A DNA stretch of 42,808 nucleotides, from NCBI GenBank assembly GCA_947626585.1, contig CANQSU010000002.1, forward strand, positions 1 to 42,808, read 5' to 3'. Made by a program: the position numbers and the translations under genes. Source of the DNA: an uncultured Oscillospiraceae bacterium (GTDB lineage: Bacteria > Bacillota > Clostridia > Oscillospirales > Oscillospiraceae). The first letter of the stretch is position 1, and every line of letters begins with the position of its first letter. Below the pieces are notes generated by a model. The model worked only from the letters and a program-made list of their open reading frames with translations, made no database searches and was not told the origin of the DNA. Positions 1-42,808 of this stretch are shown piece after piece.

Positions 1-989
1 TCGCCGCCGCCATCAGGGATCGCTGTCCCAGGGCGTGGGTGTTGAATCTCACGAATCCCATGAGCGCCTGCGTCAAGGCGCTGTATCAGGTATTTCCGGA
101 GATCCGCGCTTTTGGGTGCTGTCACGAGGTGTTCCACACACAGGATCTTCTGTGCCGCGTCCTGAAGGAGGGGACCGGAGTCGACGCCGCCCGCCGGGAC
201 ATCTGGACCGACGTCTCCGGAGTCAACCACTTCACCTGGATCACCGGGGCGAAATATAAAAACATCGACATTATGGCTCTGCTCCCCGATTTTGTGGAAC
301 GCCACTTTGAGGAGGGCTATAACGAGTCCGGCCCGGTAGACGACTACCTGACCAACACCTTCTCCTACGCCAACCGGGTAAAAATGGACCTGTGGCTGCG
401 TTACGGCGCTCTGGGCGCGGCGGGCGATCGGCACCTGGTGGAGTTTTTGAACAACACCTGGTATCTCAAGGACCCGGAGACGGTGAAAAAGTGGAAATTC
501 GCCCTGACCACCGTGGACTGGCGGGAGGCCAATCAGGCCCGGCGGATCGCGGACTCCATAGAGATGGCCGAGGGCCGGAGGGAGATCCCCCTCAAGCCCT
601 CCGGTGAGGAGCTGGTGCGGATCCTCAGGGGCCTTACCGGTCTTGAGACCGTGGTCACCAACGTAAACTTTCCCAACCGGGGCCAGATGCCGGGGATCCC
701 CCTGGGGGCCATCGTGGAGACCAACTGTGTCTTTACCCACGACACCGTCTCCCCCGTCACCGCCCCTCCCCTGCCCCTGGGCGCGCTGTCGCTGGTCCGG
801 CGCTGTTCGGACAACATCGACCTTGTCTGCGAGGGCATAGCCCGGCGCGACATGACCAGGATCTTCACCGCCTTCCTGAACCAGCCCCTGTGTTCCACCC
901 TTGACCTCCGCGACGCCAGGGAGCTTTTTACCCGCATGTGCCGCAATACCCGGGAGTATCTGGATCCGTATTATCCGTATCTCTGGTGA
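1..989 (+). CDS. Glycoside hydrolase family 4 (alpha-glucosidase/galactosidase type), C-terminal part, truncated by window start
   Basis: Frame is open from the window edge (AAAIRDRCPRAWVLNLTNPMSACVKALY...); GH4-like NPM and GVNHFTW motifs; stop at 987-989. Confidence 0.85.
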   Translation, partial: AAAIRDRCPRAWVLNLTNPMSACVKALYQVFPEIRAFGCCHEVFHTQDLLCRVLKEGTGVDAARRDIWTDVSGVNHFTWITGAKYKNIDIMALLPDFVERHFEEGYNESGPVDDYLTNTFSYANRVKMDLWLRYGALGAAGDRHLVEFLNNTWYLKDPETVKKWKFALTTVDWREANQARRIADSIEMAEGRREIPLKPSGEELVRILRGLTGLETVVTNVNFPNRGQMPGIPLGAIVETNCVFTHDTVSPVTAPPLPLGALSLVRRCSDNIDLVCEGIARRDMTRIFTAFLNQPLCSTLDLRDARELFTRMCRNTREYLDPYYPYLW

Positions 990-998
990 TGGAATCGC

Positions 999-1034
999 AA
1001 AAATCCGACAGTCCTGAATGACTGTCGGATTTTT
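999..1034. terminator. Bidirectional intrinsic terminator between convergent GH4 and spoVT 3' end
   Basis: Perfect 15-bp inverted repeat AAAAATCCGACAGTC-ctgaat-GACTGTCGGATTTTT with A/T tracts on both sides. Confidence 0.85.
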
Positions 1035-1051
1035 TGCGTTGAATATTCGTA

Positions 1052-3226
1052 TCAGTTTTCCATCTGTTTCCCAAGAAAAGCGGCCACGGTTTGGGCAAGC
1101 TTGTACTCCACCTCGCCCACGGTGTTGTCGCCCTCGGCAAAAAAGAGAACGCAGCCCATCACGTCGCCCTCGGTGAGGATGGGCGCAGCCACGGTGACGG
1201 TGTACTTGTCCACCCCGTCGGCGGGGTTGACGGCCTTTCCGCCCTGCTCGCGGTGGTAGACCTGGCGTCCCTCCATGATGGCCTCAAGCTCGCCGGAGAC
1301 CTGCTTGCCCGCCAGCTCCCGCTTTTGGACGCCGCAGACGGCGATGACGGAATCCCTGTCCGTGATGGCCGCCGCAAGGCCCGTGGTCTTGCTCAGAGTC
1401 TCCACCATCTGTCCGGCGAAATCCGCCAGGTCCCCCATGGGTGAGTACTTTTTGAATATGACTTCCCCGTCCTTCTCGGTGTAAATCTCCAGCGGGTCGC
1501 CGTCGCTGACAACATGGACATGGTAGATCTTGTCCCCGTGGTGAACGGAGGACTGAATGACGGCTGTTTGTGAGCTGTCCGCCATGTCCGACTCAAAAGT
1601 CGCGTTTTCCGCAAGCGTCCCGCATTTCAGGAGGCTGTCTATATCGGCCCGGAGTTCCACCTCGATGTGGTCCTCAAAGACCCGTATTTTCTTCACAATG
1701 AGCTGTATGTCGTTCCTGTCCAGCTTGTCCTTCCGGAGGATATCGTCAAAGACCTCCATGGCGGTTTTCGCCGCCCGATTGACCCGGATGATGGTGTTGC
1801 GCCTGTCGGCGGTAAGGCGAAGCTGGTTCTCGATCCCCTCCATGCGGCGAATAAGGTCCGCCTCCAGCTGGTCGTAGGTCTCCTCCAGCGTCTCCTCCCG
1901 CTCCGGGTGCTTCATGATATCCCGGATCCGCTGGCGCTTGGTGGCCCGGAGTTCCTCCCGCATGTCCTCAAGGACCTCCTCCAGATTGGCCTCCGCCCGC
2001 TCGGTCTCGGCCACGTCCTCCCGCTCGTTATTAAGCTCCTCGTTGAGCCGGTCCAGCATGGCGGAGGAGTTGTCCTTGACCTTTTGAACGTAGAGCTTCA
2101 AAAGCTCGTCCAGCTTGTCCACCCGGATATGGTGGCTTGTACACCCCTTCAGACCCCGGCGGTGGTAGAGTCCGCAACGGTAGGCGTCCCTGAGGTCGGC
2201 GCGGCTCATGGCGAACATGGGGCTTCCGCAGTCGCCGCACTCCAAAAAGCCGGAGTAGGCGTTATCGTATTTCTTCTGCCCCCGGTAGTTGGCGCGGGTC
2301 CGCTCGGCAAGCTGCGCCCGGGCGATGGCGAAGGTGCGATAGTCGATGATGGCCTGATGGTGGCGCTCGATGACGATGTGTTCCTCCGCGTCCCGCTTCA
2401 TATCCCTGCCGTTTATCTTCCGGCGGGTATATTTCCCCTGACGGAGGGTGCCGATGTAGAAGTCGTTTTTCAAAATGCCCTCGACGGTCATGATGGCCCA
2501 CTCCCGGCGGGTCTCCCGGGCGGAATCCAGGCCCTCGGCCTCCCGGCGCTGTTTTTCCGACATGCGCGGCGTGGGGACGCCCTCGTCGGTGAGGTAGTTG
2601 GCGATGCGCTTGTAGCCCCAGCCGGAGTTATAGAGTTCGAAGATCTTCCGCACGATCTGGGCCTCCGTGGGGACGACCTCAAACTCCCGCCGGTTATTCA
2701 CGATGTACCCATAGGGCGCGGCGCAGATCCACTTCCCGTCCTCCTGCCGGCGGCGAATGACGGACTTGACCTTCTTGCTGGCGTCGGTGACGGGCATCTC
2801 GTTTATGAGGAACTGGAACTGGATCTTCAGCCAGTCGTCGTCATTGGGGAAGTCGATGTTGTCCCCGATGGAGATTATCCGCACCCCGGCGTCCCGCAGG
2901 TCCTCCAGCTCCACCAGCCCCCGGCTGTTGCGCCGGGAGAAGCGGGAGAAGTCCTTCACCACCAGTATATCCAGCCGGTGTGCCGTCAGCTCCCGGCGCA
3001 TTTTCTGGTAGCCCTCCCGCTGTTCAAAGGTGTACCCGGACCGGTCCCGGTCCTCGTAGAATACAAGCCTGCTCCCCGGAAACCGCCGCTTTACAAAGTC
3101 CTCGATGATCGCCTTCTGGTTTTCAATGGACGTGTTGTCCCGGTCCAGCTCCTCGTCCACCGAGATACGGCAGTAGCCGGCGATGTCATATGTTTCTGTC
3201 AATTGAAACCACCACGCTCGTGACAT
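1052..3226 (-). CDS. Large serine recombinase fused in frame to the C-terminal 146 residues of SpoVT
   Basis: 724 aa: resolvase N-terminus (GYCRISVDEELDRDNTSIENQK), recombinase domain, Cys-rich zinc ribbon (CGDCGSPM...CGLYHRRGLKGC), coiled coil, then SpoVT-like LEIYTEKDGEVIFKKYSPMGDLADFA...GEVEYKLAQTVAAFLGKQMEN. A TTG at ~3202 is an alternative start. Confidence 0.93.
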   Translation of the reverse strand: MSRAWWFQLTETYDIAGYCRISVDEELDRDNTSIENQKAIIEDFVKRRFPGSRLVFYEDRDRSGYTFEQREGYQKMRRELTAHRLDILVVKDFSRFSRRNSRGLVELEDLRDAGVRIISIGDNIDFPNDDDWLKIQFQFLINEMPVTDASKKVKSVIRRRQEDGKWICAAPYGYIVNNRREFEVVPTEAQIVRKIFELYNSGWGYKRIANYLTDEGVPTPRMSEKQRREAEGLDSARETRREWAIMTVEGILKNDFYIGTLRQGKYTRRKINGRDMKRDAEEHIVIERHHQAIIDYRTFAIARAQLAERTRANYRGQKKYDNAYSGFLECGDCGSPMFAMSRADLRDAYRCGLYHRRGLKGCTSHHIRVDKLDELLKLYVQKVKDNSSAMLDRLNEELNNEREDVAETERAEANLEEVLEDMREELRATKRQRIRDIMKHPEREETLEETYDQLEADLIRRMEGIENQLRLTADRRNTIIRVNRAAKTAMEVFDDILRKDKLDRNDIQLIVKKIRVFEDHIEVELRADIDSLLKCGTLAENATFESDMADSSQTAVIQSSVHHGDKIYHVHVVSDGDPLEIYTEKDGEVIFKKYSPMGDLADFAGQMVETLSKTTGLAAAITDRDSVIAVCGVQKRELAGKQVSGELEAIMEGRQVYHREQGGKAVNPADGVDKYTVTVAAPILTEGDVMGCVLFFAEGDNTVGEVEYKLAQTVAAFLGKQMEN
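1493..1506. repeat. Attachment-site core, left junction
   Basis: CGGGTCGCCGTCGC, identical to 34595-34608; marks where recombinase coding passes into spoVT coding. Confidence 0.9.
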
Positions 3227-3238
3227 CTTATAGATAAT

Positions 3239-3267
3239 ATTGTATCACAGGTGGGGGAATAGTGCAA
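3239..3267 (-). promoter_or_regulatory. SigmaA-type promoter of the recombinase gene
   Basis: Minus strand TTGCAC-17 bp-TACAAT (-35 at 3262-3267, -10 at 3239-3244). Confidence 0.75.
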
Positions 3268-3330
3268 GAGAAATCTTATCCGCGCGCCGGCCCGCGCCTT
3301 GCCGCGACCAGCGGCAAGCTTCGGGACCAG

Positions 3331-4428
3331 TCAGCCGTATTTACGGACGACCTCCGGGAGTACCTTGCCAAGGCTGTATTGCTTCACGCTCTCTCTCGCG
3401 TTGCGGCCCAGCTCCCGCCGCGTGGAGGCGGAGCGCGTCAGGCGGCGGATGGCCCCGGCGCAGGCATCGGCGTCGCCGTAAGGGTAGAGCAGCCCCGTCA
3501 CGCCGTCCCTGATGAGGTCAACGTGGCCCTTCACGTCGGAGGCGACCACGGGCAGGCCGCGGTACATGGCCTCCATCACATTGAAGGGCAGGCCCTCGCT
3601 CCGGCTGGCGGTGACGGCGGCGTCCGCCGCGGCGTACCACGGCGCCATATCCGCGATCTGCCCGGGGAAGAGGACGCGGCGCTCAAGGCCCAGGTCCTTT
3701 GCAAGCGTCCCGCACTCCTCCAAAAGCGCGCCCTGGCCGGGGAGGAGGAGATAGCAGTCCTCCGGGAGCCTCGCCACGGCCTCGATGGCCGTCCGCTGGC
3801 TCTTGCGCCTGGAAAACTCAGCGGGGTAGACGAGGACAAAGGCCCCCTCCGGGATATTCAGCCTTCTCCGAAGCTCACGCCCATCCTCCGGGCCCGCGCC
3901 GTCAAGCTTTCCAAAGTCCACCCCCATACCGGGAATTTTAACCACGCGCTTTCCAAGCCCGTATTTTTTCGCCGTCCCGTAGTCCCACTCGTTCATGGTC
4001 ATCAGGACGTCGGTCTGCGGGGCCGTCAGGCGCTCGGCGGTGAGGAGGACGGCTTTTCGCGTTTTTGGCGTCTCATCATCAAAGAGATACCCGTGGCAGA
4101 TATACACCACTTTAGGCCTTGATTTCATCCCCTTCACCGCGAGGCGGGTGAAGAACGCCGCCAGGGAGGTGTGTGTGGAGATGAGGTCGTACTTTTCCGC
4201 TTTTATGAGCTTCCTGAGCCCGCTTGCCGCACCGAGGTTCCCGGGGGAGAACATGCTCTTCTCAAAGGGCAAGTCAATTATCCTGTCCGCGTAAGGTATT
4301 TCAGACGTCTCCCCGCCGCAGGCCACGTGGACCTCATAGCCCTGATCCCGGAACCACTTGAGATATGGAAGGTGGAAATTCCGGATATGGGAAAAGGACG
4401 AGGCGGTGAAGAGGACCTTTTGCGCCAT
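3331..4428 (-). CDS. Glycosyltransferase family 4 (EpsD/CapM-like)
   Basis: MAQKVLFTASSFSHIRNFHLPYLKWFRDQGYEVHVACGG...; GT4 C-terminal SRSEGLPFNVMEAMYRGLPVVASDVKGHVDLI. Confidence 0.88.
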   Translation of the reverse strand: MAQKVLFTASSFSHIRNFHLPYLKWFRDQGYEVHVACGGETSEIPYADRIIDLPFEKSMFSPGNLGAASGLRKLIKAEKYDLISTHTSLAAFFTRLAVKGMKSRPKVVYICHGYLFDDETPKTRKAVLLTAERLTAPQTDVLMTMNEWDYGTAKKYGLGKRVVKIPGMGVDFGKLDGAGPEDGRELRRRLNIPEGAFVLVYPAEFSRRKSQRTAIEAVARLPEDCYLLLPGQGALLEECGTLAKDLGLERRVLFPGQIADMAPWYAAADAAVTASRSEGLPFNVMEAMYRGLPVVASDVKGHVDLIRDGVTGLLYPYGDADACAGAIRRLTRSASTRRELGRNARESVKQYSLGKVLPEVVRKYG

Positions 4429-4430
4429 CC

Positions 4431-5837
4431 TTACCGCCTCACTTTCTCTTTTTCCGTGACCTCGGCGTTCAGGAACTTGCCCCCGAATACCGTCATCAGA
4501 AGGATCTGTATGTCAAACCAGACTGTCCAGTGTTCGATGTAGTATATGTCATGCTCGATCCTCGCCGGTATGGACGTGTCCCCCCGGTAGCCGTTCACCT
4601 GAGCCCAGCCGGTGATACCCGGCCGCACCTGGTGCTTGACCATGTAAAGGGGCACCTCGCGCTTGAACCGCTCCACAAAGTGGGGTATCTCCGGCCTCGG
4701 TCCCACGAGGCTCATGTCGCCCCGAAGCACGTTCCAGAATTGGGGAAGCTCGTCAAGGGAGCATTTGCGCATAAAGGAGCCAAAGGCTGTTCTTCTCCCG
4801 TCGCTGTCCCTGCTCCAGGCCGTGTCGGATTCGCCGTTTTGGCGCATGGAGCGGAATTTATACATGTAGAAGGTCTTTTTGCCCCGCCCAACGCGCTCCT
4901 GCCTGAATATGACCGGCCCGGGGGAGGTGAGCTTCACCCCAATGGCGCATATGAGCATCAGCGGCGAGGTCAGCACCAGCAGTATGGCCGACCCCACTAT
5001 GTCCATGGTTCGCTTTATGAAGGCGTTGGCCCAATTGTCCAGGGGTATGCGCCGGATATTAAGCACCGGAAGGCCGTTTAAGTCGTCAAACTGGGGATTG
5101 GAGGGCATGTACTCCGCGAAGAACGGGATGATGGAAAGCTTGACGCCCGTCTGCTCGCAGGCCGCGATCACATCCGGCATCCGGCCGTAGTCCTCCGCCT
5201 CCAGCGCCGCGATGACCTCGTCCGGCCCCGTCTCCTCTATGATCTCCTCCAGGTTCTCAAACCCGCCCAGCCATTTAAGATTGTTTTTCGACCTGTCGCG
5301 TATGCCGCAGACATACCCCACGGCACGGTACCCCAGCGCCTTGTCCCGGCGTATCTCGTTTAGGTATTTCGCCGCCAGGTGCCCGTTGCCCACGATGAGT
5401 ACATTCTTCAGGTTGTAGCCGGCTCTGCGGAACATGTGGAGGAATCTTCGCAGGATGAACCGCTTGAGGCTGAGGATACCCACATAAAGGGCAAACGCGA
5501 TGCCCAGGGCCAGCCTTGAGTAGTGTACTCCCCAGCTCAAAAACAGGAGGCTTTGCAGCAGAAGGAAGTCCAGCATGGAAGCCTCCCAGAGCCGCGCAAG
5601 CTCATGCCGCAGCCGCAGTCTCCTGAAGCTCTGGTACAGTCCGAAGGCCGCGTAGGTAAAGAGCTGTACCGCCGTGTAACCGAGCGCCAGCAGCATATAC
5701 TCTCTGAGCGTAACGCCCCGTTCACCGTTCAGGAGGATATACCTCACCCAATACGCCAGCGGGAAGGACAGGAACAAAATCAGCCCGTCGCTTATGACAT
5801 GGAGGCGGTTCAAGAGCTTCTGGTTCTCCTTTATCAT
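4431..5837 (-). CDS. Polyprenyl glycosylphosphotransferase (WcaJ/WbaP-like initiating sugar transferase)
   Basis: N-terminal TMs; KRTMDIVGSAILLVLTSPLMLICAIGVKLTSPGPVIFRQERVGRGKKTFYMYKFRSM...SLDELPQFWNVLRGDMSLVGPRPEIP motifs. Confidence 0.95.
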   Translation of the reverse strand: MIKENQKLLNRLHVISDGLILFLSFPLAYWVRYILLNGERGVTLREYMLLALGYTAVQLFTYAAFGLYQSFRRLRLRHELARLWEASMLDFLLLQSLLFLSWGVHYSRLALGIAFALYVGILSLKRFILRRFLHMFRRAGYNLKNVLIVGNGHLAAKYLNEIRRDKALGYRAVGYVCGIRDRSKNNLKWLGGFENLEEIIEETGPDEVIAALEAEDYGRMPDVIAACEQTGVKLSIIPFFAEYMPSNPQFDDLNGLPVLNIRRIPLDNWANAFIKRTMDIVGSAILLVLTSPLMLICAIGVKLTSPGPVIFRQERVGRGKKTFYMYKFRSMRQNGESDTAWSRDSDGRRTAFGSFMRKCSLDELPQFWNVLRGDMSLVGPRPEIPHFVERFKREVPLYMVKHQVRPGITGWAQVNGYRGDTSIPARIEHDIYYIEHWTVWFDIQILLMTVFGGKFLNAEVTEKEKVRR

Positions 5838-8227
5838 GTCTCCCCACGCACCTTGGCTATGAAATCAACGGCCTCCTGGCTCAGCTCTATGGACCCCATG
5901 TTCTTCCCGTTCCACGCGTCCAAAAGGTCCGCTATCCTCAAAACTCCCTCTCTCAGGGTGTCGCTGCCGTCGTAATACTGCCTGAGAAGGTCGAAGGTCT
6001 CCTGCCAGCCGGAGGCGTCGGAGGATATCTGCGTCACGTGCTTTTCCGCCTGCTCGACGGCCTTCTCCGGCCGCCCGGTCTGGAGGTAGTACATGGCCAG
6101 ATAGTACGACACCGTGAAGGTGTCCTTTTTCTCCAGCCGCGCGGCGTATTTGTCCGCCCTGCTCCTGACCGCCGGGTCCACGTCGGCGCCGCCGGTGCTG
6201 ACCACGTAGGAGAGGGCGTAGCTCGTCCACTCGTAGGGGTCAAGGGACGCCGCCTTCTGGAGGCTCCGGAGCGTCTGACCGTTCTCCAGGGCCTTGTAGG
6301 CCATTATGCTCCCGGTCATCTGCACGCCGAACACGGCGAGCATCGCCGCGGCTGTCCACGCCGCCACGGTCTGAGCCCGGGGCTTCAGCTTCGGCCTGGG
6401 TATGGCCTCCCCGCAGGTGACGCCGATGACCGCCATGACGCCGAAGGCTATGGGCAGGTAGTGGTACGCGGAGAACACCAGCTCCACCGCGGCGTGGCCG
6501 GCCATGAACACCACAGCCGCGCCCAGCGACGGGGCAAGCGGATCGCCGTCCTTCTTTTTGCGCCGCTCGAATATGACGGCCGCGGCGCAGACGGCCAAAA
6601 GCCCCACAAATACAATGAGTCCGATTATCCCCTTGTCCACCATCACCTCGATGTAGTGGTTATGGACGTTCTGGGTCACGTACCAGAAGGACTGGACGCT
6701 TCGGAACTGGTCTTCAAAGCCGCTGAGGCCAAGGCCGATTATGGGACTTCGCTTAAACAGCTTCATCCCGTCCTCGAAGAACACAAGCCGCTGTATGGCG
6801 TTCTCGTTGGCAAAAAGTCCCTGGAGACGGTTGGCGATGAAGCCCGGCAGGAGCTTGTATTCAAGCGGCAGACTGCCCGAACCGTTGGCCCCCGAATAGG
6901 TCGCCGAATCGAGCTTCGCCCCGTCAGGTGAGTAGAAGTTGAAATACACCACCAGGCTCCCCTCGGGCACGGTGAAGGCCGCGCCGTCGGCGGGGCCGCT
7001 GTACAACCCCGTGCTGGTGTGCATCATCGTCTCCTGCCTGTTCTGGCTCTCGATGGACACGTTGACGGTGCCGGAGGTCTGGGCATTAAGCGTATATTCT
7101 CCCGGGTCCGGGTAGGCGGCCCTGCGAAGGCTTTCTCCGGTGCCAAGCTCCGTACCGCCGGTCCACATTACGCCCGCAGTACCGTAGGCTATGAGTACCA
7201 GCATCACCGCCGCAACCGCTATGGGCACGAGCTTCGTTTTTTTATCGAGCTTCGCCGTGAGCTTCCGGCCGGCAAATTTATCTACGGCCCACAGCGCCGC
7301 CGAGCCCAAAATGACGCACAGAAGGGGCACCGGGCGTATTCCCGTCCACGCTGTAAGGGACGTCATGGACACGGCCATGGCGGAAATCATGGTGAGGATG
7401 AGGGTCTCCAGCATCAATATGAGGGTACCCACCCGGCTCTCCCGGCGCTCGAGGATGAGATAGGCCAAAAAGGCCAGAACGATCATGCCCGTGCCGCCCA
7501 TGCTGAAGGCCAGCACGAAGGCCAGAGCGTTTATGTACAACATCACCAGCTGGACGTTCCTTCGCCAGCCGGGCTTTTCGGTGGAGGCAAGGCCCAGGGA
7601 CAACAGCGCCCCCAGTCCAACCACCCCGGCGAAGACGTTGCCGTTTCCGAAGATGGAGGTCATGCGTACGCCGGCCTCCACGCCGCCAACATTCTCATAG
7701 CCCGGGGTCAGCAGGCTCAGGAACCACAAAACAGGCCCGCTTATAATGCGCGTGGAAATCTGGTCGATGCTCACAAGTCCCGCCACCGCGCCGTAGCAGG
7801 CCAGCGCCGTGGCCATCCACCGTCCCGGCTCCCGCCCCTTTCCCGGAGCCATAACAAGGAGCGTCATTACAAGGCAGAAGGCCGTCAGCACAACTAAAAG
7901 AGCGTACAGCGCCAGCATCCCGGAGGTCCTGTACGCGGCGTACATCGCCGACAGGCCGTCCAGCAGCACGTATACGCACAGCGCGCACACCGGAAGGGAC
8001 ATCCGCGTCCTCAGGGTCTTGCGCCGGGACCACATTGCCAAAAGGGCCACTATTATAAATGTCAGCGCCACGGTTTTCAGCCGGTCGTCGTAGAAGTCAT
8101 AGCATACGCACACCCCCACGAAAAAGAGCGCCCCTATAATATATACCCCGACTCCGCGTCCCAACAGCCCGGACAGCTTATCTCCCACCGTCAGCCGGTT
8201 CTTATCCTTGTATACCTTGTGTGACAT
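5834..8227 (-). CDS. O-antigen ligase family (Wzy_C) membrane protein with C-terminal TPR-like region
   Basis: 797 aa polytopic; ...ENAIQRLVFFEDGMKLFKRSPIIGLGLSGFEDQF...NVHNHYIEVMVDKGIIGLIVFVGLL typical of Wzy_C; soluble helical C-terminus. Confidence 0.9.
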   Translation of the reverse strand: MSHKVYKDKNRLTVGDKLSGLLGRGVGVYIIGALFFVGVCVCYDFYDDRLKTVALTFIIVALLAMWSRRKTLRTRMSLPVCALCVYVLLDGLSAMYAAYRTSGMLALYALLVVLTAFCLVMTLLVMAPGKGREPGRWMATALACYGAVAGLVSIDQISTRIISGPVLWFLSLLTPGYENVGGVEAGVRMTSIFGNGNVFAGVVGLGALLSLGLASTEKPGWRRNVQLVMLYINALAFVLAFSMGGTGMIVLAFLAYLILERRESRVGTLILMLETLILTMISAMAVSMTSLTAWTGIRPVPLLCVILGSAALWAVDKFAGRKLTAKLDKKTKLVPIAVAAVMLVLIAYGTAGVMWTGGTELGTGESLRRAAYPDPGEYTLNAQTSGTVNVSIESQNRQETMMHTSTGLYSGPADGAAFTVPEGSLVVYFNFYSPDGAKLDSATYSGANGSGSLPLEYKLLPGFIANRLQGLFANENAIQRLVFFEDGMKLFKRSPIIGLGLSGFEDQFRSVQSFWYVTQNVHNHYIEVMVDKGIIGLIVFVGLLAVCAAAVIFERRKKKDGDPLAPSLGAAVVFMAGHAAVELVFSAYHYLPIAFGVMAVIGVTCGEAIPRPKLKPRAQTVAAWTAAAMLAVFGVQMTGSIMAYKALENGQTLRSLQKAASLDPYEWTSYALSYVVSTGGADVDPAVRSRADKYAARLEKKDTFTVSYYLAMYYLQTGRPEKAVEQAEKHVTQISSDASGWQETFDLLRQYYDGSDTLREGVLRIADLLDAWNGKNMGSIELSQEAVDFIAKVRGET

Positions 8228-8459
8228 GTTCTTACCTCCCGAGTTCCTTCTCTTCAGCGGCTCCCCCGTAGCGAACCGAACGCAAAAAACGTCGCGGCCC
8301 CGCCGGAAGGCACAGCTTCAGACCTGGAAAGCGCATCACATCGTTTCCGTTGGGGATAAAAGCGGGCGACGCGTACACAGACGCCCTCCCGCCGCGCGAT
8401 CTTCAAGTGAAAAAACACTCTCCCCACCGCGAGCCCCGAAGACCCGCGGATATTGATAT

Positions 8460-8488
8460 ATATTATCATAAACAGGGGGAAAGTGCAA
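8460..8488 (-). promoter_or_regulatory. SigmaA-type promoter upstream of the O-antigen ligase/initiating transferase/GT operon
   Basis: Minus strand TTGCAC-17 bp-TAATAT (-35 at 8483-8488, -10 at 8460-8465); closely resembles the recombinase promoter. Confidence 0.75.
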
Positions 8489-8491
8489 GAG

Positions 8492-8529
8492 AAAAGACAG
8501 TCTCGGTAATTTTACCGGGACTGTCTTTT
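8492..8529. terminator. Intrinsic terminator at the 3' end of the long minus-strand glycan operon
   Basis: 18-nt near-perfect inverted repeat AAAAGACAGTCTCGGTAA-tt-TTACCGGGACTGTCTTTT with flanking A/T tracts. Confidence 0.85.
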
Positions 8530-8560
8530 ATGCGGTTTTTTGGAGAATTTTTTGGCGGCG

Positions 8561-9040
8561 TCAAAACGCGCGGATCACCCCGAACGTCACCGCCGTCATG
8601 ATCCCGGCGGCAATGAGGACGCCAAGGAGGATCGTGGGTACCGCCTTTTTCAGCCTCATGTCCAGCATCGCCGCCACTAAGGCTCCGGTCCACGCTCCCG
8701 TTCCGGGAAGCGGTATAGCGACAAGAAGGCACAGGCCGATGGCGCTGTATTTTTGCACCACGCGGCCCTTGACATGAGCCTTTTGCTCTAACGTCGTAAT
8801 GAGACCGTCCAGCTTTGCAAAATGCTTTCTCAGCCACGCGAATACCCGGCGAATATACACTATAATAAACGGCACCGGCACCATGTTCCCCACCACAGCC
8901 GCCGTCAAAGCAAGCGGATACGGTAGGTCCAATGCGATCCCATACGGCAAACCGCCGCGAAGCTCGATGACGGGGACCATGGAGATCAAAAAGGTCGCGA
9001 TGACCCTGCCAAGGGTCGTCTCTGTCAGGAATACCAGCAT
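8561..9040 (-). CDS. Small membrane protein, COG2426-like (annotated as small multidrug export protein)
   Basis: TLGRVIATFLISMVPVIELRGGLPYGIAL...GNMVPVPFIIVYIRRVFAW...LFVAIPLPGTGAWTG-type motifs. Confidence 0.85.
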   Translation of the reverse strand: MLVFLTETTLGRVIATFLISMVPVIELRGGLPYGIALDLPYPLALTAAVVGNMVPVPFIIVYIRRVFAWLRKHFAKLDGLITTLEQKAHVKGRVVQKYSAIGLCLLVAIPLPGTGAWTGALVAAMLDMRLKKAVPTILLGVLIAAGIMTAVTFGVIRAF

Positions 9041-9043
9041 CCG

Positions 9044-9370
9044 TCACCTCGTCAGCAGCACCACTCCAAGGCAGATAAGCGCGATCCCCGCAATCTTCTT
9101 CCCAGTTATCCTCTCGCCCAGAAAGCGGTTGGAGATGATCAGGGACCAGATATACGCGATAGCGGACATGGGATACAGCACCGTATAGTCCATGTAACGG
9201 AGCAGGATCACGTTCATCAGGGCTCCGGCGACATACAGGACGCCGCCCACATAGAAGCTGGGGATTTTGAGAAGGGAGAAGACGCCTTTCATGTTCCCGG
9301 TACTTTTTTTGAAGAAAAAAGCGCCCAGAGAGCCCAGAAGCGTCATAAGCAGGACAAAAATGTAGATCAT
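9044..9370 (-). CDS. EamA/SMR-like 4-TM transporter subunit
   Basis: 108 aa, 4 TMs; ...DYTVLYPMSAIAYIWSLIISNRFLGERITGKKIAGIALICLGVVLL. Confidence 0.8.
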   Translation of the reverse strand: MIYIFVLLMTLLGSLGAFFFKKSTGNMKGVFSLLKIPSFYVGGVLYVAGALMNVILLRYMDYTVLYPMSAIAYIWSLIISNRFLGERITGKKIAGIALICLGVVLLTR

Positions 9371-9720
9371 TTCTCCGCCCCCGTTTCCGAGGAACTCAGG
9401 AAAATGAGTCCCACGATGATCACCGCCACGCCGGCTATTTTCATAAAGGTGATCTTCTCATCCAGCACCACAGCCCCCAAAAAAAGCGACAGCACATACC
9501 CCACGCTCATCATGGGATGGAGTACGGACAGCTCCCCGTAGCGCAACGCCAATATCATAAGCAGCGCCCCGAGCCCATAGAGTCCCAGGCCGACGATCAC
9601 CAGCAGGATGGAATCATCTCTGGACGCCAGCTTCCACAGCAACTGTCCCGTGCAGGCCAGCGTTGCGGAGAGCAGAATCAACGCAATGCCCTTATAGAGG
9701 GTCTTATTTTTCTTCTTCAC
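9367..9720 (-). CDS. EamA/SMR-like 4-TM transporter subunit (partner of adjacent gene)
   Basis: 117 aa, 4 TMs; ...GELSVLHPMMSVGYVLSLFLGAVVLDEKITFMKIAGVAVIIVGLIFL; overlaps neighbours by a few nt. Confidence 0.8.
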   Translation of the reverse strand: MKKKNKTLYKGIALILLSATLACTGQLLWKLASRDDSILLVIVGLGLYGLGALLMILALRYGELSVLHPMMSVGYVLSLFLGAVVLDEKITFMKIAGVAVIIVGLIFLSSSETGAEK

Positions 9721-10979
9721 GTTTTCTTCTCCTCGTAGAGAATTTCCTCCACCACCCGGCAGAGCGGCTTTTCTTCATCTATCAGCACGGTATGACAGCC
9801 CGCGGCTTGGCCGGCCTTTATGTCGGACTGGGAATCGCCGAGCATCCAGCTCGCCGTCAGGTCAATGTTATACTTCTCCGCCGCCTGAAGCAGAAGGCCG
9901 GGCTTGGGTTTACGGCAATCACAGTCAAATTTATATTCCGGTCTCTCGCCGGGAAAGCCCCTGTCCGGGTGGTGTGGGCAGATAAAGATGTCGTCAAGAT
10001 ACGCGCCCTCCTGCCCCAATAGCGTCTCCATCTTGCGGTGGATCTCCCGGAGTTCCTCCCAGGTGACCTCACCCCGGGCGATGACCGGCTGGTTGGTCAC
10101 CACGATCGCCAGATACCCGCTGCGGTTGATGCGCCGGATGGCCTCCGCCGCGCCGTCCAGAAGCTCAAAGTCGTCTATATCCCTCAGAAATCCCACGTAT
10201 TTGTTGACGGTGCCGTCACGGTCGAGAAAAACCGCTTTCTGTTTTTGACTCAAGTTCCTGCTCCGGACAAAGCCCGTCTCAATGTCCCGCTCCACCTCCC
10301 GGATCCGCTCCGGCGTACCCATGTCCTTCACGTACTCGGGGGAGCGGTAGGCGTAGATCTTGCCGTCTGGTATCGAGGGCTTCAGCAGATCCCGGTCCAG
10401 ATCCGTCTTTTTCGGCTCCGTAAGTTTATCCAGCATCCGCGGCGACATGACGTGGACACCGGCGTTGACGCAGTTGGAGTACCACCCGCGCTCGTCCTCC
10501 TTGGTCAGCCAGCCCCGCACGCGGTTATTTTCATCCGCGATGATGATCCCGCTGTCGTAGGGATGGTCGTTGGGATGGACGAGAAGCGTCACATCGGCGT
10601 GGTGGGACTTGTGGAAATCCATCAGGCGGTGGAAATCCACGTCAAAGATCATATCCCCATTTAGCAGGAGAAAATCGTCCTTAACTCTATCTTTCAGATA
10701 GTATAATGCCCCGGCGGTTCCAAGCGGAACCTCCTCGCGGATGTACTCAATATTCACGCTAAACCGGCTGCCGTCGCCGAAATGGTCCACGATCTGGTCA
10801 GCCAAGTAGCCCACGGTGAGAATGATGTCCGTGATGCCCTGGCGTTTCAAGCACTCGATCTCATGCTCCAGCACCGGCTTTCCCGCCACAGGGAGCAGAG
10901 GCTTTGGGATGGCGCTGTTGAGGGAGGCGATTCGCGTCCCCTTCCCTCCGGCCATGATCACCGCCACCATATCACTCAC
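9717..10979 (-). CDS. Bifunctional D-glycero-D-manno-heptose-1-phosphate nucleotidyltransferase (HddC-like) plus HAD-IIIA heptose-bisphosphate phosphatase (GmhB-like)
   Basis: VIMAGGKGTRIASLNSAIPKPLLPVAGKPVLEHEI (NTP transferase) followed by KAVFLDRDGTVNKYVGFL...DCDCRKPKPGLLLQAAEKYNIDLTASWMLGDSQSDI (HAD-IIIA). Confidence 0.9.
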   Translation of the reverse strand: MSDMVAVIMAGGKGTRIASLNSAIPKPLLPVAGKPVLEHEIECLKRQGITDIILTVGYLADQIVDHFGDGSRFSVNIEYIREEVPLGTAGALYYLKDRVKDDFLLLNGDMIFDVDFHRLMDFHKSHHADVTLLVHPNDHPYDSGIIIADENNRVRGWLTKEDERGWYSNCVNAGVHVMSPRMLDKLTEPKKTDLDRDLLKPSIPDGKIYAYRSPEYVKDMGTPERIREVERDIETGFVRSRNLSQKQKAVFLDRDGTVNKYVGFLRDIDDFELLDGAAEAIRRINRSGYLAIVVTNQPVIARGEVTWEELREIHRKMETLLGQEGAYLDDIFICPHHPDRGFPGERPEYKFDCDCRKPKPGLLLQAAEKYNIDLTASWMLGDSQSDIKAGQAAGCHTVLIDEEKPLCRVVEEILYEEKKT

Positions 10980-11610
10980 CCCAGAATTGGCACTCCAGCG
11001 CCGCGCAGATGATGTGGTAGACGGTGGAATGTATGTCCTGAATATCCTCGGTGATATTGGAGGCGGCGATGATGGTCAGGTCAAACTGCTCCTTCATCTT
11101 CCCGCCGTCCCTGCCCGTGAGGCCGATGGTGCTGATGCCCATAGCCTTTGCCGTCTCTCCGGCGTAGAGGATATTTTTCGAGTTACCTGACGTGCTGATG
11201 CCCAGAAGTACGTCGCCCTTTCTCCCGTAGCCCACCACCTGCTGGGCGAATATGTATTCTCCGCCAACATCGTTAATCATGGCCGTTATCAGGGACGTAT
11301 GGGCTCCCAAATTGATGGCCGGCAGGCCGCCCTGGAGCTTCTCGTTAAGCTCACCGTTCGTCAGCGCGCTTTTCACTTCGTCGGTCAGGGGCCGGTGGAG
11401 CCGGAAGGACTTCACAAGCTTCCCCACGATGTGGTCCGCGTCGGCGTTACTGCCGCCGTTTCCGCATATCAGGAGTTTCCCGCCCGTGCGGAAGGAGTCC
11501 TCAAGCATCTCCACAGCTTGGCGGATCGCGGGCTCCAGGGGCGCCACAAAAGCGTGCTGGGCCCTGTACTTGTCAAACAGCGCATCCGTACTCTTTTTCA
11601 TGCCTCCCAC
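10972..11610 (-). CDS. gmhA: D-sedoheptulose-7-phosphate isomerase (SIS domain), copy A
   Basis: GGKLLICGNGGSNADADHIVGKLVKSF...DVLLGISTSGNSKNILYAGETAKAMGI. Confidence 0.9.
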   Translation of the reverse strand: MGGMKKSTDALFDKYRAQHAFVAPLEPAIRQAVEMLEDSFRTGGKLLICGNGGSNADADHIVGKLVKSFRLHRPLTDEVKSALTNGELNEKLQGGLPAINLGAHTSLITAMINDVGGEYIFAQQVVGYGRKGDVLLGISTSGNSKNILYAGETAKAMGISTIGLTGRDGGKMKEQFDLTIIAASNITEDIQDIHSTVYHIICAALECQFWGE

Positions 11611-12608
11611 ACCTTTCTCTTGTCCGGGTCGTAGATCTCCGGAGCGTAATAAAGTATCCTTGTGCCGCCGTTGTCAAAGCCGAAGGGTATCTCCATAAGG
11701 CCCAAAGCCTGTCGCACGGCCTCCTGCCTCTCCTTCGGGACGTAGAACAGTAAAAATCCTCCACCTCCGGCGCCAAGAAGCTTCCCACCCAGGGCCCCCG
11801 CGGCGATGGCTTTGGCGTAGTGGCCGTCGATGATGGGGTTGGATACCTTGCCGTTTATCTCCCGCTTCAGGTTCCACTCGTAGTCCAAAAGCGCTCCGAA
11901 GTCGTCAACGCGCTTCTCCACCAGCGCCTTCTCCGCCTCGTCCACCAGGTCCTTCATACGAAGCAGCTGCTTGTTCTTCTTCTCAATGTTCTTCTCCTGC
12001 TCCACCTGGATGTCCGAGGAGAACCGGGAGATACCGGTAAAGAACAGCATCAGGTTGTCGCAGAGGGCGTCCTTCGTCTCGTTGCCGATGATGACCGGCA
12101 GGACCTCGTACCCATCAGGGCCAAAGACAATTTTGTTAAGGCCCCCGAAGGACGCGGCGATCTGGTCCTGTACCCCGCCGCTCTCCTTGCAGAGTACACG
12201 CTCTAAGTAGATGGCCTCGTCGGCCAGGCGGCGCTTGTCCGCGTACTTGCCCTTCAGCGAGTGGAAAGCCGAGAGCAGGCCCACGGCGAAGGAACTGCTT
12301 GTCCCAAGGCCGGTCCGGGCGGGGAGATCCGCGTCATAAAGTATGTTAAGCTCGTGCATATCCAGAAACTTCATAGCCTCCCGGACAGCGGGATGCTGGA
12401 TAGCCTCTATACTGGTCGTGCGCTCTGTCTTGGAATAGGAGACGTAGTTGGAGTAGTCGAAGAAGGGCGGCAGGTGGCGCACCGTCACATAGCAGTACTT
12501 GTCGATGCTGGTGGACAGCACCTGTCCGCCGTATTTCTCATAGAATCCCGGAAAATCCGTGCCGCCTCCGAAAAAGGAGATCCGGAAGGGCGTCTGTGTT
12601 ATGACCAT
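11598..12608 (-). CDS. hddA: D-glycero-D-manno-heptose-7-phosphate kinase (GHMP family), copy A
   Basis: MVITQTPFRISFFGGGTDFPGFYEKYGGQVLSTSIDKY...DLPARTGLGTSSSFAVGLLSAFHSLKG...GGKLLGAGGGGFLLFYV. Confidence 0.92.
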   Translation of the reverse strand: MVITQTPFRISFFGGGTDFPGFYEKYGGQVLSTSIDKYCYVTVRHLPPFFDYSNYVSYSKTERTTSIEAIQHPAVREAMKFLDMHELNILYDADLPARTGLGTSSSFAVGLLSAFHSLKGKYADKRRLADEAIYLERVLCKESGGVQDQIAASFGGLNKIVFGPDGYEVLPVIIGNETKDALCDNLMLFFTGISRFSSDIQVEQEKNIEKKNKQLLRMKDLVDEAEKALVEKRVDDFGALLDYEWNLKREINGKVSNPIIDGHYAKAIAAGALGGKLLGAGGGGFLLFYVPKERQEAVRQALGLMEIPFGFDNGGTRILYYAPEIYDPDKRKVWEA

Positions 12609-12627
12609 ATCTTTATCCTCAATAATT

Positions 12628-13644
12628 TTATCTTGTTAAAAATTGCTCTCCCCGGCCAATACGAGTCCTCCAATACTCCAGGAGGTCCCGCATGGTTTGC
12701 TCGTAGGGGATGACCGGCTCCCAGCCGGAGTGCTTCTTGAATTTTGTACAGTCGGGCACCTGCAGGTCCGCGTCAATTGGCCGCAGGCGCTCAGGGTCCA
12801 CCTCCACACGGATAATGTCCTTTTTCGGTGAGAAGGAGATCAGCGTGTTCAGCGTGTCCCCCACGGTGCAGGTGTAGCTGCCGCCGATGTTGTAATACTC
12901 GCCGGGAATGGGATTTACCGTCACAAGCATATAATAGGCCCGTACCGCGTCCCGCACGTCGGCGTAGGTCCTCAGGGACTTGAGGTTGCCCACCTTCACT
13001 ACCGGCTCGATGAGCCCCGCCTCGATCATGGCGATCTGCTTGGCGAAGGTACTCTCGTGGAACACGTCGCCACGCCGGGGGCCGGTGTGGGTGAACATAC
13101 GGGTGGTCATGACCTTCATGCCATAGGCTTCGGCGTAGTACCGGCCCAGAAGGTCGGTGCCCACCTTGGAGATGGCGTAGGGCGAGGCCGGATGGAAAGG
13201 GCACTCCTCGTGGATCCCCGTGGCCGGCTTTTTCTCCGGCGGTATCTTGCCGAACACCTCCGAGGAAGCGCAGACGTGGATCACCGGGTCAATACCCGCC
13301 ACCCGCACCGCCTCCAATAGCCGGCAGGTGCCCAAAATATTAGTGTTCAGCGTATCCAGAGGAGAATCGAAGCTTGTCTGGGGATAGCTCTGGGCAGCCA
13401 GGTGGAATATGTAGTCCGGCTTCACCTTCTCCATCAGGTGAATGAGCGACACCGCGTCGTTCAAATCCGCGTATTCAAAGAACACCCTGTCCTTGTTGTT
13501 CGCCCTCTCAATGAGATGGGAAACGTTGTCCAGCGGACTTCTCCACCGGCACGCCCCATACACGTCCCAATCTGTATTCTCCAACAGAAAATCCGCAAGG
13601 TGTGACCCCACCATCCCGGTGACGCCGGTTATAAGTGCGCGCAT
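12628..13644 (-). CDS. GDP-mannose/GDP-heptose 4,6-dehydratase-like SDR, copy A
   Basis: MRALITGVTGMVGSHLADFLLENTDWDVYG...; SDR YxxxK (SPYAISKVGTDLLGRYYAEAYGM); strong RBS (GGAGGTACTAATATG) supports start at 13644 rather than 13686. Confidence 0.88.
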   Translation of the reverse strand: MRALITGVTGMVGSHLADFLLENTDWDVYGACRWRSPLDNVSHLIERANNKDRVFFEYADLNDAVSLIHLMEKVKPDYIFHLAAQSYPQTSFDSPLDTLNTNILGTCRLLEAVRVAGIDPVIHVCASSEVFGKIPPEKKPATGIHEECPFHPASPYAISKVGTDLLGRYYAEAYGMKVMTTRMFTHTGPRRGDVFHESTFAKQIAMIEAGLIEPVVKVGNLKSLRTYADVRDAVRAYYMLVTVNPIPGEYYNIGGSYTCTVGDTLNTLISFSPKKDIIRVEVDPERLRPIDADLQVPDCTKFKKHSGWEPVIPYEQTMRDLLEYWRTRIGRGEQFLTR

Positions 13645-13661
13645 ATTAGTACCTCCAAAAA

Positions 13662-14828
13662 TCAAACTCTGTTCAAAAGCTTGCAAAGCTCGAGTATTTT
13701 TTCCTTCTCAAGGCTCGGATAGTTTCCCGTGTATAGCCCGTAGAAGTGTATAAAGTCCGTGTTTTTCAGCGTTGACGGGTCAAAGTCCGGCAGGCGCTTG
13801 CGCACGAAGGGTTGGCGGGCCAGATTTCCTCCTCCGGCGGTGCCCCGGCGGAATTCCACGTTTTCAGAGCGGAGCAGCTCCGTCAGACGCTCAAACTTTT
13901 CCCGGCTTGCCTGACGCAGGAGGACGATGAACGCGTAGTTGACCTGACCGTCCATGCGGAAGTCCGTGAAATACTTCTCCGGATCCAGGTTTTTGACATA
14001 AAGCTTAAAATTCTCCACCCGTCGGGCATTGTTCCCATCCAGCCGTTTAAGCTGGTTGAGTCCCAGGACCGCGTTCAGCTCGGTGCCGCGCATATTGTAT
14101 CCCGGGACCGCAAACAGGAACTCCGGCCGCAGGTCGGGGTACTTTTCCGCGTACTCCCGCTTCATGTCCTCGTCAGTCAGCTCTCGTACCATACCGTGAC
14201 TTCGGAACATCCGGCACATCTGGTAGACCCTGTCGTTGTTGGTACAGATGACGCCGCCCTCGATGGTACTCATATGGTGGGCATAGTAGAACGAGAAATT
14301 GGAGGCCAGGCCAAAGGTCCCGCACTTTTTTCCGTTCATCGTGGTGCCGTGGGATTCACAGACGTCCTCGATGAGGGGAATCCCACGCCTGTCAAGCTCG
14401 TCCAGCAGACGCTGGCTCAGGCCGTTGAGCCCCAGCACATGGGTCAGAAGCACCGCCCTGGTCCTGTCCGTGATGTGGGAAAGTATTTCGTCCTCGTTCA
14501 TTGCCAGGGTACTCATGTCCACATCCACAAATACCGGGGTAAATCCGGCGGCGAAGACCGAGGAGATGTCGCTGCTCCAGGCGATGGGCGGAACAATGAC
14601 CTCTCCCGGCCCGTACAGCTCCCGCAGTACCGCCATGGTCATGTAGTTTGCCGACGCCCCCGAGTTGACGAACAGGCTGTGCTTCACTCCCAGCCACTGG
14701 CTCCAGGCCTCCTCGAACTCCCGCACCTTCGGCCCGTTAGTGAAGCGGTCCGAGGTCCGGATAAAGTCGGCAAGGACTTCCTTGTCCTCCTCAGATATAT
14801 TGTTGCTCATAAGAGGTATGTTCAGCAT
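13662..14828 (-). CDS. DegT/DnrJ/EryC1-fold enzyme with His in place of the PLP Lys; ColD-like nucleotide-sugar 3-dehydratase
   Basis: FSFYYAHHMSTIEGG aligns H with the catalytic K of aminotransferases, as in ColD/RfbH; no Cys cluster like that of RfbH/E1. Confidence 0.85.
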   Translation of the reverse strand: MLNIPLMSNNISEEDKEVLADFIRTSDRFTNGPKVREFEEAWSQWLGVKHSLFVNSGASANYMTMAVLRELYGPGEVIVPPIAWSSDISSVFAAGFTPVFVDVDMSTLAMNEDEILSHITDRTRAVLLTHVLGLNGLSQRLLDELDRRGIPLIEDVCESHGTTMNGKKCGTFGLASNFSFYYAHHMSTIEGGVICTNNDRVYQMCRMFRSHGMVRELTDEDMKREYAEKYPDLRPEFLFAVPGYNMRGTELNAVLGLNQLKRLDGNNARRVENFKLYVKNLDPEKYFTDFRMDGQVNYAFIVLLRQASREKFERLTELLRSENVEFRRGTAGGGNLARQPFVRKRLPDFDPSTLKNTDFIHFYGLYTGNYPSLEKEKILELCKLLNRV

Positions 14829-14856
14829 ATTAATTCTCCTTATTTGTCAGCTAATG

Positions 14857-15618
14857 TTACTCGAGATCATCTATATTCATGTCATGGCGAAGCATTTTTC
14901 GCTTGCTCGCAAATCTCCATTTAAACGCAGGCCTAAGATATAACAAATTTGCCCACAACGGTTGAACGGATGTGTCGTCCAATTTAACATGACACGTTCC
15001 GGGTATCTCGTGTATCTTCACTCCAAGTCTTAAGGGAATTACTACCTCCTCCACGGCAATTGGGTGTCGATTTTCCTGGAAATTGATAGCCTGATATAGA
15101 ACAGTCGGAGCAAGATGCGTTCCCCATGTAAAATCAGTAACCTTTGTAAAATACAGCACACGGAGAAATAGTTGTGAAAAATAGTTCCATACCTTTTTCA
15201 CTGCCGGATAATTTTCAAAAGAGCTTCCTTTCATCCAGCGAGAGCTGGAAATGATATCGTTAGGATATTTTTTTGCAAGTTCAATCATTTTTGCTAAATT
15301 CTCCGGCGCTGTATTTAAATCCGCTGTTTCTACTACAACATGTGATCCAGTCGCTATTTGAAACCCGTCCATCAGTGCGCCGCCAAGGTACGGGCGAGTC
15401 TGAAACAGCACATTATAGGAGATGTCACGCGTTTCTGCCAATTGCCTTCCTTTTTCAATGAACGAAAAGGATTCTTCTGTCGTTGCTTTGCAAACAACCA
15501 CAATTATTTCCTTTATATCAGGCGCTTCACAGGTGTTAAGGATTGTTGTTAACGTCTGGAGAAAATCTTCTGTCTCTCTCAGAGTAGGTATAATTACAGA
15601 AACATTTTCAAATGTCAT
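14857..15618 (-). CDS. Glycosyltransferase family 2
   Basis: VSVIIPTLRETEDFLQTLTTILN...SHVVVETADLNTAPENLAKMIELAKKYPNDIISSSRW. Confidence 0.85.
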   Translation of the reverse strand: MTFENVSVIIPTLRETEDFLQTLTTILNTCEAPDIKEIIVVVCKATTEESFSFIEKGRQLAETRDISYNVLFQTRPYLGGALMDGFQIATGSHVVVETADLNTAPENLAKMIELAKKYPNDIISSSRWMKGSSFENYPAVKKVWNYFSQLFLRVLYFTKVTDFTWGTHLAPTVLYQAINFQENRHPIAVEEVVIPLRLGVKIHEIPGTCHVKLDDTSVQPLWANLLYLRPAFKWRFASKRKMLRHDMNIDDLE

Positions 15619-15639
15619 ATTATTACCTCGTAAACATCA

Positions 15640-16860
15640 TTACAGCCGCTCTGCCAATTCATCAACAAAATCCATTGCCAGCTCCACAACGACATCAGAA
15701 TTATGGTGCTGATGCTCTCCCCATCTCCCTAAGCCATAGATTCCTTTCTCTTTTGCATAGGCTAAAACGGAGTGCATAATCTCTGGCTTGTCTATAGTAT
15801 TCACCGGATAGGCATACTCATTGGCGAACTTATAATTATATGGAGCATCTTTTGGGATAAGCAATGCGCGCTCTTGATTTATCTCAATAATCATCCCGTG
15901 CATCGTTGGCCATACATTTTTTCTGATTGTTGCCCGATGATATGGTAATTGCATATTTGGAAAGTATACCCACTGTGCCTTTGTGTCCAAATCATCGTTC
16001 ACGTACCGATTTTCAATTGCTACATATTTCAGGGTACTCAGTTTCTCCTTCAATTCATTGGGTAATCCCACTATTTCATCAAATGTTCGCCACGGTATCG
16101 TGGTAATGATGATGTCCCCATGGTACGCTTCTCCAGACTTCGTCCGCACAATTTTTTTATCCATGTCAATGTAATTAACAGCCTGATTACAAACAACATG
16201 GTCTCCCAATTGTTCAGCCATTCTGCGCCAAAGCTCTCCAAATCCAGTTTTCTTTGGATAATAAAATTGGGCCACACAAGGTTGAGTCCCGTACGCGCGC
16301 TTTTGAAGGCAGCTCAACAACGTTTCGCGGAAGGATACGCTGGGTAACTTGTACAGCCAATATGTCCCCATCGAATCCAGATTTTCACCGTATAATTTTG
16401 AGTTATATGGAATCATGTAGTCATCAGCAATTTTCTTGCCCAGCTTCCAGTAGATCCAGTCCTTAAAGCCTTCAGGCATACCAATTCCGGTGTTACAACC
16501 GGCAGCAGAAATGGACTCCAAATACGCGACCTGACTATCCATATCCATCTGCCACAAATTTGCCTCAAACGGGCTGTTAATCAGTTGATCGTTTACAAAT
16601 ATTTTACTGTCGCGCTCATAAAGCTTCCACTCGCTCTGTGGCATAAAGCCAAACAAATACGACATGACACGTTCAGATCTATGATCCAAATAATGCGGGC
16701 CGCCAATGTCTATCGGTTCGCCTTCAAATTCTATGGAGCGGCAAAGTCCTCCAGGTTCTGCCTCCTTTTCAAGAATTAAGAATGAGTCGATGCCTCTTTC
16801 TTTCAGTCTATTGCCTAATGTCAGACCCGCGGGTCCAGCTCCAAGTATAATGATTTTCAT
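15640..16860 (-). CDS. FAD-dependent oxidoreductase (protoporphyrinogen oxidase/UDP-galactopyranose mutase-like)
   Basis: MKIIILGAGPAGLTLGNRLKERGIDSFLILEKEAEPGGLCRSIEFEGEPIDIGGPHYLDHRS; GxGxxG and PGG motifs. Confidence 0.82.
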   Translation of the reverse strand: MKIIILGAGPAGLTLGNRLKERGIDSFLILEKEAEPGGLCRSIEFEGEPIDIGGPHYLDHRSERVMSYLFGFMPQSEWKLYERDSKIFVNDQLINSPFEANLWQMDMDSQVAYLESISAAGCNTGIGMPEGFKDWIYWKLGKKIADDYMIPYNSKLYGENLDSMGTYWLYKLPSVSFRETLLSCLQKRAYGTQPCVAQFYYPKKTGFGELWRRMAEQLGDHVVCNQAVNYIDMDKKIVRTKSGEAYHGDIIITTIPWRTFDEIVGLPNELKEKLSTLKYVAIENRYVNDDLDTKAQWVYFPNMQLPYHRATIRKNVWPTMHGMIIEINQERALLIPKDAPYNYKFANEYAYPVNTIDKPEIMHSVLAYAKEKGIYGLGRWGEHQHHNSDVVVELAMDFVDELAERL

Positions 16861-16892
16861 AAAATCCCTTTCATTTTTTCATTTATAGTTTT

Positions 16893-17831
16893 TTATCCTA
16901 CTTGTTTTTGAAAATGCTCGTACGTAATACGAACCGCAGTTTCCAGATCATATTCAGGTTTCCATCCCAACGCCCTAAGGCGAGATGAATTTGTGACTCT
17001 GCGCATTATCCCGTCGGGCTTTGAAAGATCGTAAACAATCTGTCCTTTATAATCGACAACGTTTTTTATAATGTCCGCTAATTCGCGAATTGACGTACCT
17101 CCTGAGCCCGATCCAATATTATAAAGCCCCTCCACCGATTCCTGTTCCATCAGCAAAACACACGCAGACGCAACATCATCGCTAAAAAGGAATTCTTTCA
17201 CCGGCTTACCAGTACCCCACAGAGTAAATTCTGCGGCGTTCGTCGTCTTGGCATCATGCATACGATGAATCATGGATGCTACAACGTTAGCCCTCTCAAG
17301 GTCAAAGGAAGAATCTGTTCCAAAAAAGGCACAGGGAACAACCGTGAAAAACTGATTGCCATACTCTTCTCTATAGTAATCGCAAAGCTTTACACCTGTT
17401 ATTTTGGCTAAACTGTAAGGAAAATCACGTTTGCTCGGCAATCCCGATAAAAAGTCGTCTTCTGTCATCGCCCTGTCCTGTATTTCGGGATAGATAAAAT
17501 CACTGCTCATAAAAAGAAGTTTCTCGACGTCAAACCTATGTGCGCATCTGATCACATTTGTCTGCATAAGAAGATTCTCAAGGAGCAATTCTGCCGGATG
17601 GGAATTTCGGTATGTGATGCTTCCCATTTTTGCCGCAGTATATAAAACATATTTCGGCTTATACTCCTTGAAAAAAGATTCCACTTCATCTTGAGAACTA
17701 AGGTCCAACTCTTTGTGCGTTGGCGATAAGACGTTTGAATAACCTTTCGATAGAAGCCGTCTCCGTATCGCGCTTCCGGCAACGCCATGTCCGCCGGCGA
17801 TAAATATGGCGTCGTTATGTCCCATTATCAT
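16893..17831 (-). CDS. NAD-dependent epimerase/reductase, GDP-fucose synthase/ColC-like SDR
   Basis: IFIAGGHGVAGSAIRRRLLSKGY...LDLSSQDEVESFFKEYKPKYVLYTAAKMGSI...FPYSLAKITGVKLCDYYREEYG. Confidence 0.85.
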   Translation of the reverse strand: MIMGHNDAIFIAGGHGVAGSAIRRRLLSKGYSNVLSPTHKELDLSSQDEVESFFKEYKPKYVLYTAAKMGSITYRNSHPAELLLENLLMQTNVIRCAHRFDVEKLLFMSSDFIYPEIQDRAMTEDDFLSGLPSKRDFPYSLAKITGVKLCDYYREEYGNQFFTVVPCAFFGTDSSFDLERANVVASMIHRMHDAKTTNAAEFTLWGTGKPVKEFLFSDDVASACVLLMEQESVEGLYNIGSGSGGTSIRELADIIKNVVDYKGQIVYDLSKPDGIMRRVTNSSRLRALGWKPEYDLETAVRITYEHFQKQVG

Positions 17832-18026
17832 ATCATCGTCTCCTTTTCTTTCATCTCATATAATTATTCCTGTTAATTCTTTTTCTCGATAAAAATATCA
17901 ATTTTTCATCAAGAAATGCTATGCTGCGGACAGCCCATTTCCGCGTGAAAGCGCTGAAATGACGTCTCATACAAAATCTGATACACATGCGGTGTTATAA
18001 AAAGGCTTTGCACTTTTTATCAGGTT

Positions 18027-18263
18027 CTAATATAAGACTCCTAAGCTGACAACACTTACAGTCACTCCCAGCTTCAGTTCCGGCAAACGGTAGCGGGATT
18101 CTATCTCATGGTACCCCGCCGTCAGGGGGAGACACATAAACATGCGGTTGCCGCGAAGAATCTTTATCGTCTCCCCGTCTACCGTAGCTGGGCAGCCCTT
18201 ACTGTTCGATATACTGAAATAAAACATTTTGTTCTTGGACAGGCTCACCGTACTTACACCCAA
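18027..18263 (-). pseudogene. Remnant of a YfhO-type membrane protein C-terminus
   Basis: FYFSISNSKGCPATVDGETIKILRGNRMFMCLPLTAGYHEIESRYRLPELKLGVTVSVVSLGVLY matches my recollection of the YfhO C-terminal pattern (ysxGWxxxVDGxxxxxxxxnxxfmxxxLpaGxHxIexxYxPxxlxxGxxiS); rest of gene absent. Confidence 0.65.
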
Positions 18264-18346
18264 ATCAAACTATTCACCTCTCAATCCCGATGCTGATCTC
18301 ATTCATTTCTAAGTGGTTATAATTTGACACTACTTACCTATTCTCC

Positions 18347-21196
18347 TTATTCCCAAATTGGTTTTTGATCCCTTGGCGTTATAGTAATATCATGAATGGC
18401 CACTTCTTCATCAGTCTGATTCACACACCTGATTTCAAGCCCGTCTGCGTGTGAATCGGCGTTAATAGAGAATGTGATCTCATTATCGCTCTTTTCTAAC
18501 CCCTCCATTTCATAGGTTCGAGCATTGAGTGTATCCGCAATGCCGCTGACCACATCAAATGTCCCTGCGTCCAGGTTTTCACCACGAATCACCACGTCGT
18601 AAGTTCCAGAATCAATCGAGGTATACGGGCCATACTGTGCCGCCCCCTTTGGCAGGACAATCATCCCTTCTCTCAAATAGGCTCCGTTTTGATATTGAAG
18701 CGATATGAAATTAAACTTCGCGTTTTCTCCGAACCGCAACAAGTCGAAAGCCAAAGGATTTTTCTCATAATGATACAGACTATATCCGGCTACTTCTTCC
18801 GTCTTGTCTGCCATAGAAAGAAGGTATCCACGCTTTTCTCCATCGAGCCATGTTTCTCGTTGTTCCGGTCCCAAAACGATCGTGATTGGTTCATCGTCGT
18901 TAGTCCACCGTGTACGGTCTGTAATCCAATCGTAACTCTGAATGGTCTCCGTGTCGCTCAGCAGGGGGCCTTCGACTTCTTCGTTGCTCAGGAAGGTAAT
19001 ACTGCTATTATTCCAATATGTGCTTGCAATTCTGTAATAACCGTTATCCTTTAAATACTCCGTTAATTGTATAAGCCCATTTGAATCGATGTTTTGATGC
19101 GTATAATAAACCACAGAGGACAAGCCAATTCCTACCATAACAAAGATACAGAAAAAACTACGAACAACTTTCAAATCTTTGCGTCTATATAAATATCGGT
19201 AAAGTGAAACAGTCAGGACTATGGTAAGTAGAGGAATTGTTGCGAACCAATACCTGGTAAAGCCTTCATACCTTGTAAAGTAGCAAAAAATCAGGAACAA
19301 AACCGCAGAAGCAGCAAGATAACATAGAATCTTCTTCTCCCAATCCGTCAGCCAATTTTCCTTCCTTAACTCGCACAACCCCCAGACAAGCACAATAAGT
19401 AATACGCACATGTAGACCGTCAATAGCCCTCTCGCGGAAAAAATGAATGACCCGTCTAACACAATGCCAAATGCTCTAAATAAAAATGTCGTCTCCGTGC
19501 AAATGTCCGTCCAAAGAGAATCAAATGTCGCAAGGGAAAAAGCTGTCGACGGTTGTCCAATATAGTGCATATACGGAGTGATTACGAATCGGTAAACTGC
19601 TACGCCAAAAATATTAGCAAAAAGCAAGCCACTCGATATAACAACAGGTTTTATCGAAACATTATTTCGCTTGAGTTTTCCATGGATATACTGAATCACT
19701 TCAAATAGAAAGACAGGCAGATAAAGGTAGAGCAACATTCTTATGCCGCAAATGCCAAAATACACCGAAATTCCAAGCAATATAATTATTTTTAATAAAC
19801 GGGATCTCTTGTTGTGTGTTATATCTCTTAATATTGCAAATGTCAGCATTTCGCCAATGAGAAACAACGAAAAAGCGGGAACATACCGAAAAACGGGGTA
19901 TTCATCGATGTTATACTTTATTCCGTACCCCATCCCGAAAAAAATCACCAGCGCTAATAGCGTCTCCGGATAGGTCCAATCCAGTTTTCTGAAAAAATAG
20001 GTAGCTGCCACCGCCAACAGTATGGTTATGGCAACAAGCGTCATCTTGGCACTTATGACAACATTTTTTGTGAGCGAATAAAATATTACGTACAAAAACC
20101 ACGGACGCGAAGCAAGAAGCTCTGTACAATTGGCATACTCTGGGCTGAAAGGATTCCCGGTCTCCCAAACCTTTCGCATATATAAGAACTCACCAGCATA
20201 ATCATCATTAATATGCTGCTCCAAATACATCCAATTTTGAGCTGAGATAATAGCAAGTAAACACAAAAAGGCAACTAAGAACAGGTACCCCAGTTTATCC
20301 TGCTGTAATTCTGCATATACATTTTTTCCCCATTGAGCAAATCTGTTAATGTGGTTCCTTCCTTCTCCCTTGCTCATTATTAAAACATCCCCACTTTCGC
20401 CATCAATTTTTTGATTATTATTAGCCTCTACTACTGTATCAGCCGCGGGCAATTGTATGGCTCCACTCAAAAACTTCTCATACTTCCCGCATATCTCATC
20501 TACGTTTTCCCCAAACGCGACTTGCTTGCCTTTGTGAAGCCAAAGGACCTTGTTGCACATCTCGCGCACCTGGTCCATTGAATGAGAAACGAGGATCGTG
20601 GTGGCACCGCCGTGTATGATTTCCTTCATTTTTTCTTCGCTTTTCTTTCGGAAAGCGCCATCGCCGACGGACAGCACCTCGTCCAAAATCAGGATGTCGG
20701 GACGCACAAGGCTGGCGATGGAGAACGCCAGTCTGGACTGCATACCGGACGAAAGCTGTTTGAAGGGCCTGTTCTGAAAATCCTGCAACTCCGCGAATTC
20801 TATGATGGAGTCATACGTATCGTCCATGAACTTACGCGTATAACCCAGCAACGCCCCGCGCAAATAGGTGTTCTCCCTCACAGTCAAATCGCCATCGAAA
20901 CCGCTGCCCAGCTCCAGCAGGGCAGCGATACTCCCCTCCCGGCGAACGTTGCCGTAAGTGGGCTCCATGATACCGGCAACAGCCTTCAGTAGTGTGGACT
21001 TACCCGCGCCGTTACTCCCAATAATGCCCAACATATCCCCTTTTTCAAGGCTAAAGGAGATATCCCTGTCCGCCCAAAACTCGTTCACGGAATAATTGTG
21101 TGTCAGCCTCCGCATAACATACTCCTTCAAGCCGATATCCTTGAAATCGCCTGTCATATAGCGGATAGATGCGTTATTGACTTCCAGTACGCTCAT
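18347..21196 (-). CDS. Wzt-like ABC ATPase fused to a polytopic GT-C-like membrane domain and a C-terminal beta-sandwich-like module
   Basis: 949 aa. N-terminal Walker A GSNGAGKST, signature LSSGMQSR, Walker B ILILDEVLSVGD; then many TMs with a first extracytoplasmic loop HINDDYAGEFLYMRKVWETGNPFSPEY; C-terminal IVLPKGAAQYGPYTSIDSGTYDVVI. Confidence 0.88.
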   Translation of the reverse strand: MSVLEVNNASIRYMTGDFKDIGLKEYVMRRLTHNYSVNEFWADRDISFSLEKGDMLGIIGSNGAGKSTLLKAVAGIMEPTYGNVRREGSIAALLELGSGFDGDLTVRENTYLRGALLGYTRKFMDDTYDSIIEFAELQDFQNRPFKQLSSGMQSRLAFSIASLVRPDILILDEVLSVGDGAFRKKSEEKMKEIIHGGATTILVSHSMDQVREMCNKVLWLHKGKQVAFGENVDEICGKYEKFLSGAIQLPAADTVVEANNNQKIDGESGDVLIMSKGEGRNHINRFAQWGKNVYAELQQDKLGYLFLVAFLCLLAIISAQNWMYLEQHINDDYAGEFLYMRKVWETGNPFSPEYANCTELLASRPWFLYVIFYSLTKNVVISAKMTLVAITILLAVAATYFFRKLDWTYPETLLALVIFFGMGYGIKYNIDEYPVFRYVPAFSLFLIGEMLTFAILRDITHNKRSRLLKIIILLGISVYFGICGIRMLLYLYLPVFLFEVIQYIHGKLKRNNVSIKPVVISSGLLFANIFGVAVYRFVITPYMHYIGQPSTAFSLATFDSLWTDICTETTFLFRAFGIVLDGSFIFSARGLLTVYMCVLLIVLVWGLCELRKENWLTDWEKKILCYLAASAVLFLIFCYFTRYEGFTRYWFATIPLLTIVLTVSLYRYLYRRKDLKVVRSFFCIFVMVGIGLSSVVYYTHQNIDSNGLIQLTEYLKDNGYYRIASTYWNNSSITFLSNEEVEGPLLSDTETIQSYDWITDRTRWTNDDEPITIVLGPEQRETWLDGEKRGYLLSMADKTEEVAGYSLYHYEKNPLAFDLLRFGENAKFNFISLQYQNGAYLREGMIVLPKGAAQYGPYTSIDSGTYDVVIRGENLDAGTFDVVSGIADTLNARTYEMEGLEKSDNEITFSINADSHADGLEIRCVNQTDEEVAIHDITITPRDQKPIWE

Positions 21197-21208
21197 AACC
21201 GTCTCCTA

Positions 21209-21640
21209 TTACTGAATTAAAGATGCCTCGCATGCCGCCTCTATGCTGCAACCAACGGTGGGCTTTTCAAGGCGCGTCGCCTCCGCGAAAATAACACTGA
21301 AAGATTCATACAACGGCTGAGAAGAAAAGCCGTCGTAATCTGCATATTCCCGCTTCTTTTCCGCATCGGTTATCTTACCCATAAAGCGTATACGACGAAC
21401 CCTCTGTTCCCTGGATCACCACTCAAAACTTGCGCACATTATATATCTCCTTGTCAGCATCATATGTCACGCAGCCGCCTGCCAAGTTCAGTTCTGAATC
21501 CGGGTACTTGTCCGACATCACCGGTGCAACCGTCGGAATTCTGTCGATTCCCTTGCGCCGTTCCAAGCGGCCAACGGGAATGGCAATCAATTTCCCATTG
21601 TTCTTTCGTGAACGGCTGTTTGATCTTTATCGCATACAGC
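21209..21640 (-). pseudogene. Frameshifted glycosyltransferase family 4 remnant
   Basis: Frame 1: GKLIAIPVGRLERRKGIDRIPTVAPVMSDKYPDSELNLAGG...NVRKF*; different frame: REQRVRRIRFMGKITDAEKKREYADYDGFSSQPLYESFSVIFAEATRLEKPTVGCSIEAACEASLIQ*. These are consecutive GT4 C-lobe motifs. Confidence 0.75.
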
Positions 21641-21713
21641 CCTTAAATCGCATCATTTACTCAGTCGCTGGCGGCAATGATATGATAATGACAGATACCA
21701 TAAGGGATATAGT

Positions 21714-22790
21714 TCATTGCTCAGTCCCCCACTTTTGCAGCAGTGTATTCAGGCGTTCTCTTACCGCAACCCGACTGTATTTTTTTAAGTTTCTTCCCTG
21801 CTTTTCAATAATAGAATTCCTTAACCTTTCATCATGCAAAACACTGTCCAACAGACAAGCAATCAGCGCATAGTCCCTTTTGTATAGCAAAACGCCACTC
21901 CCACCCATCGTATCTGGCACAGCGCAAGAAGCATACCCAATGGTAGGTATACCAAAGTGCTGCGCCTCCAAAAGCGGCATGCAAAACCCCTCATGTTCGC
22001 TCATGCAGAGAAATACTGATGCACCACGGTAATACGAATATAACTCTTTAGCGGTCACCTTACCTGTAAAAACCACCTGGTTTTTCGCCGTCATTTGGTC
22101 CACCTGAGCATAGAGCGCATCTGTATAGTCATTTTTTTGCGCAGAATCGCCTACCAAATATAGCTTAATGTTTTGGCTATGATATCTATAATAGTTTTCA
22201 AAAACACGCAGAATGTCCTCGAATCGTTTATTAGGCGCTACCCGTCCAACAAATAATATGTATGGCTCACCGTTTTGAAGCTGATGTAGAAGTTTTCGGT
22301 CATATGGCGCGTTTTCTAATTCCTCAAAATCAAAATACGGAGGAAGAACGTCCGTCTCTGTTATGTCAGCTCCATATGAAATCAAATCCATAGCATTGAA
22401 CGGAGATGCCGCCCAAAACCCATCGAAACGCTGTAAATTCTCCTTCAACTGCTCAAGTCCTTCCTTGCAGTTTTTATATGCCTCCGGGTCACAGGCACGG
22501 AAGAACTCCGGGGGGGTCACATTGTGATAATAAATCAGCCGACGGCAAGGGTATCCTGCCACTTGTTCAAGAATCATACTCTTTCCCGCAAAGTTATAGA
22601 TTATCAAATCGCTTTTCATTGGGCGGTATTTATCTATATCTTCACGATAGTCCGCCACTCTCTCATCCCACCACTTAGAATATATCTGGTTTTCTATGCG
22701 CAGATCATCCAAAATACCCTTTAGTTGCATAACAACATTGCCCACACCGTCGCCGAAATTCAGCGTATCAATCATCTGAATCACTCGCAT
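21714..22790 (-). CDS. Glycosyltransferase family 4
   Basis: YILFVGRVAPNKRFEDILRVFENYYRYH...SVFLCMSEHEGFCMPLLEAQHFGIPTIGY. Confidence 0.9.
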   Translation of the reverse strand: MRVIQMIDTLNFGDGVGNVVMQLKGILDDLRIENQIYSKWWDERVADYREDIDKYRPMKSDLIIYNFAGKSMILEQVAGYPCRRLIYYHNVTPPEFFRACDPEAYKNCKEGLEQLKENLQRFDGFWAASPFNAMDLISYGADITETDVLPPYFDFEELENAPYDRKLLHQLQNGEPYILFVGRVAPNKRFEDILRVFENYYRYHSQNIKLYLVGDSAQKNDYTDALYAQVDQMTAKNQVVFTGKVTAKELYSYYRGASVFLCMSEHEGFCMPLLEAQHFGIPTIGYASCAVPDTMGGSGVLLYKRDYALIACLLDSVLHDERLRNSIIEKQGRNLKKYSRVAVRERLNTLLQKWGTEQ

Positions 22791-22888
22791 AATTCTTTAT
22801 CCTCCGTGTGCTAAACATCTATATTTCTATGGGCCTCTCGTCGGATAGCATTATCAGTTACCTGCTCCAACGTGTAATCCTATTGTCC

Positions 22889-24115
22889 TTATCCTTGTTT
22901 CCGGGCACAATCGTGAAGCAGCTTAATCGCGTCCTCAATCCTGGCCCACATACGGCCGATCTCCTCAAGCCTGGTATCATTGGCACACGAGCCGTTTACG
23001 CTTTCTGCCAATTCCTGCAAATTGTACTCAGCCTTGTCAAGCCTCTCTGCACTCACATTTATATCTCCGATAGAGTCAGCCAAAGCGGACAACTCATTTT
23101 CCAAAGCATTGAGTCTTTCTTCATTCCTGCGTATGTATTCCTGTTCTTGACGTGCCATCTCAAGGTTTTGCAACTGCTCCTGTAGCTTAAATATCTGCTC
23201 ATTCTGGAGCGCGATTTTCCGGTCCAGTTGTTCGATTTTTTCAGACTCCGATTGCTGTATCTCCGAGAGCCCTTCTGCAATCGACGCGGCGAGCAGCCGT
23301 ACCTGACGGTTTTGATCCCCAAAGATCGCCGCGATACGTCTGTTGAAGTCAAGCTGGAACGCAATAAAACAGTTCATCAGCTTCCTCAAGAAGCGCTTTA
23401 TCGCGTGGAACCGTGTCCTCTGAGGCAGTGTACATTCAGCGGCCACCTGCAACCCTCGATAAGCTGCGGCATCACCTCTCTGAATATCATACAATTCCTG
23501 AATATACGCCCCGACAACACGGCCGGCGGATTTCTCTTCCAGGCTATCTTCCTCGCCTTTCTCCGGGTTGTCTGTTTCATATTCGGCCAATCGTACTGTG
23601 TTTTCTCCTTGGATTGATTCCAAGTGGTCACTGACTGAGACCTTGTTAAATATGATTTCTCCACTTCCGCTATTGATAGTTTTCAATTCCAAGTCGGATA
23701 TTTCTTCCGGAAGTGAAAATGGAAGAACCACTTTCCCGTTCCGCAGCAGGTCTTCGGCATTACCCGAGGCTATGCGCCCCACTGTCTGGCTGCTAACTTC
23801 CACCTTACCGTCAGGAAGGTCACCTGTTAAATCATATACAGCCGCGTAATCACCGGCAGGAAACGCAAAATAGGGCCCGAAAACAGTGCCGTCGGCGGGT
23901 ATCCTGATTCTGTTTTCCTCCCGCGAGCAGTTCTCAGTACAGAACATCTTTCCGGCTTCAAATTTGCCATTCGTGCCAATAAATCTGTTGGCATATTGTG
24001 CTTGGTACTTTTTTGCCAAGGCCTGTGAATACTCCCAGTCATCGTTAACTAAAAAATCACCGCGGTAGTATTCTTCTACATTATTCGTGGTCCCATCGAC
24101 GCGACTATGTGCCAT
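22889..24115 (-). CDS. Coiled-coil protein with N-terminal GPY-type beta-sandwich-like module; candidate chain-length/assembly factor
   Basis: N-terminal RIRIPADGTVFGPYFAFPAGDYAAVYDL; central IKRFLRKLMNCFIAFQLDFNRR; long heptad-rich C-terminus. Confidence 0.75.
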   Translation of the reverse strand: MAHSRVDGTTNNVEEYYRGDFLVNDDWEYSQALAKKYQAQYANRFIGTNGKFEAGKMFCTENCSREENRIRIPADGTVFGPYFAFPAGDYAAVYDLTGDLPDGKVEVSSQTVGRIASGNAEDLLRNGKVVLPFSLPEEISDLELKTINSGSGEIIFNKVSVSDHLESIQGENTVRLAEYETDNPEKGEEDSLEEKSAGRVVGAYIQELYDIQRGDAAAYRGLQVAAECTLPQRTRFHAIKRFLRKLMNCFIAFQLDFNRRIAAIFGDQNRQVRLLAASIAEGLSEIQQSESEKIEQLDRKIALQNEQIFKLQEQLQNLEMARQEQEYIRRNEERLNALENELSALADSIGDINVSAERLDKAEYNLQELAESVNGSCANDTRLEEIGRMWARIEDAIKLLHDCARKQG

Positions 24116-24172
24116 TCTGTATTCCCCCTATTGATTCTTCGCTTTTCTTACTTCACTGTATGCAAGGTCAAA

Positions 24173-25303
24173 TCAAATCAGATATATCTTCTTCAAAGCG
24201 ACCACGACATCCGACACGTTGTTGATAACAAATTCCACGTTTTCAAACTGTTTCCAAAGCTTGAATTTGTATTCGTTTTTGCCGTTTTCCAGCAAAAATC
24301 CTCCCAAAAAAATCCTTCCTGAATTAGCCGTTATCTTCCCCGCGACAGGAATATCGATGGTATCACTCAAATCAATGTCCATCACAATTTTGTAATCACC
24401 GGCGGGAAGCGTTGTATACGGGCCATATACAACTCCACCGGAAGGAATGACGATTCGATCGGCCTCTCTGCGTGCGCCACCCGTACACTGCATTTTGCTC
24501 AGATAATCATTTTGTCTGGACAGAACGCTTTCACCTAATATACAGTAATCAGAACGATGACCGGTTACATGTGACGGGAGTACACAACATTGAGGATTAT
24601 ATAGATTCTCAGCCGTAGCCGGAAGCGGGAACTTATTCTTTGCTAAGCTTTCGCGCACAAAGAAGGCATTTACGCCCGTTATATTTGTTCCAACCAGCTG
24701 ATATCCTTTTCTCCTGCCCAAAACCTCCAACGCTTTCAGAGATGCACCCTGGTTATCGTTTCCCTGCCACAGATGGGCGCTGAAATAAGGCATGATCCAC
24801 TCGCAATCCGGTGGGAACTTCCCGTTATACTCAATGCAGACAACCCTCGGCTTGACTGCTTGGATTGCTTCCCAGACATGGTAGTCATTTCCGTCAACAT
24901 CCACGCTTAGAAAGTCGATATCGCCCTGCATTCCATTTTTCATAAAGATGCGGTTGATATTATCCCTTGTGATAAACGCACATTCCGTTTTCAACGCTCC
25001 AGTAGAAATAACGCATGAAAACTTCTCCTGGATTTGTTCATAATACGGTCTGTGCCCCTCGATCCAAAGGCCTGTCCATCCCTTGAACAAAAGATAATGG
25101 CTGTTGCACTCCAGGCCATTCTCCACGCCGAACTCAATAAAGCGTTTACTGGTCGTTCCAATGCGGTCAAATATCTCCTGGATGATCCCGTCTTCATCAT
25201 TTTGGGAAAATACTTTATATCCGTATTGTTCAAGAAAAACAGGATTTTCCAGGCGTTCTCTGGTTTTCTTATTCCAGCGGTAACCGCCGTACACTGGCTC
25301 CAT
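24173..25303 (-). CDS. FkbM-like SAM-dependent methyltransferase with C-terminal GPY-type beta-sandwich-like module
   Basis: QNDEDGIIQEIFDRIGTTSKRFIEFGVENGLECNSHYLLFKGWTGLWIEGH...DIDFLSVDVDGNDYHVWEAI; C-terminal RIVIPSGGVVYGPYTTLPAGDYKIVMDI. Confidence 0.68.
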   Translation of the reverse strand: MEPVYGGYRWNKKTRERLENPVFLEQYGYKVFSQNDEDGIIQEIFDRIGTTSKRFIEFGVENGLECNSHYLLFKGWTGLWIEGHRPYYEQIQEKFSCVISTGALKTECAFITRDNINRIFMKNGMQGDIDFLSVDVDGNDYHVWEAIQAVKPRVVCIEYNGKFPPDCEWIMPYFSAHLWQGNDNQGASLKALEVLGRRKGYQLVGTNITGVNAFFVRESLAKNKFPLPATAENLYNPQCCVLPSHVTGHRSDYCILGESVLSRQNDYLSKMQCTGGARREADRIVIPSGGVVYGPYTTLPAGDYKIVMDIDLSDTIDIPVAGKITANSGRIFLGGFLLENGKNEYKFKLWKQFENVEFVINNVSDVVVALKKIYLI

Positions 25304-25392
25304 AAATTCCCTCCAGGTAATGACCCCAGGTTTTTACTCAAGTCTCCGGACAATGATTTTGGCTCACGGCCTTGGCATTTTATAGAGATGTT

Positions 25393-26169
25393 TCATACGT
25401 AATACAAAAAGGAATGGTTGTACTTCTTGTACATTAACGCCCCCACACAAAAGGCAATCAGAGCATAGGCGGCTGCCAACAGATGAAATTGTGGTGTCGG
25501 TATTACGCTGTCTATCACGATCTTTCTAAAATATCGTATATAGAGGTAGATGGGATTTAGCAGGAACAGATACTGCGCCGTCTGGCCATATCCGTCGATA
25601 GTGTAAAAAATGGCCGACATCCACATAATGAGTTGGGTCAAAATTCCCCAAAGATACTGCATATCCCTGAAGAACACAAATAGTGCCGATAGGACAAGCC
25701 CAATGCCCAAATTAAACACGATCAGACACCCAATCGGATATACAAGCAAAAGGAATTTCCAAGTAAAGGAGATTCCATCGATTGCCGCAAATACGAAGAA
25801 AATCAGTAATGTCAGCCCAAAGTTAATGAGGGACGACACATTTTCAGAAAACAAAAACAGATACTTCGGAACGTTGACCTTCGTGAATATACCTGAATTG
25901 CCCACCAGGGAACTCATCCCCAAGTTTGTGGCGTCAGTGAAATAGGAAAACACCAGCTGACCGGCAAATAGGTAAATCGAATAATGATTCACATTGTTGC
26001 CAAAAAAGTTGTTAAATACCAGCCACATAATGAGGAGATTCATGAGCGGGGACAGAATACTCCATGCCATTCCCAAAATCGTCCGTTTGTATTTCTTTGT
26101 AAAATCCCGCTTCACCAGCTCCGAGAACAGAAACCAGTGCTTTCGCAGTTTTGCCAAGGCTTCAGTCAT
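25393..26169 (-). CDS. ABC-2 type polysaccharide export permease (Wzm-like)
   Basis: 258 aa; LVKRDFTKKYKRTILGMAWSILSPLMNLLIMWLVFNNFFG...YLFLLNPIYLYIRYFRKIV. Confidence 0.9.
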   Translation of the reverse strand: MTEALAKLRKHWFLFSELVKRDFTKKYKRTILGMAWSILSPLMNLLIMWLVFNNFFGNNVNHYSIYLFAGQLVFSYFTDATNLGMSSLVGNSGIFTKVNVPKYLFLFSENVSSLINFGLTLLIFFVFAAIDGISFTWKFLLLVYPIGCLIVFNLGIGLVLSALFVFFRDMQYLWGILTQLIMWMSAIFYTIDGYGQTAQYLFLLNPIYLYIRYFRKIVIDSVIPTPQFHLLAAAYALIAFCVGALMYKKYNHSFLYYV

Positions 26170-26211
26170 TGTAGAATTGACTCCTTAACTCAAAATTGAC
26201 ACGAAAGGCCT

Positions 26212-27249
26212 TTACCGTGTCAAGAACATCACCCCATTCTGAACACGCTCCCGCCAGTAATCCAGAAGATCGTGCATGGTCTTTTCAAAGGGGATCTGGG
26301 GCTCCCAGCCGGTGTGGGCTTTGAACTTACGGCAGTCAGGCACCTGCAGGTCAGCGTCAATGGGGCGAAGGCGTTCAGGGTCGACAACAACGCTGATCTT
26401 GTCCTTCATCGGGGAATAGGACATCAATGTGTTGAGCGTATCACCCACCTCGCAGGTATAGGAGCCTCCAATGTTGTAGTACTCACCGGGGACGGGGTCG
26501 ATGGTAACCAGCATGTAATAAGCCCGGACGGCATCGCGGACATCCGCGTATGTGCGCAAAGATTTCAGATTCCCGACCTTGACCACCGGCTCGATCATAC
26601 CGGCCTCGATCATGGCGATCTGCTTGGCAAACGTGGATTCGTGAAACACGTCCCCGCGTCGGGGACCGGTATGGGTAAACATGCGGGTGGTCATAACGGT
26701 CATGCCGTAAGCCTCCGCGTAGTAGCGGCCCAGAAGATCGGTCCCGACCTTGGAAATCGCATAGGGCGAGGCGGGATGGAAGGGACACTCCTCGTGGATA
26801 CCCGTCTCCGGCTTTTTCGCGGCGGGGATCTTACCGAACACCTCCGAGGAGGCGCAGACATGTATTACCGGCTTGTAAGCCGGATCATTCACCATCTCGT
26901 GATGGATCGCCTCCAGGAGCCGGCAAGTCCCGAGAATATTGGTATTCAGCGTGTCGATCGGCGCTGTAAAGCTGGTGAGAGGGTAACTCTGAGCCGCCAG
27001 ATGGAACACATAGTCCGGCCGCGCCTGTTCGATCACGTGTATAAGGGAGACCTGGTCATTCAGGTCCGCGTATTCAAAATACAGTCTGTCGTGATTGTTC
27101 GCACGCTCAAGCAGATGCTGTACATTGTCCAGCGGACTGCGCCAGCGGCAAACGCCGCATACATCCCAGTCCGTGTTCTCAAGAAGGAAATCCGCCAAGT
27201 GGGATCCGACCATGCCGGTAACACCGGTTATCAAGGCTTTATTTCTCAT
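26212..27249 (-). CDS. GDP-mannose/GDP-heptose 4,6-dehydratase-like SDR, copy B
   Basis: MRNKALITGVTGMVGSHLADFLLENTDWDVCG...; near-collinear with copy A at 12628-13644. Confidence 0.88.
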   Translation of the reverse strand: MRNKALITGVTGMVGSHLADFLLENTDWDVCGVCRWRSPLDNVQHLLERANNHDRLYFEYADLNDQVSLIHVIEQARPDYVFHLAAQSYPLTSFTAPIDTLNTNILGTCRLLEAIHHEMVNDPAYKPVIHVCASSEVFGKIPAAKKPETGIHEECPFHPASPYAISKVGTDLLGRYYAEAYGMTVMTTRMFTHTGPRRGDVFHESTFAKQIAMIEAGMIEPVVKVGNLKSLRTYADVRDAVRAYYMLVTIDPVPGEYYNIGGSYTCEVGDTLNTLMSYSPMKDKISVVVDPERLRPIDADLQVPDCRKFKAHTGWEPQIPFEKTMHDLLDYWRERVQNGVMFLTR

Positions 27250-28108
27250 TTTTTACGCTCTCCATTTCTTGCTTGAAAATATAAGTAAAATTATCCAGCT
27301 CCAGTATTTTGTAATCACTCATATACAGACTGGTCATTTGAGTGATACCCGAGCGGTTTTGGAAGAAGCTGTCGTCCGGGCGACACGCCTCATATTGCAG
27401 TTTACCATGATAAAGGCGGTTGATCTCATCCGCTATACGCACGCGGCTGACAAGCTCCGGCCCGGCCATGTTCAGCACCCACGGCGTGTATTTTTCCCAA
27501 TTTGTTATCAGCCACAGAATAGTTTTCAGAACACAGCCGAGGGTGATACAATTACGGTAGAAAGGATGGTACACCTCGGCAGTTTGCCTCTTCTCCATGC
27601 ATTTCAAGCAGTATGTAACGAACCGGTCCTTTGCCGACACAACATATGATAGACGGATTGCCTTAAAGCCGCTTTCACTTTTAAAACGATCCTCAACGGC
27701 TTTCTTCATTTTGCCGTAGGGAGTGTTCGCCCGCGTAGGGGATACCTCCGTATAGACCTCTCCCGGAATATCGCCAAATACCGCGTCGCTTGACAGGAAC
27801 AGGACCCTGCATTTTCGAACCAACGCCTCGTCAATGACCCTTGTCGTGCCGGTAACATTTACGCTCCACGCCAGTTCAAAATCCGAGGCACATTTATCCG
27901 GGCTGGATATGGCCGCTGTAAAAATCACCTGATCGATTCCGTCAAAAACACTGTAATCAAATTGCTCCGGACGGGATAAGTCCAGAAGCAGGTCTTCCCC
28001 CGGCTCCGGTCCGATCCTAATTAGCCGCTCAACTGCGGGCTCCTCCTGGAGTTTATTGTACAAAGCCCTGCCGATGTAGCCGGACCCGCCAATTATCGCA
28101 ATACGCAT
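27239..28108 (-). CDS. NAD-dependent epimerase/reductase (SDR, RmlD-like)
   Basis: MRIAIIGGSGYIGRALYNKLQEE...VIFTAAISSPDKCASDFELAWSVNVTGTTRVIDEAL...VFGDIPGEVYTEVSPTRANTPYGKMKKAVE. Confidence 0.85.
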   Translation of the reverse strand: MRIAIIGGSGYIGRALYNKLQEEPAVERLIRIGPEPGEDLLLDLSRPEQFDYSVFDGIDQVIFTAAISSPDKCASDFELAWSVNVTGTTRVIDEALVRKCRVLFLSSDAVFGDIPGEVYTEVSPTRANTPYGKMKKAVEDRFKSESGFKAIRLSYVVSAKDRFVTYCLKCMEKRQTAEVYHPFYRNCITLGCVLKTILWLITNWEKYTPWVLNMAGPELVSRVRIADEINRLYHGKLQYEACRPDDSFFQNRSGITQMTSLYMSDYKILELDNFTYIFKQEMESVKNEK

Positions 28109-28111
28109 CCC

Positions 28112-28768
28112 TTATCCCCTCTCCCCAAAGAAGTACTCTTCCAGCATCAGGCACAGGCAATGATAGACCGGCAGATGGAGTTCTTGAATCTTGTATGTCT
28201 CCGTCTCAGGTACGCAGATACATACATCGGCAAATTCCGAAAGCCTGCTATCTCTTTTGCCCGTGAGCCCAATCACCTTCAGATTTTTCGCCCTTGCGAC
28301 TGTGGCGGCATAGAGGACATTTTTGCTGTTTCCTGAAGTGGATATTCCTAAAAACACATCTTCTGGTTTGCCGTATCCGTTTACCTGCTGGGCAAAGCAC
28401 AGCTGTGGGTCGCAATCATTCATATAGGCTGTCGATAACGCCAGGTGACCGTCGAGAGCGATGGCGGGTAAGGCCATTTGAAGGTTCGCGCTAAGTACGG
28501 ATCCCAGCTCCGGCTGGCTGTCCAACAGCGCGGATGAAAAGTCCGCGTCGACTTTCCTCTTCAGTACGAACCCTTTCATAAGCTCGCCAACTATGTGTTC
28601 CGCGTCCGCCGCGGAGCCGCCGTTTCCGGCGATCAGAAGCTTTCCGCCCTCCGAATAGCTGTCGCGAATGATCTCGTACGCCTGTACTATCGCTACTTCG
28701 CAAGACTCCAAAAGTGGATACCGCCGGAGCAACTCTTCTATGAACTTTTTCTCTCTTTCACTCATCAT
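28112..28768 (-). CDS. gmhA: D-sedoheptulose-7-phosphate isomerase (SIS domain), copy B
   Basis: GGKLLIAGNGGSAADAEHIVGELMKGF...DVFLGISTSGNSKNVLYAATVARAKNL. Confidence 0.9.
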   Translation of the reverse strand: MMSEREKKFIEELLRRYPLLESCEVAIVQAYEIIRDSYSEGGKLLIAGNGGSAADAEHIVGELMKGFVLKRKVDADFSSALLDSQPELGSVLSANLQMALPAIALDGHLALSTAYMNDCDPQLCFAQQVNGYGKPEDVFLGISTSGNSKNVLYAATVARAKNLKVIGLTGKRDSRLSEFADVCICVPETETYKIQELHLPVYHCLCLMLEEYFFGERG

Positions 28769-28979
28769 AAGAACAGCTTCCCATCTTTTCAGTGAACTCC
28801 ATCAACGATCTTACTGTCATATCCTGTCCGTATATCTCATTAAAATCCTGTTCTTTCAAGTACCTGATCTCCCGCTCCAGTATAGATATCCCTTTTATCG
28901 GGACCATGGGCCTCGGGATGTCTTTTGTGACTGAGGCAAGCCGTGTGCCTTTCCCACCGGTCATCATCACGGTCTTCAT
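28758..28979 (-). pseudogene. Truncated/internally deleted HddC-like nucleotidyltransferase (73 aa)
   Basis: MKTVMMTGGKGTRLASVTKDIPRPMVPIKGISILEREIRYLKEQDFNEI is a normal nucleotidyltransferase N-terminus, then only YGQDMTVRSLMEFTEKMGSCSYDE; most of the domain is missing. Confidence 0.85.
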
Positions 28980-29995
28980 TATTGCTTTATCCTCTGCTCA
29001 TACTGTTCAGGAGAGTAGTGTATGACCCTGCTACCGCCATTTTCAAATCTGAACGGGATCTCCAGAAGGCCATTTAGAGCCTGCCGGACCGAATTCTGGT
29101 TCTCCGGCCTTACATAAAACAGCAGGAAACCGCCGCCGCCCGCGCCCAGAAGCTTTCCGCCCAGCGCCCCGGCCGACAGACCTCTCTCGTACAAGCTGTC
29201 GATGCTTTCTGTTGATACGACCCTGCTTGTCCCCCGCTTCAGCCTCCAGGTGTAATCCAGCAGTCGTCCGAAGTCGTCAATATCCGCCTTCCTGTCCGTA
29301 AGTATCTTCTCCGCCTCACCCACAAGTCCGTACATCTCCCTCAGTCTCGATAGCTTGTCCTCCGAATGTGAGGCGGTTGCCTTCTGGACATCTGAAGAAA
29401 ATCTGGTAAAGCCAGTAAAGAACATCATCAGGTTATTGTTCAGCTGTTCTCTCCTCTCGGGGGATATTATAATCGGGAGTACCTCATATCCGTCGGCGGT
29501 AAAATTGATTCTGTTCAAGCCCCCATACGCGGCGGCAATTTGATCCTGCCAGCCACCAGCCTCTTTACACAACACCCGCTCAAGGTAGATCGCTTCATCC
29601 GCAAGCTTTTTCTTGTCGGCATATTTCCCCTTTAAAGCGTAAAATGCGTTCAACATTCCCACAGCGAAGGAACTGCTTGTCCCCAGACCGGAACGGGCCG
29701 GCAGGTCCGCGTCGTAGGTGAGCCGCAACTCATGCATGTCAAGCATCTTCATAGCGTTACGGATGGCCGGATGTTCAATATCATCCACACGGTTTATCCG
29801 CTCCGTTTTCGAGTATGTAATATCCGTAGAGTACTCAAAAAACGGCGGAAGATGTCGGACCGTGACATAGCAGTATTTGTCAAATGTTGTGGACAAAACA
29901 GCTCCACCATATTCTCTGAAATATTCCTCCATGTCTGTTCCACCGCCGAAAAAGGACATGCGGAATGGTGTCTGTGTAATGATCAGACATATCAC
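28979..29995 (-). CDS. hddA: D-glycero-D-manno-heptose-7-phosphate kinase (GHMP family), copy B
   Basis: IITQTPFRMSFFGGGTDMEEYFREYGGAVLSTTFDKY...DLPARSGLGTSSSFAVGMLNAFYALKG...GGKLLGAGGGGFLLFYV. Confidence 0.92.
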   Translation of the reverse strand: MICLIITQTPFRMSFFGGGTDMEEYFREYGGAVLSTTFDKYCYVTVRHLPPFFEYSTDITYSKTERINRVDDIEHPAIRNAMKMLDMHELRLTYDADLPARSGLGTSSSFAVGMLNAFYALKGKYADKKKLADEAIYLERVLCKEAGGWQDQIAAAYGGLNRINFTADGYEVLPIIISPERREQLNNNLMMFFTGFTRFSSDVQKATASHSEDKLSRLREMYGLVGEAEKILTDRKADIDDFGRLLDYTWRLKRGTSRVVSTESIDSLYERGLSAGALGGKLLGAGGGGFLLFYVRPENQNSVRQALNGLLEIPFRFENGGSRVIHYSPEQYEQRIKQ

Positions 29996-30007
29996 TTCCT
30001 TCCAATT

Positions 30008-30412
30008 TTACTTCTTTCCCTCTGACTCACAAGGCGTGTCCTCAGCGCTCAATTTTTCCAGTATATTCAAAGTGTGGTCCAACGCCCTGATTACATGTAA
30101 ATGATAATTGTTTATTTCTCCCACGATTGGCTCAATAAGGAATCTTCCCAATTTTCGGATAACGCGTTTTATAAAAATGACTACCAGTGTCATAGCCTTA
30201 TGGTGAGTTTTTAAATCCCGGTCATAATGGATTTCTCTCTTCTTAAGTGTTTCCAGTTCCCTTTTAAGGGATGCAAGCTCTGCCCTTATGTCATCAGGAT
30301 TGCCAAAAATAACCTGTTCAAATGCCGGGATATTCTCCATTTCCCCGCGTGAAGAAATCTCACCTTTTATCGTCTCAGTAACCTGATTTACATCGGGATT
30401 TACAATGTCCAT
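30008..30412 (-). CDS. Small coiled-coil protein with IKRVIRKLGRFLIEPIV motif
   Basis: 134 aa; heptad-like AELASLKRELETLKKREI then IKRVIRKLGRFLIEPIVGEINNYHLHVIRALDHTLNIL. Confidence 0.7.
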   Translation of the reverse strand: MDIVNPDVNQVTETIKGEISSRGEMENIPAFEQVIFGNPDDIRAELASLKRELETLKKREIHYDRDLKTHHKAMTLVVIFIKRVIRKLGRFLIEPIVGEINNYHLHVIRALDHTLNILEKLSAEDTPCESEGKK

Positions 30413-30422
30413 GGGTCAACCT

Positions 30423-31493
30423 CTATACGATTTGTTTGAAATATTCCAGAAAATCGTTCTCCACTTTCTGCGGTTGGAAACTTTCCAATCTTTTTCTCTG
30501 CCCCGAAATGATTCGCTCGCGCATAGTCTTGTCATCTGTCAACCGCTTAATCCATTCTCCAATCAGCCGCGGATCCTTGTCGTCCAGCAGTACGCCACAC
30601 CCGTCCAATGTCCCCGAAATGGCCGCTGCCCGATAGGCTATAATCGGCAAGTCAAAAAACATAGCCTCTACGAGCGGGACACAAAACCCCTCATGTTCGC
30701 TCATACACAGAAAGATGTTCGCGCTTCTATAAATCGCAATAAGTTGCGCGAAACTGATATGTCCCGGAAATATCACATCCTGCGTACCAAGCACGTCTAA
30801 ATACTCATGCAACGCATCAGCATAATCCGTCACACTAACAGCCCCAACCAAAATCAACCGTGAACGGTAATTGATGTATTTTTTATAATAAGTAAAAGCT
30901 CTAATAACATCTTCCTGTTTCTTGTTGGGCGCCAGCCGTCCTACAAAGAGAATATTGATCCATCCATCGCCATACCGCTTCAACGTTTCCATGTCCGGCG
31001 GTGCCGTATAATCCTTAAATGGAATCAAGCATGAAGGCATAACCCATATCTGATTCGCTGAGTATCCCATCGCGATAAGGTCCCGCATGCTGAATTCGGA
31101 AAATGTGATACATTTTTCCACAACATTGGACAACTGCTTCACCTGATCCAGTCCTCGCCGGGTCTCATTTGCCATCTGGACGTCATATGGCTCAAAAAAT
31201 GATGGAGGGGTAATATTGTGGTACATCAATATTTTGCGGCATCTCCATGTTTTCAGCTTTAAGTTCAACGGTGACCCATCCGACAAATGATAAATCATCA
31301 AATCGTTTTCTTTCGGTGTTCGGAGGCAAAACAAGTGCTTAGCCGTATCGCGCGGGTAACGGTCATCTATAACCTGCGCATAGATTTCCGTGGAATAGCC
31401 GGCTTTTTGGAGAATAGCTTTCATGGCAACCGCGTGGTATCCAATTGCGTCTCCATAGGCCAGATTTCCAAGCACCTGAATAACTCTCATCAA
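30423..31493 (-). CDS. Glycosyltransferase family 4 (paralogue of 21714-22790)
   Basis: ILFVGRLAPNKKQEDVIRAFTYYKKYINYRSRLILVGAVSVTDYADAL...ANIFLCMSEHEGFCVPLVEAMFFDLPIIAYRAAA. Confidence 0.92.
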   Translation of the reverse strand: MMRVIQVLGNLAYGDAIGYHAVAMKAILQKAGYSTEIYAQVIDDRYPRDTAKHLFCLRTPKENDLMIYHLSDGSPLNLKLKTWRCRKILMYHNITPPSFFEPYDVQMANETRRGLDQVKQLSNVVEKCITFSEFSMRDLIAMGYSANQIWVMPSCLIPFKDYTAPPDMETLKRYGDGWINILFVGRLAPNKKQEDVIRAFTYYKKYINYRSRLILVGAVSVTDYADALHEYLDVLGTQDVIFPGHISFAQLIAIYRSANIFLCMSEHEGFCVPLVEAMFFDLPIIAYRAAAISGTLDGCGVLLDDKDPRLIGEWIKRLTDDKTMRERIISGQRKRLESFQPQKVENDFLEYFKQIV

Positions 31494-31513
31494 ACCGCCC
31501 TTCTCTCACCGTT

Positions 31514-32617
31514 TCAATTCAGAAGTGAATAATAAACGCCCTTTAAAATCTCTGCTGATCTGTCCCACGAAAAGAGCTTTGCTCTTTCCAACCCATGGTT
31601 ACAAAGTTCAGCTGCGTAATCCGGCTTGCTGATAACGCGCCAAAGACCCTCCGCAATGCTCTCAACAGAGGTCGGGTCCACATAGCACGCCGCATCACCC
31701 GCTACCTCAGGGAGTGAAGCCGCCCGCGAACAAACCACAGGCGTTCCAAATGACATCGCCTCCAACGGTGGGATTCCAAATCCCTCATACAGAGACGGAA
31801 ATACAAAAGCGGTAGCATTTACATATAAGGCTCTTTTCTCCGCATTAGAAACATACCCGCGAAAAACAATATCCTGTCTACAACATATACTCTCGGCTGT
31901 CTTGTATATGTTCTCGCAATTCCATCCGCGGCCGCCCGCTAATACCAGCTTGTGAGGTATATTTGTCTCTCGCTTTAGCAGCTCAAAGGCCCGTAACAGT
32001 CTCACAATATTCTTTCTCGGCTCTATTGCCCCTAAATATAATATATACGGATCGCATATTCTATTTTCGACAGCCGCAGTCGTCGCCTGAACCCCAGACG
32101 CGGCCGCGGGAACTACAATGATGCGCTCCGGTGGCACGTCTAAGAGTTCCTCAATCTCTCTTTTTGAGAATTGAGAACTCGTCACAATCAATTGGCTTCT
32201 CTCAACGCTATACATAATCCCATTGCGGATACGGCGAAGATTTGTAGCACTGACCGTTTCCGGGTAACGCTGATAGGTCATATCATGAATGGTTGTTATA
32301 ACGGTTCCAGTTATTCTGGGTGGCACTATATAATTGAAAAAATGCGTTACATCTGCCGGAGGGAACATCCAGGAATAACGAATAGGGACAACATTCCAAA
32401 TTCTCCTGTATACTCCATATGACATGAATCTATTTTCCTCGACCGCCATATCAATTCCGGTCAATTCTTCCTTCTTTCTACGTCCTAAAATATTAAATAC
32501 ATTTCCCTGATAGACAATCTCCGCATCTGATACCATCCTCCGCGCAAGTTCATATGTATAGTTTCCAATCCCCGCACGGTTTCCACAACACGGTTGCAAC
32601 TCAAGAGCTACATTCAT
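31514..32617 (-). CDS. Glycosyltransferase family 4 (mannosyltransferase-like)
   Basis: [47 protein letters not shown]...[41 protein letters not shown]. Confidence 0.92.
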
Positions 32618-33742
32618 TTACAAAAGGAACTCCTCTATTATCTCGTTTAGCCTCTCCGCCGACAGCTCCCAGGAGAAGCGCTTGACATTCTCAAAGCCCA
32701 GGTCAATCAGGCCGTGGGCGTAATTTGTATCCGTAAGCACCCTTGCCATGCCGGCGCAAATGCTCTCCGCGTCGTAAGGGCCTACGAACTCCGCTCCGGC
32801 CCCCGCCACCTCGGGCAGGGATGAAACATTGCTGGCAACCACAGGCGTCCCGCACCGCTGGGCCTCTATGACCGGGATGCCGAAGCCCTCATAAAGCGTC
32901 GCGAAAACGAACAAGTCCGCCGCGGTATACAAGGCCGGCATGTCCTCGTCGGGGACAAAGCCCGTAAAGATAACGTCGTCACGATGCTTTATATCTCTCA
33001 GGGCGGCGTCCCTGTCGAATTTCCAGCCCTGCTCCCCGGTTATGGCCAGCTTATGGGGCAGGCCCGTCCGCTCCTTCATGAGGTCAAAGGCCCGGATCAT
33101 CCGCTCAAGATTTTTCCGGGGGTTATTGTTGCCCACGAAAAGTATGTATCTTTCCGGTAAGCCGTACCTCTCCCGAAGCTCCGAAAGGGTCCCTTCGTCG
33201 GTGACCCGGCCCATGTTGTCGGAGCAGGCCATGGGTATGACCCTTATCCTCTCCGGCAGCAGTCCCAGAAGCTTCACCATCTCACTTTTCGTAAACTCCG
33301 ATATGGCGAGGAAAAGCTCCGCCCGGTGGCATACATATTTATATTGGAGCCGCCACAGCAGTACCCTGGACCTTTTGTAGACCTCCGGCATCCGGAATAC
33401 CGCCAGATCCGTCACCAATGGGACCAGCTTGCAACTCTTAGGCAGAAAAAACGGTGTCTTGGAGTCCGTGGTCAGGAAGACGGAATCCTTGCAGTATTTT
33501 GGGCCCATCTGGAAAGTCTGGAAAAGCACCCGCTTCAGTCCCCGGCCGTACTCAATGGGAACTCGAACAATTTCCGCCCTGTCCCCCGCGTCCAGCTCCG
33601 GCGCGTCCGAGGTGAGAATTATCCGACACTCGTGTTCTGTCATGCGTGCAAAGGTCCCGAAAAGATCCCGGATCATGACCCCGATCCCCGAACTCCGAGG
33701 CTTGTACTGAAGCCCGTTGATGACTATCTTCAACTCTCCCAC
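32618..33742 (-). CDS. Glycosyltransferase family 4 (mannosyltransferase-like)
   Basis: GTG start (VGELKIVINGLQYKPRSSGIG) preceded by GGAGG; YILFVGNNNPRKNLERMIRAFDLMKERTGLPHKLAITGEQGWKFD...[38 protein letters not shown]. The 33931 ORF start is probably upstream read-through. Confidence 0.9.
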   Translation of the reverse strand: MGELKIVINGLQYKPRSSGIGVMIRDLFGTFARMTEHECRIILTSDAPELDAGDRAEIVRVPIEYGRGLKRVLFQTFQMGPKYCKDSVFLTTDSKTPFFLPKSCKLVPLVTDLAVFRMPEVYKRSRVLLWRLQYKYVCHRAELFLAISEFTKSEMVKLLGLLPERIRVIPMACSDNMGRVTDEGTLSELRERYGLPERYILFVGNNNPRKNLERMIRAFDLMKERTGLPHKLAITGEQGWKFDRDAALRDIKHRDDVIFTGFVPDEDMPALYTAADLFVFATLYEGFGIPVIEAQRCGTPVVASNVSSLPEVAGAGAEFVGPYDAESICAGMARVLTDTNYAHGLIDLGFENVKRFSWELSAERLNEIIEEFLL

Positions 33743-33897
33743 CCCACTGTCATCTGTTCCTCCAACTGTCGGTTCAAAGTCTCCTCCGCCAACAGAAGGA
33801 CCCGGGCCTCGGCTTCGTATAGGACAGAATAAAAAATATGTTAGAAATTTGCGCAAAAAATAGAGCGAAGTTTTTTCGATTTCGCACTTGCTGATAC

Positions 33898-33926
33898 ATA
33901 TTAGCACGAAATGCGAGACTTTGCAA
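33898..33926 (-). promoter_or_regulatory. SigmaA-type promoter for the long glycan operon
   Basis: Minus strand TTGCAA-17 bp-TAATAT (-35 at 33921-33926, -10 at 33898-33903). Confidence 0.7.
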
Positions 33927-34135
33927 CACAAAATGAAGAAAATACGGCTGGGAAGTTTCTGTGTAGGAGTCTATTTTTTATACATCTTTGTAATTCTGTC
34001 TTATTTGGGCGCTGCTCCCAATCCTTCCACCCGTCATACGTATCCCTGTCCGGAGGAAACGTATTTCATACTGACGGCCTCCTCTTTGGAACGGTCCGGG
34101 ACGTCATGTTGTCGTGTCACACTTTATGTGGCGAG

Positions 34136-34378
34136 TTATCTCTGATTGTGTATAAGCAGTCCGGCGGTGAGGTCGACGAGGTCCTCTTCGCCGGATTCGA
34201 ACACCGCCACAAGATAGTCTCGTGAGCTGTACCGGGCATACAGGTTGGATAGATCAGTACCGTCCTTCTCCGCATTTGCCAGCCAGATCTCGACGACCTT
34301 CTTTTTTTCGCAAACATTTATCTCCAAAAAATCACGCTCCCACCGGCTATTTTCCACCGATGGGAGCGTTTTATTCAC
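34136..34378 (-). CDS. Small hypothetical protein near the element's right end
   Basis: 80 aa; ...KKVVEIWLANAEKDGTDLSNLYARYSSRDYLVAVFESGEEDLVDLTAGLLIHNQR; resembles small proteins seen near Clostridial mobile elements (recollection only). Confidence 0.6.
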   Translation of the reverse strand: MNKTLPSVENSRWERDFLEINVCEKKKVVEIWLANAEKDGTDLSNLYARYSSRDYLVAVFESGEEDLVDLTAGLLIHNQR

Positions 34379-34516
34379 ATGGTCATCGTCCAGTTCTGTT
34401 CATCCTCATGGTCGTCGGGTTTGTGACCCATGCTGTACATGTGCGTCGTGATGGATTTGTGTGGGAAGATGGTGCTTGCCGCCACATTGGGAGCGACCAT
34501 GGCCTCGCGGATGATT

Positions 34517-34693
34517 TTATGTACCTCCTGTCCTCTCGACAAACGTCAGAATAGCGAGGCAAAACCTCTCCCACCATGTCAATGCTGTCAGTGACGGGTC
34601 GCCGTCGCGGATGCGCAGGGTGCGGCGGATCTCCTTGGGGATGACCACGCGGCCCAGGTCGTCTATGCGTCTGACTATACCGGTTGCCTTCAT
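34517..34693 (-). pseudogene. spoVT: 5' part of spoVT (AbrB N-terminal half) truncated by the element; 58-aa hybrid ORF
   Basis: Translated by hand (absent from ORF track): MKATGIVRRIDDLGRVVIPKEIRRTLRIRDGDP, then element-encoded SLTALTWWERFCLAILTFVERTGGT*. AGGAGG 8 nt upstream of ATG. Confidence 0.93.
34595..34608. repeat. Attachment-site core, right junction
   Basis: CGGGTCGCCGTCGC, identical to 1493-1506; lies exactly where the spoVT N-terminal half is cut. Confidence 0.9.
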
Positions 34694-34731
34694 TCTGAAG
34701 TCCTCCTGTCTCTATTTGTTTCGACAGGAAT

Positions 34732-34761
34732 TAGTATCCGCCGTTATCGCGGCAATATTCA
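34732..34761 (-). promoter_or_regulatory. Forespore sigmaG/sigmaF-like promoter of spoVT
   Basis: Minus strand TGAATA-17 bp-GATACTA (-35 at 34756-34761, -10 at 34732-34738), ~40 nt upstream of the spoVT ATG. Confidence 0.65.
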
Positions 34762-34784
34762 ATTGGACGGATTTGGAAAACAAA

Positions 34785-34825
34785 CGCGGCCTGACCCGGC
34801 GCATGTCGTTCCGGGTCAGGCCGCG
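34785..34825 (-). terminator. Intrinsic terminator of the 34866-35417 gene
   Basis: Perfect 15-bp stem CGCGGCCTGACCCGG/CCGGGTCAGGCCGCG, 11-nt loop, followed on the minus strand by TTTGTTTT. Confidence 0.85.
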
Positions 34826-34865
34826 ACTATTTTGCGATGTAAGGGGCGGTCTCATAACCGCGCTT

Positions 34866-35417
34866 TTATTCCCGCCTGGCGAGAATGGATTCCATGTTGT
34901 CCAATATAAACTGCTGTGCCTCGCGGTTATAAATGACCACGGCGTACGTTCCGTTCCGCCCTTGGCGGTAGTCCAGACTGATGCCCAGACTCTCGCCGAA
35001 GGAAGTGGGCCGCTTGGTCTGTTTGCCGTCGGAGTCCGTAACGATTTGCAACGCGCCCGCGTCAATAAGGAAGGCCGTAATATCCTTGTAGCACAGCTTT
35101 TTCATGTTGTCATTGGCGACAAGCTCCGTGATACGCTGGGCGATCTTGGAGACAGGCAGCGGCTCCGGGGGAAATTCATATCGCTCAAGCTCCTGACGGG
35201 TTATACGGAAAGGTGTCTTTTTGTCCCTTTTAGGCACGGCGCCTCCGGCATCCACGACCCAGCTCAAAACCTCCTCCACATAGAGAAGGCACCGGCAGAT
35301 ACGTATGTTGTTCAGCACACTGTCTTCGCTGACATCCGCTCCCGTGATCGGATTCCGCCCACGAGCCAGCATACCTATGTAATCCCTGGCACGTTTCATT
35401 TTTTCAAGCTCATCCAT
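34866..35417 (-). CDS. Hypothetical protein
   Basis: 183-aa ORF starting MDELEKMKRARDYIGMLARGRNPITGADVSEDSVLNNIRICRCLLYVEEVL; no family recognised. Confidence 0.7.
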   Translation of the reverse strand: MDELEKMKRARDYIGMLARGRNPITGADVSEDSVLNNIRICRCLLYVEEVLSWVVDAGGAVPKRDKKTPFRITRQELERYEFPPEPLPVSKIAQRITELVANDNMKKLCYKDITAFLIDAGALQIVTDSDGKQTKRPTSFGESLGISLDYRQGRNGTYAVVIYNREAQQFILDNMESILARRE

Positions 35418-35464
35418 CCGGTACGCCTCCCGTCTTTCGGATCAGAACACTTTCGACGGGAATC

Positions 35465-35974
35465 TTATCTGCTCCACTCCTTGATGAGCCTCAACACATC
35501 CTCTTTGCCGCCAACGGTGAAGCCGTCCAGGGCGGTCATGACGCCCAGCTTGCCGGTGTTCTGGATGATGAGCAGATGCTCCGTCTCCAGAGTACGGGTC
35601 ACATCCTCATAGTTTACAATGAGAGGATCAACGGAGGTCAGCACCTCCATCCGGTCCTCGTAGAACCTGGTCACTCTCTCCATATTGCCGTCCGAGCGCT
35701 CATTTATGGCCTTCCAGCCCCGCTTAATGCGGCTGCGGGGAATATACACGGCCAGATAGACGCAAACGGCCGCGAAGGTGACGGTCTCAATGAGTATGGG
35801 AAAGACGTGACCGCCCTTCCATATGGAGAAACCGGTGACCCCGGCCCATACAACGGTCAGGAAAATGATGAGCTTTTTCAACGTGGGGCCGTAATCCAGT
35901 CCGATGATGCGCTTCATACCCTCGCGAAAAAGCTCCTCGGTAACGGTAAATCTGTTTTCAGCTATAAGGTCCAT
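35465..35974 (-). CDS. YcxB-like membrane protein
   Basis: Two TMs followed by RFYEDRMEVLTSVDPLIVNYEDVTRTLETEHLLIIQ; start MDLIAENRF with AAGGAGG upstream. Confidence 0.7.
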   Translation of the reverse strand: MDLIAENRFTVTEELFREGMKRIIGLDYGPTLKKLIIFLTVVWAGVTGFSIWKGGHVFPILIETVTFAAVCVYLAVYIPRSRIKRGWKAINERSDGNMERVTRFYEDRMEVLTSVDPLIVNYEDVTRTLETEHLLIIQNTGKLGVMTALDGFTVGGKEDVLRLIKEWSR

Positions 35975-35988
35975 CTTTTTGCGCCTCC

Positions 35989-36855
35989 TTATTTTCTGTA
36001 AAAGAGTATGCCCAAGGTTCCCGGCCCGCAGTGGCAGGAGACGGTGCACCCGGCGCGGGTGTGGATAACCTCCTCAAAGGGCACAAGCTCTCTAACTGTG
36101 CTTTCGGCGATGTCCCGGCACTCCCGGTCAATGCCGGAATCGGTAATGAACACCCGGCGCGTGTCCACGGTGGAGGGGTCGGCCAGCTTATCGCGTATGT
36201 ACGCCTCGATACAGGCGGAGATCTTGCCCCGGTATTTCTTCCCCACGCCCATGGCGCCGTCCTTGACATAGATGCACGGGTGGAGCTTCAGGAGATTTGC
36301 CCCCAGGGCCGTCAGGGCCGTACAACGTCCGCCCCGCCGGAGATAGTCAAGGGTATCCACCACGAAGCTCACGTCCAGTTTTTCCCGCTTTTCATCCAAC
36401 CGGCGCTTGATCTCGGCGGGCTCCATGCCGGTCTCCGCCATATCGCAGGCATCCAGCACCAGATGGCCTATACCGGTGGAAAGGTTTTTGCTGTCCACCA
36501 CGTAGACGTTCCCCAGCTCCTTCGCGGCGATGCATGCGTTCTGATAGCAGGAGGACATCTGTGCGCTTATGGTAAAATGGATGATGGCGTCGCACTCCTT
36601 CAGGAGCTTTCCAAACACATCAATGTAGTCCTGAACGTTAACAGCGGCGGTCGCGCCCAGCTGACCGCAGGACGCTATCTTCTCATAGAGTACGTCTGGC
36701 GTGATGTCCACGCCGTCCCGGTAGATGCCGCCCGCCACTTCCACGGACAGCGGCGTTATGGTGATGTTCCGGCTTGCCACAAGCTCGGGCGAAAGGTCAC
36801 AGGTGCTGTCGGCGGTTATTTTTATCTTCAAAGGTCCAGACCCCCTCTTGATCAT
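35989..36855 (-). CDS. DegV family (fatty-acid-binding) protein
   Basis: KIKITADSTCDLSPELVASRNITITPLSVEVAGGIYRDGVDIT...FTISAQMSSCYQNACIAAKEL...; a TTG at ~36831 with upstream GAGGGGG is a likely real start. Confidence 0.92.
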   Translation of the reverse strand: MIKRGSGPLKIKITADSTCDLSPELVASRNITITPLSVEVAGGIYRDGVDITPDVLYEKIASCGQLGATAAVNVQDYIDVFGKLLKECDAIIHFTISAQMSSCYQNACIAAKELGNVYVVDSKNLSTGIGHLVLDACDMAETGMEPAEIKRRLDEKREKLDVSFVVDTLDYLRRGGRCTALTALGANLLKLHPCIYVKDGAMGVGKKYRGKISACIEAYIRDKLADPSTVDTRRVFITDSGIDRECRDIAESTVRELVPFEEVIHTRAGCTVSCHCGPGTLGILFYRK

Positions 36856-36863
36856 GTACTAAA

Positions 36864-36892
36864 ATTATATTATTTCCGTGCCTCTATGTCAA
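36864..36892 (-). promoter_or_regulatory. Consensus sigmaA promoter of the degV gene
   Basis: Minus strand TTGACA-17 bp-TATAAT. Confidence 0.85.
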
Positions 36893-37118
36893 GAAAAAGG
36901 GCTGGATAATATTTCTGTGTCACTTCCTAAAATGCTCCGACACGTCCGCAAGCTGTTCCCGCATCCGCTTCACCACGGCGGAGGGGCTTTTTATTTCCGT
37001 CTTATACTAATCACCATTTAAAAGCATCAGTATTATTTTGACATTGAGGCGAAAGCATGATAGAATTGCGGATAATAGAAGCCGTATCAAAATCTTTTAG
37101 TAAAGGACCGTGCCTGAA

Positions 37119-37316
37119 ATGATTGCCTGGCTTACTGAAAATATGGCGACCATCCTTGTCGCCGCCGTTCTCATCGCCGTCATTGCCCTGGTGATTGTCG
37201 GGATGATAAAGAATAAAAAGAAAGGTCGAGGCGCCTGCTCCTGCGGCTGCGATTGCGGCGGCTGCCCCCAGGCGGGAACGTGCCGTTCGACCGCCAAAGC
37301 GCCCAAGAACAGGTAA
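37119..37316 (+). CDS. FeoB-associated Cys-rich membrane protein
   Basis: MIAWLTENMATILVAAVLIAVIALVIVGMIKNKKKGRGACSCGCDCGGCPQAGTC; single TM and Cys cluster. Confidence 0.85.
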   Translation: MIAWLTENMATILVAAVLIAVIALVIVGMIKNKKKGRGACSCGCDCGGCPQAGTCRSTAKAPKNR

Positions 37317-37320
37317 TACC

Positions 37321-37368
37321 AAGGAACCTCCAAATAAATCGCCGCGACGATTTATTTGGAGGTTCCTT
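37321..37368. repeat. 21-bp perfect palindromic hairpin
   Basis: AAGGAACCTCCAAATAAATCG-ccgcga-CGATTTATTTGGAGGTTCCTT; a half copy occurs at 42250-42275. Confidence 0.8.
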
Positions 37369-37424
37369 AACATCGATTGGTATAAATTCACTTTGATTGT
37401 ACTTCGGCTTGCTCCGGGCAACCT

Positions 37425-37718
37425 GTGGTTGCCGGATTGGTGGGTCGAATTGGTCGCTATACCGTGGCGGGGCTTTTGGAGGAGCAGGACGCATTGTTTA
37501 CCGGCTGGAATTATTCTCAGGAGTACGACGCGGAGAGCGGGAAGATCCGCGTGCGGATCACTGCCGCTCCCAAAACGCTGACCGAGGGGATGAAGGTAAA
37601 CTTCATCGCCAGGAGCGGCGTGCTGAAGGTGATGGCGGCCGCGGGGGATGACGGGTATGAGCGTATCAACGGGTACTCCCTGGACTACAGCTCCTACGGC
37701 GACTGGTTGACGCCGTAG
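37425..37718 (+). CDS. Hypothetical small protein, possibly a fragment
   Basis: 97-aa ORF from GTG; ...GWNYSQEYDAESGKIRVRITAAPKTLTEGMKVNFIARSGVLKVMAAAGDDGY; followed by a 13-bp inverted repeat at 37748-37780. Confidence 0.45.
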   Translation: MVAGLVGRIGRYTVAGLLEEQDALFTGWNYSQEYDAESGKIRVRITAAPKTLTEGMKVNFIARSGVLKVMAAAGDDGYERINGYSLDYSSYGDWLTP

Positions 37719-37801
37719 GATGAGGAATATAAGCCTTCCGCGCCATAGGGGATCAGCCGGGAATGAACCGGCTGATCCCCGCCTGTCGGGGAGCAGAAAA
37801 A

Positions 37802-37849
37802 GGGGCTGTGAAAAAAGAGCCGTTTCAGGCTTCATTTTTTCACAGCCCC
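37802..37849 (-). terminator. Intrinsic terminator of ybaK
   Basis: GGGGCTGTGAAAAAA/TTTTTTCACAGCCCC stem; minus-strand T-rich tail. Confidence 0.8.
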
Positions 37850-37853
37850 GTAT

Positions 37854-38336
37854 TCAATCCTCGCATATGTCCGCGACAGCCACGGGGATCACGCTTTGCA
37901 GATCCGTAAGGCTCAGCTCCACCTGAAAGCCCACCTTTCCCGCGCTGAAGGTGATCGTATCATAGAGCCGGGCGGTCTCGTCAATGACCGTGACAAACTG
38001 CTTTTTCATGCCAATGGGGGAGCAGCCGCCGTGGATATAGCCGGTGAGGGGCAGGAGTTCCTTCTGCTTTATCATCTCGATGCTCTTCTCCCCCACGGCC
38101 TTCGCGGCTTTCCTGAGGCTCAGCTCACGCTCCACCGGCACCATAAAGACGTAATGTCCGCCGGAGCCGGCCACGGTGACCAGAGTCTTGAACACCGCGT
38201 CCGGGTCGAGGCCCAGAACACGGGCCACGTCGGCGCCGCTGACCGCGCCGGTTTTGGAGTAGTCACGGGCCGTATAGCTGACGCCGTGCTGGTCAAGGAC
38301 GCGCATGACGTTGGTTTTCGGAATCCTGTCCGGCAT
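37854..38336 (-). CDS. ybaK: Cys-tRNA(Pro)/Cys-tRNA(Cys) deacylase
   Basis: KTNVMRVLDQHGVSYTARDYSKTGAVSGADVARVLGLDPDAVFKTLVT...GYIHGGCSPIGMKKQFVTVIDETA. Confidence 0.92.
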   Translation of the reverse strand: MPDRIPKTNVMRVLDQHGVSYTARDYSKTGAVSGADVARVLGLDPDAVFKTLVTVAGSGGHYVFMVPVERELSLRKAAKAVGEKSIEMIKQKELLPLTGYIHGGCSPIGMKKQFVTVIDETARLYDTITFSAGKVGFQVELSLTDLQSVIPVAVADICED

Positions 38337-38337
38337 A

Positions 38338-39216
38338 TCAATAGATGTCCTGGACGACCTTTTCGGGCGGAACCATCAAGCGTTCCGGATGCATCAGGTT
38401 GTGCTTGAGCATCTTCAGCCCCTGAGCGTAGTTGTAGCCGTCGCAGATGCGCTCGTCGGTGACGATGGTGTAGTCCACATACCGCTTCTCCTCCACCTGC
38501 CCGGCCTTGTTCATCTCATAGACCCTGCGCTTTGCGCCGAAGGCGATAAAAATGGGCAGATTGCCGAAGTTGTAGAGGTGATGATAAATGGGCGGGATGC
38601 CCAGGGAACCAATGTCCGTGATGATCATGGAGCCGTGGAAGGGGCTGGCCTCCAGAATGAGCTTGGGGAGGATATGGAAATAATCCAGAAGGCAAAGGAA
38701 ACCCACGAGGAATTTTAAAATAAGCCGGGGGATCTTGACCAGGATCCCCGCCAGATCGCCGGTGGCGGTCTCGGAGCCGTTCTTCACGTGGTCGATGGCG
38801 GCGTTGAGCTTATTGTACACGTCAAAGACCGTGTCGGTGGGCTCAAAGATAACCTTGATGCTGGTCTCCCCGCCGTTTTCCTCCATAGTCTTTTTGACGG
38901 TCATGACCACCTCGATATTCTTCCGCGCGTAGGCCCGCTGGCCGTTTATGTATCGGTTGAGCTGTGGCTTCTGACTGATGGTGCGCACATAGGAGGCGAT
39001 GAACATATGGAGCATCCCCAGACCGGGATAGCCCTCCCGGCGTTTTTCACGCATGAATTTCTCCAACTCGGTTACCTCAACGGAATCGCGGAAATAGTTG
39101 GAGGCGTCGCCCCGGTCGCGCATGACGAAGGCTGTGATGCGCATGTAGGGGGTCATGCCGTGGATGCGGCGGCCCGGTCTGTTTTTCGGGAAGGTGGGAA
39201 CCTTTTCTTTAGCCAT
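38338..39216 (-). CDS. 2-oxoacid dehydrogenase E2 catalytic-domain-like acyltransferase
   Basis: MAKEKVPTFPKNRPGRRIHGMTPYMRI...GSMIITDIGSLGIPPIYHHLYNFGNLPIFIAFG...VDYTIVTDERICDGYNYAQGL. Confidence 0.8.
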   Translation of the reverse strand: MAKEKVPTFPKNRPGRRIHGMTPYMRITAFVMRDRGDASNYFRDSVEVTELEKFMREKRREGYPGLGMLHMFIASYVRTISQKPQLNRYINGQRAYARKNIEVVMTVKKTMEENGGETSIKVIFEPTDTVFDVYNKLNAAIDHVKNGSETATGDLAGILVKIPRLILKFLVGFLCLLDYFHILPKLILEASPFHGSMIITDIGSLGIPPIYHHLYNFGNLPIFIAFGAKRRVYEMNKAGQVEEKRYVDYTIVTDERICDGYNYAQGLKMLKHNLMHPERLMVPPEKVVQDIY

Positions 39217-39377
39217 TTCTACCCCTCGTTTCAGCATAGATATATAAAGTATATATCAATTTAGTGAAAGATGCAACAGGTTTCAAACAAAAAATGATTT
39301 TTTGTAAAGTTTTTATTGAATGCAACAGAGCTATTGAACTCCGTTGCGTTATTTTTATGAACGGGAGGCGAAAACAG

Positions 39378-39480
39378 ATGCCGGGGAAATACCTCAGCCT
39401 CAAAAAGCGGCGCGAAATCGAGAGACTCCGCGCCGGCGACAATAGCCCGACGGAGATTGCCGGCGTTATGGGCATGACTG
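39378..39480 (+). pseudogene. Truncated helix-turn-helix fragment (IS30/phage-terminase-like N-terminus)
   Basis: MPGKYLSLKKRREIERLRAGDNSPTEIAGVMGM then sequence unrelated to an HTH protein. Confidence 0.5.
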
Positions 39481-39570
39481 CTTGCTCACCGCCTGGGCCA
39501 ACCGCTCCGGGGTCACCTGACACGCCTCACGCAGTTTCTTTATGTTCCGACCGAGATTTGTTTCCATCAT
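39466..39570 (-). pseudogene. Truncated XRE-type helix-turn-helix N-terminus
   Basis: MMETNLGRNIKKLREACQVTPERLAQAVSKQSCP* on the minus strand. Confidence 0.5.
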
Positions 39571-39779
39571 ACTATCTTCCATTCTCATTTTCGGGCCCGT
39601 GATGCCATTATAGCGTGTTTTCCCGGCGCTTCCATAACCCTGCCGGTAACTGTGATCCTCCTCAAGGTTAAAAAATGAGCCGCACTGAAGTGCGGCCCAT
39701 ACGGAAAACGGTTCGATTTACAGATGGGCAGCAAAAGAGACAATGCCTGTTGGGGTTTCTATTGCGGCGGAATAAGCGA

Positions 39780-40961
39780 TTAAAGCTCCTGCCCGGAATT
39801 TTCCCCGCGTCGCTCGGCGTCATAGGTGTCCAGAAAGTGGTGTTTCACGCCGTCGCTCTTGTAGGAAATGACCGCGTCCAGGCACACGTTTTCCATACTG
39901 CGGAAGATACTGCTCTCCACCTGAGGGTTGTCCTCCTTCAGGCGGGCGATCAGGCGCTTGATCTCGGCGCGCTTGGAGCCCTGTTCCGTGCCGCCGCAGG
40001 ACGCGCAGCTCTCCGTCAGGCGGCAGGCACACTGGATGAAATGGAGACCGTTGTAGTTCCGCCAGCGGATGATGTCCGCCTCGCGGATGAGATACAGGGG
40101 TCTGATAAGCTCCATGCCGGGGAAATTTTTGCTGTGCAGCTTTGGCATCATGGTCTGGATCTGGCCGCCGTAAAGCATGCTCATCAACGTCGTCTCAATG
40201 ACGTCGTCAAAGTGGTGCCCCAGGGCGATCTTGTTGCATTTAAGCTCCCGGGCCTTGCTGTAGAGATACCCCCGCCGCATGCGCGCGCAGAGATAGCAGG
40301 GGGAGCCGCTTTGCCCCGCCACAATGTCGAATATCTCCGTCCGAAAGGTCTGGATGGGGATGCCCAGGAGCTTCGCGTTTTCCGTGACGGCCCGGTAGTT
40401 AGCCTCATTGTAGCCGGGATCCATGACCAGAAAGACGGCCTCAAAGTTCCTCTCGCCGTGCAGGAGAAGCTCCTGAATGAGCTTTGCCATCAGCATGGAG
40501 TCCTTGCCGCCGGAGATGCAGACCGCGATCCTGTCCCCCGGTTCGATAAGCTTATACACGTTCAGCGCCTTGGTGAAGGGGCCCCACAGCTCCTTGCGGT
40601 AAGTCTTGATGATGCTTCTCTCGGCCTTTCTCCGCCGCTCCTCCGCGGTCCCCTCGTTTGCGGCCATAGCGTCCATCTCCCGCAGAAGCCAGCCGGTGTA
40701 CCCGCCGCTGACGCTGTACGCCTCACAGCCGAGCCCGGATAACCGGTCGGCCAGTTCCTGTGACTGCCGGCCCATCTGACACATGAGGTACACGGGCACC
40801 GCGGGGCCGGAGGCGAGTGCCGCAGGATCAAGCTCCGTAAGCGGGATGTTCTCGGCGCCGGGGCAGGCGCCTCTCACGAAGCTGTCGCGGCTCCGGATGT
40901 CGATGATCCTCTTTGGGCGCGGGTCCCGCTCCATTTCCTCAAGAGTCCTCTCAATGCTCAT
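39780..40961 (-). CDS. Rhodanese domain fused to TtcA-like PP-loop ATPase (tRNA 2-thiocytidine biosynthesis-like)
   Basis: MSIERTLEEMERDPRPKRIIDIRSRDSFVRGACPGAENIPL (rhodanese) ... GDRIAVCISGGKDSMLMAKLIQELL (SGGKDS PP-loop) ... CYLCARMRRGYLYSKARELKCNKIALGHHFDD. Confidence 0.9.
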   Translation of the reverse strand: MSIERTLEEMERDPRPKRIIDIRSRDSFVRGACPGAENIPLTELDPAALASGPAVPVYLMCQMGRQSQELADRLSGLGCEAYSVSGGYTGWLLREMDAMAANEGTAEERRRKAERSIIKTYRKELWGPFTKALNVYKLIEPGDRIAVCISGGKDSMLMAKLIQELLLHGERNFEAVFLVMDPGYNEANYRAVTENAKLLGIPIQTFRTEIFDIVAGQSGSPCYLCARMRRGYLYSKARELKCNKIALGHHFDDVIETTLMSMLYGGQIQTMMPKLHSKNFPGMELIRPLYLIREADIIRWRNYNGLHFIQCACRLTESCASCGGTEQGSKRAEIKRLIARLKEDNPQVESSIFRSMENVCLDAVISYKSDGVKHHFLDTYDAERRGENSGQEL

Positions 40962-41076
40962 AGTATCATCCTCTTTGCGCTTCATCGGTTTATCTACGTT
41001 GATTATAGTCTTTTCCGCCGATCCCGGCAATAGGTAATCTTCCGATATTGGCGCGGAGGTGGGGGGGAATGGGCGA

Positions 41077-41123
41077 AAAAGAAACCGCTCGGAAAAGCAC
41101 CTCTGCCTTTCCGAACGGTTCTC
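41077..41123 (-). terminator. Intrinsic terminator of the LacI-family gene
   Basis: Minus strand GAACCGTTCGGAAAGGCAGAGGTGCTTTTCCGAGCGGTTTCTTTTT. Confidence 0.8.
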
Positions 41124-41188
41124 ACAACGTCCGTGATTCATACCAATATTTATACTCCGGCGGTCAAATAATCGCCGGAATAATAATG

Positions 41189-42220
41189 TCAGCGGGAGGT
41201 GGAGGCCCTCAGGAGCGGGACGGTGTTGACGTAGGTGGTGCGGTAAGGGCGATCAGGGTTTTCCAGGCGATTCAGGAGGATCTCGGCGGCCAGCCGGCCG
41301 ATGTCGGCGCCGGGGATCTGGGCGGTGGTGAGGGCCGGCTCCACCACAGCGGATTGGGGCGTGCCGTCAAAGCCCGCCACCATGACCCGGCCAGGGATGG
41401 ACACCCCCATCTGCTTAAGGGCGGCCATCACGTGCAGGGCAATGTAGTCGTTGGCGCACATAAGACCGTCAGGCAGCACGGGCATCTTCCGCAGCTTTTC
41501 GATATACCACTCCGGGTCGCTGTATTCCGGCCCGTCCCTGTCCAGGATGCTAAGGTCCCGATCCAGCGTCAGTCCCGCCTTTTCAATGGCCAGATTGAAG
41601 CCGATCCACCGCTCATGAAAGCTGTTGCAGTGGTCCAGATCCCCCACAAAGCCCAGCCGCCAGGCGCCGGACTCAATGATGCGGTTGACCATGGCGATGG
41701 TGCTGGCCACATTCTCCATGGAGATGAGATCGTATTTGAGAAGCGAGGTATTTGCGCCGGTGTAGGCGTCCACAAAAATGGCCGGAATACCCAGACGGCA
41801 TATCATCTCAAGGTAGGGCTTGCTGAAAAGCTCAATGCCCAAAATCCCCGCCGTCTGCTCCAGGGAGATATGGGCGGGGAGGCGGTTCTGGGTAAACTCC
41901 TCCTCCGTCAGCTCGTACATCATAAGCGTATACCCGGCGCGGCTGAGCTGCGCGGCAAAGGCCGGTACAAAGAAGGTGCCGAAGTGGTAATCCGACGGCA
42001 TATGGCTGGTGAAGAGGGCGATATTCTGGTTCCTCGGCTCATCCTTTGCCGGCTCCTCATCGGGGAGCTGACGGTAACCAAGCTCACGGGCTTTCTCCAA
42101 CACTATCTTTCTGGTTGCCTCGGGGACAGTTCCCCTGTCGTTGAAAATCTTTGACACCGTGTTTCTTGACAGTCCGCACGAATCGGCTATGTCCTGCATG
42201 GTGACTCTCTGTAACGCCAT
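41189..42220 (-). CDS. LacI-family transcriptional regulator
   Basis: MALQRVTMQDIADSCGLSRNTVSKIFNDRGTVPEATRKIVLEKARELGYR; periplasmic-binding-like C-terminus. Confidence 0.94.
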   Translation of the reverse strand: MALQRVTMQDIADSCGLSRNTVSKIFNDRGTVPEATRKIVLEKARELGYRQLPDEEPAKDEPRNQNIALFTSHMPSDYHFGTFFVPAFAAQLSRAGYTLMMYELTEEEFTQNRLPAHISLEQTAGILGIELFSKPYLEMICRLGIPAIFVDAYTGANTSLLKYDLISMENVASTIAMVNRIIESGAWRLGFVGDLDHCNSFHERWIGFNLAIEKAGLTLDRDLSILDRDGPEYSDPEWYIEKLRKMPVLPDGLMCANDYIALHVMAALKQMGVSIPGRVMVAGFDGTPQSAVVEPALTTAQIPGADIGRLAAEILLNRLENPDRPYRTTYVNTVPLLRASTSR

Positions 42221-42249
42221 CGCGCCATCCTCCTCAAACCATTTTTTCC

Positions 42250-42275
42250 AGGGAACCTCCGAACAAATCGCCGCG
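42250..42275. repeat. Half copy of the 37321-37368 palindrome
   Basis: AGGGAACCTCCGAACAAATCGCCGCG, 23/26 identical to AAGGAACCTCCAAATAAATCGCCGCG. Confidence 0.7.
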
Positions 42276-42551
42276 CCGACCGGGCGGCATATTTTCCGCC
42301 ATGTTTTACCGGAAAATCTTGAAATGCACAAAGTATTCCCGCGATTTTTTGATTTCACCTGAAAAAGCTCCTCGCGGATCTCGGCGCCTCGATTTCTTCA
42401 GATGCATCCTGATTTTACTATAACATAGGCATATTGAAAAATCAAGATGTGCATTTTGTAAACTTGCACTTTTTTGATTGTTCGTTTTGCACAAATTTTT
42501 GGCGCTGATTTTGGTGAAGTTTACATTTTTGATATTTCCGTAAAAAATTTG

Positions 42552-42580
42552 TTGACATTCTGTAAATTAGGGATTACAAT
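42552..42580 (+). promoter_or_regulatory. Consensus sigmaA promoter of the ABC ATPase gene
   Basis: TTGACA-17 bp-TACAAT. Confidence 0.85.
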
Positions 42581-42677
42581 GCAATTACCAAGTGTAAACG
42601 GGAATGTAAAACCTTGGATTACCATCGAGCGTGTATCAAGCAAAGAGGAAACCATCAAAATAGGGAGGTAAAACACC

Positions 42678-42808
42678 ATGGCAAGCGTAACCCTGAAAGA
42701 CATCAAGAAGGTCTACCCGAACAGCGAAGAGTCCAAGAAGAAGAAAAAGAAGAAGTCCGACGAACCGGAGAAGGAAAAGGCGAATCTCCAGATCACGGAT
42801 GAAGGCGT
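42678..42808 (+). CDS. Sugar ABC transporter ATP-binding protein (UgpC/MsmK/MalK-like), N-terminus, truncated by window end
   Basis: MASVTLKDIKKVYPNSEESKKKKKKKSDEPEKEKANLQITDEG, with GGGAGG upstream; fits the family start with a lysine-rich insertion. Confidence 0.75.
   Translation, partial: MASVTLKDIKKVYPNSEESKKKKKKKSDEPEKEKANLQITDEG

Follow-up and report, generated by a model that had tools for sequence, protein, structure and literature searches.

The window, by which we mean the whole analysed stretch of 42,808 nucleotides from an uncultured Oscillospiraceae bacterium, contained an open reading frame in which a large serine recombinase runs into the C-terminal part of SpoVT (Table 1). 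Pfam domains in this chimera were Resolvase (residues 15-166), Recombinase (186-309), Zn_ribbon_recom (324-377), and SpoVT_C (599-723, E 3e-38); the first three, together with a coiled coil, are those of a large serine recombinase. The TTG at 3202 is the likely start, giving a protein of ~716 aa, and homologues begin with LTET/LIETYDIAGY. The nearest solved recombinase by sequence was the SPbeta integrase SprA/YokA (PDB 9dxh, E 4e-19). On the host side, the solved SpoVT (PDB 2w1t) aligned to residues 573-723, the NCBI spoVT model was matched from its position 26 through its end, and the corresponding DNA aligned to the intact spoVT of two other loci (L071 and L072). As this part comes without the N-terminal half of the AbrB domain, the fusion consists of the GAF-like domain and the rest of the AbrB hairpin. 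The sequence-only reading had a GAF-like domain being joined on integration; that domain is present, and the remainder of the hairpin is included too. Because the AF2 model of the full chimera had low overall confidence (67.9), we claim no arrangement of its domains; in this otherwise weak model, SpoVT_C stood out as an independently folded domain predicted with confidence (pLDDT 83-90) and attached by a flexible tether. The N-terminal half of spoVT was found in a second ORF, 33 kb from the chimera and on the same strand.

Table 1. Features of the spoVT locus and its element in the window.
Feature	Position	Strand	Basis or detail
Recombinase-SpoVT_C chimera ORF	1052..3226	-	724 codons from first ATG
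SpoVT C-terminal part (rest of AbrB hairpin and GAF-like domain), host sequence	1052..1493	-	PF15714, PDB 2w1t
attL core GCGACGGCGACCCG	1493..1506	-	14 bp, inside recombinase ORF
Whole integrated element	1493..34608	-	33,102 bp core to core
Large serine recombinase part (Resolvase, Recombinase, Zn ribbon, coiled coil, variable linker)	1508..3202	-	Pfam, alignments, AF2 model
sigmaA-like recombinase promoter TTGCAC-N17-TACAAT	3239..3267	-	TGTGATACAATATTATCT conserved upstream in many relatives
Cargo: surface-polysaccharide cluster	3331..33931	-	Pfam
Small conserved protein, candidate recombination directionality factor	34139..34327	-	63 codons, TTG start inferred
3' remnant of MobA/VirD2-like relaxase gene, ending in MGHKPDDHEDEQNWTMTM and stop	34375..34440	-	C-terminus shared with full relaxases
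SpoVT N-half (33 codons) and native recombinase tail (25 codons)	34517..34693	-	58-residue ORF, MKATGIVRRIDDLGRVVIPKEIRRTLRIRDGDP joined to SLTALTWWERFCLAILTFVERTGGT, then stop
attP right arm and native recombinase tail SLTALTWWERFCLAILTFVERTGGT, then stop	34517..34594	-	conserved peptide
attR core GCGACGGCGACCCG	34595..34608	-	14 bp, at broken end of spoVT
spoVT forespore sigmaF/sigmaG-type promoter-like motif GAATA-N16-GGATACTA	34732..34760	-	motif counts

The gene spoVT was split at codon 33 by the 33.1-kb element. In two genomes of the same genus, G020 and G118, spoVT was unbroken and aligned to window positions 34595-34781 and 1052-1504 with a 12-nt overlap, and the left flank of the window (1-977) was also present in G118. 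Since the unbroken gene aligns to both window flanks joined at the core, integration into spoVT is a matter of direct comparison, beyond inference. The same split at the same spoVT codon occurred in about 100 other genomes; together with the empty sites this excludes a chance match of 14 bp, and such recurrence among related genomes means that the arrangement is no accident. The source of the window is a 286-contig metagenome bin, and we therefore considered that the junctions might be an assembly artefact or a chance repeat. Against this, the same junctions were found in single-contig genomes (G078 and G129), in cultured isolates and in the roughly one hundred further genomes; these junctions and the empty sites refute the artefact reading, to which we give practically no chance. 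The span 1052-3226, to which the sequence-only reading was confined, does contain the attL side, but only that side; the element extends to 34.6 kb.

Alignment of both junctions in about 20 genomes defined a family-wide core, GGYGACCC. The attP arms were imperfect inverted repeats, TGTCAATGTTATCAGTGAC-GGYGACCC-GTCACAGACAACATTGACA, typical of serine integrases, and attP was longer than attB; inverted-repeat arms around a short identical core are the features of serine-recombinase attachment sites. The GA at the centre of the core is the probable crossover dinucleotide, judging from the symmetry. The core was read as Gly-Asp-Pro in both the recombinase and spoVT, that is, in the same frame. Because the crossover point lies inside the recombinase gene, the tail of the enzyme is exchanged for the host SpoVT half at each insertion. 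The linker between coiled coil and core had 25 different lengths (44-92 residues) and contained a stop in none. An attP within the recombinase ORF and an in-frame chimera built by integration, both proposed from the letters of this window, thus agree with the 14-bp core inside the ORF and with the open frame kept through the core across relatives.

Several other repeats were observed near these sites. Close behind the tail stop there was often TACATA and then, 4-40 nt downstream, ATCCGCGAGG, a copy resembling the left half of attB; this was seen in the window (34490-34516 on the minus strand) and at the corresponding position of roughly half of the relatives inspected. The copy may be a relic of a previous integration event or serve as a binding site. 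A near-perfect palindrome resembling attP of the family, GTTATCAGTAACGGTGAACCGTTAC, was found at G185:C67:34935-34959 (L229). Outside the element, the window had a perfectly abutting 24-nt inverted repeat (96%) at 37321-37368, to which the sequence near 42250-42275 was partly similar.

On the other side of the element, the peptide after the core was conserved in 23 genomes as DP-SQTTLxxWExFCxxMLDLAKRxGW followed by a stop, with about 24-32 residues. Its distal part, beyond the usual attP arm, showed a pN/pS of 0.43 with saturated synonymous sites, and the DNA past the stop was near random (27-32% identity). Tail distances followed recombinase distances (Mantel r 0.54, p 0.0005) and did not follow SpoVT_C (Mantel r 0.14, p 0.12). 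Conservation close to the core could be partly explained by the needs of attP. Most simply read, these data make the tail the C-terminus that the recombinase itself has in the circle and loses upon integration. The sequence-only reading had predicted two C-termini depending on integration state, and this is supported, as comparison shows selection on the alternative tail as coding sequence; the tail it had given for the circular form matched the last 25 residues of the 34517..34693 ORF exactly.

The SpoVT_C part behaved differently from the tail. It covaried poorly with the recombinase (Mantel r 0.27), nearest neighbours by the two parts agreed in 19 of 92 cases, and recombinases 94% identical bore SpoVT_C just 37% identical. 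By these comparisons, SpoVT_C is the host's own sequence and not that of the element. Within the genus of the window, purifying selection acted on SpoVT_C whether the gene was split or intact (omega 0.07-0.28 among split pairs vs 0.19 for the sole intact pair). Over all splits omega was higher than in intact genes (0.42 vs 0.29), in a comparison where intact loci were taken best-first and the intact set was small and biased to close relatives. The split locus L167 was nearly identical in SpoVT_C to the intact gene of G118, indicating a recent gain or loss of the element.

The recombinase was present in 38 of 251 genomes of the same family, spanning 25 genera, and the frame continued into SpoVT_C in 33 of these carriers. 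A scan of species genomes gave 80 loci in Oscillospiraceae and Butyricicoccus relatives, cultured isolates included (cultured carriers are, for example, Butyricicoccus pullicaecorum DSM 23266 and Flintibacter muris DSM 110149); 4 of the loci were cut by contig ends and 75 of the 76 evaluable loci had the fusion, a count not independent of the first because the two sets overlap. Among the exceptions, the recombinase of G014 was broken and located elsewhere. In G029 (L067/L148) it adjoined the 3' end of lepA and closed with seven foreign residues, while spoVT was intact elsewhere, which is a case of secondary-site use. In G217:C2 (17409-58486; L030, L099-L101) the element was reversed inside spoVT, so that the recombinase, adjoining the N-half, reads antisense into it, and the small gene described below was degraded with one internal stop. 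G144 and G151 were more distant relatives (47-50%): in G151 the element used the same spoVT site but the recombinase stopped before spoVT and was unfused, and in G144 neither spoVT half was fused to the recombinase. In G031:C23 (L065-L066), the C-half at 24089 and the N-half at 5412 were both on the minus strand, about 18.6 kb apart; this order is wrong for simple excision and points to a rearrangement or misassembly.

The element had its own integrase and defined att sites, and relatives had the empty site. A full relaxase gene (PF03432) was found in relatives directly upstream of the small gene, and a relaxase was detected in at least 17 of the 80 loci, whose flanks were limited. What carriers of the same genus shared with the window element was limited to the recombinase region plus a short segment by the spoVT-N end. 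Given the relaxase in relatives and the differing cargo, the family is, by gene content, an integrative mobilizable element (IME) with exchangeable cargo. As the relaxase in the window is a remnant, the window copy may be a derivative and may not be mobilizable. Its cargo, 30 kb of polysaccharide genes separating the small gene from the recombinase, encoded glycosyltransferases, a sugar transferase, a Wzy-like protein, heptose-type SIS/GHMP/nucleotidyltransferase/HAD proteins, epimerases, and an ABC exporter. The heptose-type module, with paired SIS and GHMP kinase genes, was present in two copies (12658-13608 and 26242-27207), 72-73% identical in DNA around GDP-mannose-dehydratase-like genes. 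In 15 of the 80 loci (L122-L201, e.g. L133:8717-10004) a gene that we take to be RhuM-like overlapped the recombinase start; this gene, and AAA-type ATPase genes carried by other elements, were recurrent cargo. We also considered a prophage and rejected it, as no phage structural genes were among the Pfam matches of the main element ORFs and scans of viral contigs were empty. In phage collections, relatives over most of the recombinase were limited to two unverified faecal fragments of 4-9 kb, one of which was itself a chimera.

A small conserved protein accompanied the recombinase. It was encoded upstream of the recombinase in 54 of 56 evaluable elements, mostly less than 2 kb away, and it occurred in 32 of 38 carriers vs 0 of 213 non-carriers among the 251 family genomes. 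It was not found in phage and plasmid collections except for one element fragment, it matched no family in Pfam, NCBIfam, or PHROGs, and no PDB entry matched by sequence or fold. Its size is near those of the recombination directionality factors (RDFs) of C. difficile skin (53 aa) and yin (72 aa) (PMC10747680). We regard it as a candidate directionality factor, by association only. The sequence-only reading had called for a search for a separate RDF and had named one as an observation that would speak against its proposal; the small protein, if confirmed, would be that observation. In the window, about 190 bp separated the small gene from the SpoVT_N-tail ORF upstream of it, and the small gene was on the strand of the spoVT promoter. 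Its ribosome-binding site was covered by a strong stem-loop (CGCTCCCATCGG...CCGGTGGGAGCG) with T's after it, directly before the gene at 34328-34370 (minus strand); the same structure was seen in L125 and L167 of the same genus, and could act as a terminator or as a switch of translation. Family-wide, no sporulation sigma motif above chance was detected upstream of the small gene.

The sequence-only reading had suggested that the added domain affects the directionality of excision or ties it to a sporulation signal. In its strongest form, the GAF-like domain of SpoVT_C would actively change the resident recombinase, for example by tetramerising or by ligand binding, which we think unlikely; that the integrated form would be excision-prone or sporulation-responsive while the Rec-tail form integrates is to our judgement equally unlikely. 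The fusion is open in nearly all members, across 25 genera and despite variable linkers, and SpoVT_C is predicted to fold independently on its tether, as such a switch would want; moreover, an engineered RDF-integrase fusion favours the excision reaction, reversing directionality (PMC5737554). On the other hand, SpoVT_C varies with the host and hardly with the recombinase, a separate candidate RDF exists, and the same-site relative in G151 is unfused; these three points weaken the idea that SpoVT_C acts in directionality or senses sporulation. Also, the recombinase promoter looks sigmaA-type and a sporulation promoter was not found before the partner gene. It is doubtful that the two isoforms created by recombination itself, Rec-tail in the circle and Rec-SpoVT_C in the chromosome, form a natural integration-state switch. 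We are just as doubtful that in such a switch Rec-tail would be the integrating form, with Rec-SpoVT_C excising or held off by the host sporulation domain, and that the swap would help to set directionality and tie it to sporulation. Passive acquisition of SpoVT_C, with selection acting via the restored spoVT, seems to fit the data better than an evolved interaction between recombinase and SpoVT_C.

Whether the host needs spoVT bears on excision. In C. difficile, spoVT is sigmaF/sigmaG-dependent and its mutant gives no heat-resistant spores (PMC3789822). SpoIVA was encoded in 30 of 30 genomes tested, and no second full spoVT accompanied the split spoVT. From the C. difficile requirement and the lack of a second copy, the splitting should matter unless excision occurs. 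The forespore-type motif upstream of spoVT was present in 16 of 25 split and 12 of 29 intact genes, compared with about 0.1-0.2 in shuffles. As in skin-like elements, a sporulation gene is interrupted and precise excision would restore spoVT in frame. A domesticated element of the skin type, whose developmentally timed excision rebuilds spoVT in the forespore and which may re-integrate after germination, would be in line with the spore-forming hosts, the interrupted sporulation regulator with its promoter kept in split genomes, the unrelaxed selection on SpoVT_C within the genus of the window, and the position of the candidate RDF downstream of the spoVT promoter. However, known intervening elements sit in mother-cell genes (PMC4191935, PMC10747680), whereas spoVT has a forespore-type promoter motif, and a forespore target would place excision in the germline. 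The element is also patchy between close species (L167 vs G118), unlike a fixed developmental device, the partner gene has no sporulation sigma motif, and the stem-loop before it may stop read-through. We consider this explanation possible, though rather doubtful.

The opposite outcome would be suicidal integration, in which the added SpoVT_C inactivates the recombinase, leaving a dead end like that of archaeal SSV-type elements, and the loss of spoVT is tolerated. An attP within the integrase gene is a hallmark of suicidal integrases (PMC8371274), and a joined attP, as in an excised circle, was found in none of 401 family genomes or viral contigs with up to 3 mismatches allowed, in a search whose pattern was narrow and in assemblies that favour the major form. 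But in integrated copies the catalytic, recombinase, zinc, and coiled-coil regions were intact and under selection (omega 0.16-0.28), SpoVT_C was not decaying in the genus of the window, and the elements are mobile between hosts, all of which makes a dead end quite improbable.

The explanation we favour, and hold with moderate confidence, is a spoVT-specific IME in which Rec-tail integrates, SpoVT_C is mostly passive, and the small partner drives excision, restoring spoVT. The element belongs to a spoVT-specific integrative mobilizable family in spore-forming gut Clostridia, with a large serine recombinase gene that straddles its own attP. In the circle, the native tail, conserved and about 25 residues long, would close the recombinase, and it is this Rec-tail form that would perform integration. 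Crossover at GGYGACCC, in spoVT codons 31-33, swaps the 3' ends, leaving, as the junction sequences show, a recombinase minus its tail plus host SpoVT_C, and the SpoVT N-half plus the tail. SpoVT_C would be a tethered host domain acquired mostly passively, and the resident enzyme, having lost its native tail, probably integrates less readily thereafter. For excision, the same catalytic core would act with the small conserved protein as its directionality factor; both genes would be restored, and a sporulating host presumably needs spoVT, as C. difficile does.

Several known systems resemble parts of this arrangement. IME_Spy2096_SNF2 of streptococci is likewise a serine-integrase IME that interrupts a coding gene and has its recombination site within the integrase gene (PMC5357655); unlike the spoVT element, it targets snf2 of other mobile elements, and it is not reported to have a conserved alternative tail, family-wide conservation, or a reciprocal in-frame fusion. 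Archaeal SSV-type suicidal integrases also have attP inside the integrase gene and are altered by integration (PMC8371274), but these are tyrosine recombinases whose gene is fragmented, while the serine recombinase described here keeps all known domains and swaps the tail alone. In mycobacteriophage BPs, attP lies inside an ORF with two C-terminal forms by integration state, and integration changes the C-terminus and activity of the repressor (PMC4557955); that repressor is shortened, whereas the recombinase gains about 150 host residues. The elements skin/sigK, SPbeta/spsM, vfbin/spoVFB, vrin/spoVR, gin/gerE, and yin/yabG similarly split a sporulation gene by a serine-recombinase element in a way that excision can restore (PMC4191935, PMC5595907, PMC10747680); a forespore-type target, an IME with variable cargo, and a recombinase fused to the host gene set the spoVT element apart. 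SprA/YokA of SPbeta is a remote homolog, and in PDB 9dxd a single chain combines YokA with YotN, with no host domain. In the open-licence literature searched, spoVT was not found among interrupted sporulation genes, nor was a conserved reciprocal tail swap with a host sporulation gene together with a strict partner gene.

This family is a natural and widespread example of an enzyme whose C-terminus is rewritten by the recombination it performs. For some serine integrases, directionality factors are predicted to bind the C-terminal region (PMC10747680); since this is the region that is exchanged, the two isoforms, the unfused relatives and the candidate partner offer a ready-made comparison of directionality. 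With their defined att sites and a possible directionality factor, the recombinases might also be of use in gut Clostridia that are difficult to engineer.

Follow-up and report, generated by a model that had tools for sequence, protein, structure and literature searches.

A possible split terminator and coiled-coil ruler with a shared CBM-like module beside an ABC exporter of an uncultured Oscillospiraceae bacterium

Results

Gene order around the ABC exporter

The DNA analyzed here, which we call the window, is a stretch of 42,808 nucleotides (GenBank assembly GCA_947626585.1, contig CANQSU010000002.1) from an uncultured Oscillospiraceae bacterium, whose draft genome consists of 3.08 Mb in 286 contigs and is 84.75% complete with 6.25% contamination. 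In a run of minus strand genes, a Wzm-like permease, an FkbM-like methyltransferase, and a long coiled-coil protein are encoded one after another, with spacings of 89 and 57 bases and with separate open reading frames for the methyltransferase and the coil (Table 1). A module of about 110 residues, referred to as GPY, is common to the methyltransferase, the coil protein, and a Wzt fusion protein encoded further downstream. A sequence-only reading of this DNA had described the adjacency of the first three genes and the module common to the methyltransferase and the coil, and both observations were borne out by the reading frames and by profiles built without the copy being tested (leave-one-out profiles).

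Table 1. Features of the ABC-exporter locus, in window coordinates.
Feature	Positions	Strand	Evidence
Wzt ATPase fused to polytopic GT-C-like membrane protein, 949 aa	18347..21196	-	ABC_tran 1e-22
Third GPY module, C-terminal on Wzt fusion	18377-18703	-	leave-one-out profile E 3.7e-15
GT4 glycosyltransferase, immediately downstream of coil gene	21714..22790	-	Pfam Glycos_transf_1 7.3e-27
Coiled-coil protein with N-terminal GPY module, 408 aa	22889..24115	-	ORF list, AlphaFold
Coiled-coil stretch, residues 262-373	22997..23332	-	helix in model, heptad periodicity
Basic amphipathic helix, residues 233-253, possible membrane contact	23357..23419	-	hydrophobic moment 0.64-0.66
GPY module of coil protein, residues 55-163, beta-sandwich	23627..23953	-	leave-one-out profile E 1.2e-13
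FkbM-like methyltransferase with C-terminal GPY module, 376 aa	24173..25303	-	ORF list, AlphaFold, Foldseek
GPY module of methyltransferase, residues 265-376	24176..24511	-	leave-one-out profile E 1.3e-19
SAM motif I, EFGVENG, residues 57-63	25115..25135	-	conservation in alignment
Wzm-like permease, 258 aa	25393..26169	-	ORF list, Pfam
Short anchor-coil protein, 134 aa, anchor family member	30008..30412	-	blastp to L025 coil 8.5e-10
GT4 glycosyltransferase adjoining 134-aa coil protein	30423..31493	-	Pfam 1.6e-21

The minus strand run contains four GT4-type transferases within 21714-33931, together with GDP-mannose-dehydratase-like and GDP-fucose-synthase-like genes and a Wzy_C protein at 5834-8227. 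Heptose-7-phosphate genes are present in two sets, at 9717-12608 and 28112-29995 (HddA-like and GmhA-like), whose GmhA-like proteins are 46% and HddA-like proteins 65% identical; the set at 9717-12608 has an NTP-transferase/HAD fusion in addition. The run lies in a stretch of lower G+C content, 0.42-0.52 across 16001-32000 compared with about 0.6 in the left flank. Two gaps of about 515 bases, at 17832-18346 and 21197-21713, contain interrupted reading frames, apparently what is left of earlier genes; by eye only, the first recalls the C-terminal part of a membrane protein of the YfhO type.

The permease matched Pfam ABC2_membrane with an E value of 1.8e-10 and the NCBIfam model for galactan Wzm with 5.5e-18, the latter below that model's cut-off, and it is 88% identical to the Wzm of another genome of the same family (G339). 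The sequence-only reading had cited WbdD of E. coli O9a, whose cap is read by Wzt; cap reading is not supported for this locus, since a Pfam search found the cap-reading domain Wzt_C (PF14524) absent from the 949-residue Wzt fusion. The membrane part of the fusion is homologous (E 2e-17) to a stand-alone 770-residue GT-C-like protein of another locus, L025, where what forms a single frame in the window is divided among separate genes. Four fusions of Wzt to UDP-galactopyranose mutase are encoded elsewhere in the same genome (L164:3177-4784 on contig C54, L165:3-1511 on C41, L166:8824-10332 on C42, and L167:6-1721 on C50), the mutase part being confirmed by Pfam GLF in L164 and L167 and by sequence similarity in L165 and L166, so that C-terminal Wzt fusions are a recurrent feature of this genome. 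Eight Wzm-like matches were found on contigs C71, C54, C41, C42, C50, C15, and C12; some of the contigs are near-duplicates, and strain mixing in the assembly is therefore possible. LpxC was not found in this genome at its 84.75% completeness, while 4 of 14 control genomes were positive, which makes an LPS O-antigen unlikely.

The FkbM-like protein has a predicted class I methyltransferase fold

The 376-residue protein missed the gathering cut-off of Pfam FkbM (PF05050; 18.0 vs 22.7 bits), as did its relative in L025, and a PDB sequence search returned no relative in any chain. Even so, its naming as an FkbM-like methyltransferase by the sequence-only reading stood up to structural prediction: residues 10 to 240, approximately, were modeled by AlphaFold mostly with pLDDT above 90, and Foldseek matched this model to class I SAM methyltransferases, with TcaB9 as the best match (1.4e-6, probability 1.00). 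In an alignment of 31 sequences, E57, G59, and G63 of motif I (E57-x-G59-x-x-x-G63) are invariant. The model and alignment point to a class I SAM methyltransferase fold with an E/D-x-G motif I, and the protein would be expected to use SAM. The GPY part of the same model is of low confidence, with few aligned relatives.

A contig scan yielded at least 560 stretches encoding relatives of the 376-residue protein in many phyla, of which the best 80 were analyzed. A Wzt homologue lies nearby in only 10 of these 80 loci, with some of the contigs being short, which argues that the FkbM-like enzyme is not a dedicated terminator.

The coiled-coil protein and its relatives

AlphaFold modeled residues 232-373 of the 408-residue protein as one continuous helix, and a 3.5-residue periodicity over residues 268-376 exceeded that of shuffled sequences (p 0.0045), in agreement with the long coiled coil proposed earlier. 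As with WbdD-type terminators, a coiled-coil protein is thus encoded in the glycan locus of an ABC exporter. No relative of the 408-residue protein was found by tblastn against plasmids.

A second anchor-coil protein, the 134-residue member listed in Table 1, had been overlooked, and it seeded our survey of the helix-coil family. The survey revealed six genomes of the same phylum (G603, G579, G544, G624, G759, and G537) in which helix, coil, and a Methyltransf_23 domain form one chain encoded directly after Wzt. Pfam confirmed Wzt_C in the Wzt proteins of G579, G603, and G624, and in those of G544, G759, and G537 it was recognized from the sequence or by blastp. G754 has a helix-coil-methyltransferase fusion with no Wzt match near. 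In G339, whose exporter is the closest to the window's among the relatives, a single 596-residue protein (L022:18051-19841) consists of helix, coil, FkbM, and GPY at the syntenic place. Its FkbM part is canonical (PF05050, 7.4e-19), and its gene follows those for Wzm and a 255-residue stand-alone Wzt lacking Wzt_C and precedes a related GT4 gene. In L025, an FkbM-like protein and a short coil are encoded by adjacent separate genes after a Wzt with Wzt_C, the FkbM-coil-GT4 neighborhood recurs, and no GPY module is common to the two proteins of the pair. The short coils of G841 and G944 adjoin GT4 genes with no methyltransferase match nearby. Altogether, the group of the window's GT4 at 21714..22790 adjoins coil proteins in L025, G841, G944, and G339.

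The anchor-family profile did not match the helical part of the 408-residue coil significantly (E about 1), and we therefore place this protein with the anchor family only tentatively, on arrangement and physical character. Among the related Wzm/Wzt neighborhoods that we fetched, most are without coil, methyltransferase, and module, and anchor-family proteins are present only in L171 (G944).

The GPY module is rare and resembles carbohydrate-binding modules

The third GPY copy, on the Wzt fusion, was likewise overlooked in the earlier reading. A profile built without any copy from the window also recovered all three, and a search of the same genome found exactly these three and no fourth. The two adjacent copies, of the methyltransferase and the coil, are the most alike (38-41%); by tblastn against the same genome they are 45% identical over 100 residues (E 1.2e-10). 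With the window's own genome counted in each case, the module was detected in 3 of 99 relatives, one of them at threshold, and in 2 of 399 genomes of the phylum, so that it appears to be rare at the sensitivity used. Outside this genome, it was seen in G736 on a multi-GT protein and a GT-C protein, twice on a sulfatase-like membrane protein in G033, and twice on a GT-C protein in L025. The G033 protein (L009:12505-15693) is 1062 residues long; besides a sulfatase-like domain, which Pfam Sulfatase matched below its cut-off (E 0.0013), it carries a tandem pair of external GPY modules.

For the coil protein's copy of GPY, AlphaFold predicted about ten strands folded into a beta-sandwich, with pLDDT of about 83-91 over most of its length. 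Foldseek placed CBM6 (5.6e-4), CBM4-2, CBM29, and a porphyran CBM among the best matches, with probabilities of 0.99-1.00 and E values of about 1e-4 to 1e-3 for the CBMs; the same fold occurs in domains that do not bind sugars, and Vip3A and protease domains were among the matches. The module matched no named family in searches of Pfam, NCBIfam, and PDB sequences, and no PDB match was significant. By a simple estimate from hydropathy and the positive-inside rule, the copies in G033, in L025, and on the Wzt fusion lie outside the cell, the C-terminus of the fusion being put there by a basic loop that precedes the last transmembrane segment. The CBM-like fold and the outside location in other proteins suggest that GPY probably binds glycan and is less likely a joint between proteins.

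Discussion

We tentatively propose, as a possibility somewhat short of an even chance, that the methyltransferase and the coil represent an anchor-coil-methyltransferase unit in split form, serving an ABC-exported surface polysaccharide. We infer glycan binding, SAM use, capping, ruler function, and membrane docking as the steps of this explanation. The coil protein would dock on the membrane's inner face by way of its basic amphipathic helix, recruit the neighboring GT4, and extend away from the membrane with its coiled coil. The FkbM-like enzyme would O-methylate the lipid-linked glycan as it grows, most probably at the non-reducing end, and methylation would stop extension ahead of export by Wzm/Wzt. 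The GPY modules on both proteins may hold the same glycan, one common ligand taking the place of mutual binding, and the third, on the Wzt fusion, may bind that glycan outside the cell.

The fused equivalents in relatives, namely the single chain of G339 and the six fusions after Wzt, make a split capping unit plausible, and the adjacent split pair of L025, the methyltransferase fold with its motif I, the presence of the CBM-like module on glycan enzymes elsewhere, and the Klebsiella ruler literature speak for it as well. In the characterized Klebsiella systems, terminator and ruler are on one chain, with the terminator at the far end of the coiled coil that serves as the ruler (PMC11231755). 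Against the split unit are the coil's lack of a significant match to the anchor family, the scarcity of Wzt near relatives of the enzyme, the coils without methyltransferase in G841 and G944, the related Wzm/Wzt loci that mostly lack these parts, and the absence of a kinase and of Wzt_C. In addition, the ruler model needs one chain, unless the two proteins bind each other or share a ligand. The fullest version of the proposal, in which terminator and coiled-coil ruler are separate proteins kept together because each clamps the same glycan with its copy of the CBM-like module, with a third clamp outside on the Wzt fusion and in a host probably without LPS, we consider unlikely.

Alternatively, the coil may be a membrane scaffold for the GT4 while the methyltransferase decorates internal sugars such as heptose or deoxy-heptose, with no cap and no length control and with export of the TagGH/galactan type, which reads no cap. 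Campylobacter capsules contain O-methylated 6-deoxyheptoses, and the cluster here has heptose-pathway genes (HddA-like, GmhA-like, and NTP-transferase/HAD). The pairing of short coils with the same GT4 group where no methyltransferase is near, and a Wzm/Wzt subfamily without Wzt_C that is mostly without an adjacent coil or methyltransferase, also fit such a scaffold, but six relatives fuse a methyltransferase to the end of the coil after Wzt, as in known terminators, and G339 fuses coil, FkbM, and GPY. We regard the scaffold as a genuine possibility, if on balance a somewhat doubtful one.

The sequence-only reading had taken the shared module for a joint between the proteins, and a protein-protein interaction domain could in principle gather the methyltransferase and the coil, together with Wzt, into a single complex. 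The presence of three copies at this locus, with none found elsewhere in the genome, and the close likeness of the two adjacent copies would suggest as much. We think this explanation improbable, however: the fold resembles CBMs; the Wzt-fusion copy is predicted to lie outside, where it could not reach those in the cytosol; G033 and L025 have external copies arranged in tandem; and GPY is not common to the split pair of L025. Equally hard to credit is a degenerate or non-methyltransferase FkbM-like protein in a region where glycan genes acquired horizontally form a mosaic with no joint function: the lower G+C of the cluster relative to its left flank, the gene remnants, and the rarity of the family in the order would fit, but motif I and core residues are conserved, the frames are intact, and the FkbM-coil-GT4 neighborhood recurs in L025.

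If the split unit is real, the pair would test whether the measuring of chain length needs a physical linkage of terminator and ruler. The anchor-coil-methyltransferase genes that follow Wzt in a number of genomes of the phylum would carry the terminator-ruler idea past LPS bacteria and on to the glycans of cell walls or S-layers, and CBM-like modules would connect the steps by which one polymer is synthesized, capped, and exported. Our literature search, which most subscription journals lay outside, found no paper on FkbM together with Wzt, O-antigen, and ABC transporter.

Among known systems, WbdD of E. coli O9a and O8 (PMC3482155) shares with the window a class I methyltransferase fold, a coiled coil, and an ABC-exporter locus, and the O8 WbdD is, as here, a methyltransferase without a kinase. 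The window differs from the O9a/O8 systems in having two proteins, no kinase, a methyltransferase of another family, CBM-like modules, and no Wzt_C, and in that LPS is unlikely. The analogy to WbdD drawn in the sequence-only reading is better supported than the mechanism attached to it: the fused genes after Wzt and the one-chain protein of G339 support the former, whereas cap reading through a Wzt_C domain is excluded for this Wzt to the extent that Pfam can show it. ORF6 of Klebsiella pneumoniae O7 (PMC11231755) is a terminator with a methyltransferase, a CBM-like domain, and a coiled coil, parts that the window has as well, and its CBM is stated to be the only such case so far; in contrast to the window, its domains, kinase and GT modules among them, are all on one chain. 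The six anchor-coil-Methyltransf_23 proteins have the basic amphipathic helix, coil, methyltransferase, and ABC exporter in common with the window, but they are single chains with the methyltransferase C-terminal to the coil, without GPY, and with Wzt_C on their Wzt. Finally, the G339 protein is fused, has a canonical FkbM where the window has an FkbM-like subfamily, and is accompanied by a stand-alone Wzt, yet it unites all four parts, helix, coil, FkbM, and GPY, between the 88% identical Wzm adjacent to it and the related GT4 that follows.
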